64,000 nt of DNA from Phorcus lineatus (lineage: Eukaryota; Mollusca; Gastropoda; Trochida; Trochidae). A program made the position numbers and the translations under genes. This document shows positions 1 through 64,000 of this stretch, one piece after another. Numbering within the stretch: position 1 is the first letter of the stretch; each line of letters opens with the position of its first letter. Location: the NCBI GenBank assembly GCA_921293015.1, contig OV121081.1:64373022-64437021 (forward strand), in the 5' to 3' direction. The notes beneath the pieces are model-generated. The model made no database searches. It was given only the letters and a program-made list of their open reading frames with translations, and was not told the DNA's origin.

Positions 1-3000
1 CATAAAACCTACATGAAAGAAACAATAATGCTTGGTAAGATATATATTCATATATGTATTATATGTCTGTAGGTATTAAAACGAAGGTCGCAAGGTATTC
101 TGTAGGTGTCAAAGAGAATATCACCCAAGTGTCTTCTGATATAGAAAAAATATTACCAAGAATTGATCAAAGTATGAATAAATAATTTGATAAATAATTG
201 TTGATTTTATATCAGAAGACACGGGATTGAGATTTTATTTGTCATCCAAAAGCCTTCCCAAATAGTTGTCAGCACAAGAACATATTTATATATCTATAAC
301 ACAAAATGTCATCAAGCTTCTTTAACAGTGATTACAATGAGATCATAGCATTGTGACGTTATTATCATTATGGTTGGGTAATATACTTTGTGACGTCACA
401 GTATGGAAAGCTCTAGATCTATTCTCATTGATGTCAGAGCCCTGTGGTGTCATTGAATGATTTAATTGAATTATAACGATTTGATTTTATCCATCGCTTG
501 ATCTCTCACAACTGCTATCGTACCGTGGTAGCCACTTTTTAACGAAGCTACCAGGCGTTTGTCTGGTTCCTCATTGCTTCATGTTGTTCTCTTAGTAGCC
601 GCTCATACTATCTTAGTACTTCTGAACTATTTGCACCCACGTAGATGGTGAACTGTGTACCAATTACAGTAACAAGACGCTGATTCATTTATTTCATTAC
701 AGAGGTCATTATAGCTGCCAGTTCTAATGAATATTAGGGAAACTCCCTATCACTGGTGAAGCTGTTAGTGTCGAGTGAAGCCTTCCTCTGCCTAACAAGG
801 TAGTTCTGATAAGAGGGCACTGCACACATCTGATAACATAAAAATGCTGGTTTGGTTAGCGATGTTTGTAATGTATTTACGATTTCACTTTAATAAAACA
901 CAAATAACATCTTCAACGTTTTAATACAATACAAATAACATCTCACACACGTTTACGGTAGACATTTTGTAATTTTCAAATAACCCTTTATGATTTACCA
1001 AAATAATCCCTACAAACGATAATCTCGCGAAAGTATAGACTTGTTTGACATTTTGTTGGCATATACGACAAAGTATTATGTATTCAGTGATCAAATTTCT
1101 AGCCATCATTAGTGGACGGAGACCCACATGAGTGTAACCACGTTTAGACGTAAAAAAATCATGCAACAAACTTCAACAACTTGATAACGAAATACGGAGA
1201 ACAAAATTGTTTATCATCTTTGTGGAAAGGACGTTAAAACGGTTCTGCCATTAGTCATGTGTTCCTTTCTGTTTCAATATTATGATTTATAAGTTGAAGA
1301 CGTTTTTTGCTAAAGACTATAAAAGTCTATTTTGTTTGTCATAAACTATGTATAATAAAACTACTTAATCATTTGGTTTAAAGGATAAATGTACGTAAAA
1401 TAAATTAACATTCAACGTGGTATTATAAAGATTGAAGAAATATCTGTCGTTTAAAGACAGGTTTGTAAAGGTTGATTCAAGAAATCCAACATTTCACCAA
1501 TCTCTTATGCTGCTCTGCTCTGCTGCGTGGAGGAAATAATCAACCAGCAAGCAAACATCACTGAAGGACACTTTTATATGAACACCTTTTAATCCTTTGA
1601 GGTAAGGAAATGGGTTAGGATAGCGTTACCGATCATGGTATGTTTATTTTTAAAAGCTTCTTTTGACCAAACATTTTATTGCAATATATTTCCGTTTTCG
1701 TGAGATCATTTTATTCATCTAAAAGCGTGCCCTTTTCATGCACTTGACTGATGTAGTAGCATTTGATGAAGGGCATTCATGATAAAGAAACTAAGGGATT
1801 AGAAATGTAATTTCCATTGTCGTTACTCTGTATTTCCTATTTATGGACTATTATTATTTATAGTCACTTTAATTACATTTTCACATTTGGCGATTTGGCT
1901 TCTGAAAGGCAGCTTTAATATTTGTTGACTTATCAGTTGCCTTGATATTTTAAAATATGTTAAAACCAGTCACAAAAGGGACATCAATATAAAACTGCAC
2001 GCATCGACATATTGCAACATCTGATTGATAATTTGAATTCGTGGAATTATGCATTGGACGCAGATAAAGCACATAAAAGTACCATATTGAACAAAACATC
2101 AATTACTTTAGGAGTCCATCAGTGCGGTATAGACCTATCTTAATTTACAAATATACTGATATCACCCTTATCCATTTTTGGTTCAAATAGTAATAGATGT
2201 TCGCGAGATAAAGTGATTCAAGTGCATTATATATGGTAAAGAGGCAATAAAAGGGTTTTGAGCTATACGTCTTCTAATCTTAAATGATTTACACTCTGTG
2301 TATGCTTACTGTTTAATATATTTATTTATCATATATTTATTTTGTCGTCCCTTCAGACCTCAGCTAGCGCTGTCCTTCTGTAAAGATAAATCACGTTTCT
2401 GCTTCTCTCAGTGATAAATAATAACGTGAAGGTTTGGTAAAAAAGCAAGAATGAAGAGTGGCGTAAAATAATTGTCATCTGTATTATCATAATTAATGCC
2501 TTATTATATAAATTGTCCATTTGAAACTATTCAAATGTTTTAGGATTTAAAAAATCATTTTAAAAATTGCTAGCAGTCCTTTATAGTCTCCCTCCACTTG
2601 CAACCTTACCAAACTTACCTGCCCGAAGAAACGGTGTTTGAGTAGTTTAGGAATAATGTATAAACGGTTTCCTAACATTTACAAGAGCATTTAGTTCACA
2701 GTGAAGGTTGCATATTGCAATCAAGTGTAACTAACCTATATAGAAGAGTTTAAGAGAAGTAAAAACACCTCCTGTTTTCTTGTTAGTAATTAGTTCAATG
2801 ACTCTATTTTAGACTCGTAGTGCTGCTTTAATTACTAGAGAGATTTCCTTTCTTTGAATAGAGCGAGATGGAACCTGTGCACCTATGCTCTCATCATTCG
2901 CAATATGGCCATTCTATATATTTCATATTCATATCTCGCATTAGATTATAATTTGTCGATACATGCATTTGTAGCAATCATCCTAAATAACCTACAGATG

Positions 3001-3289
3001 TAAACAATGTTCTAGCCATTTGCATAAAATGTTATCCATAAATCAATCAAATGCCTCTTTGACGTTATCAACGAAACCAATCACGCACCTCTTAATACCC
3101 ATGTACACACTTGTTTTCTGAGTGACTAAGTACTGAAAATGAGATGGATAACACATTCCATTTCGATATTGCAAATGCACAAACGTCTCGTGATGGTCGT
3201 TACCTTTCCATGGGCATCAGTCTCAATAAGTGCACTTTACGAAACTCGTATATATATGAAAAGTTTAATTGATTCAAACGCAAGGTCAC
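1..3289. other. Gene-free AT-rich DNA
   Basis: I see no convincing gene here. Open frames are short and lack recognisable motifs. The only structure picked out is the small foldback at 129-222. Elsewhere there are scattered short duplications, for example ACAAATAACATCT twice near 900-945. Confidence 0.6.
129..222. repeat. 94-bp foldback with 14-bp perfect terminal inverted repeats
   Basis: GTGTCTTCTGATAT at 129-142 is the exact reverse complement of ATATCAGAAGACAC at 209-222. The interior is almost pure A/T. The size and ends resemble a tiny MITE or a stem-loop. No clear target-site duplication is visible, so the element interpretation is weak, but the inverted repeat itself is seen directly. 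Confidence 0.6.
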
Positions 3290-3291
3290 AT

Positions 3292-3731
3292 ATAGATTAG
3301 ATATAACATACTTCACATAGTCGTTTGCAGAATCATTTATATAAAATAAAAAAATAAACTCTATAGACCCTCACTAAATAAACAATGAGATGATTACCCT
3401 TAAATCACTGACATATATATCTCTAACTACACTTGAGCTATTTAAAAACAAAAGGGATTATATCACATTAACATATTGCTCAAGGGGTAAACTCATAAGA
3501 GAGTGATTGTGTCATTCAGAAGACCAACAAGGAAGAACCATGATGTGACCTGATTAGCTTGATTTACAATATATTCTTGTACATTGTACGTATATTTTGT
3601 TATAAATACGCTTGTAATGAGATGTTAACGATCATTTCGTTTCATCCCTGATGAGTCAAAACTATTGACAAAATGCTAGTATCGGATTAAAATGATTCTG
3701 CAAACGACTATGTGAAGTATGTTATATTTAA

Positions 3732-3738
<7 letters not shown>
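3292..3738. mobile_element. MITE-like element with ~45-bp terminal inverted repeats
   Basis: The segment at about 3294-3338 (key motif CATACTTCACATAGTCG) recurs as its reverse complement at about 3690-3736 (CGACTATGTGAAGTATG), with only small differences at the outer ends. About 350 bp of noncoding AT-rich sequence lies between the arms. The outer right end runs into a TA microsatellite, which suggests insertion at TA, though the target duplication cannot be proven. The superfamily is not identified; Tc1/mariner-type MITEs would fit a TA target. Confidence 0.7.

Positions 3739-3775
<37 letters not shown>
3736..3775. repeat. (TA)n microsatellite
   Basis: A near-perfect run of alternating T and A directly follows the right inverted repeat of the preceding element and ends at GCATGG. 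Confidence 0.95.
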
Positions 3776-3982
3776 CATGGTGTCTTTATGACGTTGCCAT
3801 GCTAAGACGTCACAGAACAAATGCGCATAACTCACGAGTTACGCGCCCCTTGTTCTGTGACGTCCAGCAATAACCGATAGTAGGAAGGAACGTTTATATA
3901 ATGCAGCGAGTTATGCGCCCCTTGTTCTGTGACGTTCAGCAATAACCGATAGTAGGAAGGAACGTTTATATAATGCAGCGTG
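3776..3982. repeat. 72-bp tandem duplication with palindromes and TATA-like boxes
   Basis: The block starting CGAGTTACGCGCCCC at 3835 repeats at 3907 (CGAGTTATGCGCCCC) with a 72-bp period and very few differences. Each unit ends in GGAACGTTTATATAATGC, giving TATA-like boxes at 3893-3901 and 3965-3973. GACGTCACAGAACAA (3806-3820) is the exact reverse complement of TTGTTCTGTGACGTC (3850-3864), and GCATGG (3776-3781) pairs with CCATGC (3797-3802). The CGTCA/TGACG motifs resemble CREB-type sites. It may be a promoter-like cassette or the terminal part of a mobile element; function is unproven. Confidence 0.7.
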
Positions 3983-5200
3983 AAAGTATTGGATGTTCGA
4001 GCAGTTGCCGTTCAAAATGTCGAACACTGCTAGTGGAAATAATTATGATAAATATTATGGTATCAATCTAAAATTCATTTTATAAAAACGCGAATTTTCC
4101 GAAATGCTTGACGTTGTCGTCTTACAGCTGGTGATGTTAACCCTGTTTTTTCCGTACAGTTTTGTCTGGCTGGTACCTCTGACTGCATTACAAATTGTCC
4201 TAGGTGCATGCAATTTTAGTTTGTCAGGTAATAGTTAAAGATAGTTTGTACAGTTATCAAATATATGATCACAATAGTCAAAAGAGGAAGGATGTAAGAA
4301 CTATACTTGCAAAGCAAAGTATGTCAACTCAGACAGGGCTTGTAGCTCCGCAAACAGTTGATCATCGGCTTACCTTTGAAATTACATTTCCTATGTGGGA
4401 GTGCATATTACCGTTTGATTGGAAAGTCACTCAAAGACGTCAACCCTAGATGATTATAAATACTGAAAACGTATATAATCCTACCCTTCAATTCTAAATT
4501 CGGTACTTGCGTTGGTACAGGTTTCCTGCAGCATGTTATGCTGGAAATTCTAATTAAATTACTATTAATGAGGCATGATGTTTCATTTGGGGCACCAAGA
4601 ATGACGTATGAGGAAGTGTTGTCAGCAAAAAATCTAATTAGGAGATAAATCCCTTCTGCTTTTAATTTTGGGTTGTATGTCGTGCATTTTTCACCCCTAA
4701 ATTTAATTTCAAACCGAGCTTGTGAACAAATTGAATAAACAATCAAGATAGCTTTATAGTTTGTCATGGTTGAATACACTGTCTGGAAATGTGGTCACTT
4801 ATGAATGAGAGGGGGGAAAGGGAAGGAAAGTTGAAGAATAGCGTACGTCCCCTCTGTTCACTTGACGAATCGTTATTACCGCGCGTTACGGTAAGAAGCG
4901 AGCTCGGTTTGAATTTAAATTTGGTGATAAAAAATAAACTTCTTCGACAAAAAATATACCACAGAATGGATTTATCTTCTAAATTTCATAAAACAATACG
5001 GTATTCTCAATGTCTGTATAGAATTGATTTAAAATTCATTTTGCTGTTGTCTAAGGCGATGAAAACAGTAAGTTCAGCGAATGGAGTTTGTAAACGCGTA
5101 TGAATGTGAATCGATCGTAAATATTTAGAGGTGATTATTAGCGAAATAATCACTCCAAAATTGACTGTGGTAACCAATCAGAAAGCAGTATTTTCATTCT
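3983..5200. other. No recognisable gene
   Basis: Three overlapping open frames of 81 to 123 codons on both strands (4204-4449 +, 4408-4779 -, 4789-5103 +) have no recognisable domain, and their composition looks like chance. A small perfect hairpin, GTGATTATT/AATAATCAC, sits near 5133-5156. Confidence 0.5.
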
Positions 5201-5214
5201 AGCTTTCGTGTCAT

Positions 5215-6200
5215 GTTAGAATATTGGATGATCTACTACATCATTGATAAAAACAAGAAATAAAAATGGACCCAAAAGAGATCACCTGGTAAGACTGATC
5301 TGTTATCCGAATTTTGACCGTTCAGAACTGTGGATTGGTTTCTGTTAGAAAGAACCACTTCAATAATTTACTCGATTGCTTATGTTTTCAATTTCAATAA
5401 AAGCCAAGCATCCCTTACTCCAACAAAAGCCTTACAAATGTCACAAAATTGCTTTAATTTCTTTACCTTTATCTAATGATCAACTTGTTAATGAAAAAGG
5501 TATGTAGTTGGAGCATAAATGTTTACTTTCCAATGTATGGAGTGAAATAAAAGATGCGACTTTCCAGATATGATATATAAGATATGATATATGAAAAAGA
5601 GGCTGAGAGGCTTAACTATGACAATAGATATGAGTCTTAACATTCGGTAACAAATTCTATCAGGGCCGATTGATTTTGTTCAGTCGAGGGATTTTCATAT
5701 GTCTTTAATTTCTTTTTCGGTTATAAGTATATACTGCAGAGCAACTTCGGAATTTGTTGTATTGTGGATAAAAGAGTCATCGTGGGTAGAAATCTTTGTA
5801 TTGTTAACAAAGAAATTATTTATGATATTAGCCTTGTTTTGATTGTGATCATAGATTTGTCCCTCGTGTTCTAAATTTGGAAATAATTTTGATTTAGAGA
5901 ATTCTTTTAGTTAATCTTTAACTAATTTCCACCAAGATTTGCTGCCGTGTTCAGAGTTCATTATTTTTTATTTCTGCATTACTTACTTCTGAAATTACAA
6001 AGTTACGTTTTTGTTTAAATCTTTCCTAAAGTACAGAAGAATTTAATTGTGTTTTTTTATGGACTCCGCTACGTTGTCTACTTAGTCTACGGCTGTAGCC
6101 ATTCATCCAAAGTTCGTCACGCGGACGAGTTCTCACCAATATATTTGATACAAAAGAATCTGTTGAATTATTGCGTCGATATTGTTTTGAGTACTTACAT
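5215..6200 (-). pseudogene. Decayed non-LTR retrotransposon (LINE) reverse transcriptase
   Basis: Read on the minus strand across stops and frameshifts, this stretch follows the usual order of a Jockey/CR1-type ORF2. A stretch like VRTRPRDELWMNG (about 6115-6155) matches the pre-RT linker 'RP.D.PWM'. It is followed by a KSWWKLVKD-like piece, a 'KANIINNFF' piece, then KSIGPDRICYRML (about 5640-5685, the 'K..GPDGI' block of RT). Next come SNRNQSTVLNGQNSD (about 5300-5345) and a degraded 'PQGS.LGPLLF.VFIND' block near 5240-5290. The catalytic F/YxDD block and the C-terminus are missing or unreadable. Many stop codons interrupt it, so it is an old dead copy. The assignment to a LINE RT is strong; the clade is not. 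Confidence 0.75.
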
Positions 6201-9200
6201 TATTATCTTTTAAACCTCAATTCCAATCAAATGTAGAAGTTGCATGCTTCAGTTATCCTATTTGCATCTATACTGTTATAATCATACATCCTTCTTATAT
6301 TGTGTAAATATATGACATCTCAATTTTACCTGCCAAATAAAATGCGAGAATAAATCTACAATTTTCATTCGACCCTTCGTTTTTGATAAATTCCCATTTT
6401 TATATCGCTCAATTCTTTTGTGAACACTAGCCTATTGTTGTCACTTATTCAGTTCAGTTCAAACTATTCCAGTACACCACCTTGAAGGTAAACGAGAATG
6501 ATGACATAATACTATATATACAACCAATCACCCAACGAATAGGCCTAACAATCAATAGTAATAATGTGGTAATTTATATGGCGCTATTAACAAGCATCGC
6601 CTCCACCGTTTGAAATCAGAGAATCCGAAAATGATTATTATCCCAAAATATAGCAATGTGACATGGTGAAACTCTTTCAACGGAAATGGGTGTGCAACTT
6701 TCTGAATCCCTCGAGGATGTATTGCATGTAAATACGCACATTCATCTTCACATTGATATCTAAATGAGCACACACTTCTAAATCTAATGTCGCGTGCATA
6801 ATAACGTGAGCAATGACCACGTACGAAACACAGGCAGTCGGATTGTTATGACAATGATTCACAAAGGCCAGACATGATTGCTATAAACACGCTGCAGGAT
6901 GTTCTACATTTACGCTTAATTGTGAAATGAAAGTATAGTAAAATAAATTCTTCCTGCCCTCAAATACAGATGAAGACCTGAGGCTTATATCATTTGATTA
7001 TTTTCTCATAAAACTGAATATTTGTTCGGCGAAGAAGTCAAATTTTGTCGTTTGCTTCCCCTTACATAATTAACGAGTCATTATTTTGATCTACATAGGA
7101 ATAAAATGGTTTGCTCCTCTTAATCTCAACATATTGGATTTGAAAAATGGGTGTCTATTTCTTAATGGGATCAATTAGTTACCTATAGCGTTATTTCTAC
7201 GGTCTTAGGACAAAATCCCCAGTGGAAAAAAATCCCAAAGGACAAAATCTTTTAGGAAAAAAATCCCATAATGTATCTAAAATCTCACCCGTGGGTTACA
7301 ACTTACATAACCCCTCAAGGTTTGTTTTGGTGTTTGCACCTGGTAGTTGATCTGGTAAGTCAGTTATACCGCTTGGTTTCTGCACAAACAGTAAAACCCG
7401 GCTTCATGCAAAATGGCTACCAACTGGCGAGAACGGCTTCAAATTTGTTTGTGATAACATTCTGAGGAAGCCAAATAAACAAAAGGTAACCACTTCTAAT
7501 GGATTTTGTTTTACATTTCAAGTTTCAATGAGCTAGGCCTCATTTTATTGATTTCTGATCCTGAAAAGAACAGAGTGTATGGAGGTAAGGCGGACAGTTG
7601 TATATTCCCGTAAGCGTTAATACACAGTGGATTATTAGTGTACTCTATGACTTCGTCAAGATAATCTTGTTCTCTTTCATGTGCTATCAGGATGCGCCTC
7701 AACCTTTGGGTCGCTCGTTGATAAAGATGCCATTCCAGCTCTCGTGCTTTTTCAGTTTTTTCATGTGTGACAATGATAGAAATGTGCAAACCGAGACAAT
7801 CTGAACGACTATTAATTTATTAATATCATTGCTTTTATGGCCACGTGTTATGTGGTGTAAAATAACAGATGGAAATAAAACAAAAGATGATATTATTTGA
7901 AGTTACTTATCTTGAATAGATATTCCGTTTCCGCAAACTTTTGTATTCTCTTTCATTAGCTATAACCGTTTTTGTTTAAAGCTAGCACACGAAAGCGCGC
8001 GAAAGGATCGTATTAAATCATCGTCATGTAATCTAAACAGTAACAACTACAAGATGGTAAACCAAACTATCAATTTAAGGTTGTCGGGTGACATCTGATA
8101 TGTTTTACCGACTGGAAAGTAGGAGGGAGGCTATCTATTACGTCAAGCGGCAGGATTAACGCTTCAGTGACAATAGTATATCGGGTAATTTCAGAAACTT
8201 AACGTCAAGTCATGTACCAATTGACTCCCAAAAGTGGGCATTGGACATAAAAGTCGATCTTTAAACCGAGTACTTCTTTTTGTCTAGTCAAGCAAAGCAC
8301 AAAATGCTTAGCTTTTCGATCATGCTTATCGTCCTTTTTGAGATAATTTAAAGTGTGTCTCGACATGACCAATTTCAATCAAAGTTTGCTGATAATATAT
8401 TGAGAACAATAAGGCAAAGGAGAAAAAATGAAAAGATATATGCTTGCGTCTCTCTTATCATATACCTTCAATGTACAATTCTCATGCAGTTTTTAATCAT
8501 CTTTGCCAAAACCAAAGGAATTTAATAATTTCATTTACAGTTATATTTTTCGTCAGCATGAGTATTTTTTAATGATAACAATTCCTTAACTAAAACTTTC
8601 AAAATGATGATACATTCTTACAGAAACATTCAGAAACGAATTCAAAAGAAAATAGAGATTTCGAAATACCATTGTTAGATGCAGCTATTGTTGACATAGT
8701 CAGCGTTTATTTCACGTAGAGATAATTTTGGCTTTGAAATGTTTGTCGCCAGTGGTTTCTTTGAAAATGTCAGTCTGTCATATTTGAGACATTAATGTCA
8801 AATGCATGTCCTCATCACGAAATCACAATGGAACTTTTCTTGCAAAGTCTTTTAATAATCATTGATTTTTTATTACTTTATTAATATTAATGAATGCTTT
8901 TTTCTAATGGGAATTTCAAATTGAAATAAAACAAGTTAACATCATATGCACGTGAATTGACCAGGTGTCATGGATTGAGGAGAATTTTATTAATACATCC
9001 GTCCTCATTTGAGATAGTTGAATCAATGTCCACAGCAAACACATTCTTTAACAAATTAATAACGTATGTAGGAGGGACGTTTGATTATTGAAGGAATTTT
9101 TTCAGGTTTCGACTCTTGTCAAAGTTGAGGAACGATTGGGCCGAGAATAGATTACAGCTTAATCAGCTTCAGTAAGAAATCGTGGCAAGAGGCGTTAGAT

Positions 9201-9780
9201 TGCACTGTGTCCTTTCGTATTGGTTGTTCTTCGACGTGTCGAGATTAAAGCATCTGCCAACACTGAGTAGTCACATATTGTACTAATTCTTAGATAACTA
9301 TGTTAGTATTGGTTGATTGCATTGCAGAAGACAACTGGAGCTTTTACTATTTCAGGGATTGAAGCAACAAGTGCATTTGGAAGAGGGTGGAAGAGGGTGG
9401 GAGATGGTGAAGAGGATGATCGAAGAAGGTCTGCACAAAGCAAATTGGTAAAACTAACAGGCTAATGTTCTATAAAAGGTGTTGATTATTTTAGTAATAA
9501 TTGTCTATGCATTATTTTACAATGAATTATCAAGGAATCATCAAGGCACTCTTGAAAATTGTTTTTGGCAATTTTTATTGTGAAATATCATCTGAAAACG
9601 TTACAGAATAGAATGTAACATATATCTCAACTACATCAATTGGGAGACAATATTTGAATCAAGATCCATATGTATGAGGGCCGTATATGAAAGAATTCCC
9701 CATACCCACGGTTTAAAGTTTAAAGGGTGGAGCAAAACTAGGCAGTTATTAGTCTATAGTAATAAGTATAAGAGTAATAT
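6201..9780. other. Gene-free AT-rich DNA
   Basis: No supported gene. Near 7205-7270 the phrase GGACAAAATC recurs with AAAAAAATCCC spacers, a short degenerate direct repeat. A purine-rich GAAGAGGGTGG duplication lies near 9380. One open frame at 7511-7789 is listed separately as doubtful. Confidence 0.5.
7511..7810 (-). CDS. Doubtful open frame, possible isolated exon or chance ORF
   Basis: About 92-100 codons are open on the minus strand, rich in charged residues, with a helix-like stretch (key piece RATQRLRRILIAHEREQD) and no hydrophobic bias. It starts on TTG rather than ATG, there is no clear splice acceptor upstream, and I recognise no family. The opposite strand is also open over part of it. 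It could be an exon of an otherwise unseen gene, a transposon fragment or a chance frame. Confidence 0.18.
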   Translation of the reverse strand, partial: SRSDCLGLHISIIVTHEKTEKARELEWHLYQRATQRLRRILIAHEREQDYLDEVIEYTNNPLCINAYGNIQLSALPPYTLFFSGSEINKMRPSSLKLEM

Positions 9781-9829
9781 TCCCAGTTTTATAAAACTGT
9801 AGAGACATTGCTTGAAGACGTCCGAAGGT

Positions 9830-10195
9830 CACTAATGAAGCGATGACGACTTTGGAGTTCAGTGTTTCAAAATCTTGAAAACGTCTTCCCCTGAATTATG
9901 ATGGTTGACAGCGTGGAAGTCAGGTGACGCAAGGGCAGTAGAGTAAGGAGGTAAGGAAGGGTATCATAGCCACAGGACCGTGCTTCATTTTGGCAGAGCT
10001 GTGCACGAGGCCGTTTACACAGACACCTTTGTTTAGCATAACACGTCTACGTTTCTCTCAATTTCCGCACAGTGAAGCATAGTAAGCCCCTGTCATTGTG
10101 GAACTCTTTGCCATAACATCACAAACCCATCCCAAAAGACTGCGAGCATGATATTGCCTGAAGATGGTTAAACTCCTGTTCTTCCATCGCATCGA
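9830..10195 (-). pseudogene. Decayed mariner-family transposase fragment
   Basis: On the minus strand the sequence reads SSGNIMLAVFWDG (about 10145-10185), the mariner 'G.VM..VFWD' block carrying the second catalytic aspartate. It is followed by GAYYASL and EKRRRVMLNKGV (about 10030-10095), equal to the 'YY..L..KLRE.. RRG.L..GVL' block. A degraded 'DNA..HT' region and 'SPDFH' (about 9900-9930) come next. Stops and frame changes break it. Mariner transposases join DD34D catalytic blocks in this order; only the C-terminal half is legible here. Terminal inverted repeats were not located. Confidence 0.7.
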
Positions 10196-10281
10196 CTGAA
10201 TTTAGTCTAAGGATCATAGTGGTAAATCCCAGTTGCACCCTGTGTAACAAGTTATAGTTACCAACCGAGTTGGAACTGTAT

Positions 10282-10349
10282 ATGAATTGGAACACTTAGG
10301 CACGTGCTAGTTGTGATTACATCGCACGTGCCTAGGTGTTTCAATTCAT
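10282..10349. repeat. 68-nt hairpin with 26-bp arms
   Basis: The arms are 10282-10307 and 10324-10349, with a 16-nt loop. They pair over 26 positions; the only two non-Watson-Crick pairs would be G:U in RNA when transcribed from the plus strand. Weaker pairing continues outward into GTTATAGTTACCAAC and its partner near 10365-10376. It could be a fold-back element or a structured, microRNA-precursor-like transcript. No transcription evidence is available. Confidence 0.6.
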
Positions 10350-10456
10350 GCACGCCGACAACGAGGTTGATAACTGACTTACCATTCAACCATTAAAATC
10401 AATTTCAAACAGCGACAAAACCGTTTAAAAATATATATATTAAGCACATGTACGCT

Positions 10457-10555
10457 GTGGCCGCAGCGTGAGATCTCATTGGTTGCAAGACGGAGAATTA
10501 GAGTTATCTGTTCCTTACTTTGCGTCAAACCAATGAGATCTCTCGCTGCGGCCAC
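10457..10555. repeat. 99-bp foldback with 28-bp GC-rich inverted repeats (MITE-like)
   Basis: GTGGCCGCAGCGTGAGATCT...at 10457-10484 matches the reverse complement of 10528-10555 with one mismatch. The loop is about 43 bp. The arms are far more GC-rich than the surroundings and contain an ATTGG/CCAAT box. An antisense open frame (10379-10588) simply reads through this structure. Probably a small MITE. No target duplication was identified. Confidence 0.65.
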
Positions 10556-11930
10556 ACCCCACGAAAGGTCTAAGGTGACGGCGGCCATTTGTTAAGTTGG
10601 GCGTGGAAATCGTCTTTCGGCTGTCCTCATTAAATAACCCAAAAGATTTTAGAACATGTCTGCATAAATTTTAAATTGATTGCGTGCGTATTTATTGTAG
10701 CATTCGGTCAAGAAAGCGGGTGGGGGCGAATCGAGTGTCTGGCCTTTCCATATACTATAATCAGAGGTACAATTCGATTCAGGGAGTGTTCTCTAAAAAA
10801 CAAATTTTTAATTTTTTTGTTTAATTTTAAAAAAATGTTTTAATGATCCGAGGGCCTGGGGTTCGATCCCCGGTTTCGACCAAAACATTTGTAAATTCTC
10901 CTGTTCTACAATAAAAGTTATTTTACGAATCATCTTCACTATGAGAAACAATTATTTATAACTTTGTTCACAGGTGAGTAAGTTAGTTGAACACCTGTAG
11001 TCATTAAACTTACCACCTGAGCATGAGCAAAACACGGTGATCCGACCGGAAGAAAACAATAGAGTTGAATGGTAAAGGTCTGTTGAAAAATTATGCGTGA
11101 ATTTCTTAGCACTTTTTCAAAAGATCCTTAGAGACTCGTCCCTGCCTCTGTTTAAAGTGTGACAAGCCCTGGAACCCATTGTGCAGACACCATATGCATG
11201 GTGTCAAATTGTCACGAATGACGTCATCCACAGACCTTACACTTATTTTGATGTCATGGTGAGATTAGTGAGCATTTATACGTCTATCTTCCAAAATGAC
11301 GGACACTATCGTCGGCAGCAGCTGGATGAGGTCGACCAAAAGGGGAGCATTTTCCACATATTTCCTGCCACATTTAAATTTGCCATACCAGTATTTGACT
11401 ATGCCATACCATGGGTCATCTTCCCAATAAGTGTAATTTAATTAAGGTTTCCCTTGGTGTGCAATCTTCCAAATACGAAAATCTGATAAGTGCTCGTTAC
11501 TCGTTACTGGGCATTCATTTTCATCACTCACTTCAATTTAACACTTGTGAAATATAAAGCTTTAATCGGGTCATACTGCAATTACCACAAGGCCAACAGA
11601 GATTGGTCTCATTGCTAACAAATAGACATTTTCGGTCACATATGAGGGCCAGAAATGGGTCAAGGGATATCTTTAGAGAACGTCCCCTCGCGAAACAGAT
11701 GATTGTTTTGTTAAATGAAATAATATATATTATCTTGAACGGAGGTAAATTAGTTAGCAATGTAGTATTAATAGTAACAGCTATGGGTTTAACAGCCTCA
11801 ATTTCAGCTGTTTAACTTCATTGAACTTGAAACGATATATTTCTTTAAGGTTAAAACTAACCTTATCTATGACTGAAGGGTTTAAAATAAAATGAAATCA
11901 GTACATTGCTGGGATATCATCTCAATCAAA
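10556..11930. other. No recognisable gene; one tRNA-like B-box relic
   Basis: Nothing coding is supported. At about 10845-10882 GGCCTGGGGTTCGATCCCCGG has the form of a pol III B box within a T-arm, preceded by a T/A-rich stretch with no A box, so it is at most a truncated tRNA-derived SINE relic. Two overlapping open frames near 11533-11815 lie antisense to each other and look like chance. Confidence 0.4.
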
Positions 11931-11934
11931 GGAG

Positions 11935-13460
11935 CCTAGGTCTAACTATGTCTAACCTATGAATGTCTACACTTATACATTGGCATTACTATTAGCAATG
12001 AGTGTAGAAATTTAGCACATGCAGGACATTATTTATTGGGTTGTGAGTTCGGTATATTTCGTATCTCAGCGTCCCATGCAATTAGCACCCACTTTCTATC
12101 TAACACCATCTCATAACTGAGCTCCCTACTCAGAAATACAGAAAAGTGTTTGATTTAAACTGACAAGCTCAGACGTTTATTAACCTCTTAAATGCTTAAT
12201 GCTTAGATCCTCTTACAGGAAACCTCAAACATGTCCCTTGGTCAGTACTATTTACTATTAGAGATTTTGTTTAATTAAGTTCATAAATGTGTTACATGAA
12301 TATTAGTTTCACTTAATTAAGAGCTACCAATTACCAGCGTTTATTTTGAAATACTAATGTGAATGTTGTAGGGCAACATTAGCAACAACAAAACGCTAAA
12401 GTTTAATCTTTTCATTATAGTTTATTTTCTTTGTCAGATTAGCATCGCATTAGTGCCTCTCTGTCTCAAACGACAACTAAAGGTCTCTCGACCTTCTTTA
12501 AACCATTTATTGCTGCCACACGTTCTTAATGTACATGCACGGACTGTTCAATGGTTGTATCTAATGAAACTTTACTTTTTTGAGAATAGAATGGAGACAG
12601 GTGTCCCTTCACTGAAATATTAGCCTAGTTACGAATAAAATAAAACGAGTCAATTGCGATTTTCTTCTTGTAACAAGATTAGAGAAACTGTGATTTGAAT
12701 TATTTACAGATTTGAATACTCAATATACTTTTTTTTGCCAAACCAAGTTCATACTAATTCTAATTTGATATAATACATTTGTTTTATGGTAAACTGAATG
12801 GACATTGGCTGTGAATTCAGAAACGTCTAGAAATTTCAGAACTAACGTCCTTAGTCGGGTTTGTCTTCTGAAGTTACAGGATGCTTCCTGGATTAAGGTA
12901 CTGTTATTAATCATCTGTTTGATTTAAAAACTGGAACTTCCGGATCATGTAATGCCAGGATGACATGAATTCGATCCAGACAAAGTCATAAACTTTTTGC
13001 ATTAATAGTTGTGAGATAAATCAAGTTTTTTGATCGGCCCAGCTGAATAAATCCACTAGAACAAGACAACAAGGGACTATGAAATTCATTGACCACTCTT
13101 GAATTAGAAAGTTGGCATAGAATAGGTTTATACACATGGGCGCTTGGCAGACTTGCATGATTAATCAATACACCATTCAAAGAGTAAGATTCTCTTTGTG
13201 GTTTTGTGCCATGTTGATGATTTTTTGTCAAATATTACTTTAATTTATAATGACAAGATGTCTTAAAATAAGCTGCACTCTACGATCTGAAATGATCATG
13301 TGCATACTCCCGTGTCTCATCCTTATTTTAATTAAGAACCAAGATGGGCATGTACATGCGTATAATCATACTCATGAAAGAAAGATCACACAGAAAGGTC
13401 TATAACATCACGTAACATTCTCATGCTACAAAACACTTGACAGTAGTCCAAACGAAAGCA
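11935..13460. repeat. S module, copy 1 of the diverged tandem array
   Basis: Shares ordered blocks with 27700-29200, 35040-36500 and 48320-49200. Examples are GTTTGATTTAAACTGACAAG (near 12149; copy 2 has one change near 27947), CATTTGTTTTATGGTAAACTG (near 12776), GAATGGACATTGG, and GGGACTATGAAATTCATTGA with TTAGAAAGTTGG (near 13073-13115). The order is conserved while the sequence is well diverged. No frame stays open, so it looks noncoding. Confidence 0.7.
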
Positions 13461-14215
13461 AGAAATGTAACGATATTCCTTATCATGTTGTCGATAGTAT
13501 TTTACAAAATATATTTATTTAATGTCACACAATGGATTTCAATCATAGTTTAGGATGTAACTAATCCATCATGTGCTTATTAAAAGTTATCATTTTAAGT
13601 CAGGTACATTTTTAAAATCAGGAGTAAGCAGTGGTTGTTGGTTGTTATGCCTCAGTTACAAATATCAAATATTTGTGTCTCGAGCATTAATAATTCAAGA
13701 TTTAAATGTTCTGTTTGTAAGATATGTTTATATGCACTGCTACATGTTAAAGTTGACATAAATTATATATGTATTTCAATGTAAAACGGTTGTAATTTAC
13801 TAAAACGTTTTGGGATATTTGTCAATCTGTGATTTTTCTTGCTTTTAATAAGATGCTCAACAATGTTAAACCACAGCACTTTGGTTTCTTCTTTATCAAA
13901 ACTAAACGCTTCAGAAGAACACATCGAATCAAATACTGACCTTGGTCAAAGTAGGTTCACCTTTACATTCGGGTGTGAAATGGAAACTATGTATCTATGT
14001 AACTATGTATTTACATGTCGGCAGATGTAGGGATCCAAAATAGGATACATGTTTACCCAATCTATGTTTCATATGAATCAACCAGGTTTATAAAAACCGT
14101 CAACGTTCTTTAAAGGTTATAAAAGGTAATCCTTCAACATGAATAGAAATGTTTTTATTGTACATATGTACTTTAAAAGTGTTATGAATAATTGAACACA
14201 TACCTATTTTACTTT
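13461..14215. other. Gene-free AT-rich DNA
   Basis: No feature is supported. Short open frames at 13573-13761 and 13839-14030 have no recognisable motifs. Confidence 0.5.
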
Positions 14216-15244
14216 TCTCTATGTCGGGGGGTTCTCACTGTGCAGGCACCTTTTTTTTAAACAATAGGCCTGTACGGGGGTCGTATCAAGAAATAAAGCT
14301 AGCATTTACACAGCATATACATTCTATTTCAAAATAAATAAAAGTATTTTATCAACATAACAGTTTATTACATGTTTCACAGTGACCTTTATACATTATA
14401 TGTCATAGCATAAACATTCTATTTCAAAATAAATAAATATAGACTATATACAATATATATCTTCTATGTTTCCATATTAAATTTTCAATGAAATTATAGT
14501 CCAACAAAGTGAGACACTGCATCTGCGTGCAGCAAGGGGGTCTTGGCACCAGTCAGGAGGAGATGCTTCTGCCGTTGGATCCCATGGTCCAGGTTCCTAT
14601 ATTTCTTCTTAGGGCGCTGCTTCCCCCCTACCAACATCTGAGCTATAGTGGTGTCAGTGTGGCTCTGCTCCTTCTTCATGAGATCGATAAACCTGTACAG
14701 GTTTGGATGTTTTGGTCCACGTGTGGCTAGTCTGGAGTGCCACCCTTCAACTTGGTTCGTTGTTCTGGCGCCATCGGTGTTGAAGTGGTTCCAGACGGAC
14801 CTGCCAGGACTCTCTACCCACTGCTCGGTGACATAGTCGGCAAATTGTTGGATGGAGGGGTCGTCGAGGTTTACACTGTCCAAAGCATTCATCCACACGT
14901 CGTCAATGTCTTGTGGTCTTACTAGGGGTAGGGCGGAAGCACGTTTCACAAACAGGGTAACGTCGGGGTCGGCGCCGAAACGTGCTTGGAGGCCACAATG
15001 TTGAACGTTTCGCCATATCGCCTGTCTGAAGTGAAACATACACCCCTTGAGCTGGCATTGGAACACGTCTTGGATGGCATTCTGGGCGGCTGCTTCAAAG
15101 TCCGTGAAGACGTTGACTGATCTTAGAGGAAGGTGTAGTTGCTCTGCCTTCTGCTTGAGGATAACTGCTGACATGACCCCTTTCCTTAACACAACACAGT
15201 TAATCCTAATCCCTGCCTGCACAGTGAGAACAAATCTCTATGTC
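14216..15244 (-). mobile_element. Short MULE-type element with 18-bp TIRs and 10-bp target duplication
   Basis: GTTCTCACTGTGCAGGCA at 14231-14248 recurs exactly as its reverse complement at 15214-15231, facing inward. Just outside, TCTCTATGTC occurs at 14216-14225 and again at 15235-15244. A 10-bp direct repeat around matching inverted ends is the signature of MULE insertion (8-11 bp duplications). Between the ends lie a 242-codon MULE transposase C-terminal half and a 3' part containing a 95-bp-spaced duplication (CATTCTATTTCAAAATAAAT near 14320 and 14415). At about 1 kb it is far too short for a full MULE and is best read as an internally or 5' truncated derivative. Confidence 0.8.
14494..15222 (-). 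CDS. MULE transposase, C-terminal half (truncated)
   Basis: The 242-codon open frame has no internal stop and begins at a GTG inside the right terminal repeat, so it has no true start of its own. VFTDFE (D41) corresponds to the second catalytic acidic residue of the MULE DDE domain. CMFHF (C61, H64) is the CxxH motif that follows it, and RTTNQVEGWH (E159) is the final acidic block typical of metazoan MULE transposases. The first aspartate and the N-terminal DNA-binding region are missing. The basic patch KQRPKKKYR lies near residues 201-209. The upstream sequence TTGTTCTCACTGTGCAG also looks like a splice acceptor, so a spliced fusion is possible. A catalytically competent product is not expected from this copy. 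Confidence 0.8.
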   Translation of the reverse strand: MQAGIRINCVVLRKGVMSAVILKQKAEQLHLPLRSVNVFTDFEAAAQNAIQDVFQCQLKGCMFHFRQAIWRNVQHCGLQARFGADPDVTLFVKRASALPLVRPQDIDDVWMNALDSVNLDDPSIQQFADYVTEQWVESPGRSVWNHFNTDGARTTNQVEGWHSRLATRGPKHPNLYRFIDLMKKEQSHTDTTIAQMLVGGKQRPKKKYRNLDHGIQRQKHLLLTGAKTPLLHADAVSHFVGL

Positions 15245-15360
15245 ATGTAAACAGATACTTAACAATATTAACATTATTGGATTTTGGTTGCTGATATTGT
15301 ACGAAGATTACACTGAAGGCCTTTGTAGTATAAAGCATATATTCCTTTGAGTTCCAATTA

Positions 15361-17610
15361 TCAAAATATATATTTTTATTACGGATGCAAGTACTAATGT
15401 TACAAAATCAGACAGAAAGCTTTGCAAAATAAAGTGAAGTAAAAGCATCAAATGGTGAAAACAAGATGTTTGTACAAAGATATAATTCTAAGAAACCTTT
15501 TTTTATGCTATAAGGTCATTCTTTAATAATTTATCAACAATATCGTTTTTGGCATATAAAGATCATTTCACAGCATAAATGTTATTTTCATATCAGTAGG
15601 ACCGTTTTTAACAATAACAGATATCCGAAGGGCAACCCTCATTAACTCTTTTATTTGAATTGAATGCCTGATACAATGCGAATAAAACGATGTGATTAGC
15701 TTTTTGTTAAAAGCAGATATGAAAAGAAATATAAATTTTTTATGAATGCCATGAGTAGCGACTAAAAGGCGTGTTGAAACTGAACTGTTCACTGTTATCG
15801 ATGCATTTTGATGAACAATTCAGATAAACATTAGCTGAAAGACAAACAGTGTTTCCTGTAAATGATTTTATACTATCTAATTATTATTTAATTCAGAAAA
15901 TTATTATGTAAATTATTTTCAAGAGATCATAATTTATACGTGTGTAAGGGTCTGTGTAGGCTGCCGCAGTGGTAATCATTATACCCAGTCTTTTTTTTCT
16001 AATTAAGCGCTTTGAGCATGGAACTTTTTTCATGGACACATGCACTATACAAATGATCTATTATTACTTTATTACTATACCTTATATTTTCGTTGTTAAG
16101 AAGTTGATTTGAATAAGACATGAAATATTTCGATTACCCGTGTTTGTTCCTGAATGCTTTTTGCCTATTGCTTCTTTTAATTTATATGAAGATAAGTTAA
16201 GAAAATGACGTAACCATCAAACAATCAAAGGATTTCTTTTTTACATGCTCCATTACGAAAAAAATTTATTCAAATGTTATTAGTTCGATCTACTCAAAGT
16301 CTATTGATCACAATGATTATGAATAAGGATAATTTCAATTCCTATAATCCGATCGTTGCAAAAATAAATGTTTTGTCTTTGGAACGTTTTTGAACGTTCT
16401 TCAAAACCTTTTAATGACATAATGAACCACAAGTTGGATTCCCACAGACAATAGTATGGCCGACAGGAAGAGTCCTATTATTGACAAATTTAGATACACT
16501 ATTTTAGATAGTAAATTGCAGAATTCAAATTAACTAGATTCAAAGATTTCAAAAGACATTCTGCCTCAACCCTTTACAATCTGAAAATAGATTAACATGG
16601 AAAGGTCAAAGCAATTTGAAATGGTTTCCTTAAAATATCGTCAATGTCACACTGACCATCTAAACCATTGTAAAACACGATGCATTTACATTGAGTATTG
16701 GTCGGGATCTAAAGATGTATACCAGCATTTGAATTATCATTCCACTTCAGCCAAACCGATTTTATTCAAAATTAATTTTGCTTGACATGATTTTGAATGT
16801 TTTTATTGCTCGACATTTGAGATAAAAAAATTCTTTTAAAGTGCGTTTCTTCTTTTTATCACTTACCCTCGAGATACATAAATTATAAATGAGTTGTTTC
16901 CAAGAATTAATGTATACTGTTGGATAATAATAGCAATACCAATTCTGGCAGATAGAATTATGCTATAGTTCTTGTTAATGGGGTAGTAATTTTTAATTCT
17001 TTAAATTGATAAATCATTTAGTCAAAATGGCATATAAATAGACGTGTTAGAAGGCAACAAGTAAAAATTTTAATTTGGAATAAAAAGTGGAATTGGTATA
17101 ATTTTGTTAGTACTATGTCTATAAACTTTATTCACAGATTTATAATCGATCTAGCATATTAATATCGAAATTAGTTAATAAATAGAAATATAGTTAAATA
17201 TACATTAGAAGAACAACTATAACAATGTTACAGAGTTACTGTTTGTCATAAACGTACTTCATTGTCTACATTTGTTTGATATTGATAATCAGATTATTGA
17301 TCATAATTCGTTCTCAAGCTTTCATCTGGTTAGCATCAATTATCACATGATCTACTTTTTAACGTTTCATAACAGAATCTCAGTTATTCATGTAACACTT
17401 ATGTGTTGAGTTTTGTTACTACATGTAAGCATCTGCATGTAATAATTTAATTTGGACCAGTCTGTTGTGGGAACACAGCTGTCAATTTCGGAAGGAATAC
17501 AACCAAAGATAATCCATTTTTATCAAGATAGGCCTATACATTGTTTCCAGCATAGTTTAAGTTATCCGAGACTGGGTCTGATAATTCAAGATCATCGAAT
17601 TAACTTTTAA
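15361..17610. repeat. R module, copy 1 of the tandem array
   Basis: TTACGGATGCAAGTACTAAT (near 15380) recurs with one change near 25704 and in degenerate form near 37476. GTGAAAACAAGATGTTTGTAC (15454) recurs near 25792. GTCACACTGACCATCTAAACC (near 16647) is matched near 27160, 31125 and 38828. The block is noncoding and holds a SINE relic at 15965-16080. The BEL element splits its right end. Confidence 0.7.
15965..16080 (+). repeat. Relic of an (ATT)n-tailed SINE
   Basis: AATTAAGCGCTTTGAGCATGG, then a CACTATACAAATGATC stretch and TATTATTACTTTATTACTA, is the usual 3' end of invertebrate SINEs whose tail is (ATT)n. The 5' part is diverged (GCCGCAGTGGTAATCATTATACCC). An old copy; family not named. 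Confidence 0.45.
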
Positions 17611-17615
17611 AGTGT

Positions 17616-18040
17616 TGTAACGAACGAACAAACTAAGAAGGGGAGCGACGTCACATCTTTATTCTTTTAGAGAAAGATTGACTGAAAACAATAAACAGGA
17701 CTTATAATTTAAATGCATCAGTCAATTAGTATGTTTACGTTCATACATGTGCATGCAGCCGAACTTACAAACTCCATGTTCTTTACAATGAAAAGCTTTT
17801 ATATTCATTAAATCAATTAAACATGTTAAAGTAGGGTTTAATATTGTTTATCTTACCGTTTTATATGCGCTCTCTAAACTTATGAACAAACTTGACTTGA
17901 AGACACCAACACGGTCCCTCCACGAACACGACTTGATACCATGTGACAACCATCTGGAATTACCTGCCCCTAACTGGGCTCACGTGTGCTATGCGCAAAC
18001 GAGAAAACTTTAAATATAATTTACCAACCAAATCCTTACA
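17616..18040 (-). repeat. BEL 3' LTR
   Basis: 425 bp with TGTAA/TTACA inverted ends, identical to 24901-25325 by direct reading. On the coding strand an AATAAA signal falls near the end (plus-strand TTTATT at 17658-17663), suited to polyadenylation of the element's RNA, and a TGACGTC motif lies close by. Confidence 0.95.
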
Positions 18041-18056
18041 TTCCGACCCCTTAATT
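18041..18056 (-). promoter_or_regulatory. Candidate polypurine tract
   Basis: Immediately upstream of the 3' LTR on the element's strand the sequence reads AATTAAGGGGTCGGAA. It is purine-rich but broken by T and C residues. Its position is exactly where plus-strand priming occurs in LTR elements. Confidence 0.4.
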
Positions 18057-18272
18057 GTGGAATTAAATGAAACAATTACCAACAAAACCATCAAAACTGA
18101 TAGCTTAATTCTACTTTCTGTGAGAAACACAACCTTCTTTGAAATATATCAACAAAGAAATATGAAAAACTTCTTTTAACTTATCAAAAAAGAAATATGG
18201 CAACCTCTTCCAAACTAGTCAGTACCACACAACTCGTCATTAGCTACTTGTTATACCAACTCAATGTCTACT

Positions 18273-21200
18273 TCACTTCACAGTGGCCTCAAGGATGACA
18301 CACAACTTGTCAAATGGTCTTGTTAGAGTTGAAGTTGCAGTTTTAAGCTCAACTGTTCGCACAAACCCCCTTTTGTCTGTTAGTACCTTCGTAACTCGTC
18401 CAAGACTCCATGCATTTCTCGGTAGATTGTCCATAACCAAAACAATATCATTTACATTAACATTTCGATGAGGACTTGACCATTTCTGACGCTCTTGTAG
18501 GGACGTCAAATATTCTTGTGACCATCTTTTCCAGAAAATATTTGCAAGATATTGTATCTGTCTCCAGCGACGACGTGTGTAGCAATCACTTTCTACATAC
18601 AAACCTGGAGGCAGTCGTTCTCCACTTCTAAGCAGGAGAAGGTGGTTTGGTGTCACAGGAGTCAAATCATATATGTCACTTGAAACTGTTGTGATGGGCC
18701 TGTTGTTGACAATAGATTCGACTTCGCAAAACAGTGTATGAATTCCTTCATCATCCATCTTGATGACTTGTGAACGCAACAGAGAGTACATGATTTTCCT
18801 GATAGTTCTGATCATTCTTTCCCATGCTCCTCCGAAGTGAGAACCCATGGGCGGGTTAAACTCCCATGATATTCCTCTCTGTATCATTTCCTGGTGAATA
18901 AGATGAAGATTCCAAGACTCTATTGCTTCCTTCATCTCTCGCTTGCTTCCAATAAAGTTGGTACCATTGTCAGACCAGATCTTTTTGGGACATCCACGTC
19001 TTGCAATAAATCGACGAATTGCGTTAATGCATGATGAAGTGTCAAGTTGAGATGCAACTTCAAGATGAATGGCTCTTGAAGCCAAACAGGTAAAAACTAC
19101 CCCATAACGTTTGACATTACTTCGTCCTCTCTTAACTGTAAATGGACCAAAGAAATCCACTCCAACTCTGGTGAATGGAGGTTCGTCACTTGATACCCTA
19201 TCCAATGGAAGGTCAGCCATCTTCTGTTCCTTTTGCTTTGCCTTGTAAGATCTGCAGATGACGCACTTTGAGGTAACATTCTTGATGAGGTAACCAAGTC
19301 CTAAGATCCAGTATTTCTGCCTTAAATGACTTGTCATAGCAGCTTTTCCTAAATGGCCAACAGCTTGATGGGCATCCTGTACGATAAGTTCAGTGACACG
19401 TGAGTTCTTAGGTAGTAGGACGGGGTGCTTAGTTTCAAAGTCCAAACTTGAACGACTTAGTCTTCCTCCAACACGGATCACACCTTCTATATCAATTGGA
19501 TCCAGTTTCCTTATTGACTTATTAATACTTGACACACTTTGTTTGTCTAGGGCATCAAAAAGTTCTTGAAAGTGAGATTGTTGAACCTGGGTAAGTATAA
19601 CCCTTTCAGCCTTCTGCATAATCTCTACATCAAGTCTTGTTTTTGTTGTTGGCTTTGTCTTGCTTAATTTTCTTTCACCTTTTTTCTGTTTCAGATAATT
19701 GAAGAAGAGAAGATAGTACCCAACAAACCTTTTCAGTTTGAACCACGAAGAGCAATAGCTGACAAGCTTACTGAGTGGACTCTCCAGAGGTACTTGCAGA
19801 TGTGTTGTATTCATACTTTTTATTTCAGGTTCATCTTCTGGTAGTTCTCCAACTTCAACGTTTGGCCATTCTGTTTCTGGTTTTGCCAAGAAGGAAGGTC
19901 CTTGAAACCAGACAGGAGCATAGTCAACGAACTCGTTCATATTCATCCCTCTTGAAGCTGGATCCGCCGGGTTTTCCTTGGTAGACACATAATTCCAATG
20001 GTCAATGTCGGAGCCATCACGGATAACAGCAATCCTATTTGCCACGAAGGTCTTGAAACGGGTCTTTTCATTTGCCAAATATCGTAGGACAGTCATGCTG
20101 TCTGTCCAAAAGAATACTTGATGCAATTTGTACTGGACTAATTTCTGTACCAGAAGCGAGAGACGAACAGCTACGCATGCTGCAGTGAGTTCCAGTCTTG
20201 GAACAGAGATCTTCTTGAGGGGTGTCACTCTAGCTTTAGACAAAACGAAAGAACAATGGATGTCTCCCTGTTCGTTTACGAGCCTGAAGTATGCCACAAC
20301 GCCATATCCCACTTCGCTTGCGTCTGCAAAGACATGAAGTTGACAATCCATTACTGTTCCAAAATCGGCTGGCTTGTAACACCTTGGAACACATAGATTC
20401 TCCAATGTAGGAAGGTCTGCTAACCACTGTCGCCATGACCTCAGTTGAGCTCCTGCGATATCTTCATCCCATCCGATACCAGAACGACATATTTCCTGGA
20501 GTAAAATCTTTGCCTTAAGGACAAATGGAGATCCAAGTCCCAAAGGATCGTAAACAGAACTCACCACTGACAATATCATTCTCCTTGTAAGTCCCTTGCT
20601 CTTGACTTTTACTTGAAATCCTAGCAAATCGTCCTGAACTTTCCACTTGACCCCTAAGGCTCGCTCAACAACACTTTCTCCCTTTATCTCTTCTAGGTTA
20701 AAGTCCTTAGCTGCTTCTCCTCTGTCTTGAAGGGGTACATTATCCAACACATCAATGCAATTAGAAATCCACTTTCTCAAGTTGAATCCTCCTTTGCTGC
20801 ACATTTCAGTCACTTCATGAACTTGTTTCGCTGCTTCTGCAGAGGTGGGTTGAGAAGTGAGGCAGTCGTCAACATAAAAATTGTTTCTGACAGCATCAGA
20901 GACACCTGGACTGAAGAGGGATTCATTATCCTTTGCTGTCTGTAGGAGTGCGGAGTTTGCGCAACTTGGCGAGGATGTGGCGCCAAACATATGAACTTTC
21001 ATGCGACACTTGATGGGCTCTTGGGTGCAATCTCCATGTGGCCACCACAGGAAACGTTGGTAATTCCAGTGCTTCTTGATCACCAGAACTTGATAAAACA
21101 TGCTCTCGATGTCCCCCATAGCTGCATATGGTTCTTGTCTGAACTTTATAAGGACTCCAAGCAGACTACTTGTCAAATCAGGTCCAGAGAGTAGCTGTTG

Positions 21201-23219
21201 ATTCAAACTGACACCATCATAAACGAATGCACAATTAAAGACAACTCTTATCTTCTTCTTTTGGGGATGGAACACACCATGATGTGGGATATACCATACG
21301 GAGCCATCGACTGGTTCTTCCTCATCACTTGGTATGGTTTCTGCATAACCTTTCTTGAAAAGATTCTCCATGAAGCCAGTGTACTCCTGCTTGAACAAGT
21401 CGTCACCTTCAAGCCTTTTCTTTAACCTTTGCAGCAGACGGTGAGCTGTGCTGTAGTTGTTTGGGAAAATAACTTCCGAGTTCCTAAACGGCAAGGCAAT
21501 ACTGTAATGCCCATCCTCAAGCGTAATGGAGTTGTCAACTTTCCTCATGAACAGTTTGTCTTCTTGAGAGTACTGTCTCTCATCATCAATGAGTCTCTCG
21601 GGGAAGTCAGAGTTGTACGAATGTCTTATCATCTGGTCAAGCTTGTTCAAACTCTCAAACTCTTGGATTGCAGTCACCTCTATCCTGTTCATCATGCACT
21701 CATGAACTTCAGGACATGTGTCAATTGGACGTATAAGATTCCAAACAGCCCATCCAAGTCTTGTCTTGGTAGCATGTGGCGTGTGATCTGGACCAACGAT
21801 CACTTCGAGGGGAGAGTAGGCATCAGCAACGTTGTTTCCAATGAGAAGTCCAATGTCTGCTTCAATTTCGGGAATATGCAGACCCTTGAAGTGAGGCCAC
21901 TTTGAAACATCTGAAGCAGTTGGTATATGTACCTTGCTGACTGGAAGCTTATCCACTGTGAACACATTAGGCAAGTCAACATTATTGTCCATAGCAAGAT
22001 TAAACACTTGTAAACCACGTAATGCACAAGTGTTAATTGTGCGGGGTTCTCCCATACTTGTTATGTTCACTTTCATTTGTTTACCATTTACTCCCAACTT
22101 TCTCATTAAAGATTCAGTGCAAAAGGTAGAGCTACTGCCGGGATCCAAAAACGCGTAAGTCTCTACACAATGTGAACGGTTTTTCATCTTTACCTTTACA
22201 GGGATGATCACCATGGTGCATATCGCCTCTTCCTGACCGACCCCCGTATCCGACGAAAAGCAGGAATTCGATGCACTCGTAACCCTTGGAACGAACTGCT
22301 GACTTTTGGATGGAGGATGGTCCATGTGGAAGTAAGTGTTGTGACGACCTTGACAGACAGAACACGTAATGTCAACACAGCAGCTGGTGCTCCTGTGTCC
22401 AGACTGCAGACACCTGAAACACAACCTTTTATCCATGACAAATTGCCACTTCTTAGCATACGACAGAGAACCAAATTTCTCACACTTCATAACAATATGA
22501 CCTTTACCATCACAATACAGACACCTGTCTCTCGGCGGTCCGTCAGTGATTAACTTTGTTGATGACTGAACATCTGTAGCAACACTCAATTTTGAAAAAG
22601 TACCTTTACCCTTTCCCTGCCTGGAAAGACTGGATGATAGTCTAGGTTGCAAATTGTTCAGGGCATCCTTCCCAAACACCGGGTCATTTGCCTTTCTAGC
22701 TTCCCTTTTCAGAAAACAAACTACTTCCTGAAACCCAAGAGATCTACCATAGTCATTCAAATGTTGAGCATGAGACCTAAACCTTTCCTGGTATGTGTAA
22801 GGTATCTTAGCAATAATCCTTCTAATGTTATCAATGTTGTTCAACACACCAGAAGACCCTACAGCATTGTTGCACTCATTCAAAAACACAGCATAATCCT
22901 CTAAACCCTTGGGAGAATCAGCTCTAATGACAGGCCAATTAAGTGCTTTGCTTATGAAAGAGTTAACTACAACATTTTCATTACCATACTTTTCTTCAAG
23001 ATCATGCATAGCAGCTGGAAACCCCTTGCGGGCATCTAAACACACATAACTGCTAACAATTTTCTTAGCTTCACCTGATGTAAATTGTTCTAAGTACGTC
23101 ATGCGCTCATCAGGATCACATGTATTGTTCAAAACCTTAGTCTTAAATTGTCTCATAAACTTATGATAGTCCATGGGATTGCCAGTGAAAACACTTATTT
23201 CTGGCACAGGTTTACTCAA
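18273..23219 (-). CDS. pol: BEL/Pao Gag-Pol polyprotein (protease, RT, RNase H, integrase)
   Basis: 1648 codons, uninterrupted. A DUF1759-like Gag domain occupies about residues 1-180. Zinc knuckles are at C233-C236-H241-C246 and C267-C270-H275-C280, with a third Cys/His cluster at 286-298. The aspartic protease active site is FLDPGSSS (D359). The RT has D703 (MGDIESMF) and YVDD at 782-785. RNase H has D966, E1010, D1040 and D1086. The integrase zinc finger is H1284, H1289, C1319, C1322 and the catalytic triad D1355, D1417, E1467. A DUF5641-like tail spans about 1550-1640. The frame has no ATG at its head: the first possible start is TTG at 23219, and the same frame is open upstream to a stop at 23319-23321, overlapping ORF1. 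The product would probably be made by -1 frameshifting from ORF1 or by an unusual start. All catalytic residues seem present, so the enzyme could be active. Confidence 0.95.
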   Translation of the reverse strand: MSKPVPEISVFTGNPMDYHKFMRQFKTKVLNNTCDPDERMTYLEQFTSGEAKKIVSSYVCLDARKGFPAAMHDLEEKYGNENVVVNSFISKALNWPVIRADSPKGLEDYAVFLNECNNAVGSSGVLNNIDNIRRIIAKIPYTYQERFRSHAQHLNDYGRSLGFQEVVCFLKREARKANDPVFGKDALNNLQPRLSSSLSRQGKGKGTFSKLSVATDVQSSTKLITDGPPRDRCLYCDGKGHIVMKCEKFGSLSYAKKWQFVMDKRLCFRCLQSGHRSTSCCVDITCSVCQGRHNTYFHMDHPPSKSQQFVPRVTSASNSCFSSDTGVGQEEAICTMVIIPVKVKMKNRSHCVETYAFLDPGSSSTFCTESLMRKLGVNGKQMKVNITSMGEPRTINTCALRGLQVFNLAMDNNVDLPNVFTVDKLPVSKVHIPTASDVSKWPHFKGLHIPEIEADIGLLIGNNVADAYSPLEVIVGPDHTPHATKTRLGWAVWNLIRPIDTCPEVHECMMNRIEVTAIQEFESLNKLDQMIRHSYNSDFPERLIDDERQYSQEDKLFMRKVDNSITLEDGHYSIALPFRNSEVIFPNNYSTAHRLLQRLKKRLEGDDLFKQEYTGFMENLFKKGYAETIPSDEEEPVDGSVWYIPHHGVFHPQKKKIRVVFNCAFVYDGVSLNQQLLSGPDLTSSLLGVLIKFRQEPYAAMGDIESMFYQVLVIKKHWNYQRFLWWPHGDCTQEPIKCRMKVHMFGATSSPSCANSALLQTAKDNESLFSPGVSDAVRNNFYVDDCLTSQPTSAEAAKQVHEVTEMCSKGGFNLRKWISNCIDVLDNVPLQDRGEAAKDFNLEEIKGESVVERALGVKWKVQDDLLGFQVKVKSKGLTRRMILSVVSSVYDPLGLGSPFVLKAKILLQEICRSGIGWDEDIAGAQLRSWRQWLADLPTLENLCVPRCYKPADFGTVMDCQLHVFADASEVGYGVVAYFRLVNEQGDIHCSFVLSKARVTPLKKISVPRLELTAACVAVRLSLLVQKLVQYKLHQVFFWTDSMTVLRYLANEKTRFKTFVANRIAVIRDGSDIDHWNYVSTKENPADPASRGMNMNEFVDYAPVWFQGPSFLAKPETEWPNVEVGELPEDEPEIKSMNTTHLQVPLESPLSKLVSYCSSWFKLKRFVGYYLLFFNYLKQKKGERKLSKTKPTTKTRLDVEIMQKAERVILTQVQQSHFQELFDALDKQSVSSINKSIRKLDPIDIEGVIRVGGRLSRSSLDFETKHPVLLPKNSRVTELIVQDAHQAVGHLGKAAMTSHLRQKYWILGLGYLIKNVTSKCVICRSYKAKQKEQKMADLPLDRVSSDEPPFTRVGVDFFGPFTVKRGRSNVKRYGVVFTCLASRAIHLEVASQLDTSSCINAIRRFIARRGCPKKIWSDNGTNFIGSKREMKEAIESWNLHLIHQEMIQRGISWEFNPPMGSHFGGAWERMIRTIRKIMYSLLRSQVIKMDDEGIHTLFCEVESIVNNRPITTVSSDIYDLTPVTPNHLLLLRSGERLPPGLYVESDCYTRRRWRQIQYLANIFWKRWSQEYLTSLQERQKWSSPHRNVNVNDIVLVMDNLPRNAWSLGRVTKVLTDKRGFVRTVELKTATSTLTRPFDKLCVILEATVK

Positions 23220-23236
23220 GTGATTGACAAAAGAAG

Positions 23237-24274
23237 TTAAAATGTCAGAAACATTATCAGTGTTAGTCTTTCTATTTTCAGGCCAATGCTGTGTCCATTT
23301 TCTCCAGCAAACCGAGAGTCACGTGAGGTAAGTATGTCATCACTTGTGTCTCCGTGTTGAGCAGATCTGTTCTTCCTGTCTTTTCCTTGTACAGGTACGT
23401 CGTCTACACCATAACCGTCATGAATGAAGTCAACGACAACCTTCTTCACATCTTGCGTCTGGGTCTCAAATCCCTGGGAATCATTGAGAAAATCCTTTAG
23501 TAGTTTCTTCTTAGTATTGCCTGACATCAACGGACTAGGTTGAGCAACTTCTTCACCAGTCTTCTTGACATCATCCACATCAAAGCCACAAGATGATTCA
23601 CCCAAATCCCTTTCAAAATCTGCAAGCACTTTACTTCTTGCATCAGATACAGCCATCTCAGTTTGCAAGGCTAACTTTTCTTCTTTTAACTTCAGCTTTA
23701 CCTTCTCCATTTCCAAGGATTCCTTCTGTTCTATCACTGCAGCCTTGGCAAGTAACTCTGCCTTTAACTGCTGCTCCTTGAGTCTTGCAGCAGAAACTGA
23801 TGACTTTATTGAAGACGGATGACGTGAACTTTTATTTGACTTACTCATACATTTGTCACTTTCTTTAGCATCCTTCTGACGCTGTTCCTCGCGTCCCTGA
23901 ATCCAACAATCAACTGTTTCCTTAAACTGCTGAAATGCCTTTACATCATCATTAAAGTCTGTGAGTAAGTCTAAGTAGAGAGAAGGAACTTCCACGGATG
24001 ATTGCACTAGACCACTTAAATCATCAGTTAGTTTCATAAAGTCCTCAAGATTAATCATCCACTGAGTGTACTGAGTTCTAACTCCTTCATAGTTAGAAAT
24101 GTCTGACATGGATGAAACTATTTTACCTTGTGTCTTCAGCAATAAAGATTTCAAACATTTCAAGTTTTTAGTCTTGGTGTCAAATGTATACAGAAGTCCC
24201 TTACAAGTCATTGTCCTAACCCTGGACTCAACCGTATGTGCACTCCAATGTGATTCTGTGTCCCTTTCAGACAT
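23237..24274 (-). CDS. gag: BEL ORF1, N-terminal Gag-like coiled-coil protein
   Basis: 345 codons from ATG at 24274. The N-terminal part resembles the variable head region of BEL Gag. A long charged coiled coil lies at about residues 165-225 (key piece KEQQLKAELLAKAAVIEQKE, then KVKLKLKEEKLALQ), followed by an acidic, Ser-rich C-terminus. BEL elements normally encode this region in one frame with pol. Here it ends at a TAA at 23237-23239, in the frame that a -1 shift would leave to enter pol. The last ~27 codons overlap the open upstream extension of the pol frame. The start is chosen because it is the first ATG after the leader and fits the family's layout. Confidence 0.85.
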   Translation of the reverse strand: MSERDTESHWSAHTVESRVRTMTCKGLLYTFDTKTKNLKCLKSLLLKTQGKIVSSMSDISNYEGVRTQYTQWMINLEDFMKLTDDLSGLVQSSVEVPSLYLDLLTDFNDDVKAFQQFKETVDCWIQGREEQRQKDAKESDKCMSKSNKSSRHPSSIKSSVSAARLKEQQLKAELLAKAAVIEQKESLEMEKVKLKLKEEKLALQTEMAVSDARSKVLADFERDLGESSCGFDVDDVKKTGEEVAQPSPLMSGNTKKKLLKDFLNDSQGFETQTQDVKKVVVDFIHDGYGVDDVPVQGKDRKNRSAQHGDTSDDILTSRDSRFAGENGHSIGLKIERLTLIMFLTF

Positions 24275-24280
24275 ATTTCA

Positions 24281-24792
24281 AATTTCAATATTTCACAGCA
24301 CTTCAGAGTTACTAACATCAGCTTCTTTCAATGTCAGAATTTCAACTTACTGCCAGTCATTTCATTATGAGTACTTGCAATGTCAAATTCACATATTCCC
24401 AAAGTCATTCACTAAATCATACGAATAATGGTGGCAATGTCAATTTCCAAATATATCTACAAAGTCACAATATTCAGTGGCACGAATTCATAACATTGTG
24501 TCCATACGAACGTGGTTGTACTGTACTTGGTTTCACAATTTCAATATTTCACAGCACTTCAGAGTTACTAACATCAGCTTCTTTCAATGTCAGAATTTCA
24601 ACTTACTGCCAGTCATTTCATTATGAGTACTTGCAATGTCAAATTCACATATTCCCAAAGTCATTCACTAAATCATACGAATAATGGTGGCAATGTCAAT
24701 TTCCAAATATATCTACAAAGTCACAATATTCAGTGGCACGAATTCATAACATTGTGTCCATACGAACGTGGTTGTACTGTACTTGGTTTCAC
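24281..24792 (-). repeat. 256-bp perfect tandem duplication in the BEL leader
   Basis: 24281-24536 and 24537-24792 read identically, for example AATTTCAATATTTCACAGCA at 24281 and TTCATTATGAGTACTTGC in both. The duplication lies between the 5' LTR and the ORF1 start codon, so it lengthens the untranslated leader. Small open frames on the plus strand here are only products of the duplication. Confidence 0.95.
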
Positions 24793-24900
24793 AGCGACGG
24801 CCGAGCCTAGCAGGGAACGTCTCATACGGGCGGTCGAATTGTAGCACGTGCAGCTCGGACGAGGCGACGATATCCAACGACGCATATAAAACGTCAATGT

Positions 24901-25325
24901 TGTAACGAACGAACAAACTAAGAAGGGGAGCGACGTCACATCTTTATTCTTTTAGAGAAAGATTGACTGAAAACAATAAACAGGACTTATAATTTAAATG
25001 CATCAGTCAATTAGTATGTTTACGTTCATACATGTGCATGCAGCCGAACTTACAAACTCCATGTTCTTTACAATGAAAAGCTTTTATATTCATTAAATCA
25101 ATTAAACATGTTAAAGTAGGGTTTAATATTGTTTATCTTACCGTTTTATATGCGCTCTCTAAACTTATGAACAAACTTGACTTGAAGACACCAACACGGT
25201 CCCTCCACGAACACGACTTGATACCATGTGACAACCATCTGGAATTACCTGCCCCTAACTGGGCTCACGTGTGCTATGCGCAAACGAGAAAACTTTAAAT
25301 ATAATTTACCAACCAAATCCTTACA
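24901..25325 (-). repeat. BEL 5' LTR
   Basis: 425 bp, identical to the 3' LTR. On the element strand it starts TGTAAGGATTTGG. TTATATTTAAAG follows near 25290-25305 as a TATA-like segment, and AATAAA occurs near the other end. It should carry the element's promoter. The next 100 bp downstream (24793-24900) are unusually GC-rich for this window. No convincing primer-binding site begins directly after the LTR. Confidence 0.95.
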
Positions 25326-25330
25326 AGTGT

Positions 25331-25689
25331 TTTTTTTTTTGTCATGGAGACATTCGATACTCTAAGTGTTTAAACGTTAGCTTAGAAAGAACAAATAAAG
25401 AAATCGTGAATGCGTTAATCACATTTGTGTGAAACAAGTTGATATGCAAAGATTCAGCTTCTGTCTCGTTTTTAATAATATTTACACATAAACCATGTAA
25501 AATATATTTACATATATGCTAAGGAGCAAGGGATCATGATGAAAGTGAATGAAAACGCATAACCAACAGCTCTGTCCACTATCAACATGCCCACCATCAT
25601 TACAATGAAATTGAAAAAGGTACTCGTGAACTTTTTTTTATATAAACAGGCATCTCAATTTATCAAACAAGCAGCTGGTCGATCATCTT
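25331..25689. other. Right flank of the BEL insertion, no gene
   Basis: Starts with a T run after the target duplication and continues as AT-rich DNA. It is the continuation of the R1 module interrupted by the retrotransposon. No open frame or motif stands out. Confidence 0.5.
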
Positions 25690-27270
25690 ATTTGTATGTA
25701 TTACGGATCCAAGTACTAATGTTACAAAATCATTAAGAAAGCCTTTCAAAACAAGAATTTGAATAAAAGTCAAGTAACAACATCAGTTGATGAAAACAAG
25801 ATGTTTGTACAAAGATAAGTTTCTGAGATTGTTTTTGCTTTAAATGCTGAAAGGTTGTTCATTGATAATTCATTACAATTAATATCATTTTACAGCGAAA
25901 AGGTTATTTTTGTACTTTTCAGACCGTTTATAAGAATAAAAGGATTCCCAATGGCAAGACGTTAGAACTTTTGATTAATGGATGAGAAAACCTACATAAA
26001 TTCTTGTAATGGAATGGAAAGCATAGTTAAACTGAAATTAAAAAAAGATGTAATTGTCTTTCTACTTAAAGCAGATAAAATGAAAAGAATATTGTATAAA
26101 TTTAAATGACACTAAACAAGACAAAAAAGCACGTTGACATTGAACTCTTTGAATGCATTTCAAAAAATCATTCGGACTTGCAGTTGAATAATGGGAAGCA
26201 ATATTAACTGCTTATGAATGCATGTTGTCTATTTGCGATTGCATTCTTACATTAATACACACTATGCTCAAACTTCCATTTGACCTTACCAAGGATATTC
26301 GCGTGAAGAACAACAATGGCTTATAGGTTTTCTTTCTATAAGATAGAATTTCATTGCCATAAATGTTTGTTTGCCCAAAATAAGTTAAATAGGTTGTTTG
26401 GTTTCAGAAAGAAGTCTTTTAACAGTTATTTTCAAGATGGGTTGTTTTATGTGTATAAGGGTCACTGTAGGTTACTGAAGTTGCAGTCAGTATACCTTAT
26501 ATATTTTGTATTTAAGATATTAATTTGACTTAGACAATACATGTATTTGTTTTATACTTCACGTATGAAGCTTTGTTTGGTATTCCTATGATTGTTAATG
26601 TTCGAACTACTCCAGTAAATAATCTGCAATACACTGATATTTATAAAGTCTCAGATTACGTTTTCTACATTGAAACCTTCATTTTAGTTTCTCTTTATCA
26701 CCTAAAACAAAGTACAACAGTCATGTTAAGTATTATTTGTTTGTTAATAACCTGATATCTAATGCTTGGTTTTAAGTATTTGAAGATATCAATTTGCGTT
26801 AATTCAAGAAACCAACAAACATTTAGAATATCTATGTTTTTTATTGATCATCCATCATCAAAAAGGTATGTTCAGATCCAAATAGTTTGATCGTCTCATA
26901 ACCCACAGATAGCAATGCTTATGAATAAAGAATTTCTATAAACTGAGACTATTTTGCAAAACTGAATATTTTGCCTTCCTAATTCCGTGTGTATAAGTTC
27001 TCCAATATGTGTTCGTGTCATTATTATCCAACAAGTATCCAAAAAACGATTACTGACCTAAAAAGACCCCTATAAATATTGATGAATATCTACATCTTGT
27101 TTTATAAAGTAAAATCTCAAGCTTTGAATAAAGCTAGACCGAAAGACACACTCCACCAATGTCACACTAACCTTCTGAATCAGTTTGGCAGTCAAATAAA
27201 ACTTTTCTAATTTGACATACTAAAGCAAATCGCCTATCAACAAGCTTATGAGGCAATTTTAGAATAAAAT
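25690..27270. repeat. R module, copy 2
   Basis: TTACGGATCCAAGTACTAAT (near 25704), ATGAAAACAAGATGTTTGTAC (25792), GTGTATAAGGGTCACTGTAGG (near 26453) and CCAATGTCACACTAACC (near 27157) align in order with R copy 1 and with copies at 29430 and 37120. Two open frames of 60-70 codons (26316-26528, 26573-26755) look like chance. Confidence 0.65.
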
Positions 27271-27699
27271 TTGTTTAATTACAAATGTAATAAATGTAAG
27301 AAACTAATATAAAAAATATAATGAATCAGGAATGCAACTGCAGAACACTGAATTAGATTAAATCATTAGAAATATTATCTTTATTTTAAGAGCATTAATA
27401 TCAGTTGTAAAACAGTGGTGGAATCGACGACCTTGACCCATTTCTGTTTGAAGAGGTAAAACACCAAAATGTAACTCAGTAAGGTTACTACGACTGTTTC
27501 TAAACATTATAAATCAAACATAGTTGTTTTTCTAACAATTACTAGATTGATAAAAAGTATTGGTCAAGAATCCCAAGCAGTCGGCCTAAGAAACCAAAAT
27601 ATAATGAAACTTGGACTTGCCACTATTCGAAACGTTGTTATAGTGCCAATCGTAGTGAACTCTGTAGTCCCAATGTAATAGGCAACGATACATAGCAGT

Positions 27700-29200
27700 A
27701 ATAACATCTATATCATAGGTGTTTAACCGTGGTGAGCCAATAAATGTCTATACATGCAAACCGCAATTACTCGTAGCAATGAGTGCTGAAATTTATTACC
27801 TTTTACTTCATAATATATTGACCTTTCATCCGGAAACGAGGTTATAGGAGTATGATACGGCTCATATCTCATCCTTCTTTCCAGTTAGCACTTAACTATC
27901 TGACACTTTCTCACTACTGAACACGATGGTCAGAGGTACGTTCTAGTGTTTGATTTACACTGACAAGCTCAGACATTTGAAGTCGTCGGGATGTTTTATG
28001 AACATTTTAAATGCTTCTCGTCATTACATGAGATCTCACCCTTCTACAATGGTCAGTGAGGAAACAAATAGTTAATATTCTTTCATGTTTATAGAGTGTT
28101 ACAAGATATTAATCAAAACTCAGTTAAGTGAAACGAATTTCCGACAATGTTAAAATACTTGTTTACTGTGAGACAAGTATTAGGCTCTGACATTAACAAC
28201 GAAAATAACTGAAGTTATTTCTGTCTTATAGGTTATTTGAAATGTGGGATTAGCTTCACTCTATCATATGGCAACTTAAGCTCCCTCTGAAACTTCTCAC
28301 CACGTCTTTCTGCCAAGTGTGCTTCATACGACAGCAATGGCTGTTTCAAATGAAATCTCGTTATGCTAGACTAGATACGAAATAAATGGCTGTACCTTGA
28401 AATAAAAGCATTTTTGGTAAAACAAAACAAAATATTTCCTACGTACATTCAGTCAAGTGCATATATTCAAGAGGAAAAAGGTTACGGAAATAGTAATTTA
28501 TTGATTTGAATATAGAAGACGTAACTCCCGCCATGCCGAGCTCATATAATATCTATCATTAATGTTTGGTTCATACTAATGTATTATCTTTATTATAGAT
28601 ATTGATACAGACATTTGTTTGGTTATAAAATGAATGGACATGGGTTATGAAACTTTCAGGTTTTTAGATAATGGGAATTCTAGTTATCCTACTAAATCCC
28701 GTCAGTAGAGGCAGTAAACTCTTCTTCAGGGATATGGCGCTCCCTCAATTGTTCAATTTCAGCATTTCATACACCATTTGAGATGACTATTTTATATTTA
28801 ATGTCAAGATTACATGAAATTGATACAGTAGTCTACATTTTCTCATTGTTATATGGTGTCTATAAACTATTGCTTAGCTGCAGAGATAAATGACAATAGT
28901 AAAACTTAATCCTAGAAGGGACTGTAAACTTCATCGACGACTCTTCAATCAGAAAGTTGGAATAGAAAAGGTTTATTTACATGTAAACCTAGCATTTCAT
29001 CAGAAAGATTTTATTTCGGTCTTGTTAGTATATTGACGTTGTTTTGCTGTTTTATCATCCTTTTAGTTAGGCATTTAAAATGCTTATACATTTGGTTTAA
29101 ACCCACATACTGTCTTTTTTCAGAGTGGCTATAAGCTGTTGTGCCTGTGAGGGAGTTCGAATCCCGTCATGGTTTCGATCCAAATAAGTACAAGTATTTG
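27700..29200. repeat. S module, copy 2
   Basis: Aligns with S copy 1 (GTTTGATTTACACTGACAAG near 27947) and S copy 3 (ACAATGGTCAGTGAGGAAAC near 28038 and near 35187; GACATTTGTTTGGTTATAAA near 28611 and 35748). It keeps the uninterrupted junction CTGACATTAACAACGAAAATAAC (28187-28209), which in copy 3 is split by a SINE tail. Near 29150 GAGTTCGAATCCCG resembles a pol III B box, probably a SINE relic. Confidence 0.75.
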
Positions 29201-29429
29201 TACTTTTGCAGATTTTGTGATAAAAAATATGATAAAATGTTAGATTTAGATTTTTAGGTTTTGGTTAATATCCTTGCAGTAGAAGTGGTACAGTTCCATA
29301 AACCGTCATAAGCCAACAGTAGTCTCTGTTCTAATACGAGCTCTTCTTTGGCTAGAGAATAAGAAGACTGGTTGGAAGCAAGGAAAGTCTGTTGTGAATA
29401 ATCACCTGAACTGCCTCAGTCATTTCCGT

Positions 29430-31620
29430 ATGCTAAGGGAAAGCTAGAATTTATTACAATGTGCAATTTGCACTTTTATTCTGTGAACACATACACCCAA
29501 TTAAGCGACTGCATCATTTCAAAGGCCCAAGTGACAACAAATAATATTCATGCATGCAGTGGTTTCATTGGTACACATTTTGCAAAGAGTTTCTGTTGTA
29601 TTTTGTATTTAGCTGATGCGTACGTCACCTTTACAGTATTTCTAAGAACCTATTTTTCTTAAATGTTAAAATTATTCATTAATATTTCATCAACAATGTT
29701 TATATTCGCATTTCATATGGTTAAATAATCGTGGCAATTGTAAATGATAATTTCACAATATTTAGGTGGAGCTACAATAAAAGAAATCCCTATGGCAAGA
29801 TGTTATTTAATGAAGTAGAAAACGAACATCAATCCTTATAATTGAAAAGCGTGGTCAAACTCGAATAAAAACGATGTAATAAGAATTCTGTTTAAAGCAG
29901 ATATCCTGAAAAGAATTGATATAAATGCAAATGTCACAAATCAAAAAGCATGTTGAAATTGATTGCTGACTTCTGTCCGCTAAATTTGTAGACTGATGCT
30001 GACCAGCATCAACTAATGGTCAAGCAGTGTTTATCATTTCAATTGATTTATTTTAGTTTGTATTCTTATTTCTTTCTAGGGGCGGAGTATGCAGTGGTTA
30101 GCGCGTTTGGCAGATCAAGTGGTCGGGGGTTAGAATCCCGCAAGTGGCTAAACAACGTTCACAGGTTTCACCGCAATGCAAAGCCTCTTGAAGCAGCTTT
30201 AAACCTCAAATCACCTCACCTCACATCACACTTCGATTGATCTAAACAAAAATATTCAGGTAAGGGAAAGCAACGGTTCAAAAGATTCATTGTATAATTA
30301 TAAACTAAACTGTCATATATATCTTGAATTATACATTACTGAAGGTAAAGAGATTGTTATATTTCAGAAAACAGTTTATTAATCTGCGTTTTCAAGTTTA
30401 TCTTATATTCGTGTAAGGGTTTATTTTCAAAGTACATGTATGTACTGGATTAGTTCAAACGTTTACATTCATAGAAATAATAAATGAAGCTAGGTTTAAG
30501 GTAAACAAAATATAAATACATAGAGATTATTACCCGAGGAAGTGTGTCATATGACTTTTAAGTGCGAAATTTTGTATTACCCGAGCGAGAGCGATGGCAT
30601 AACCTATACAACAAAAGCAATCCATTTTACAGCAAAATTATTTCGTTAACAACCTGTTCCTATATTTTGTTTAATTGACGATATCAAGTAAGTTAATAAT
30701 AAAAGAAAAACCAAGAAACATTAAGTCGTTTTGCACATTAGGCAATATCAATCAAGTGTATTCAAATACAAATAGTTCGTGTATTCAAATGACCTACAGA
30801 TGACAACGATTGTGAAGAAAGATATGTTTCAGTTTTCCTTTAACTTTAAGAATCTTTTCAAAATTTAATATTTTGACATTCCTCATGGATCTTCACGCTG
30901 TTATTAATTAACAATTTGGCTTCATACAAATGCCGACATAAAGACTCCTGTCTTTGACAAATGTATCTTCATTATTTTCAAGAAGTAAATGTCAATATTC
31001 AAATTAAACTAGATTTACAAATTGAAAAGACATCCTACCTCAACTTTTCAAATTGTGGAAACCAATTCGACATGAAAAATCCATATAAGTGTTTAAAATC
31101 TTCTGAAAATATCACACCATCGATATCACACTGACCTGCTGAACCACGGTTTTGCGTAATAGGAATTTAGTTTTGGTCGGGGTCTCATACCAATACAGTC
31201 ATCTCCTTTGTCTGTAAGATAAGCGTCATACATCTTTTTCATTTACATTTCAGGCACTGCTTATCCAAGAATGACTGTTGGGGCAACAAAAAAGTATACC
31301 ATGGGCCTTAGAATTCAAGGTCATACTAATAGGTTGAATAACTTGTACGATGTGATCTTTACAAGGATACATAAGCCATGATCACCGAAAAGAACAAATT
31401 AGGCTATGAAAGACGAATTTTATCATACTGTTTTCAGGAAAACAGTTCTTTCCTTACTCTACTACTCCACAATCAACTACTTGTTTCAGCCCAAAGTAAA
31501 CAGATTATATGTAACACCTTTTCAACAATTACTGACATAAAGTCTTTTAATAACTTAAACCCACTTTCAATGACGCTCAATTTCACGTGAATGATTGCAC
31601 TTTAATAAGAGGCTATTGCT
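29430..31620. repeat. R module, copy 3
   Basis: Blocks shared with R copy 4 include CATTTCCGTATGCT with GGGAAAGCTAGAAT (29423-29450 vs 37161-37190), CAAATACAAATAGTTCGTG (near 30763 vs 38521), CTCCTGTCTTTGACAAATGTATC versus CTCCTGTTATTGACAAATGTATC, and CAATGACGCTCAATTTCACGTGAATGATT-like sequence at the right end. It carries a tRNA-derived SINE at 30079. Confidence 0.75.
30079..30231 (+). repeat. tRNA-derived SINE
   Basis: TGGTTAGCGCG (30095-30105) is an A box and GGTTAGAATCC (30128-30138) a B box, spaced as in a tRNA-like pol III promoter. The body continues with CACCGCAATGC and ends AGCAGCTTTAAACCTCAAATC with a CCTCACCTCACATCAC tail. Its position in R3 matches the SINE at 38030 in R4, so either an ancestral insertion was duplicated or the two inserted near each other. 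The ORF that crosses it is not a gene. Confidence 0.75.
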
Positions 31621-31969
31621 CAAAGTTACCAACTGGAAATAATATCTGTTTGATTTACGAAAATGCAATACCCTATAATAGCTCTCATTTTCCAGTATGA
31701 CTAAAGCTGATCTTTGACAGGAATTTTGAAGAAACTAAATCGTCGCTTAAAAAAATTCTTCTTCTTCATTCATTCTTAAAAGATTGAACAACTTCAATTC
31801 AAATTTGCATATCAACGATAAACAATAATATTAAGAGTGAAAGTATTATGTCACATCGCTTAGAATTAACATATGCTAAGACAAAGGGTAATTGTTGTGA
31901 GATTATCAACTAACAATTAAAGAAAAACGAAGGACGGAAATGCAAGTTACAGATCAATTTTACATTTGC

Positions 31970-34950
31970 ATACCTAAGTCTGGCGCATTGTTAGCATGCA
32001 TTTAGTTTCCTGGAATTAGTGGTTTGAATAAATGATATTTAAATCAAAATGTATGAAAAATAACATGAAGCACGCGGATGATTAAGACGAAAGGTTCAAG
32101 TTATCGAAGATGTTTAAGACATAAAACCTGTCGACTTTTATATGCGTGTACAAATGATCCGACAGGTAAATCCTTTCCGTCTTTTTTTTGCGCTGACCTT
32201 TATCATAGCACTACACTTATGTGTAAGAAATAGACGTTCGTCAGTGGCGTTAGAACATTCAGTCTTATACTGAGAGGTTTGATAGACTAGAACGAACTAG
32301 CACGTCAATATAAATAAAGGTGGAAGGACTGTTTCAAGTTTGTATGATCCGACATTCTGCTTTCAGTTGAAGTAGTTTCAATGAGGTGTATATTTAATAG
32401 CTTACAGATCACAAAGAACCGACAATGTTATAATCTAAGCACTGCCGAAATTTAAATTGCATTTCTGAATGTTGAAATTTTTATTGACCCGACATCAAAG
32501 GAATTGGAGTATTTGATATATATTATACAAATATGTTTCTGAAATTTACATAATAAAATGAGGAGATTTGAACGTAGTTGCTATATTTGTTTTTTCATTC
32601 CATATGACCTTATTTCTTTCCAAACGACATGCAAATCCGATCATATGTTAAACTTATTGTGCAAGACATTAAGGAAGTAATAAACAACTCTATGAATGTA
32701 TTATTTGAATAATTGATTTAATAAAATTTCAGCTTTAAAGCGCAGCTTAGGAGAAGTATCTGATAATTCAGTGAAATGCCTTTGATTAGCATAATCGTCA
32801 ATCTGCATAACGACATTATACACAATGTTGAAATGACGCTAATACAGAATAAAGAAGTTGTTTATCCATAAAGGGTCTCATTATTCTTCATCCCTCAAAC
32901 TTAAAAAGGCCATTCAAAGAAGTGTTCTCAAATCTGTCTAAAAAAAGAGAAAGAAATTAGGTTCCCATATATCAACAATTGCATTTATCATTGTATATAT
33001 CGACAAGGTGCAACAGTTGGTCGTGATGTTTTACTTATGTCCATAGTAACTTGTATTTATACAGGCATTCGGATATTGAGTTACATGTCAAGAACGCGAC
33101 GCGTAGGAATAGGTTATATTGTATTGTATATTGACCTGAACAGTAACATAAGTAAACGGTTTATAATTATGAGAGCAAAATTATTCATGTGTGAATATAG
33201 TTTGAAATGTATCTTGATACAACCATAAGCCATTTTATCTAAATAATAACCGAAGTCGAAAAGATAACATAAACATAAAACATAACTCTTCCCTGACAAC
33301 GATTGGTTACTTCTTATCTTTGATTCTTCATGGCCTCAGTGTTCGCAATTTGACACTTTTTTGCCGATGAGTTGCCTTTCAGATAACAGGTGACCTTACT
33401 TCAGTGAATTACATCGTTTCCGTAAATGAGAAGGGATTATTTGATTTTCTTAACAATAGTTACACAATTTTATAGATTATGCTTATTATTTTAGGATTCC
33501 TTGTTCTAATGTTACTATAAATAGAAAGAGATTGATTCATTGCAAAGATATAAATCACTTACATTTTCTTTTATAAAGTAAAACAGCATTCGAAACGATA
33601 GAGGTAAATTTTATTGACATATTTGAGATAATTAAGATAATGAGGCTCTAACGAATTAAAACCATTCCCAATATCTCAGTAAAGGAAACAACAATTTGTC
33701 AATGATTACGTATTTGGTTAACCGTTAACTAATAATAAACATGTCTGAGAAAATAACGTAAAACTTTAAAACAATTATTACTAAAATTATCTTATAATAT
33801 AAATGTGTTGATTTTGTACAGCAACAACACAATAATTTCTAAGTTACAATTGCACTCCTTTACTGTCATTTGAGGGGAGCCGTCCAAATCATTCACAGTT
33901 ATAATTAAACTCTTTGTGAGCTTCCGCAGAAATTATAAGAAGAAATCGATCAGGCCATGATGAAACTAGATTATATTTAAGAACGATTGTCAATGTACTT
34001 CAAATTAAATAAGCAATTATAAGAAGCAATAATGTATGAGAAAGTATGAAGCATCTTAGGAAATGTATTTCCCAGGTCAATGCTTATGAAGATCGAGGTT
34101 TACAATTGAATTAGATAGATTGTATTTCCGCCATGTTCACTCGGAGAAATATTTGAATTTCGAAAATCAATATATATTCCAATCGATGCTTATTCAAACA
34201 GCAATTTGGTAAATATGACATACCAAAAGATAACAATTCCAAATACCAATTTCGAAAATTGAACTTATAAATGTAGACAGTTTAATTAATTAATCTCATC
34301 ACAATGTGCACTTACCGAAACATAGACAAAGGAAACCTAAGCAAAGATTGTAATAGATATTTTAAAATGCAACAGATATGATTTGGTATTGAACTGAATT
34401 TCTCCAGTTGTATGCTTACAAGAATTGATTTGGTATCATTTGTTGTATTCCTACAGTAGTAAAGATTATTTAGTATCTTCTCTTGTGAGGTAATATTTGT
34501 AATAGTTCATGTGGCTTAATTTGTTATCTGATATTTTGAACGATTTTAAATTATTGTGATTATTTTACTCAAATGGACATTAAAGCAGAAAAAATAATTG
34601 TCCACGTTTCAAATGAACCAAAATCAAACCTAGAAGTAAGAATATATAGACGATAAAACATATGCCCTTGTTCGGTAATACCAAATTGCCGTCCGTTTTT
34701 ATGATTCTGACATGAGTATAGAGTTCCTCGCTGTCTTGAAAATTCTCTCAAACCTGTTATCTGCAGTTGGTAATAGAGTCGTAGTTATGGACTCATGGGA
34801 CATTTCACAATAATAGAGTTGATATTGAACCTAAATATCTATGAATTGATCAGCTCTGGTACACGAACGTGAAAAGGGACATTACAGTGAACTCTACCAT
34901 TTGGCATTATGAGATATTGGATATATACAGATGGAAATTGATCCATAAGC
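31970..34950. repeat. T module, copy 1
   Basis: Ordered matches to 40240-42900 include GTTTGAATAAATGATATTTAAATCA (near 32023 and 40247), GACGCGTAGGAATAGGTTAT (near 33098; GACGCATAGGAATAGGTTAT near 41309), GAAAGTATGAAGCATCTTAGG (34041 and 41861), and ATGCTTATGAAGATCGAGG (34081 and 41901). It keeps the empty site AATCGATCAGGCCATGATG near 33944 corresponding to a MITE in copy 2. No gene is seen. Confidence 0.8.
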
Positions 34951-34979
34951 GCTTCTCGTTTCTTATAGATTCGTCTCTG

Positions 34980-36560
34980 TATTGATTGACTGTCTCAGTT
35001 TCAAGCTTATGGAGCTCTGAGTTAAATGGTTAGGAGAAATCTGATAAAATACTTATGTGTGATGAAATTTGCCAACCGATGAGTGTCTTCAAGATCAGCA
35101 TTGTGAACGAGTGTAGTAACAGTGATATGTTATCTAAATGTATCGTTTTAAATGCTTCATGCAATTACCTGAGATCTCACACCTGTACAATGGTCAGTGA
35201 GGAAACAATTAATAAATATTCTTACATGTTCATGGAGTGTTTTATTATTTTAATCCAAACTCAGTTAATAGCAACCGATTTCCACAACTTGATTTTTGTA
35301 TTGCTAGCAGTTGGCTCTGACTTTAACAACGAGTGAGTGAGTGAGTTGTTGTTTAACGCCGCTTGGGCAATATTACAGCCATTAGCGGCGTCTTTAACAA
35401 CGAAAATAACTGAAGTTATTTCTTTTCCCTCTTCTGGTTAATTTGAAATGTCGGATTAGCTTCACATAACTGCTTTTCTCTATCATATGGCGGCTTAAGC
35501 TTCCTATGACCTTTCCCTTAACCGCGTATTTCTGCCAGGTGTGCTCCATATAAGTGCATGGGCTGCTCAATGATTGTTTTGAATGAAATTTACTTATGCT
35601 AGACTAGAAACGACATAAAAGCATTTTTAGTAAAACAGAGCCAAATGTTTCCTACGTGTATTCAGTCAGTTGTATTTGTTAAGAGGAAAGAGAAATTTAA
35701 CATTTGGTTCATACTAGTGTATTATCTTTATTATAGATATTTAATATAGACATTTGTTTGGTTATAAATTGAATGGACATGGGTTATGCAAATTTCAATA
35801 TTTTAGATTGATAAATACTAAATCACGTCAGTAGTTGCAGTAAGCTGTTTTAATGGAGATGAAGCTTCCTCATTTGTTCAATTTCAGCATTTAGAACACC
35901 ATTTGATATAACTGTTTAAATATTTAAGGTCAAGACAACATGAATTGGAAACAGAAAAAGTCTCAATGTTATGTAAGGTATATAAATTATTTTGATCGGC
36001 TTAACTGCAAAGATACATGAGAATCACTTTTAAATCAGGAAGTTTATTACCATGTACACACAGCAGATATTCCTTGTAAATCAATAGGTCATTTCATTAG
36101 AAAGATTCTATCTGAGTTTTCTTACATTGTAGACGTTGTTTTGCTTTTTACAAATTTGTTTAAACATTTTGTCCATCAACCATCAGTTTTTCTTCAAATA
36201 AATACTAATTAAATGACAAGAAGTCTTCATATCAAGTTACACGCTACCCTCTGGTACAACCGTGTCCATACTATCAATAAAAAAAATTTAATATCAACCA
36301 TCATGGAAAATTCACAATGATCAAAGAAGTTCTCACTCAAAGGTTACAATATCTATACTGTTATGTAGCGTTCCCATGCTACAATATTCTTGATTAAGTT
36401 TAAACGGCAAGAATCCCTCTTTGTCCATGGTGGCTATCAGATGTCGTGCCATTGTGTGAGTTCAAAGCCTGTTATAGTTTCCATCGTACTTTTGCAGAAT
36501 ATAATTTAATGGGTCTTTTTTATTTCGATAGATATCCTGGCGGTAGAAGTGGTAACATTC
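34980..36560. repeat. S module, copy 3, with insertions
   Basis: Aligns with S copies 1, 2 and 4. Its left edge (GTGTCTTCAAGATCAGCATTG near 35082) also matches 43360-43400, so the T-to-S junction is repeated in the next unit. It is interrupted by a 59-bp SINE tail at 35333. Confidence 0.75.
35321..35403 (-). repeat. SINE 3' tail insertion with 12-bp target duplication
   Basis: CTTTAACAACGA occurs at 35321-35332 and 35392-35403. The 59 bp between them start GTGAGTGAGTGAG and run through TTTAACGCCGC to TTAGCGGCGT, which is the reversed tail of the gastropod-type SINE also seen at 54.6 kb. The sister S copy has the uninterrupted site at 28187-28209. It is a 5'-truncated retroposition event on the minus strand. 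Confidence 0.85.
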
Positions 36561-36664
36561 TCTTAAAGCTAAATATAAGCTTTACGAGACCATCGGATGG
36601 CCCATTCTCTTCATAAATTCCTACACTAGTTTCAGTTCTTATATGAGCTCATCTCGAGCCAGAA

Positions 36665-37039
36665 AAGAAGAAGCTTGAGTGGTGGCACGTGGTCCTGTGC
36701 TAGCTAAGTTGACTGCTATCAGTGAAGGTCAGCAATATCTGGCGCGGCTCACCGGATGGATGGGTTACCCGATCATTGTTGTATTAACTGAGAGTTTGAA
36801 GGGTTATTCCCTGCCCCACACTAAGGCACAAGTGAACAACTTGTGGTGTCTCCTTAGGCAAGAGACTTTATTCAAATTGTGCCTCTGTTCACCCAGCAGT
36901 AGTAATTGGGTACCTGGTGTAGATTGTGTTGGAGGTGACTTTGAGCGCTGTAACCGGCAGCTTGGGTTAGACCAGGGTAATAGTACAGGATGCGCTTAGA
37001 GCATATCCCTCAGTGACGTGGATTAGCGCAATAAAAATA

Positions 37040-37089
<50 letters not shown>
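36665..37089 (+). repeat. (ATT)n-tailed SINE
   Basis: Contains CTCCTTAGGCAAGAGACTTT and CTGTTCACCCAGCAGTAGTA then TTGGGTACCTGG, a central block seen in many invertebrate SINEs. It ends GGATTAGCGCAATAAAAAT followed by about 50 bp of (ATT)n (37038-37089). It is more GC-rich than its surroundings, which makes a spurious 106-codon frame. The sister R3/S2 junction near 29350-29410 lacks it. Exact ends and target duplication were not resolved. Confidence 0.75.
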
Positions 37090-37119
37090 AAAGCAGAGAA
37101 TGTTAGTTGTAGAATAAGC

Positions 37120-39420
37120 TATGCTACTTAAGAAAAATATTCACCCAAAATGCATCTGTCATTTCCGTATGCTTCGGGAAAGCTAGAATATATTATAATG
37201 TGCACTTTGCACTTAAATTACAAGAACACAGTCACCATTTTTACCGACTGCATCACTGCAAAAAGGCTTCTGTGACAACATATATTATCCGTGCTTGCGG
37301 TATTTTAAGTGGTATTTATTTTATATATAGTTTCGGTTGTAATATATATTTAGCTGTTCCGTATGTCACTTTAACCGAATTGAAAAAATTAAATTAAATT
37401 AAAATTACAGCAAATGTTTTTTTGTAGTTTTCAGCACAAATACATATCAATTGCAATAATAGAAACATATAAATGTATTTCGGATTAAGCTATTGTTACA
37501 AAATGAAAAAAATGCTTTGAAAACTTTGCAAAACAAATTGAATCAAAGTCAAGTAAAAGTAAAACCTATTGAAAACAAGCCGAGTGTACAAATAAATGTT
37601 TCTGAGAATCTTTTTTCTTAAGATGCTAAAATGTTATTCATTAATTGTTGATCAACAATCTCGCATTTAATATGATTTACCAATCGTAAACATTGTAAAT
37701 TCTTCAGATACGTCAATAAAAGAACTCCCTACGGCAAGTTGTGTTATCTTTTGATTTATGGAGGAAAAAACGTTTATTCATAATTAATTGAAAGCATGGT
37801 GACACTTGAATAAAAACGATGTAATCAGCGTTCTGTTTAATGAATATATCCTGAAAAAGATCTATATGAATCAAATGACATAAGCACACTGAAATTGATT
37901 TCTAACTTCTTCATATAGCCAATCATTTAGAAGACTAGTGCTGAAATGCTTAAGGGCAAGCAGTGTTTCCAGTTATTGATTGCAATATTCATTTTAAAGT
38001 AGTAGTAATTTGAAGTAGAGAATCGTTCTACAAGCAGTGGGTTTGGTTGCAATGTACACTGAATGTTAGCGCAGTTCCACCCATGGTTGGCATCTTCCAG
38101 GCGCTGTTCGAAGGTTTAACCGCAATTCAAAGCTTCAATAGCATGCTTTCTCTTTGCAATAATACTAGCAGCCGTGATGTACATGAAATGCTCTTGAAAG
38201 CGGCGTTAAACCCTAAATCACCCCACCTCACCTCAAACTTTGTTTAGACCTAAGCAACAATATTCAGGTACATAATTGGCCATACGTACTTTGACTTTGA
38301 AAAAGTCTCATTTTCATTTGTTTCAATCAATGCTTGAAGTGCTAGCATAACCTAGACAGCCAATGCAAGTAATTTACTGCAATATTAGTTCTTTAACAAA
38401 TTAGTGTCTAGCTCAATATCTAGTTCAATTGACGATATCGAGTAGGTACATGATTCCAATATAGAAAAACCAACAAACATTTAGTTTTTCAAAAACAATT
38501 TTGCACATTATACAAAATACAAATACAAATAGTTCGTGTATTCGAATGACAGTTTGAATTTCTATAACCTTAAAAATTGTCTTTCCGCAAAGATTTCCAT
38601 GTCGTTATTACTCCATAAATTGGCTGCCAACAAATTCCGACATATAGACTCCTGTTATTGACAAATGTATCTAATCAATTCTCAAAAAAGTAAATGTCAG
38701 CCTTCAAATTAAACTAGATAAGAAATTAAAGGACATCCTAACCCTCCATGTCTTATTGTGAAATCAATTCCACATGAAAATGCCGAAGCAATCTAAAATG
38801 ATTTTATGAAAATCAAAGGATCAATGTCACACTGACCAACTGAATCACGATATTAAGTAATAAGACATTTGTTTATAAATCAGCTTTTAAATGATCTTCC
38901 CAATACAGTCATCTTCTTTGACTCTAAGATAAGCTTCATACATCGTTTTAATTTTACATTTCAGGCACTGTTTCTTTTCAAGAAAAAAAAACAAAAACTT
39001 TTAAAAGTATAAATATCATGGGCCTTAGAATTCAAGGTCATTGAATAAACCTTGACGATTTGTCCTTTACAAGAAGACAAAATATACTCGTAATGTTTAA
39101 ATGTCAACCGAAGAAAAAACAAATTAAATTATGAATACAAATTCATATTATTGCTTTTAGGCAAACTAGTTTTATCCTTGCACTACTAGTCTGTCGCAGC
39201 CAAAAATAACCAGATGTTATGTATGCAAAATTTGCAACAATTACTGATATAAAAACTATAATCAACTCAATTTGATTTTCTAATCTAATCTGTCAAATTT
39301 ACACTTTTACAATTTACAAATGCTAACCCAGCATTTAATTTGAATCCACTGTCAATGACACGTGAATGATTTAACTTAAAGGGAGGTTTTGCTCATCATC
39401 AACTTCACAATACAACCATT
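37120..39420. repeat. R module, copy 4
   Basis: Aligns in order with R copy 3 about 8 kb upstream: GCTAGAATATATTATAATGTG (37183), CAAATACAAATAGTTCGTG (38521), GACAAATGTATCTAATCAATT, and ACATTTCAGGCACTG near 38954 (31247 in R3). It contains a SINE at 38030. No coding potential is recognised. Confidence 0.75.
38030..38245 (+). repeat. SINE, same family as 54.5 kb
   Basis: CACTGAATGTTAGCGCAGTTCCACCCATGG, the GCAATAATACTAGCAGCCGTG stretch and CTTGAAAGCGGCGTTAAACCC match the SINE at 54501-54700 block by block, and the tail is CACCCCACCTCACCTCA. Target duplication not clear. Confidence 0.7.
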
Positions 39421-39899
39421 ATATTTCCTTCCAATATGTTATTGGTGTATGAATGATAGCAGCTTCACTGAACAAAATGGTAAATTTTGACCTTTTGGTT
39501 TTTTAATAAGCAATTGAAGGCGCTTTCGTAAAGTAACAGTGCCACAAAATATTAAGAGTAAAATTCACCAAAGCCTAAGGGTAAAACTATATATGTGGTA
39601 CTGATAACGGAAGAAAGGCATTCAACGTTTCAAATTTTGGTATTCGATTTTGCATGGACAAGCCATGGATGAGTGGTGGAAATTAAATCTCACTCCACGT
39701 CCAGTCACAATTTGCATTTTTCTGACAATTGAAGGATCAAAACAATATTTAGACTTAACAACACATTCAAGTTGCGAAGTGCGAATCAAGTACAAAATTG
39801 TCTAAATGGATGTTAGTTCAAGGGAGTTATGCAGAAAACCAGTTCATCAACTTCTTCGGACTGCAAAAACATCGGATTATTGACCAACAGAGAGTTTTG

Positions 39900-40150
39900 T
39901 CCTAGCATGTTTACGGTAATTCACAAGCAGCATGTGTCATGGTTCCTTACCTTGTGACCTTTTAAAACCTTAGACCTGTACCCCATCGATGGAATAAACT
40001 CGATCGATGTGAACGTCATCTTCCCTACACGTCTCAGACCCTTCTAAGACTAACTATTGCATTGTAGGAAGAGTGGGGAGGATGTTGCAAAACGGACTTC
40101 ATCGACGTAGTCAAACGCTGTCGTAAGGATGCCAAGCAAAACGTTTTGTA
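39900..40150 (+). pseudogene. Decayed Tc1-type transposase C-terminus
   Basis: Read across frames, GNSQAACVMVPYL resembles the 'DNA..H.A..V..FL' block. An LDLYPI piece (about 39970-39990) resembles 'SPDLNPIEHLWD' and continues as WNKLDRCER. Then QTLLRLTIAL, a stop, EEWGGCCKTDFIDVVKRCRKDA (about 40030-40140) resembles the Tc1 end 'QTLQQL..AL.EEW..IPQ..I..LI.SM.RRC'. Several stops and frame changes make it dead. The region is absent from the sister T copy near 32000, consistent with insertion. Confidence 0.6.
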
Positions 40151-40967
40151 AATAACAGCCATTTAAAGGTATGACTTTTGGACTCCACCTTGTGGATTAA
40201 TGAGAGCTACGACATCCATGGCATGCTTTAATTTCTTTATAGTAGGGTTTGAATAAATGATATTTAAATCATAGTGTATGAAAAATATAATGAACATCGT
40301 TAAACTTGCGTTCATCTAAGCAACTGCCCAAGCACATGGACGATGAGGGCGAAAGGTATCCCTGTGTGTATGCAATAGACATTCGTCAGTGGCGAGGAGA
40401 CTTGAATAGACTTAGACGAACTTGCATGTCAATATCAATGAAGAAGGAAGGACTGTCTCAAGTTTGTCGGACCAGACATTCTGAAGTAGTTTCCATGAAG
40501 GTGTACATTATGTAGCTTACATATGACAAAGAACAGACAAAGTGAACCTAGCACTGATGTAAATAGAAAAGCATTTTTTATTTTGAAATTTATATTGACC
40601 CAATATGAAAGGGGGCGTAATTGCTACATATAAATTATACAAAAGTTATAAATTTGAATGTGTTTGAAATTGACATAATCATTAGATGGGCGTTTTAAAT
40701 GTAGTAACAATATCCCTTTTGAGACACAACTGCGTCGTTGCGAGCTTGTAATATTTATGGCAAAAGCACTAAAAAGGCTATTGTTTTCATATGAATTTAT
40801 TTCATTTCAAACGACATTATATTCCGATCAAATGTCAAACTTATTGTGCAAGATGTTGAATAAAAATTGAATCATCTGATCTCATCAAATTTCTCTAACT
40901 AACATAGGTTGACTTATCGGTTGTTCAAGTAACTTCAAAGAATTTAACATATGTAATGAAACTTTTT

Positions 40968-41095
40968 CATGGTTAAACAACTTCTTTATTCTGTATTAAC
41001 AACTTTTAGACATAGATCCAAATGTCGTTGTTAAGCAAGTGGCATTCATATATGTCAAAACCTCGACTAAACAGAATAAAGAATGTTTTTATCTA
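40968..41095. repeat. Foldback with AAACAACTTCTTTATTCTG arms
   Basis: TTAAACAACTTCTTTATTCTG at 40973-40993 faces an inverted partner ACAGAATAAAGAATGTTTTT near 41074-41095. The same phrase occurs as an exact 28-bp inverted match between 32845-32872 and 46209-46236, so this is a dispersed repeat end. Confidence 0.5.
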
Positions 41096-41664
41096 TAAAA
41101 AAAAGTGTCATTTTTGTTTATCACTCCAACTTCTAAATGTCATTCAAAGAGGAATTTTCACATCTGCCAAAAGGGAAAAAATTAGAGCCCCGTGTGACAA
41201 CAATTGCATATTTCATTGTACATATCGACAGTTGGTCGTGACAATGTAATTATGTACTTAGTAGCTTGTATTGAAACAGGCATTCAGATACTTAGTTACA
41301 TGTATGAGACGCATAGGAATAGGTTATTTACGTTACCGATGAGTTGCCTTTCAGATTTCAGGTGACTTAATTCAGTAATTAAATCAAGAGCTTTGATTGT
41401 ATGAGAGGGGATGATTGATTTCCTATTAATATTTACACAATGTTATCAAACAGTTAATGCTTATAGCCAATAAATAATAAAAACCACGTTCGAATTTATT
41501 GGTAAATGAAATAAAGTATCACTTTACAATAATTACTACCATAATCTAACATTGTAAGTGTGTTCCTTGTACAGAAACAAATCTAAGTTACAATTTCACT
41601 CTTTTAAGACTCCCTTTGAGTAATATGTCGTGTGACACTGTCATTTGAGGCGAGCTCAATCGAC

Positions 41665-41777
41665 CAGGACCCATATTTTCGAAGCTCTCTTAGTGCTAAG
41701 ATTGTCTTAAGCCAGTGTTAATGTATGGTACTTACGGCTATCTTAGCACTAAGAGAGCTTCGGAAATCTAGGCCCAG
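41665..41777. mobile_element. 107-bp MITE with long inverted repeats, CAG target duplication
   Basis: The arms starting GACCCATATTTTCGAAGCTC (41668) and ending GAGCTTCGGAAATCTAGGCC (41774) are reverse complements over about 40 bp; both contain CTCTTAGTGCTAAGA or its complement. CAG flanks both ends. The sister T copy near 33951 has a single CAG at the same point, which is a clean empty site. Confidence 0.85.
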
Positions 41778-43420
41778 GCTATGATAGAACTAGATTACAT
41801 TTAGAAACGATTGTCAATATAGTTCCGATTTAATGAAATGTAAAGAAGCAATAATGTATGAGAAAGTATGAAGCATCTTAGGAAATGTATTTCCCAGGTC
41901 AATGCTTATGAAGATCGAGGTTGACAATTTATTTAGATAGATTGTATTTCTGCAATTTTTCTTCGGACAATCTTTTTTCGAATTTTCGAAAATCAATATA
42001 GATCCTACTATATGCTTAAGATAACATAAGAGATTAAGATAATCTCTGTAAATATTACATACAAAATTATAACAATTTCCAAATCCCAATTTCTAAATTT
42101 GGAAGTATAAATTTAGACACTTTTATGAGCCCTTACCGAAACATCCATAAAGCAAAACAAAGCAACGATCGTAACCGATATGTCAAAATGCATTAGATAT
42201 GACTTGGCATTGAACTAAATTTCTTCTTTTGCTTGCTTACAAAAATCGATTCGGTATCATTCGTGTTCATTCCAACAACAGTTAGGGTAAACAGTTTTAT
42301 TGATTAATAATATTTTCTAAAAATTACATCACTCCTAAATAGTTGATATTGCTTTTTTAAATGAGATATTTTGACTGATCGTAAATTATTGTAATTGCCA
42401 TTGAAGCAGTAATTTCCCACGTTTCAAATGAACCGAATCAAACCGAGTAACACGAATTTGATCTCACTGCTTGGAATGTATCCACATCACCCACCGGATT
42501 TATGTTTCCTACATGCATATTGAGATCTTCTCCTTTTCTGAAAATTCTCACTAACCTGTTTTCTGTCTTTGGTAACAGAGTCGTAGGTTCTGGACTCACT
42601 GGGCATTTCACAGAGTTGATATTGAACCGAAATACTATGAATTGATCGGCTCTTGTACACTAGCGTGACAACGGACATCAGAGTGTACTCTACCATTTGA
42701 CATTGAAAGATATTGGACATACACAGATGGAATTTGTTCCATAACCGCTTCTGGTTCTTAAAGAATTGATTGACTTCTCAGAGAAGAAGCGATTGCTGTT
42801 TGTTAAGGGCCTTGTAATATGTTCATATTTATACTTTAATGTCAAGCTAATAGCTGCTTCTTGATACTTTTTCTTGTCAAGAATGTGTATCTTTTTCTCA
42901 AACTCATGATATATTTCATAGCATTTCAATACTTATTTTAAGCCAAAAATATTCACACGAAGATTCTTCTGTATTTGAGGCAAGAGGCCAAAACTGAATA
43001 AGTCTGTTTGTCCACAAGCGTGGTACCTGGTTCTCCTGTTGCTTTGGGTCATTGTGAAGAATTTATGACAATTATCAACCGTTACAAAGTATTAATTGAT
43101 TTGTCTTCGTCTGTGAAAAAAGTTACTATATGAACTTATGAAGCTTTTTCAGTTTCAAGTTTGAAACAGGGTTAGCAATATACCTGACATCCTCAGGGAT
43201 AAGGTTTATGAGGAATCTAAGTTACTGGGTCATGTGTGTATCTGTCACAATAGTTTATGTGTAATTGGGTCATGAAGTATTATCTGTTTCAAGTTTTTGG
43301 GGTCCTGAGGAGAAGATCTGATTAATTACTCATGGATGGTGAAAACAGTGGACAAATGAATGTTTCCAAGACCAGCATTGTGACGATCTTAGTAACACTG
43401 ATATGTTAAGTACAAGTAAA

Positions 43421-44050
43421 GGTACATGAGGTAACAAATCTTAAATCGCTTCGTTTACGAACAAAGATAATTTAGATTGTTAAACATGAGTAATTAGTAA
43501 TGGATCTACTGTCACAATGTTGGGATGTTCATCATCTGGTAAAACAGGTTTCGAATACTTTGCTTTCGATTTTTTAAAAATAATCTTGAAATTAACTGGC
43601 ACTTGTAAAGGCGGTGATCAATAACCGGATACTTTTCTTTGGTTTGGCTTTTTCAATATATCTGATGTGTTAATCCATCTTTGATATTCTATAGACCAGT
43701 AAAATAGTGTTCTGAACTGCAATCTGAAGCTCTCTATTGTTCGAATGTTCTTCAGAACACCTTACTTTGCTTCTTGGATCGTTTCACTCCAAAATGGCTG
43801 TTAACGAAATACAAACAATGCCTACTCTATTTTGGTCATACGCTTACATAATCATTTTGTTAAAACCTTCGAAACTAGACAATACTTCCCTGTTTTGAGA
43901 ACAAAACCCAACAAAACTGTAAAGAATCGTTTGTGTGATATATATACATGGAGACAATGATATATTTCCAATCTTTGCTGCACAACTCGTGAACATATAA
44001 ATTTCTACTTCACTCGATAAAATACACATGGTACTCCACGATAAATGTCA
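43421..44050. other. No recognisable gene
   Basis: AT-rich sequence between the repeated T-S junction and the TIR element. A 61-codon minus-strand frame (43844-44029) shows no motif. Confidence 0.5.
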
Positions 44051-44057
44051 ATTATCA

Positions 44058-44257
44058 CACCCGATACTTACGCTATCACTGCAATAAAGCAAGGGGTTCC
44101 GATCACTGTCAACGCTTTCAATACAATGATAGTGCGGAACCAAGAACCCAGGTTACCGCTATCACTGCATACATGCATGCAGTGATCCCTAATCCGAGTT
44201 CGTGTTCTCTTGGGTTCCCGCTATCACCGTTATCCGTAATCCAGCAGAAAGAAAAGA
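44058..44257 (+). repeat. Left terminal inverted repeat with internal subrepeats
   Basis: Contains GCTATCACTGCA at 44072-44083 and 44158-44169, and GCTATCACCG at 44220-44229, plus a palindrome ATCACTGCATACATGCATGC ending AGTGAT at 44161-44186. Such repeated subterminal motifs are typical transposase-binding sites. It matches the right repeat with scattered substitutions and small indels. Confidence 0.85.
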
Positions 44258-45439
44258 GGGTCATTTAAGCATTTTGCGTATGAATATCAAATGTAGGATT
44301 AGAAGAAGGATGTCGAGTTTATGTCAAATATTTAAGGATAATGAATTTATAGCTGTCTCTAACTACATTAATGGAACCTGAAGGTTAATTAACAAACTAA
44401 AACTTTTAGAAGTCCGAGATACGTAACTCGTTATTCTAAATTGTCGCTAGTTTTCTAGATAAGCGTTTGATACATAATCCTTCTACGTTATATTCATCAA
44501 AAAACAACTTCCGCAACCTTTTTATGAAGAAGAAGGTAACCGAAAGGCCAGCGGTACTTATTTCAAACTGCATTCCTTTGGTGACCTTTTTTTAATATTC
44601 AGAAATAAAATCAACGGTAACTGTATTAGCTCTTTAGTTTTTAAAGAATGACTGATTGATTTTGATAAAGAAGGTTTAAATTTTTTACTTGTTTAACAAC
44701 TTATTTCAAATTTTCTTTCTGTTAATTTCTTCAGTATTACCTTTAATGTGGCAGAAACACGATTTTCTAGATAAACAAAGTGATATCACGAAAACGTAAA
44801 TAAATTTTCCATTCTTAAGATATTTTTTTATTGAACAGAAGCAATTTTAAAACGATAAGTTACGCTATGTGAATACAACTTCCTGCCTCAAATGACGAGG
44901 TGTTCACACACAAAAATGTCGCTATTGGTTTTTGCTTGATATATGAATATTTCCTTTAAGACTACGGATGATCGGCTTGAGTAATGAGACGTTTGAATCT
45001 CTTACATAACGTACTAATTTGGGAAAGTTTATAGATTAACATCTTTCAAAAACTGCTCTATACTACCATAAAGTAATGTCGAGATTTATATCATTTTCTT
45101 TATGACACCTCTGAAGCAGTATCCTTAGGATCCCCAATTGCAAACAAATTAATTCCGAATTACGTTGGTTCATAGTGTTCTTTGAACGATTTATTCCACA
45201 GAAGAAAATGTAACAATAGCCTACTTGATATAATTTATAGAACACTTGGTTGAAATTGGTATGCACGTGCAATAAAAGATTATGTCCAACGAATACCGTC
45301 ACCTTTAAACAATAGATAATGCATCGATTTAGAAGTTAGCTGTTCCCACTCTGACGCTCTGACAGTAAATACTATCTTGTTTGCGGATTACTGGGTCTTC
45401 CGTTTTAAAAGTCGCTGAATTTTTAATTACCCTTAACAA

Positions 45440-45524
45440 TTTCGAACTCCGAACTCGGTTCCACGGAGTAAACCATGCACGGAATATTCGGTACTTCCTT
45501 CCGGATGATTGAAGAGAAAAGAAA
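45440..45524 (+). promoter_or_regulatory. Promoter-like segment with paired ETS-core sites
   Basis: Locally more GC- and CpG-rich than the surroundings, with GTACTTCCTTCCGG (45491-45504) giving two GGAA ETS cores on the minus strand just upstream of an ATG at 45525. Such sites are common in housekeeping and nuclear mitochondrial gene promoters. No TATA box is visible. Confidence 0.4.
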
Positions 45525-46161
45525 ATGGCGGTGGTAAGTGGTAATTTTTTTTACAGATTTTTCACTATCAATCCACAATATGATCTCTTTACTATTTTAT
45601 GATGACAACAATTGTACCTGTAAATCGTAATCAATAATTTCAGTTATACGTTCACCAAATTCATCAATTCTTTATTTGAAGTGGAAGCGAAGGTTAAACT
45701 CAAAAAAGCGGCAAATCATTGAACAAAGATCTTTATAAATAATTAATACAATTATTGGTATATATTTGAGTTGAAATTAGACTTCTTTTTTATTTGATAT
45801 GTTAACGGCCGAATATAGAATCTTATCGGCGACCATTTTGCCTTTCAAATCAATTGTAAGTTCACTCATGTCTATTACTGCCTGAAAATGATCTACTGTG
45901 TTGTTAAGGATGGGTATCGCTCCTCATTTCGTTATGAGGATATATACATTGCAATACAGAAAAGTGAATTGCAATACACATTGGTACACATGGTACTTTT
46001 CATGTTCAAATTTGTCCATGCTCACTTGAATAAATAACGGCCATTAGAACATTGATGAAATCCTCATCTGGCCATTGTTTTGTAAAGAGAGATAATTCAG
46101 TCACTGGTTTCAGACTTTTAACATGTCTGTGCTATTTTCACTTTGCAAATTCACACTTTTC

Positions 46162-46356
46162 TTTGATTGGCATTCTAGAAGTTGATGATATGAAAAGTAA
46201 AGACAATTTTTATGGATAAACAACTTCTTTATTCTGTGGAGGCATATTGTTGATGGTTGCAATTGCCACGTCTCCATGTAGACGGCGTATGACCTCTTTG
46301 ATTGGCATTCTAGAAGTTGATGATATGAAAAGTAACGACAATTTTATGGATAAACA
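46162..46356. repeat. Direct duplication of ~60 bp, 135 bp apart
   Basis: TTTGATTGGCATTCTAGAAG starts at 46162 and again at 46297 and stays matched through TGATATGAAAAGTAA and GGATAAACAA with only small changes. It lies inside the first long intron of the captured fragment. Confidence 0.85.
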
Positions 46357-46806
46357 AATTCACACTTGTTTTACAACTTTCAGTAAAATCACATCTTTTG
46401 GTGACATATGTCTGCAATTTTACAAGGAAATTGTTAATTTTACACTTCTGATAATTGCATATTTTCAGAAAAGTGTACCGGTATGTATCGTGTTGTTTCT
46501 GTATTGTGATATACCGATATTACCATGCACCCTTAGTTGTAGTTTATCAAATCTTTGCTTGAAAGTTGCAAACCTGTGATAACAATAGTAGTCACCTAAC
46601 GTCACCTCTAGACATGTGTATCCTGACCTTAGTGGTGAGACGATATATCCTGATTCTAGTTTAATTGGGGGGAAACGGTATATCCTGGAATTATTGCCAA
46701 GGAACCTGCGAGACAATTATCATCACGATACAATCGTTGCGATACAATACGAATCCTGATTCTCTACAGTTTATGAAAGAACTATAGATAGGACAATAGA
46801 ACAGAA

Positions 46807-46944
46807 ATGTTATTTCTTAGATACCAAATTGACATTGAAAGACTTCAAGATGAGCTGGAAAAACACAACCAAATAAATTACAAATATTGGAAACATTCTG
46901 CACACTTGCATACTGAAAATGGCCTACCATGTTCAAGCTTATAA
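46807..46944 (+). CDS. Doubtful 45-codon frame inside the TIR element
   Basis: From ATG at 46807 the frame reads 45 codons with a charged helix-like core (key piece IDIERLQDELEKHNQINYKY) and then a stop. The composition is protein-like, but it does not fit the phase of the neighbouring exons. Family not recognised; it may be a remnant of another gene or chance. Confidence 0.2.
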   Translation: MLFLRYQIDIERLQDELEKHNQINYKYWKHSAHLHTENGLPCSSL

Positions 46945-47669
46945 TATGTGGTTTGAAAATAAGTGCAAAAGGTTTTTGTACCTTTGTTAGTTATTGTTAC
47001 TTTTTTCTGATACTTTGGGTTATTTTCAGAACCAATCTTTCAAATCAAGAGATGTTGATAACTATATCTTCTTGTAAAAAAATTGGATTTACTTTATTCA
47101 ATGACTAAAATCATGAGATTGTTTTATGATATTTTTATTATGACATTTTCTATAGGCAATTACCGCCGTAAGATGTCTGGTAAACTGATCACCAAAAAGA
47201 GGATGTGACAACCTTCTGGATAAAGTCTCTTCTGTAAAGAGATGGCCTCAAAGACAGGTAATAACAAAGACTTCAATTGGTATATTTCATTATCCACCCA
47301 AAAAATGTTGTGTGAACTTGATTTGGAACTGACATATTTGTAATGTTATGTTTTTGGTTTGATGATGGTCATCACACCAACCCATATCAGGCTGTTTTTT
47401 CAAACTATGAATTCATTGGGTTTTTTTTAACAAGCCTTGTTGATAAATTTATACTTCAATGAAACAATATGAAATCAATTATAAACTGAGCTTGATAATG
47501 TTATTATCATGGTTTTTTTTGTAGCTGAGCCCCTTAAGAAATGTGGGAAGAGACGAGGAGAGGACCAATAAAGACTTGTGTAAGTTAATAAATTTTATTT
47601 ACAATAATTCAGCAGTTTGTATGTAGGTCCTTGTAGGTCCTTAATTGGTTCTGTATATCTCACAAAAAC

Positions 47670-47867
47670 ACTCTTTTCTTTCTGCGGGATTACGGATAGC
47701 GGTGATAGCGGGAACCCAAGAGAACACGAACTCGGGTTAGGGATCATTGCATGTATGCAGTGATAGCGGTAACCTGGGTTCCGGGTTCCGCACTATCATT
47801 GCATTGAAAGCGTTGACAGTGATCGGAACCCCTTGCTATATTGCAGTGATAGCGTAAGTATCGGGTG
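47670..47867 (-). repeat. Right terminal inverted repeat
   Basis: Reverse complement of the left repeat over about 200 bp, from ACTCTTTTCTTTCTGC to GCGTAAGTATCGGGTG, with GCAGTGATAGC repeated as in the left arm. Divergence between the arms suggests the element is not very recent. Confidence 0.85.
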
Positions 47868-48319
47868 ATTATCAAGTATCAAGGACACATTGCAGGCAAG
47901 ATTATCGGAAAGCCACAACTACTGAATTTCATGTAATGTATGTTCACTTGAGTCACAGTGACAAATCATGGCTACAACTGGTCACATGTTTGTTCGAACT
48001 TTCTCATAGAGCTGTCTTTTCCGTGGAAATCCTAGTTCAATCGTAAACAAGTTTTATTCACAAAATCAAACCTAGGCATATGTATTATTTAATCGCATGT
48101 GATTTGTAGTGTGGCTTTCATGAACAGGATTTATGCTCCCAACAAAATTGACCTTGTCAATGGTTATGGTATCAGTAAAGTTTCCAAAAAACACAAATAC
48201 ATCAAGTTTAGTGAAGCTAGCATTTATATTCAAAGTGAAATAACCCTGAACAACTTGCTGCACGGACGGTCCAATGGTCAGACGGGCAGAATGAACGCTA
48301 TTTAACCCCTTAGTACCTT

Positions 48320-49200
48320 GCAAGTGTCTACATTAGTACGAATAGTACTTTAGCAACATAAGCAAGAATGCTTGCTTTTGAAATAATATCGTATGATTAT
48401 TGGTCATTCATATTGGTAATTAGAGAGTAGAATCTGGTATGTTTCATCTTCACCGACATATATCAGATACCTTCTCATCAACTATACAGAATAATGTTTG
48501 GTTTAATCTGACAGTCTGAGGTGTTTGCAATCGGGAGATTTTATAAAACTTCTGAATGTTTCACGACATTACAATTGCGACGTCTGGCAGATTATATGGC
48601 ATGTTTGTCAAGATTAATATTTCAGAATGTTCAGTGCGTATCAGGCATATTAGTCATAACTACGATCATTCTTATCAATTTCTTCTGAAATCATGTCCGT
48701 CATCGAAAATGTGACGCTCGGATCTTTTTGACAATGATAGGATATATGAAATTACGGCATGGAATGACTTACTTCTAGTAGCTTCAGTACTTGATCCGTC
48801 TTTATGTGTGATTTATCTGGTTCCAATGAAAGAGTCGTTCAATCGGTGATAAATGTCCTTTGTTGTATCTAAGATAGGATTACATAACACAAATTCTAAT
48901 TTCGAGTAGGCCTAATTAAAAACATAACATCGATCAACCAAAAAGGTTTTACTATAACTTATGTGAATTATATATATATATATATATATGTAACTTTCTT
49001 GTGACTTAAGATTTCTTATCTTCTCCGCGTTATCAATAACGAAATAACTTTAGAGTGGCAGAGTTAAAAATCAATCAGTGAAGAGACTGTGATCTTGTAC
49101 CATCATCGACCATTCTAAATTTAGAAAAGTTGGAATGGAATTGAATTAAACGCAGCAGGAACATTGGCAGTTATTTTCCAGAAACAGATGTCTTTTAAGC
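48320..49200. repeat. S module, copy 4 (partial)
   Basis: GTTTAATCTGACAGTCTGAGG (near 48499), TGGGAGATTTTATAAAACTTC-like sequence and GACTGTGATCTTGTACCATCATCGACCATTC with AGAAAAGTTGGAATGG (49085-49137) correspond to S2 (near 27947, 28000 and 28919). It is the most diverged copy and ends the array. A TA repeat lies at 48968-48988. Confidence 0.55.
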
Positions 49201-52200
49201 ACCAAGGTTGAAGCTTATAACAGATATTTTATTGATGATTTTTTTCATATCAGGTGACTCGTATACACTGTATTACTGTCCTTTTATTCTCAAATTCCAA
49301 AAAACGTGTGGGTGTGCGTGCGTGTGTGTCAATGGTAAAAAGGTTAAGAAGTACGCTTAATAAAGTTAAATTTACTCTAAAAGCTTCGGCAAATCGATTT
49401 TATACGATATCATCATTATCATCATCATAGCGTGTCTATCAGGCAAATGTAATATATGTCTTTTCTTCTTGGATCAGAAAAGATGGCGTTTATGCGTTTT
49501 CCATTACATTTATATATACGATTCCTCTCGGTAAGGGCAAAGCGGTTACTGTTTTATAAGAGGTGAATTGGTACACAATAGTTGCATGATATAGCAGACC
49601 TAGACTACGTAAATCAACTTAAAGTTTAGCTTTGATCCATATAACACTGCAACAAGACATGATATGTGTAGTATGAACTACAATAAATGTGAATGATGAT
49701 CAAAGCAAATAATATTGAAGGCCTATAATCACTGGATGGTTATGTAGCTTTCTCGTGCTTCCCTACAGTAGTTTCCAAATGACAGAGATCTCTCGTGTAT
49801 GCGATTGGAAATAATATCAAAGGACAGCTTGTGGATTTATTTAGCAAATCTTATTTCATATGTACAGTATCCCATGGTTTTTAAAAAATAAATTAAACAT
49901 AAACGGATATAGCAACCATGTGATAAATTTAATCCGAGCCATTGACATTCATCCTCCGTCTTCATAGCTATGAAAAGAAAGATATAAAACTAGTCATCAA
50001 CTTTATGGGACAACATCGAGATAAAAAATGAAAACAAAAAGACTGCAAGAATATCTAAATATATCTAAAAGTTATGCAGAATAACATACGTCTATTAATC
50101 TCGTCAGCTATTGTAATTAAACTGCGTGTCATCATATCATAAAGTTCGAATATCGTACATGTATGCTGACAGTTGATTGCACGATATCGTTTCTGAAAAG
50201 ATCTACATTTCTTGTAGATAGTATGATAAATGTCAGTATGAATACATTATTAATGAGTCTACATTTCCAGTATTTAACATTCAAAACTAAACCGCTACGC
50301 AAACTAAAGTTGTTATGGAACATACATATTTCATTGCAGGGTGAGAGAAGTAGATGCAGTTTCGAATATTTTGCTTTGAAATAGTTTTACTATATTTTAC
50401 TGAATTATATACTCTCACTTAAACTATCTTCAAAGATCAGAGTTGGCAATAAATAGAGATTCTCACTCGAACGTCTTATGACCAGAGGAGGATATGTTTA
50501 CTGTTGATATATTTGGTATAAGAAAAACGAGGACAAGATTTTATCACAAAAATCATTTTATCTGTTAAGGATCTATCTAGTACCGTTTATTATCTGACTT
50601 ATTTGAAACATTCATCAATATGGAAATTATTAATGGAGCAATTATGTTGTAATGCTGATGATGTCAAAATGCTATGACCTCACTCAGATAACTGTTTATG
50701 AAGCCTTATGGTAGATAAATCACAAAATTAGTTGTATTAATTACATAATTTTTTCTCCTTCAGTAGCTTTTATGTATCAGTGGTGGTTAATTAACAACCT
50801 TATTCTCATGCTGATTGCTCAGGGATATAAATCTTTGAAATAACTAAAGAACAGATCATACTTCTTTTAGAGAGATGACAGTGAACAAGTTGGCAATATT
50901 TTAGCCTGCAGCCTAAAAGATTGCCATGTGAAAATATACTTAATCTTCTGATGTTGTACGGCTTAAAAGGATTCCGAAGATTACTTTCTCAACCTTTCAA
51001 ATGTCTTCCATGCTTGTTTTCATTTGCCAGATAGGTATAATCGAAACCTCGTGAAAAAATGTAGACCCACCTCTTCTGTCTGCTTAGGTATTTCAACTGA
51101 TGAAAACAAAGTGTTTATAATTATTCGTTTTTAGTTGTTTGTATAATAAATTGGTAAGATATATTTCGTGGATTAATTTAAGTATAGAATTAATTTTAGA
51201 AACGAGTGAGAATGTTAGTAGCTATGAGTTAGTTTCGTCCAAGTCGTTTGGCACATTACATTTCAAATAAATACCAAACTCAATTAAATACCGATGCCCT
51301 TTTTATGGAACTTGTTAATGGTGACAGTATCAAACTCGTTTCCGCCGAACCATTTATTTGTTTCAAATGTTATTATTCAGACGTCGTTTAATATTCTCCA
51401 TAAAATTTGCATTTAAAGTCATTTCTCTGGAATTAATGCATCTCTATTAGATATAAGGATACATCATCAAAATTTCACAAAGTTATTTAGTAGTATCATT
51501 ATCATTAAGGCCGTCATTTCCTTATAATGATGGTTAAATTGTTCGTCATAAACCATTTTGATCTCAACCAGAATAAAGTAACATGACTGAATTCAAGTTT
51601 TCATTGGTATTTAATTTTCGTGCACTCTCTTCATTTTCTCTTTTATTGCTCTATTTGTTCTATTCATATATTTCAGTAACTTATACACTAGTTGCGTGCT
51701 GTTATTAATTAAACTACATAAGGAAATGTAGAACGAATATTCATTGAAGGGCCCAATGTAGTCAAATCTTATAAATAAGTGATGACATTATTACTGGACG
51801 AACGCTTTCATCCGTGAAACTTTTACGAAATTTGAGTGACGTAATAGTCGCCAGACAAAAATAGGTCGAATAATGAATAACACAATAACTTAAAAAATTT
51901 AAAACAGTTGTTTTTCGGCTAATCTCTTAAATCAATCGCACAAATTCAAACTTTGGGATAGATTTATGTAGGTGTTTGTTTAGAGATGCTATAGATAATT
52001 TTTTGCGAATGTATTTGATGATTTTTAAGTCATTAAGGAATAGTATTAAGGTTTGGTTCTCCTTGTAGCATCCTCTGTCACTGAGGGTTGCTTATTCCTA
52101 TCTCAAGGACATCGACGTTTTGGTTGAGTCACCTCGAGTTAGGACCCACCAGACACAAACTAATCATACACATACAATGTACACCCATTCAGTAACTTGT

Positions 52201-54490
52201 CATATAAAAATACAAATAATCCTAAACAGACGCAATATACCTTTCAGAAACCAAAGGACTTCGTTTTCTTGCCTCTAAGTCATAATTATTTTGTGAAAAA
52301 TAACCATTTCCTGACCTTGAGACAGAAATCCAATGTTCTCGAATAGTTACAGGGAAGAAATTGCAGTAACACTATATTCATTACAATTACTAATCGTCAT
52401 TATTTACAGATATAGTCAGTAGTGACATTATGAAGCAACTCTATGGGAGACGCATTACTAAGGTACTTTATAAGTTTATCCGATTTTTCATTCGTTTAAG
52501 AGCAATATACCCTAATGGTGCTACCCATTTGTCAAATTTGTACATAAGTTCATTTGTACATTTGAAACTTTGCATACGTTGAGGTATAGTTACCTTTTGA
52601 GGAGACTTTGTGAAGCTTTAGTTTACGTTACGACAGGAGTTTTTAAAAGTGGCTTTAAATTTATTGTTACTATACACATAAAGCGTAAGGGTCGGTTTGG
52701 GCCTGGAATCGATTTTACTGGTAATAAGTGTATTATTTGAACAGACTTTTAACTTGAATTTAATTAACGTAGTCCAAAATATATAGCAAACAATATCGAT
52801 TCAAAAATATACGAAATATTAGCTGATGAATTACATATTCCGTGCGTCGTGTTTCATTCGTACAAGTTTGCAGTTGTTACGACATGATGATGTGTCATCA
52901 CCAGTGAATGAAGTAATCTCATTGAAATAAGATGCATACGCGGCGAAGTTGCTGAAGAGCTAATTTGAGTTGTGTCAGAGTTGAACCTGATGGTTAAATA
53001 ATGGATTCTTGTTCGAGTTATAATCTAGATGAGGTAGTGCAGCAATCATCTTATTCCAATGAGATAGTCAGTGAATCCTTTAGAAATGATTTCATAATAT
53101 CTTTATGAATGCTGCTTTACTGCTTTAACACCCATCGAGCACGTTTTTACACTAAGGAATACCAGAAGTGATATGAAAACAACAATTCAAGATTGAGAAA
53201 ACAAATGCCTGCCTGGTAAGTTCCGAGAAGTGGTGAACATGCGCAAGAGAGCATCGTCACATACGTAAGTCAGCTACGGACAGTGTGTTGTACGTGCGTA
53301 TCATTATTCCAGATTAAAATATGTCAAATACTAAATATTGATATCAGATTAATTTAATGTAGACACCTATAAAAGACTACACTAGCATTGTTAGCTGAGA
53401 CCCCTTTCAATTCATCGCAAATGTTACTCTTAATTAAAGCTTTACGCCTTTGAAATGGTGTTGGTCATTGATTCAATCGATCAATCTTTTCTAAGATCAC
53501 GTTGTCGATGTAGGATTTGCTTGCATATCAATGTAAATAACCTTGGAGGGAATGGGGGCACCAATCAACCTTAAATTGTTTCAGACTGGGTCTCAGACCT
53601 ATCGGAGATTGACGGATCTCGGGATAATTATCAAGACGAACTTAACCAGAATTGCAAATAACAGTATGCTAACTTTTAAGAACTAACTTTTTCGGTTTTA
53701 AGATATGTTATCGGTTTTTTTCTGAAGTGAAAGGGTGTAGCTGACAGATGATAAAAAAGAAGAAATTTGTATACCGTATTCCTATCGATGAATCTCAAAA
53801 ACTATCGTATTGCCTTCTTATGTTTTCACATAGAAGTTTTTTATTCGGGAAAAACTGTTTGGAATAATGAGATCAATTTGGTGGAACATTTCCTCTGTTA
53901 CGTTCTATTAATGTATTAGCATTCTGAGCTACTCAACAATTTTATCAATTTTAACATCCATCGTGTAGTAAGAACTTGATGAAACACTTAAAAGAATGAA
54001 ATCATGTGAGTGTGCTTTGGAATGGTAATTATCCTGCATTGGGAATACTCGTGGTATGTCGCGAGCATTCGCGAGCTAAGCAAAAATTCTTTATTCGTAA
54101 TACAATATAACAACCAAACCAATTCATATGCGCATGTGAACTTCTTCATCGAACAATATGTTTCTGCTTTGATTATGCCTAATAACATGTTCTTAAAAGT
54201 TATATTTGTTGTCATTTTCACCATTACAACATGTAAATAAACAGAAAGTTGACTCTAGGTGTATTGTCATACAAAAACATTTCGCCTCATGTTACTTAGC
54301 GTTAAATAATATTTATTGTGGCATCACCGTACCTTTTCAAATGTTTTAAGAGTATCAAAATAACGTTATTTTCCTCAATAAACAATAAACGATACGAAAT
54401 CGCAGTGGAAGCCTATCTCACTAAGGGACTGGAGCTGTTTCCCCCTAGTTCAATTCAAATGTCAGCCTGAGTATAAGAACAAAGGATACA
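49201..54490. other. Long gene-free AT-rich stretch
   Basis: No supported gene, RNA or element. Open frames on either strand are under 80 codons, often overlap antisense partners (50132-50384, 53988-54240), and lack motifs. A GTGTGGGTGTGCGTGCGTGTG run lies near 49307. Confidence 0.5.
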
Positions 54491-54710
54491 CAACACAAGT
54501 GTCAGTCAGGTTTTGGTGCATGCTACACTGAATTTCAGTGCAGTTCCACCCATGGTTCGCTACTTTCAGCCGATGCTCGCAGGATACACCGCAACGCATA
54601 GCCACAATGGTATTGCGAGCTTTCTCCCTGCAATATTACTACCAGCCGCGATATAAGTGAAATATTCTTGAAAGCGGCGTTAAACACCATATCACATCAC
54701 CAACACAAGT
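54491..54710 (+). repeat. Full-length SINE with 10-bp target duplication
   Basis: CAACACAAGT at 54491-54500 and 54701-54710 flanks a 200-bp SINE. It starts GTCAGTCAGG, has CAGTTCCACCCATGGTTCGC, a central CTGCAATATTACTACCAGCC block and ATATTCTTGAAAGCGGCGTT, and ends with a CATCAC-type tail. This tail type is common in gastropod genomes. The A and B boxes are degenerate. Confidence 0.8.
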
Positions 54711-57700
54711 ATAGTTATCAAGTAAATAAGCATTAATCAAACTGTTTGTTATCTGTCTTAATTTTTATACAGATATCATTAGTGTATTCTCAACAATACT
54801 TTGGTATCGATGTACCTGAGAGAGCTCCTAATAATGAGTTTCTGTTCAAAGCCCGTTGTATCCTTGTTCACAAGATGGAATTACTATCAAACTCTTTGCA
54901 CCAAGGGGAAGGTGGTAATTGTGCTCCATTTATCATTTCAAGAAGCTTATTCAATTCACATTTAGTTTTATTGATGGCTTTCTAACAGCAGGTTCTCATC
55001 AATGTTGAGGAAGCTTTATATCACCTGTGAGCATGTGCTTGCCAAGTGAAGATTTCATCTGCATCAGTCCAACGTTAAGTTGGTGAAGGCCGAGTGCAGA
55101 GAGTGTCTCTTACACGTGATTTGCATATCAAATTAAAGGATAATGAATGTCTTTATAATTAGGAAGATCGCCACTTTTTTTAAAAAGCTTGTACAAAAAT
55201 GTACGTTTGTATGTTATAACGAACTTTTCTTGTACGTTCCGTATAAACGCTTGTCAAATGATTTTCGTGTTTCTTGATTTGAGTCATCTTTATCAAATCT
55301 TATTTTTGATAATGTTAGCCAATCTTATTAATGGTAATGTTAATGTTAAAAGGTGTTTACCACTTCCCAATAGAAGGTGAAGTTACCAGAGACGTAGAGG
55401 GGGGTGGGGGATGATTCAAAAGTGGTGTCCATGTCTGTATCAACATCTTTGTAGAATGTTTCAATATTTGGACCTGTTCATTAAATATGATGTAAACAAG
55501 AGTATATAAGTGGTCAAAAGGCCATGGTGATTAAAACAGTTATATCAAGGTCTAAATAAATAACAGCTGTCTGGATATAATTCAAACTTAAGTAAGAACC
55601 ATTTTGGAGACATTTGGTGGAACGGTTAATGAATTGTATTATAAAGCATATAGATATATGAGATTTCTACGAAGTTATATATGTGTATTTTGCAAATCAT
55701 CTTAGTAAATCTGTATACATACAATCACAAAAGATTAAATTGAGTTTTAATAAGAAGATTTCGAAATATCTGGAAGTCAAAAACGTAAACAGCAACCTAA
55801 TGCAAGCGACGTGAATCGGTGTTTTGATCTGCCTTTTTTTGGCGTTTCAAATATAGATTGATGTTTAGTTATACATATTTAGAAAACGATGTTATTTACT
55901 CGCATTTTGAACACGGATAGACGAATAGATTGGAGTTAATTTGACTTTTGCTAATCATTTACAGGATTATATATCAAAGTATACGATAAAGAAAGTTTAG
56001 CTTAGAATTATGTCTGAGGTTTTTTTTATTCATTCAGTTCATCGTCAAGTGAAAATAAACTTAACGAAACCTTTGACAAATGTTGAAATAACTAAGAAAG
56101 AATGTTTAGAAAATTAGCAAAAAAATAAGTTATTCGGATTTTTTTTTAATTTTTCAAAAAGGGAGAAAAGATTGAGGAGTATATAGGTGAGGTAACTTAA
56201 AAAATTAAGATTATTGTTCATTTTTTGCATTTAAATTCGGAAAACAATCCACAGGACTAGAAAATGAAATTTAATTTTCGCTTAGCAAGACTGGATGTAG
56301 GTGTCGAATGTATGTGGCAATTTCACTGGGGATAAAGGGGGTAACTCATTTTCACCTTGCCGTGGAAAGATGAATGCTATTGTGCCCTTTAAAAGGATTA
56401 CCGTGATTGACTGGCGTCAACCTTATTCTCCAATTTTCTTCCCATAATTAACTGATAACTGCGTGATAATCTCATGACATCAAATGTGGAACCTGTGGGT
56501 GCAATGGTTCTTGAGGTATTGGATTAGTAAGAGTATAAAAATGCGATCAAACTGCCTTATTATCCTTTTAAAAAATCAAGCACACCAAATCGACTTATGT
56601 CTTTGTATTTCACTGGTAGAGACCGTCCTTAAGTACTTATCGTTCATCAGTTCAAGAGAAATGGTTAAGGTGATGACTTTAGCTTGAAAATAAGGGCAAA
56701 TCGTTATGATACACTGGTGACTGTTCAAACAACTCAAGTATTTCAAGTACGTTCATGAGAATCGCATGAGAAGAATAGGAATGGACAAACTACGGACATT
56801 GCCAAACAGGTTGCGGGAACAAAATTCAAACCATATATGACATGTAAATACTTTACAAAACAACGATGACACAATCGTATCAACTAATCTTATATCTTAC
56901 TGGCTGGTAAACGTTTTAGAATATCTTTGAGATATTTTACAAAATGAGTTACCGAGATAGATATCCCTTTGTTACCCAAGGCTGAACGTTCTGATGATCA
57001 TCACTATATTACCCCTTGGAGTTTTCATCAGGAAAATCTGTATTGAAATTATGTTTGATGTCGAAGTATGTGTACATTATTAAATCAAAGTGATGCTCCG
57101 ATTTTGTGTGCTGCCTAACGGAACATTCATCACGGGTTAACCAAAAATGTTATACTGTAAGATACGAAACATTTTCCTCTTTATTCTGTCACTAAAGTGG
57201 AAAACTTTATCGTCATGTTAGATAGTTAATTTTTTTATGTACAGGCAGATCGTTTAAAAGCATTTGAATTGCATATGAAATGTAATAAAATTTGAAAAGT
57301 GTTCACTTAATTAATCATACTAGTTATATGCTCTTAAGATTTAATAGAATTATAAATTTCCTATTAGGAAAAGAAAGAGCTTGGATTCTGAATAATTAAT
57401 TTTCAGTGTTTTCTTTCTCTTTTTTTATTGATACCATGGTAGTAAACCACAAAATGAGTCAAGACATTGAGTGTAATCTGTTTTTCCAAATGTTCTTCAC
57501 AGTACTTAAGAAGGACCCTTCAATGTATAGACTATCAGCTTGGATAATTAAACAGAAAATAAACACTCTTGTTATGGAAAGTCAAATGTCAAAAATTTAA
57601 ACATTACCATTTCTATAATAAGGTAGGAATAAATTAACCACCTTGGACTGAATACGACTCACCTTAGGATATTTGCATTGTGTTGTCAAATGCTTTACTC

Positions 57701-60289
57701 ATTTCTGAACGAATTCACTTCAATAAGGAATAATAAGGAAAGTTAACGTATTCTATCTCAAGGCCATTTGAGGCACCGAAGCACTATTTTTCAGGCCATG
57801 CGGAGTCTTTATTAATAAGGTTTATCGGTAACCGATTGTTAATACACAGTTTAAGCATTACTATTCCATGAGACACACGTAGGCTTCTGCTGCGACCTTT
57901 GTTTGGTCTGCAATTTGAATGCACAATTTGAATATTGCCAATAACGTTATTCATGTCGATTAGAAGCAATGTTGCATTAAATACTTCGATGTTCTAGAAT
58001 TGCCATTATGATAAAAACACGCTCTTGTATTGAAAACCACTTTAATTTTGCGATAGTTCACCTGATTTTTAAGAGAGATAGGCATTAGATGTAGCGTGAG
58101 CACGTTCCTTTAACATTTTGCTATATAAACATATAACATATAAACATTAAATGTAAATGTCAACGCCTCTGCTTATATGTGTGGCAGAACTAATTAACAT
58201 TTACTCAGCACTATTACATATATCATAAAAGAGCCATAAGAGGATATAAATCTAAAAATACATATGTGTAGTATACTAGAAAGTCGAACTTTATAATAGA
58301 TCGAAGATAAAGATTCAAAATGTACCCACCAAGGCCACTTATGAAATTCAGTCATACTTACATGTAACTATATAGAACATTATGATTGATAATTCTTATT
58401 ATTTCCATACTGATTTGTATGTTTCAAATCAATGTAACATTAAAGCAACTAATGATATACAATTACAGATGGATTGTGTGTGTTTCATCCCTCATTTCAT
58501 CCCGAAATTCCAACTACATGGTAGGTATTACATGTGCTTTTCATGCTTGTTCTGAGAATGAGATGGGCCTTTGCTGCTAGAATACCTAGAAGTTTTGTAA
58601 CCCATATAAGGGCGAGTTTGTTTGAAGCAGATTCACTCCCGATCATTCTTCTGCGCCATTGCTCTCAACTCCCTTGAATATCATTAAACCATATTCATCT
58701 ATGTTCAAAACATCGCTCTTAACGCTGACTGTAACTCAACTGTCAGGAAATCAAGAGACTTGCAAGGTATAGACAGGTGTGACTTTTTCATCTGAGAAAT
58801 AAAAAGCTGTTGTTAGTCCTGCTTCAGAAATGAAAGGTGCAAAGTAAGTGTCGAAAGTCCAAACCGAACTTCTTTTAATTGAATCATAAAAGATTGCAAT
58901 TTTCAGATATCTAAAAATATGAGAAGCTAAGGCATCACTAGAAGGTGGGTAATCCATTTTAAGAGTTTCATGAACATATATTGAAGGGTTTTGAAGTCCT
59001 GTAACGAAATGTGTGCGGACGAACTGACGGACGGATGGACAGGGCGATGACTATAAATCAGTGGGATACGTCCCCAAATCATCAACAAGTATTATCCACA
59101 TTCAAATATATTCAAGAAAACCTTTGTAGCCATTCGAATGTTGATCCGAAAAATTACTTTTCTCGCCCTTTGTTCCACATTTTTTATTCAAGTAAAGTTT
59201 TTAAAAGTAATTTGTTTACTAAACTATACAAGACATAACATACAAATTTGTTATCCTGGTCATCCTATGTTTTATCGAATGCAAATAAAGGTTGATAGAT
59301 ATTTAGATATTATACTCAACTCCATTACTCGTATCAAGATAAATGACTCACTGATGCATACAGAATACAAGGTTATAACAGATATTAGATATGCTCATAA
59401 AATATCGTTATATCTGTACTTATTCCCTGCCGTGCAGTGAGAACGAATCGGAGGATAAAGAATCAGACAGCGTCCGCCCATCCATTCTACGTCCGAATGT
59501 ACGAAAGAATATAACATTAATAAACATTACTAGATTTTTTTCATCCTTTGCATGTTTGTTTACCTCAATGTGAGGAAGGTAAAGGTTAGTAACATCTACC
59601 TTCATTTCAACATCGACTTTTATTTCAACAACGAGACTTTGACAACATATCCTTCTCAGCGCAATATCTAATGAACCATGGTTTCTCTTTATAATTTACC
59701 TCAATATGCCGAAGGTTATCGGAATTGCCATTGGTTAAAATTCACAGTGTGTAACAGTAAATATCGCGATGATAAATGTTTGAGTTCAATCACCTTAACG
59801 AAACACTGCATGAAAGGTAATTTTGATCTTTGATGTTTCCGTTAACGAGGAAGTTCCTACATTCTCTTCAATAATCAACTGATGTAATTTTTACGGGGGA
59901 TCATGTCAATTGCAATGACAATTGCCTGTGTATGTATACATAAATTTATGTTTTCTTTGTGCAATCTGTGCAGCTGCATACCAAGCTCACTATAGAATAT
60001 CAATGACAGTGTATTTTCCATGTTAATAAGTAAACGAAAATGCTATTATGCTGCAAAGCAAACCAGTTTCAAAGTTTGACACTCATACCGAACTTTAGGA
60101 ACATTAATTCCTGAAACATTTCACATTCCACCTAGAATACCTTTAGTCTCCACTTAAACTCTCTTTAACATCTCATACACTTTCAAATGATCATTAACAC
60201 ATAATTATTGACGAGTTTGTTCATTTCTTGACGCAGATCAGTTAACTATTCTACATCGTCAATTTTCTTACAGTAATTGGACAATGTCT
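54711..60289. other. Long gene-free AT-rich stretch
   Basis: No supported gene. A G-rich run (GAGGGGGGTGGGGG) sits near 55397. GGACGAACTGACGGACGGATG near 59018 is a small simple-sequence patch common in mollusc DNA. Open frames below 100 codons lack motifs. One possible LINE fragment is listed separately. Confidence 0.5.
57700..57985 (-). pseudogene. Possible LINE endonuclease fragment
   Basis: Minus-strand frame reading ATLLLIDMNNVIGNI, then SLRVSHGIVMLKLCINNRLPI. This loosely follows the 'LLIGDFNAR.GN ... VN..GK.LL.LC....L.I.NGR' order of non-LTR retrotransposon endonucleases. The catalytic GDFN is not intact and the similarity is weak, so chance is a real alternative. Confidence 0.28.
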
Positions 60290-60605
60290 GTGGTTCCAAA
60301 TATCGAGCTCACCAATCAAGGAAACGTGTTTCATAATTGGTTATACGACCTCTGGGAGTCTTCCAGATCCCAAGCAATTAATCGGGCTGGCACAAATAAG
60401 CACTGACAAACTTATCAGTCAAAAGGGCCATTGTCTCAGCTCGGTCAGATGTCACTGAGGATGTTTGTGCTGTCACGTTGAAAGGGGTGCCTCCACGGAC
60501 ACAAGTAGAAGTACCTGACTGCTAGACTGCAATATCGATAATCACTGTCTTCATTGTAGTATTCAACATTTGAGTTAAATAAAGTTAATGAATGAATGAT
60601 AATGA
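60290..60605 (+). repeat. Possible retroposed fragment with AATG-rich tail
   Basis: A locally GC-richer block ends in GTTAAATAAAGTTAATGAATGAATGATAATG, a polyadenylation-like signal followed by short AATG repeats, as seen at 3' ends of LINEs and SINEs. No coding motif or target duplication was found. Confidence 0.3.
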
Positions 60606-62615
60606 AAACTGTCGTAAAATTTAATTAAGTATATGTGATTCACACATATGCTAATTTGTTGTTTTTCTACTGAATATTATTTTCCTCTCAGGGTTTAGAT
60701 ATTGAGATATAAAATACATGTACTTGTTGTACTATTATTAATAAACTAAGCGAATTTTAATTGCAGTATTGTAAAGTTTCTAAACTGAATATTTATACAG
60801 TCGCCGTTTTATTGCTGAAAACGTCTCAACTCCTACTGGGCGTAATTTTTTAACATGCACTTAATTGAAATGTGATGTTACAACAAAATCTGATAAACAT
60901 AGTCTCCATTAAGCTTTAACTGTATCACAGATTTTCCTTTAGCAGGAATATTTATTTCAATGTTGTCAATATCGTGGGTTCTCAATCCATATTCTAGAAT
61001 GGTTTCACGTTGATTTTAACATTTAATAGATATTTTCATATGTAACGAGAAAATAATGAATTTTCGGTGTTCCCTCATCCAATATTTGATGCATTGACAC
61101 GCATGAACTGAACGCGTCCGTGCAAGTGCATTGACATTCATAAATGCACCGGGATGCGTTTGAAAGGCGATACCCCACCTTCAGACTGCTCAAATCGTGT
61201 ATATCCATGTTTCCACACATGATCCGTCAAATGAGAAACACAGGTATCACACTGGCAAACTGAACCTGTACTTCTGTTATACCTCTTTCATAAGTTTAAC
61301 TTTCATGTTTAAAAATGTTTACAGATATTTAAACCCTCCCCACTCCCCCTGGCTGGAAAAGTGAATAAGCAGTGGATTGTAAAATATAACTCTGTTGAGA
61401 CGATGGAGTGACGTCATCACTATGCCCTAATGGGATATAATGCAAAGCTGCGATGGTGCATATAGGTTCTTCATTTTGATATCATAGTTAGAGACCATGA
61501 ATGTCTTCAAACAGCGCATATGGAATTTACTTAAACGGTGATTGGTATACAATTTGGCAGAGTGAACAATTCTTAGTTAAGGCAATGTGTTAAAACGTTA
61601 AAAAGTGTCGTAGGTAAATTACAATTAGTCCAAACTAGAATGGTACTAGTCGACAATGAGTGGTATTCTTCAAGGGTAGAAATGTTTCTATAAACTGTTA
61701 CCGTTTCCGATAAGACAGCAGTCACACAGTTCTGAACTGTACAACTTTAGAAACTTTCGAAATTTCGAACTTTATTTACGGAGACCGTCTCGTTTTGGTA
61801 GGTAGCGCAAGCACATTGTAGATTCTCATCTACACTCTATTGCAGTAAAATGGTGATTCTTCCAAATGGTAGCTCTTGATCTTTTAAGTTAATTTTCAGA
61901 CGTAATTCACGATTTTTATAAGGCTTTTAACAACTTTTAGGTCTTTGTTTAAATCTACGTGGCGGTCAACAATTTCGTCATTTATTAGAGTTATATGTGT
62001 GAGGTGGCACATGGAGCGAGTGTTTGCAGTTTCGCCAAGCTTCATGAATTTTGCAAATTACAAATCAGAAGCAAGAATGTGAGAGTTTCAGCTTAGTCGC
62101 AAACTTTCTGACATTACTCTAATGTTTAATTTGTGGTACGTAAGTATAAATAAACTTGAAGTGTATTTTGTACTTGAGTTTAAATGTTTTGGTGCAGACC
62201 GACATCGCGCATGTGTACTGGTTTATAGTTGATTCATTCAATGATAATGATAATAATGGCCGATGCAAGCCATGTACGTGGATTACTTTAAATTTTAGAA
62301 AACCTGGTGTTTCAATAACTGTAAAGACTACAAGTTGTGTCAGTTCTTACAAAATACAACGAAGCTAATAGAACCGGATAAGTTATGCTATTTCCGTAGT
62401 CTGATAGATTAGCATTGTATGTTTTCGTAGATGAAAAACCCATTCATTACGTCACAGACACATTAATCGATCAACCTACACATTACAGTTTGATCAGTGG
62501 GAGGACAAATTTGTTATTGTGCAGTTACAAGTCGCAAGCTCAGTCAATATTGTTTTACTCAGGCCAATAAAAAACGATATTAACCTCTATAGAAGTCAAT
62601 AATTGTATAATAGGA
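60606..62615. other. Gene-free AT-rich DNA
   Basis: Nothing recognisable. Short open frames at 61023-61220 (minus) and 62156-62368 (plus) lack motifs. Confidence 0.5.
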
Positions 62616-63519
62616 TGGTTAAGGAAGGATGTACTTACATTCGTTACAAATATGCAAAATGAGTAGGAAAGGATTGCTAACATTCAAAAGAAATATGCTG
62701 GATGATTAATGAGGGATGTACTAAACTTCAATTCCAATGTAAAGGGTAATTAGAGAAGTATTACTAACATTCAATACATATATACAGAATGATTAGGGAA
62801 GGGTGTTCTAACATTCAATATAAACATGCAGAATGATTAGGGAAGGATTTACAAACAGGGAAGGATGTACTAGCATTCAATATAAATATGAATAATCATG
62901 AGGGAAGGATTTACAAACAGGGAAGGATGCACTAGCATTCAATATAAATATGAATAATCATGAGGGAAGGATTTACAAACAGGGAAGGATGCACTAGCAT
63001 TCAATATAAATATGAATAATCATGAGGGAAGGATTTACAAACAGGGAAGGATGCACTAGCATTCAATATAAATATGAATAATGTTTAGGGAAGGATTTAC
63101 AAACAGGGAAGGATGTACTAGCATTCAATATAAATATGAATAATCATGAGGGAAGGATTTACAAACAGGGAAGGATGCACTAGCATTCAATATAAATATG
63201 AATAATCATGAGGGAAGGATTTACAAACAGGGAAGGATGCACTAGCATTCAATATAAATATGAATAATCATGAGGGAAGGATTTACAAACAGGGAAGGAT
63301 GCACTAGCATTCAATATAAATATGAATAATCATGAGGGAAGGATTTACAAACAGGGAAGGATGCACTAGCATTCAATATAAATATGAATAATGTTTAGGG
63401 AAGGATTTACAAACAGGAAAGGATGTACTAGCATTCAATATAAATATGAATAATGATTAGGGAAAGATTTAGATACAGGGAAGGATGTACTAGCATTTAA
63501 TGTAAATGTGCAGAATGAT
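62616..63519 (+). repeat. Satellite array: ~44-bp ancestral unit expanded to a 62-bp unit
   Basis: The core of the array (about 62830-63480) has an exact 62-bp period. Each unit has AGGGAAGGATTTACAAACAG, GGAAGGATGCACTAGCATTC and AATATAAATATGAATAATCA. The left (62616-62830) and right edges carry shorter diverged units built on GATTAGGGAAGG...ACATTCAATATAAA without the extra 18-bp ATTTACAAACAGGGAAGG segment. Unit variants (AATAATCATGAGG versus AATAATGTTTAGG) recur in order, giving a higher-order pattern: the second type occurs at 63077 and 63387, 310 bp (five units) apart. Confidence 0.95.
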
Positions 63520-64000
63520 CGATCAGCGGTTCGAGCTGATTCCTTTCTGAATGACGCCTCGGCTGAATTAATAGTATTAGAGCATAGTTGCGAAATATGT
63601 TATCAATTCAGTGCGCATAAGACGTTTGCAGCGGACAATCTGCAATCTGCAGCGAATGAAAGCCTAGCACGGAAACAAAAGCCCTTCAACATGAGTAAGA
63701 TAAAGCATATATTATTTAGACAGGAATCATTTAAAAGAGGTAAATGAGCCGTGAAGAAGGCCTGCCAACATGGCGTTATTGCTCACTTCCATTTTGAAAT
63801 TGCGTTAAACAAGTGAGTTTGATAAATAACAACGCTTTTATCCACAATATAAATATTTATCTCGTGAAGTGCCTGTCAGGAAGATTCAATTTGTTTTGAG
63901 AACCGATGATACATGTATTCGGCGCCAACAGAACATGTGGCATATTAACCATTTGTTGTATGTTTAGATTTCCTTCATACCTATAGAAAAATTCTGACAG
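63520..64000. other. Window end, one doubtful open frame
   Basis: Directly after the satellite an 80-codon plus-strand frame (63508-63747) has somewhat protein-like composition and higher GC (key piece FAADNLQSAANESLARKQK). It starts inside the satellite edge and I recognise no family. It may be an exon or chance. Confidence 0.25.

Follow-up and report, generated by a model that had tools for sequence, protein, structure and literature searches.

Does the gene-like DNA inside this transposon come from the host genome, or is it what remains of one of the element's own genes? The element lies in the window, by which we mean the whole 64,000-nucleotide stretch of Phorcus lineatus DNA that was analysed. 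An earlier note had read it as a non-autonomous transposon with terminal inverted repeats (TIRs) that seemed to carry, as captured DNA, the promoter of a host gene together with its first three exons. Comparison with other copies in the genome (958 Mb, with mollusc-type haemocyanins) leads to a different answer. Very likely, the element derives from a large mollusc KDZ transposon with two genes, of which it is a non-autonomous copy with an internal deletion. What was observed in favor of this reading is co-linearity with other copies, a deletion junction, a target-site duplication (TSD), the identity of the genes in relatives, and the decay of the reading frame.

Ends and internal deletion

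The element spans 44058–47867 (3810 bp) and has inverted ends of ~207 bp. Its boundaries are the following.

44051–44057, no strand: left TSD, ATTATCA, 7 bp
44058–44264, plus strand: left TIR of ~207 bp, starting CACCCG and equivalent to the end that larger elements have on the side of the HMG gene
47622–47624, no strand: internal-deletion junction, three bases unaligned
47625–47867, no strand: segment derived from the other end, on the transposase side, comprising ~40 bp of unique DNA and then the right TIR
about 47664–47867: right TIR, within the transposase-side segment
47868–47874, no strand: right TSD, ATTATCA, 7 bp

The long inverted repeats and the ATTATCA repeats outside them are as the earlier note had described: the two TIRs are 94% identical over 204 bp, and the 7-bp direct repeats are perfect. 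The termini, CACCCG...CGGGTG, recur in a second element with related ends, which has its own perfect 7-bp TSD, TACATAT. Thus, two of the four elements with both ends read carry a 7-bp TSD (ATTATCA and TACATAT). No TSD was seen at the two ends of the C7 copy, which is itself rearranged, with two HMG-side ends and a nested LINE. In the C19 copy, the right terminus is altered, which leaves the TSD uncertain.

Ends of the same type, 94–97% identical, flank both of these larger copies, C19 (8.3 kb) and C7 (18.3 kb), and 3611 of the element's 3810 bp align to three other copies. One end of the larger elements corresponds to the left 3571 bp. The right 244 bp correspond to C19 at its other end, with segment 47625–47867 being 96% identical to the left end of that copy. 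Since its two parts align to opposite ends, the window element is read as an internally deleted copy. It contains no transposase domain, and the earlier description of a non-autonomous TIR transposon stands. At two further loci, C5:8552378 and one on C29, only TIR fragments matched. A 21-base stretch of the TIR had no match in IMG/VR, and the window had none in Rfam at the gathering threshold.

A decayed gene between the ends

The interior holds a promoter-like stretch, repeats, and three exons or exon relics.

45493–45506, plus strand: ACTTCCTTCCGGAT, ETS-like motif, which also precedes the start codon in C7, C19, and the related element described below
45525–45533, plus strand: predicted exon 1 of the HMG-box gene, ATGGCGGTG then GTAAGT, ATG at 45525
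45901–46148, no strand: genome-wide dispersed repeat in intron 1, ~80% identity (40 of 2184 candidates scored)
46159–46354, no strand: 196 bp absent from three other copies (C7 right half, C19, C5)
46609–46838, no strand: short, abundant dispersed repeat, ~90% identity (40 of 6344 whole-interior candidates scored)
47155–47257, plus strand: HMG-box exon 2 relic, true frame GNYRRKMSGKLITKKRM*QPSG*SLFCKEMASKT (asterisks are stops)
47525–47579, plus strand: HMG-box exon 3 relic, EPLKKCGKRRGEDQ* versus EPLEKCSKKIGLAW... in the relative, acceptor and donor matching by eye

The CG-richest 200 bp of the interior (45315–45514, 12 CG dinucleotides) contains the ETS-like ACTTCCTTCCGGAT motif. The earlier claim that promoter-like DNA lies inside the transposon was right. 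The 196-bp stretch contains a 51-bp direct repeat and partly resembles stretches elsewhere in the window.

The start codon with its strong GTAAGT donor is present as claimed, and exon 1 has counterparts in C19 (ATGGCGGTGGTTCAC then GTAAGT) and in the related element (ATGGCGCTGTCACAA then GTAGGT). By this comparison, it is likely the true first exon of the element's HMG-box gene. The two further exons proposed earlier, 47156–47257 (102 nt) and 47525–47579 (55 nt), do have AG/GT borders and do join in phase 0, but that join runs into an unreported TGA at the 11th codon of exon 2 (MAVAITAVRCLVN*). Stops occur in exon 2 both in that frame and in the true one. The presequence-like start seen by the earlier note is an artefact, because exon 2 had been read in the wrong frame; its claim that the gene is cut off within the third intron was right. 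As for the consensus splice sites, four of the five (donor 1, donor 2, acceptor 3, and donor 3) match sites of the related gene by eye, whereas the exon-2 acceptor has no corresponding site there in the same comparison.

A skeptic could hold that splice-like motifs arising by chance in the non-coding filler of a foldback-type element were mistaken for exons. Indeed, the splice chain is weak ab initio evidence. Approximate splice matrices were applied to 108 half-overlapping control segments of the window. With one stop allowed, 70 of these contained a chain at least as good as that of the element, an ordinary score; with none allowed, 53 of the 108 did as well as or better than the top chain of the element, and that chain is then no longer the proposed one. 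Stops in every frame of exon 2 also fit this reading. A stricter shuffle test gave 0 of 500; its thresholds were taken from the observed values, which makes it post hoc. We accept the splice sites because they correspond to those of relatives, not because of their ab initio score. At the protein level, the exon-2/3 stretch matches the open HMG protein of the related element with 47.4 bits; the best of 500 shuffles reached 23.1 (298 gave any match). The exon-2 relic is 65–67% identical to the related element over 33–34 residues. With donors and an acceptor that correspond, and a promoter motif and start codon common to relatives, chance motifs are a highly improbable explanation.

Relatives identify the gene. 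HMG_box_2 scores above the cut-off in two subfamilies (3.2e-5 and 5.3e-6), and the nearest solved relatives of the protein in the PDB are HMGB3 and TFAM (6e-5 to 3e-4). A second HMG model, PF00505, remained below the cut-off in every spliced peptide tested. Between two subfamilies, exon 2 is about 79% identical in protein over 33 residues, and agreement at codon positions 1, 2, and 3 is 0.79, 0.91, and 0.42 (33 codons), the pattern that would be expected of a protein under selection. The window copy itself gave no domain: its relic peptide and the six X-coded frames of the element had no Pfam match, and the best E value among its reading frames was 0.025, below the cut-off (10 proteins, one of them from 14494–15234). 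That last region contains a weak MULE fragment; given its distance of 29 kb and the KDZ transposase of the relative, we discarded a connection with the element. Searches of the PDB with the three plus-strand frames returned unconvincing matches to gamma-glutamyl hydrolase and plant haemoglobins (E 0.005–0.44), which span stops, and in one case nothing. Taken with the relatives, the exons proposed earlier are probably what is left, in decayed form, of the 5′ part of an HMG-box gene that belongs to the element and that in those relatives faces a KDZ transposase gene.

The transposase gene of relatives

A related 16.7-kb element, whose ends are 73% identical to those of the window element, carries a KDZ transposase gene and an HMG-box gene that face each other. 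When stops are read as X, its transposase scores above the cut-off for KDZ (PF18758, E=2.3e-18), CxC2 (PF18803, 3.8e-7), and CxC1 (PF18802, 8e-7); the frames scanned had no Pfam match to TET/JBP. Both genes were seen between paired TIRs only at C1:50853918–50870648. More broadly, the HMG gene faces the transposase gene in all five places where both matches fall within 26 kb. At C25:46032295 and C37:25011667, the HMG gene has a KDZ match and no TIR match, and at two of the nine HMG-gene places (C5:24089351 and C25:7715733) neither was reported nearby.

Closer to the window element, C19 retains pieces of the same transposase gene (2.7e-24 in a tblastn search of a small local set), and the cysteine-rich exon that precedes the transposase in the relative also matches there; its transposase is too decayed for a Pfam match. 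C7 had no tblastn match to the relative's transposase fragments apart from ends and repeats, and Pfam on one plus-strand segment of it returned only a LINE endonuclease and weak coiled-coil-type matches. Since C19 fails Pfam and C7 shows no transposase, the KDZ assignment of the window subfamily rests on the tblastn match between C19 and the relative. No copy combining exactly these ends with an intact transposase was found. The KDZ domain is absent from the window copy and present in the related element, as are the CxC clusters; TIRs and a 7-bp TSD were found here too, KDZ elements having TSDs of about 7–8 bp (4–8 reported).

Captured gene or element gene

It is useful to weigh this reading against gene capture. 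A non-autonomous element that took up a promoter and three host exons would be a Pack-TIR. Such an element would be expected to hold what is seen here, with long TIRs and a TSD enclosing promoter-like DNA, a probable first exon, and the relics of further exons. However, no parent copy was found outside the element family. At the DNA level, the exon 2–3 region occurs at two places and the unique promoter/exon-1 region at three, all in element copies; the latter search scored 40 of 2184 candidates and could miss a short or diverged host match. A protein-level search returned nine places, none fitting the window better than element copies, which were the best of them. Moreover, the exons occupy the same position in a larger copy and, at the protein level, in the subfamily with 73%-identical ends. 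They belong to the element's second gene, the HMG-box gene facing the KDZ transposase. Capture fails the tests that the earlier note had itself set, and it has very little probability.

Nor does the proposed animal counterpart of Pack-MULEs hold. Pack-MULE families have a Mutator-type transposase and a TSD of about 9 bp, whereas the relative here carries KDZ and the TSD is 7 bp. Animal Pack-TIRs do occur, with 370 in 100 genomes and a 9- to 10-bp TSD for FB4, according to PMC8277862. They resemble the window element in carrying gene pieces; there a parental host copy exists, whereas here the gene is the element's own.

An older capture deserves separate consideration, in which a host HMG-box gene would have joined an ancestral KDZ element prior to the separation of the subfamilies and been kept as an element gene. 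The HMG box is a widespread host domain, introns and a promoter-like motif are present in the gene, and its nearest solved relatives are HMGB3 and TFAM. Against this, the best of the nine matched places in the genome are element copies. In basidiomycetes, the KDZ transposase is reportedly accompanied by a divergent HMG-domain protein; those elements would be alike in their KDZ and HMG partners, with an animal host here. With an HMG domain reported in fungal KDZ elements too, any capture would be very deep, and we consider this history unlikely.

The two-gene KDZ reading can be set beside systems already described. According to PMC12810828 and PMC12477816, Cryptococcus KDZ1–3 have long TIRs (139–241 bp), 4- to 8-bp TSDs, a KDZ transposase, and CxC1, and KDZ elements such as those of Ectocarpus are large, with nested insertions and accessory genes. 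The window family is similar in its long TIRs (~207 bp), 7-bp TSD, and, in relatives, KDZ transposase and CxC; it differs in that the window copy lacks a transposase, the host is of mollusc type, and the second gene encodes an HMG box. Fungal Kyakuja, according to PMC12730594, also has 7-bp TSDs and 5′-CA..TG-3′ termini and is described without TIRs; because of its ~207-bp TIRs, we do not file the window element there. In the portions of the literature available, no paper joining KDZ and HMG was found. Maize Ds, derived from Ac (PMC3260210), likewise kept both ends and lost a middle that included the transposase, in a different superfamily.

How the window copy arose can be outlined in these terms. 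In a full-size relative, the transposase gene, with its KDZ domain and CxC zinc clusters, runs inward from one end and the HMG-box gene faces it from the other. The window copy keeps one end, where the promoter region of the HMG gene is followed by exon 1 and by what is left of exons 2 and 3, and then continues directly with the outermost ~0.24 kb from the other end; it lacks the transposase gene and the remainder of the HMG gene. The deletion may reflect faulty repair, before or after insertion at this site. Through its intact ends, the copy could have been, or could still be, moved in trans by a relative's KDZ transposase. In full-size elements, the HMG-box protein may bend DNA, helping the transposase to pair both ends. 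More tentatively, a convergent HMG-box gene under a host-like promoter of its own may be retained in animal KDZ transposons, across subfamilies with about 79% protein identity in its exon 2, as a partner that works with the transposase; the window copy would then be a leftover mobile donor of promoter and first exon.

Finally, near-identical gene copies on different contigs (99.4–99.6% over 2.5–3.1 kb) suggest that the KDZ/HMG elements moved recently, and the role of the HMG partner could therefore be tested. When one copy is read by itself, an element's own decayed gene can mimic a captured host gene; comparison of copies settles the matter. Overall, our work records, in a mollusc genome, KDZ elements whose second gene encodes an HMG-box partner.

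Structure of the element and of its neighbourhood

The transposon is bounded by ~207-bp inverted ends that agree at 94% over 204 bp, has the termini CACCCG...CGGGTG and is flanked on both sides by a perfect 7-bp ATTATCA duplication, in agreement with the ~200-bp inverted repeats and outer ATTATCA repeats of an earlier note.

Features of the window, with strand where assigned
44058-47867: transposon with inverted ends and a 7-bp target-site duplication (TSD)
~45901-46148: dispersed repeat within the transposon
46609-46838: abundant repeat within the transposon
17613-25325, minus strand: Bel/Pao LTR retrotransposon; LTRs 17613-18040 and 24898-25325, 428 bp, identical
14494-15234, minus strand: 247-codon open frame that weakly resembles a MULE transposase (E 0.0042, under the cut-off)
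28005-34969 and 35146-42764: two tandem copies of a ~7-kb stretch, diverged (pieces mostly 75-86% alike)
62795-63519: 62-bp units in a tandem array, identity 87-96% in self-comparison

In the Bel/Pao element an open frame of 1680 aa gives matches to Peptidase_A17, to an integrase-type domain and to DUF5641; the identical LTRs mark the insertion as recent. Elsewhere in this genome (G000), the mollusc-haemocyanin domain gave 16 matches (0 of 14 control genomes), with clusters of eight domains each at G000:C12:7646582-7661095 and 16557773-16572398; eight domains is the layout of gastropod haemocyanin subunits. The host is therefore very likely a mollusc and, going by the 8+8 layout, perhaps a gastropod.

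The earlier note read the interior as the promoter and first three exons of a captured host gene. Its ATG with GTAAGT donor and two downstream exon-like stretches are in place, but read in phase 0, exon 2 has a TGA as its 11th codon. Under approximate splice matrices, the chain scores 23.9; among 108 other 2.1-kb window segments (both strands, half-overlapping) scored in this approximate way, 70 held an equal or better chain with one stop allowed, and 53 matched the element's best chain with none. A shuffle test gave 0 of 500, post hoc and with thresholds put at the observed values. The start region is more distinctive: the window's only AAAATGGCGG (both strands counted) lies at 45522, 24 bases from the CTTCCGG at 45498, one of three in the window on both strands. 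CTTCCGG falls inside, and AAAATGGCGG just past, the interior's most CG-dinucleotide-rich 200 bp (12 CG, the window's 99th percentile). This copy keeps a putative promoter region.

Related copies and the internal deletion

A search of the 958-Mb assembly for other copies gave 16 left-end matches. These include pairs separated by 8.3 kb on contig C19 and by 18.3 kb on C7, both larger copies; C5 and C29 carry single ends or fragments. A 73% related end is paired at C1:50853918-50870648 and also present elsewhere in the assembly. With alignment bases numbered from 44051, bases 8-3571 are 91-94% identical to an end of the C7 element, C7 having ~1.06 kb more in the middle and the window element its own 196-bp stretch. 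Bases 10-1529 match the same end on C19 (95.5%), and bases 3575-3818 its opposite end (96%). Together, C7 (right half), C19 and C5 cover 3611 of the element's 3810 bp, leaving 46159-46354 and a 3-bp junction, 47622-47624. Judged from these alignments, the element is built as an internally deleted copy, which accounts for the right terminal inverted repeat (TIR) cutting the third intron. This junction was found in a single copy, and the deletion may have come before or after insertion.

The two termini of the C7 element (L010, L011; C7:14783332-14801634) are both the HMG-gene-side end, inverted over ~740 bp. Nested in it is a LINE-like element with an endonuclease match above cut-off and, by eye, a reverse-transcriptase-like frame; a target duplication sought for the C7 element was not found.

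An HMG-box gene of the element family

The C1 element is flanked by a 7-bp duplication of a different sequence, TACATAT. One strand encodes a Kyakuja-Dileera-Zisupton (KDZ) transposase (E 2.3e-18), plus CxC2/CxC1 clusters. Pieces of this gene lie on C19, whose ends are those of the window element (tblastn 2.7e-24, small local set); Pfam gave no match to these pieces, which are too decayed. On the other strand a second gene faces the transposase. In the same order, exons 2 and 3 of this second gene align with the corresponding stretches of the window and of C7; for C7 there is a match to one more exon-like stretch as well. Splicing exons 1-3 yields MALSQ-NWIGNYRRKVSGHPPTRKRLRQPSGYNLFCREMAPKM-DEPLEKCSKKIGLAWTSLPEGRRK..., with HMG_box_2 above and HMG_box below cut-off and PDB matches to HMGB3 and TFAM; by these matches, the gene encodes an HMG box. 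Its exon 1 is predicted from a shared ACTTCCTTCCGGAT motif, the ATGGCG start and phase.

The window's exon stretch matches this relative at 47.4 bits, far above the best of 500 shuffles (23.1; 298 with any hit). Donors 1-3 and acceptor 3 correspond by eye to the relative's sites, but the proposed exon-2 acceptor does not: the AG within ATAGGC is only acceptor-like, is in another phase and has no counterpart in the relative. Two relatives have their acceptor directly ahead of AA(T/C)TGGATAGGC, a stretch absent from the window. Exon 2 has two true-frame stops in the window and three in C7; two are common to both, and therefore the gene was probably damaged already before the window copy and C7 separated. 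Pfam gave no match to the relic peptide of the window itself.

A DNA search with exons 2 and 3 (46950-47662), scoring 2 of 2 candidates, finds two places, one in the window and one on C7. The unique part of the promoter and exon-1 region (45250-46150) occurs in the window, C7 and C19 among the 40 of 2184 candidates scored, the dispersed repeat being the source of other matches; beyond those 40, exon 1 may have a host match that is short or diverged. Pack-TIRs, which are defined by a parental copy, occur in animals (PMC8277862); no such copy was found for the window element within this scope. Capture of a host gene therefore probably gives way to the element family's own gene, where the same exons are found. 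Against capture, the earlier note would have counted copies with these exons in the element's own transposase gene; in other copies they form part of the element's second gene, the HMG-box gene facing the transposase gene. Deletion structure, insertion signature and shared exons are all shown.

Spread, affinities and possible role of the HMG protein

The HMG protein has 13 matches at nine places in the genome (16 of 16 candidates scored), seven of them near a match to KDZ or to these TIRs; at C5:24089351 and C25:7715733 no KDZ or TIR match was reported nearby. The two genes face each other in all five places where both matches lie <26 kb apart, and both were seen between paired TIRs at the C1 element only. 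Recent movement is suggested by an identity of 99.4-99.6% over 3.1 kb among the copies at C5:24089351, C25:46032295 and C37:25011667. A local duplication may explain two C5 copies that lie 53 kb from each other and do not differ over 3.1 kb. At L067 (C25:7715415-7715828), a 318-bp unit that includes exon 2 of this type of gene is duplicated in tandem, with 98% identity.

KDZ elements are described as large, with accessory genes and nested insertions, and those of Cryptococcus as having TIRs of 139-241 bp and TSDs of 4-8 bp (PMC12477816, PMC12810828). Fungal Kyakuja have 7-bp TSDs and CA..TG ends and are said to be without TIRs (PMC12730594). The window element shares this TSD length and these ends but has TIRs, and we therefore file it under KDZ, not Kyakuja. 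Iyer et al. 2014 reportedly described a divergent HMG domain in fungal KDZ elements; our literature search on KDZ and HMG listed no paper that says so.

A KDZ transposase would mobilise the window element in trans through the element's intact ends. Between the C1 and C25/C37 subfamilies, exon-2 codon positions 1/2/3 agree at 0.79/0.91/0.42 (33 codons); because positions 1 and 2 are kept but not 3, the pattern speaks for selection on the HMG protein in the element lineage. By analogy with HMGB1, which acts with RAG, this protein may be a DNA-bending helper of transposition.
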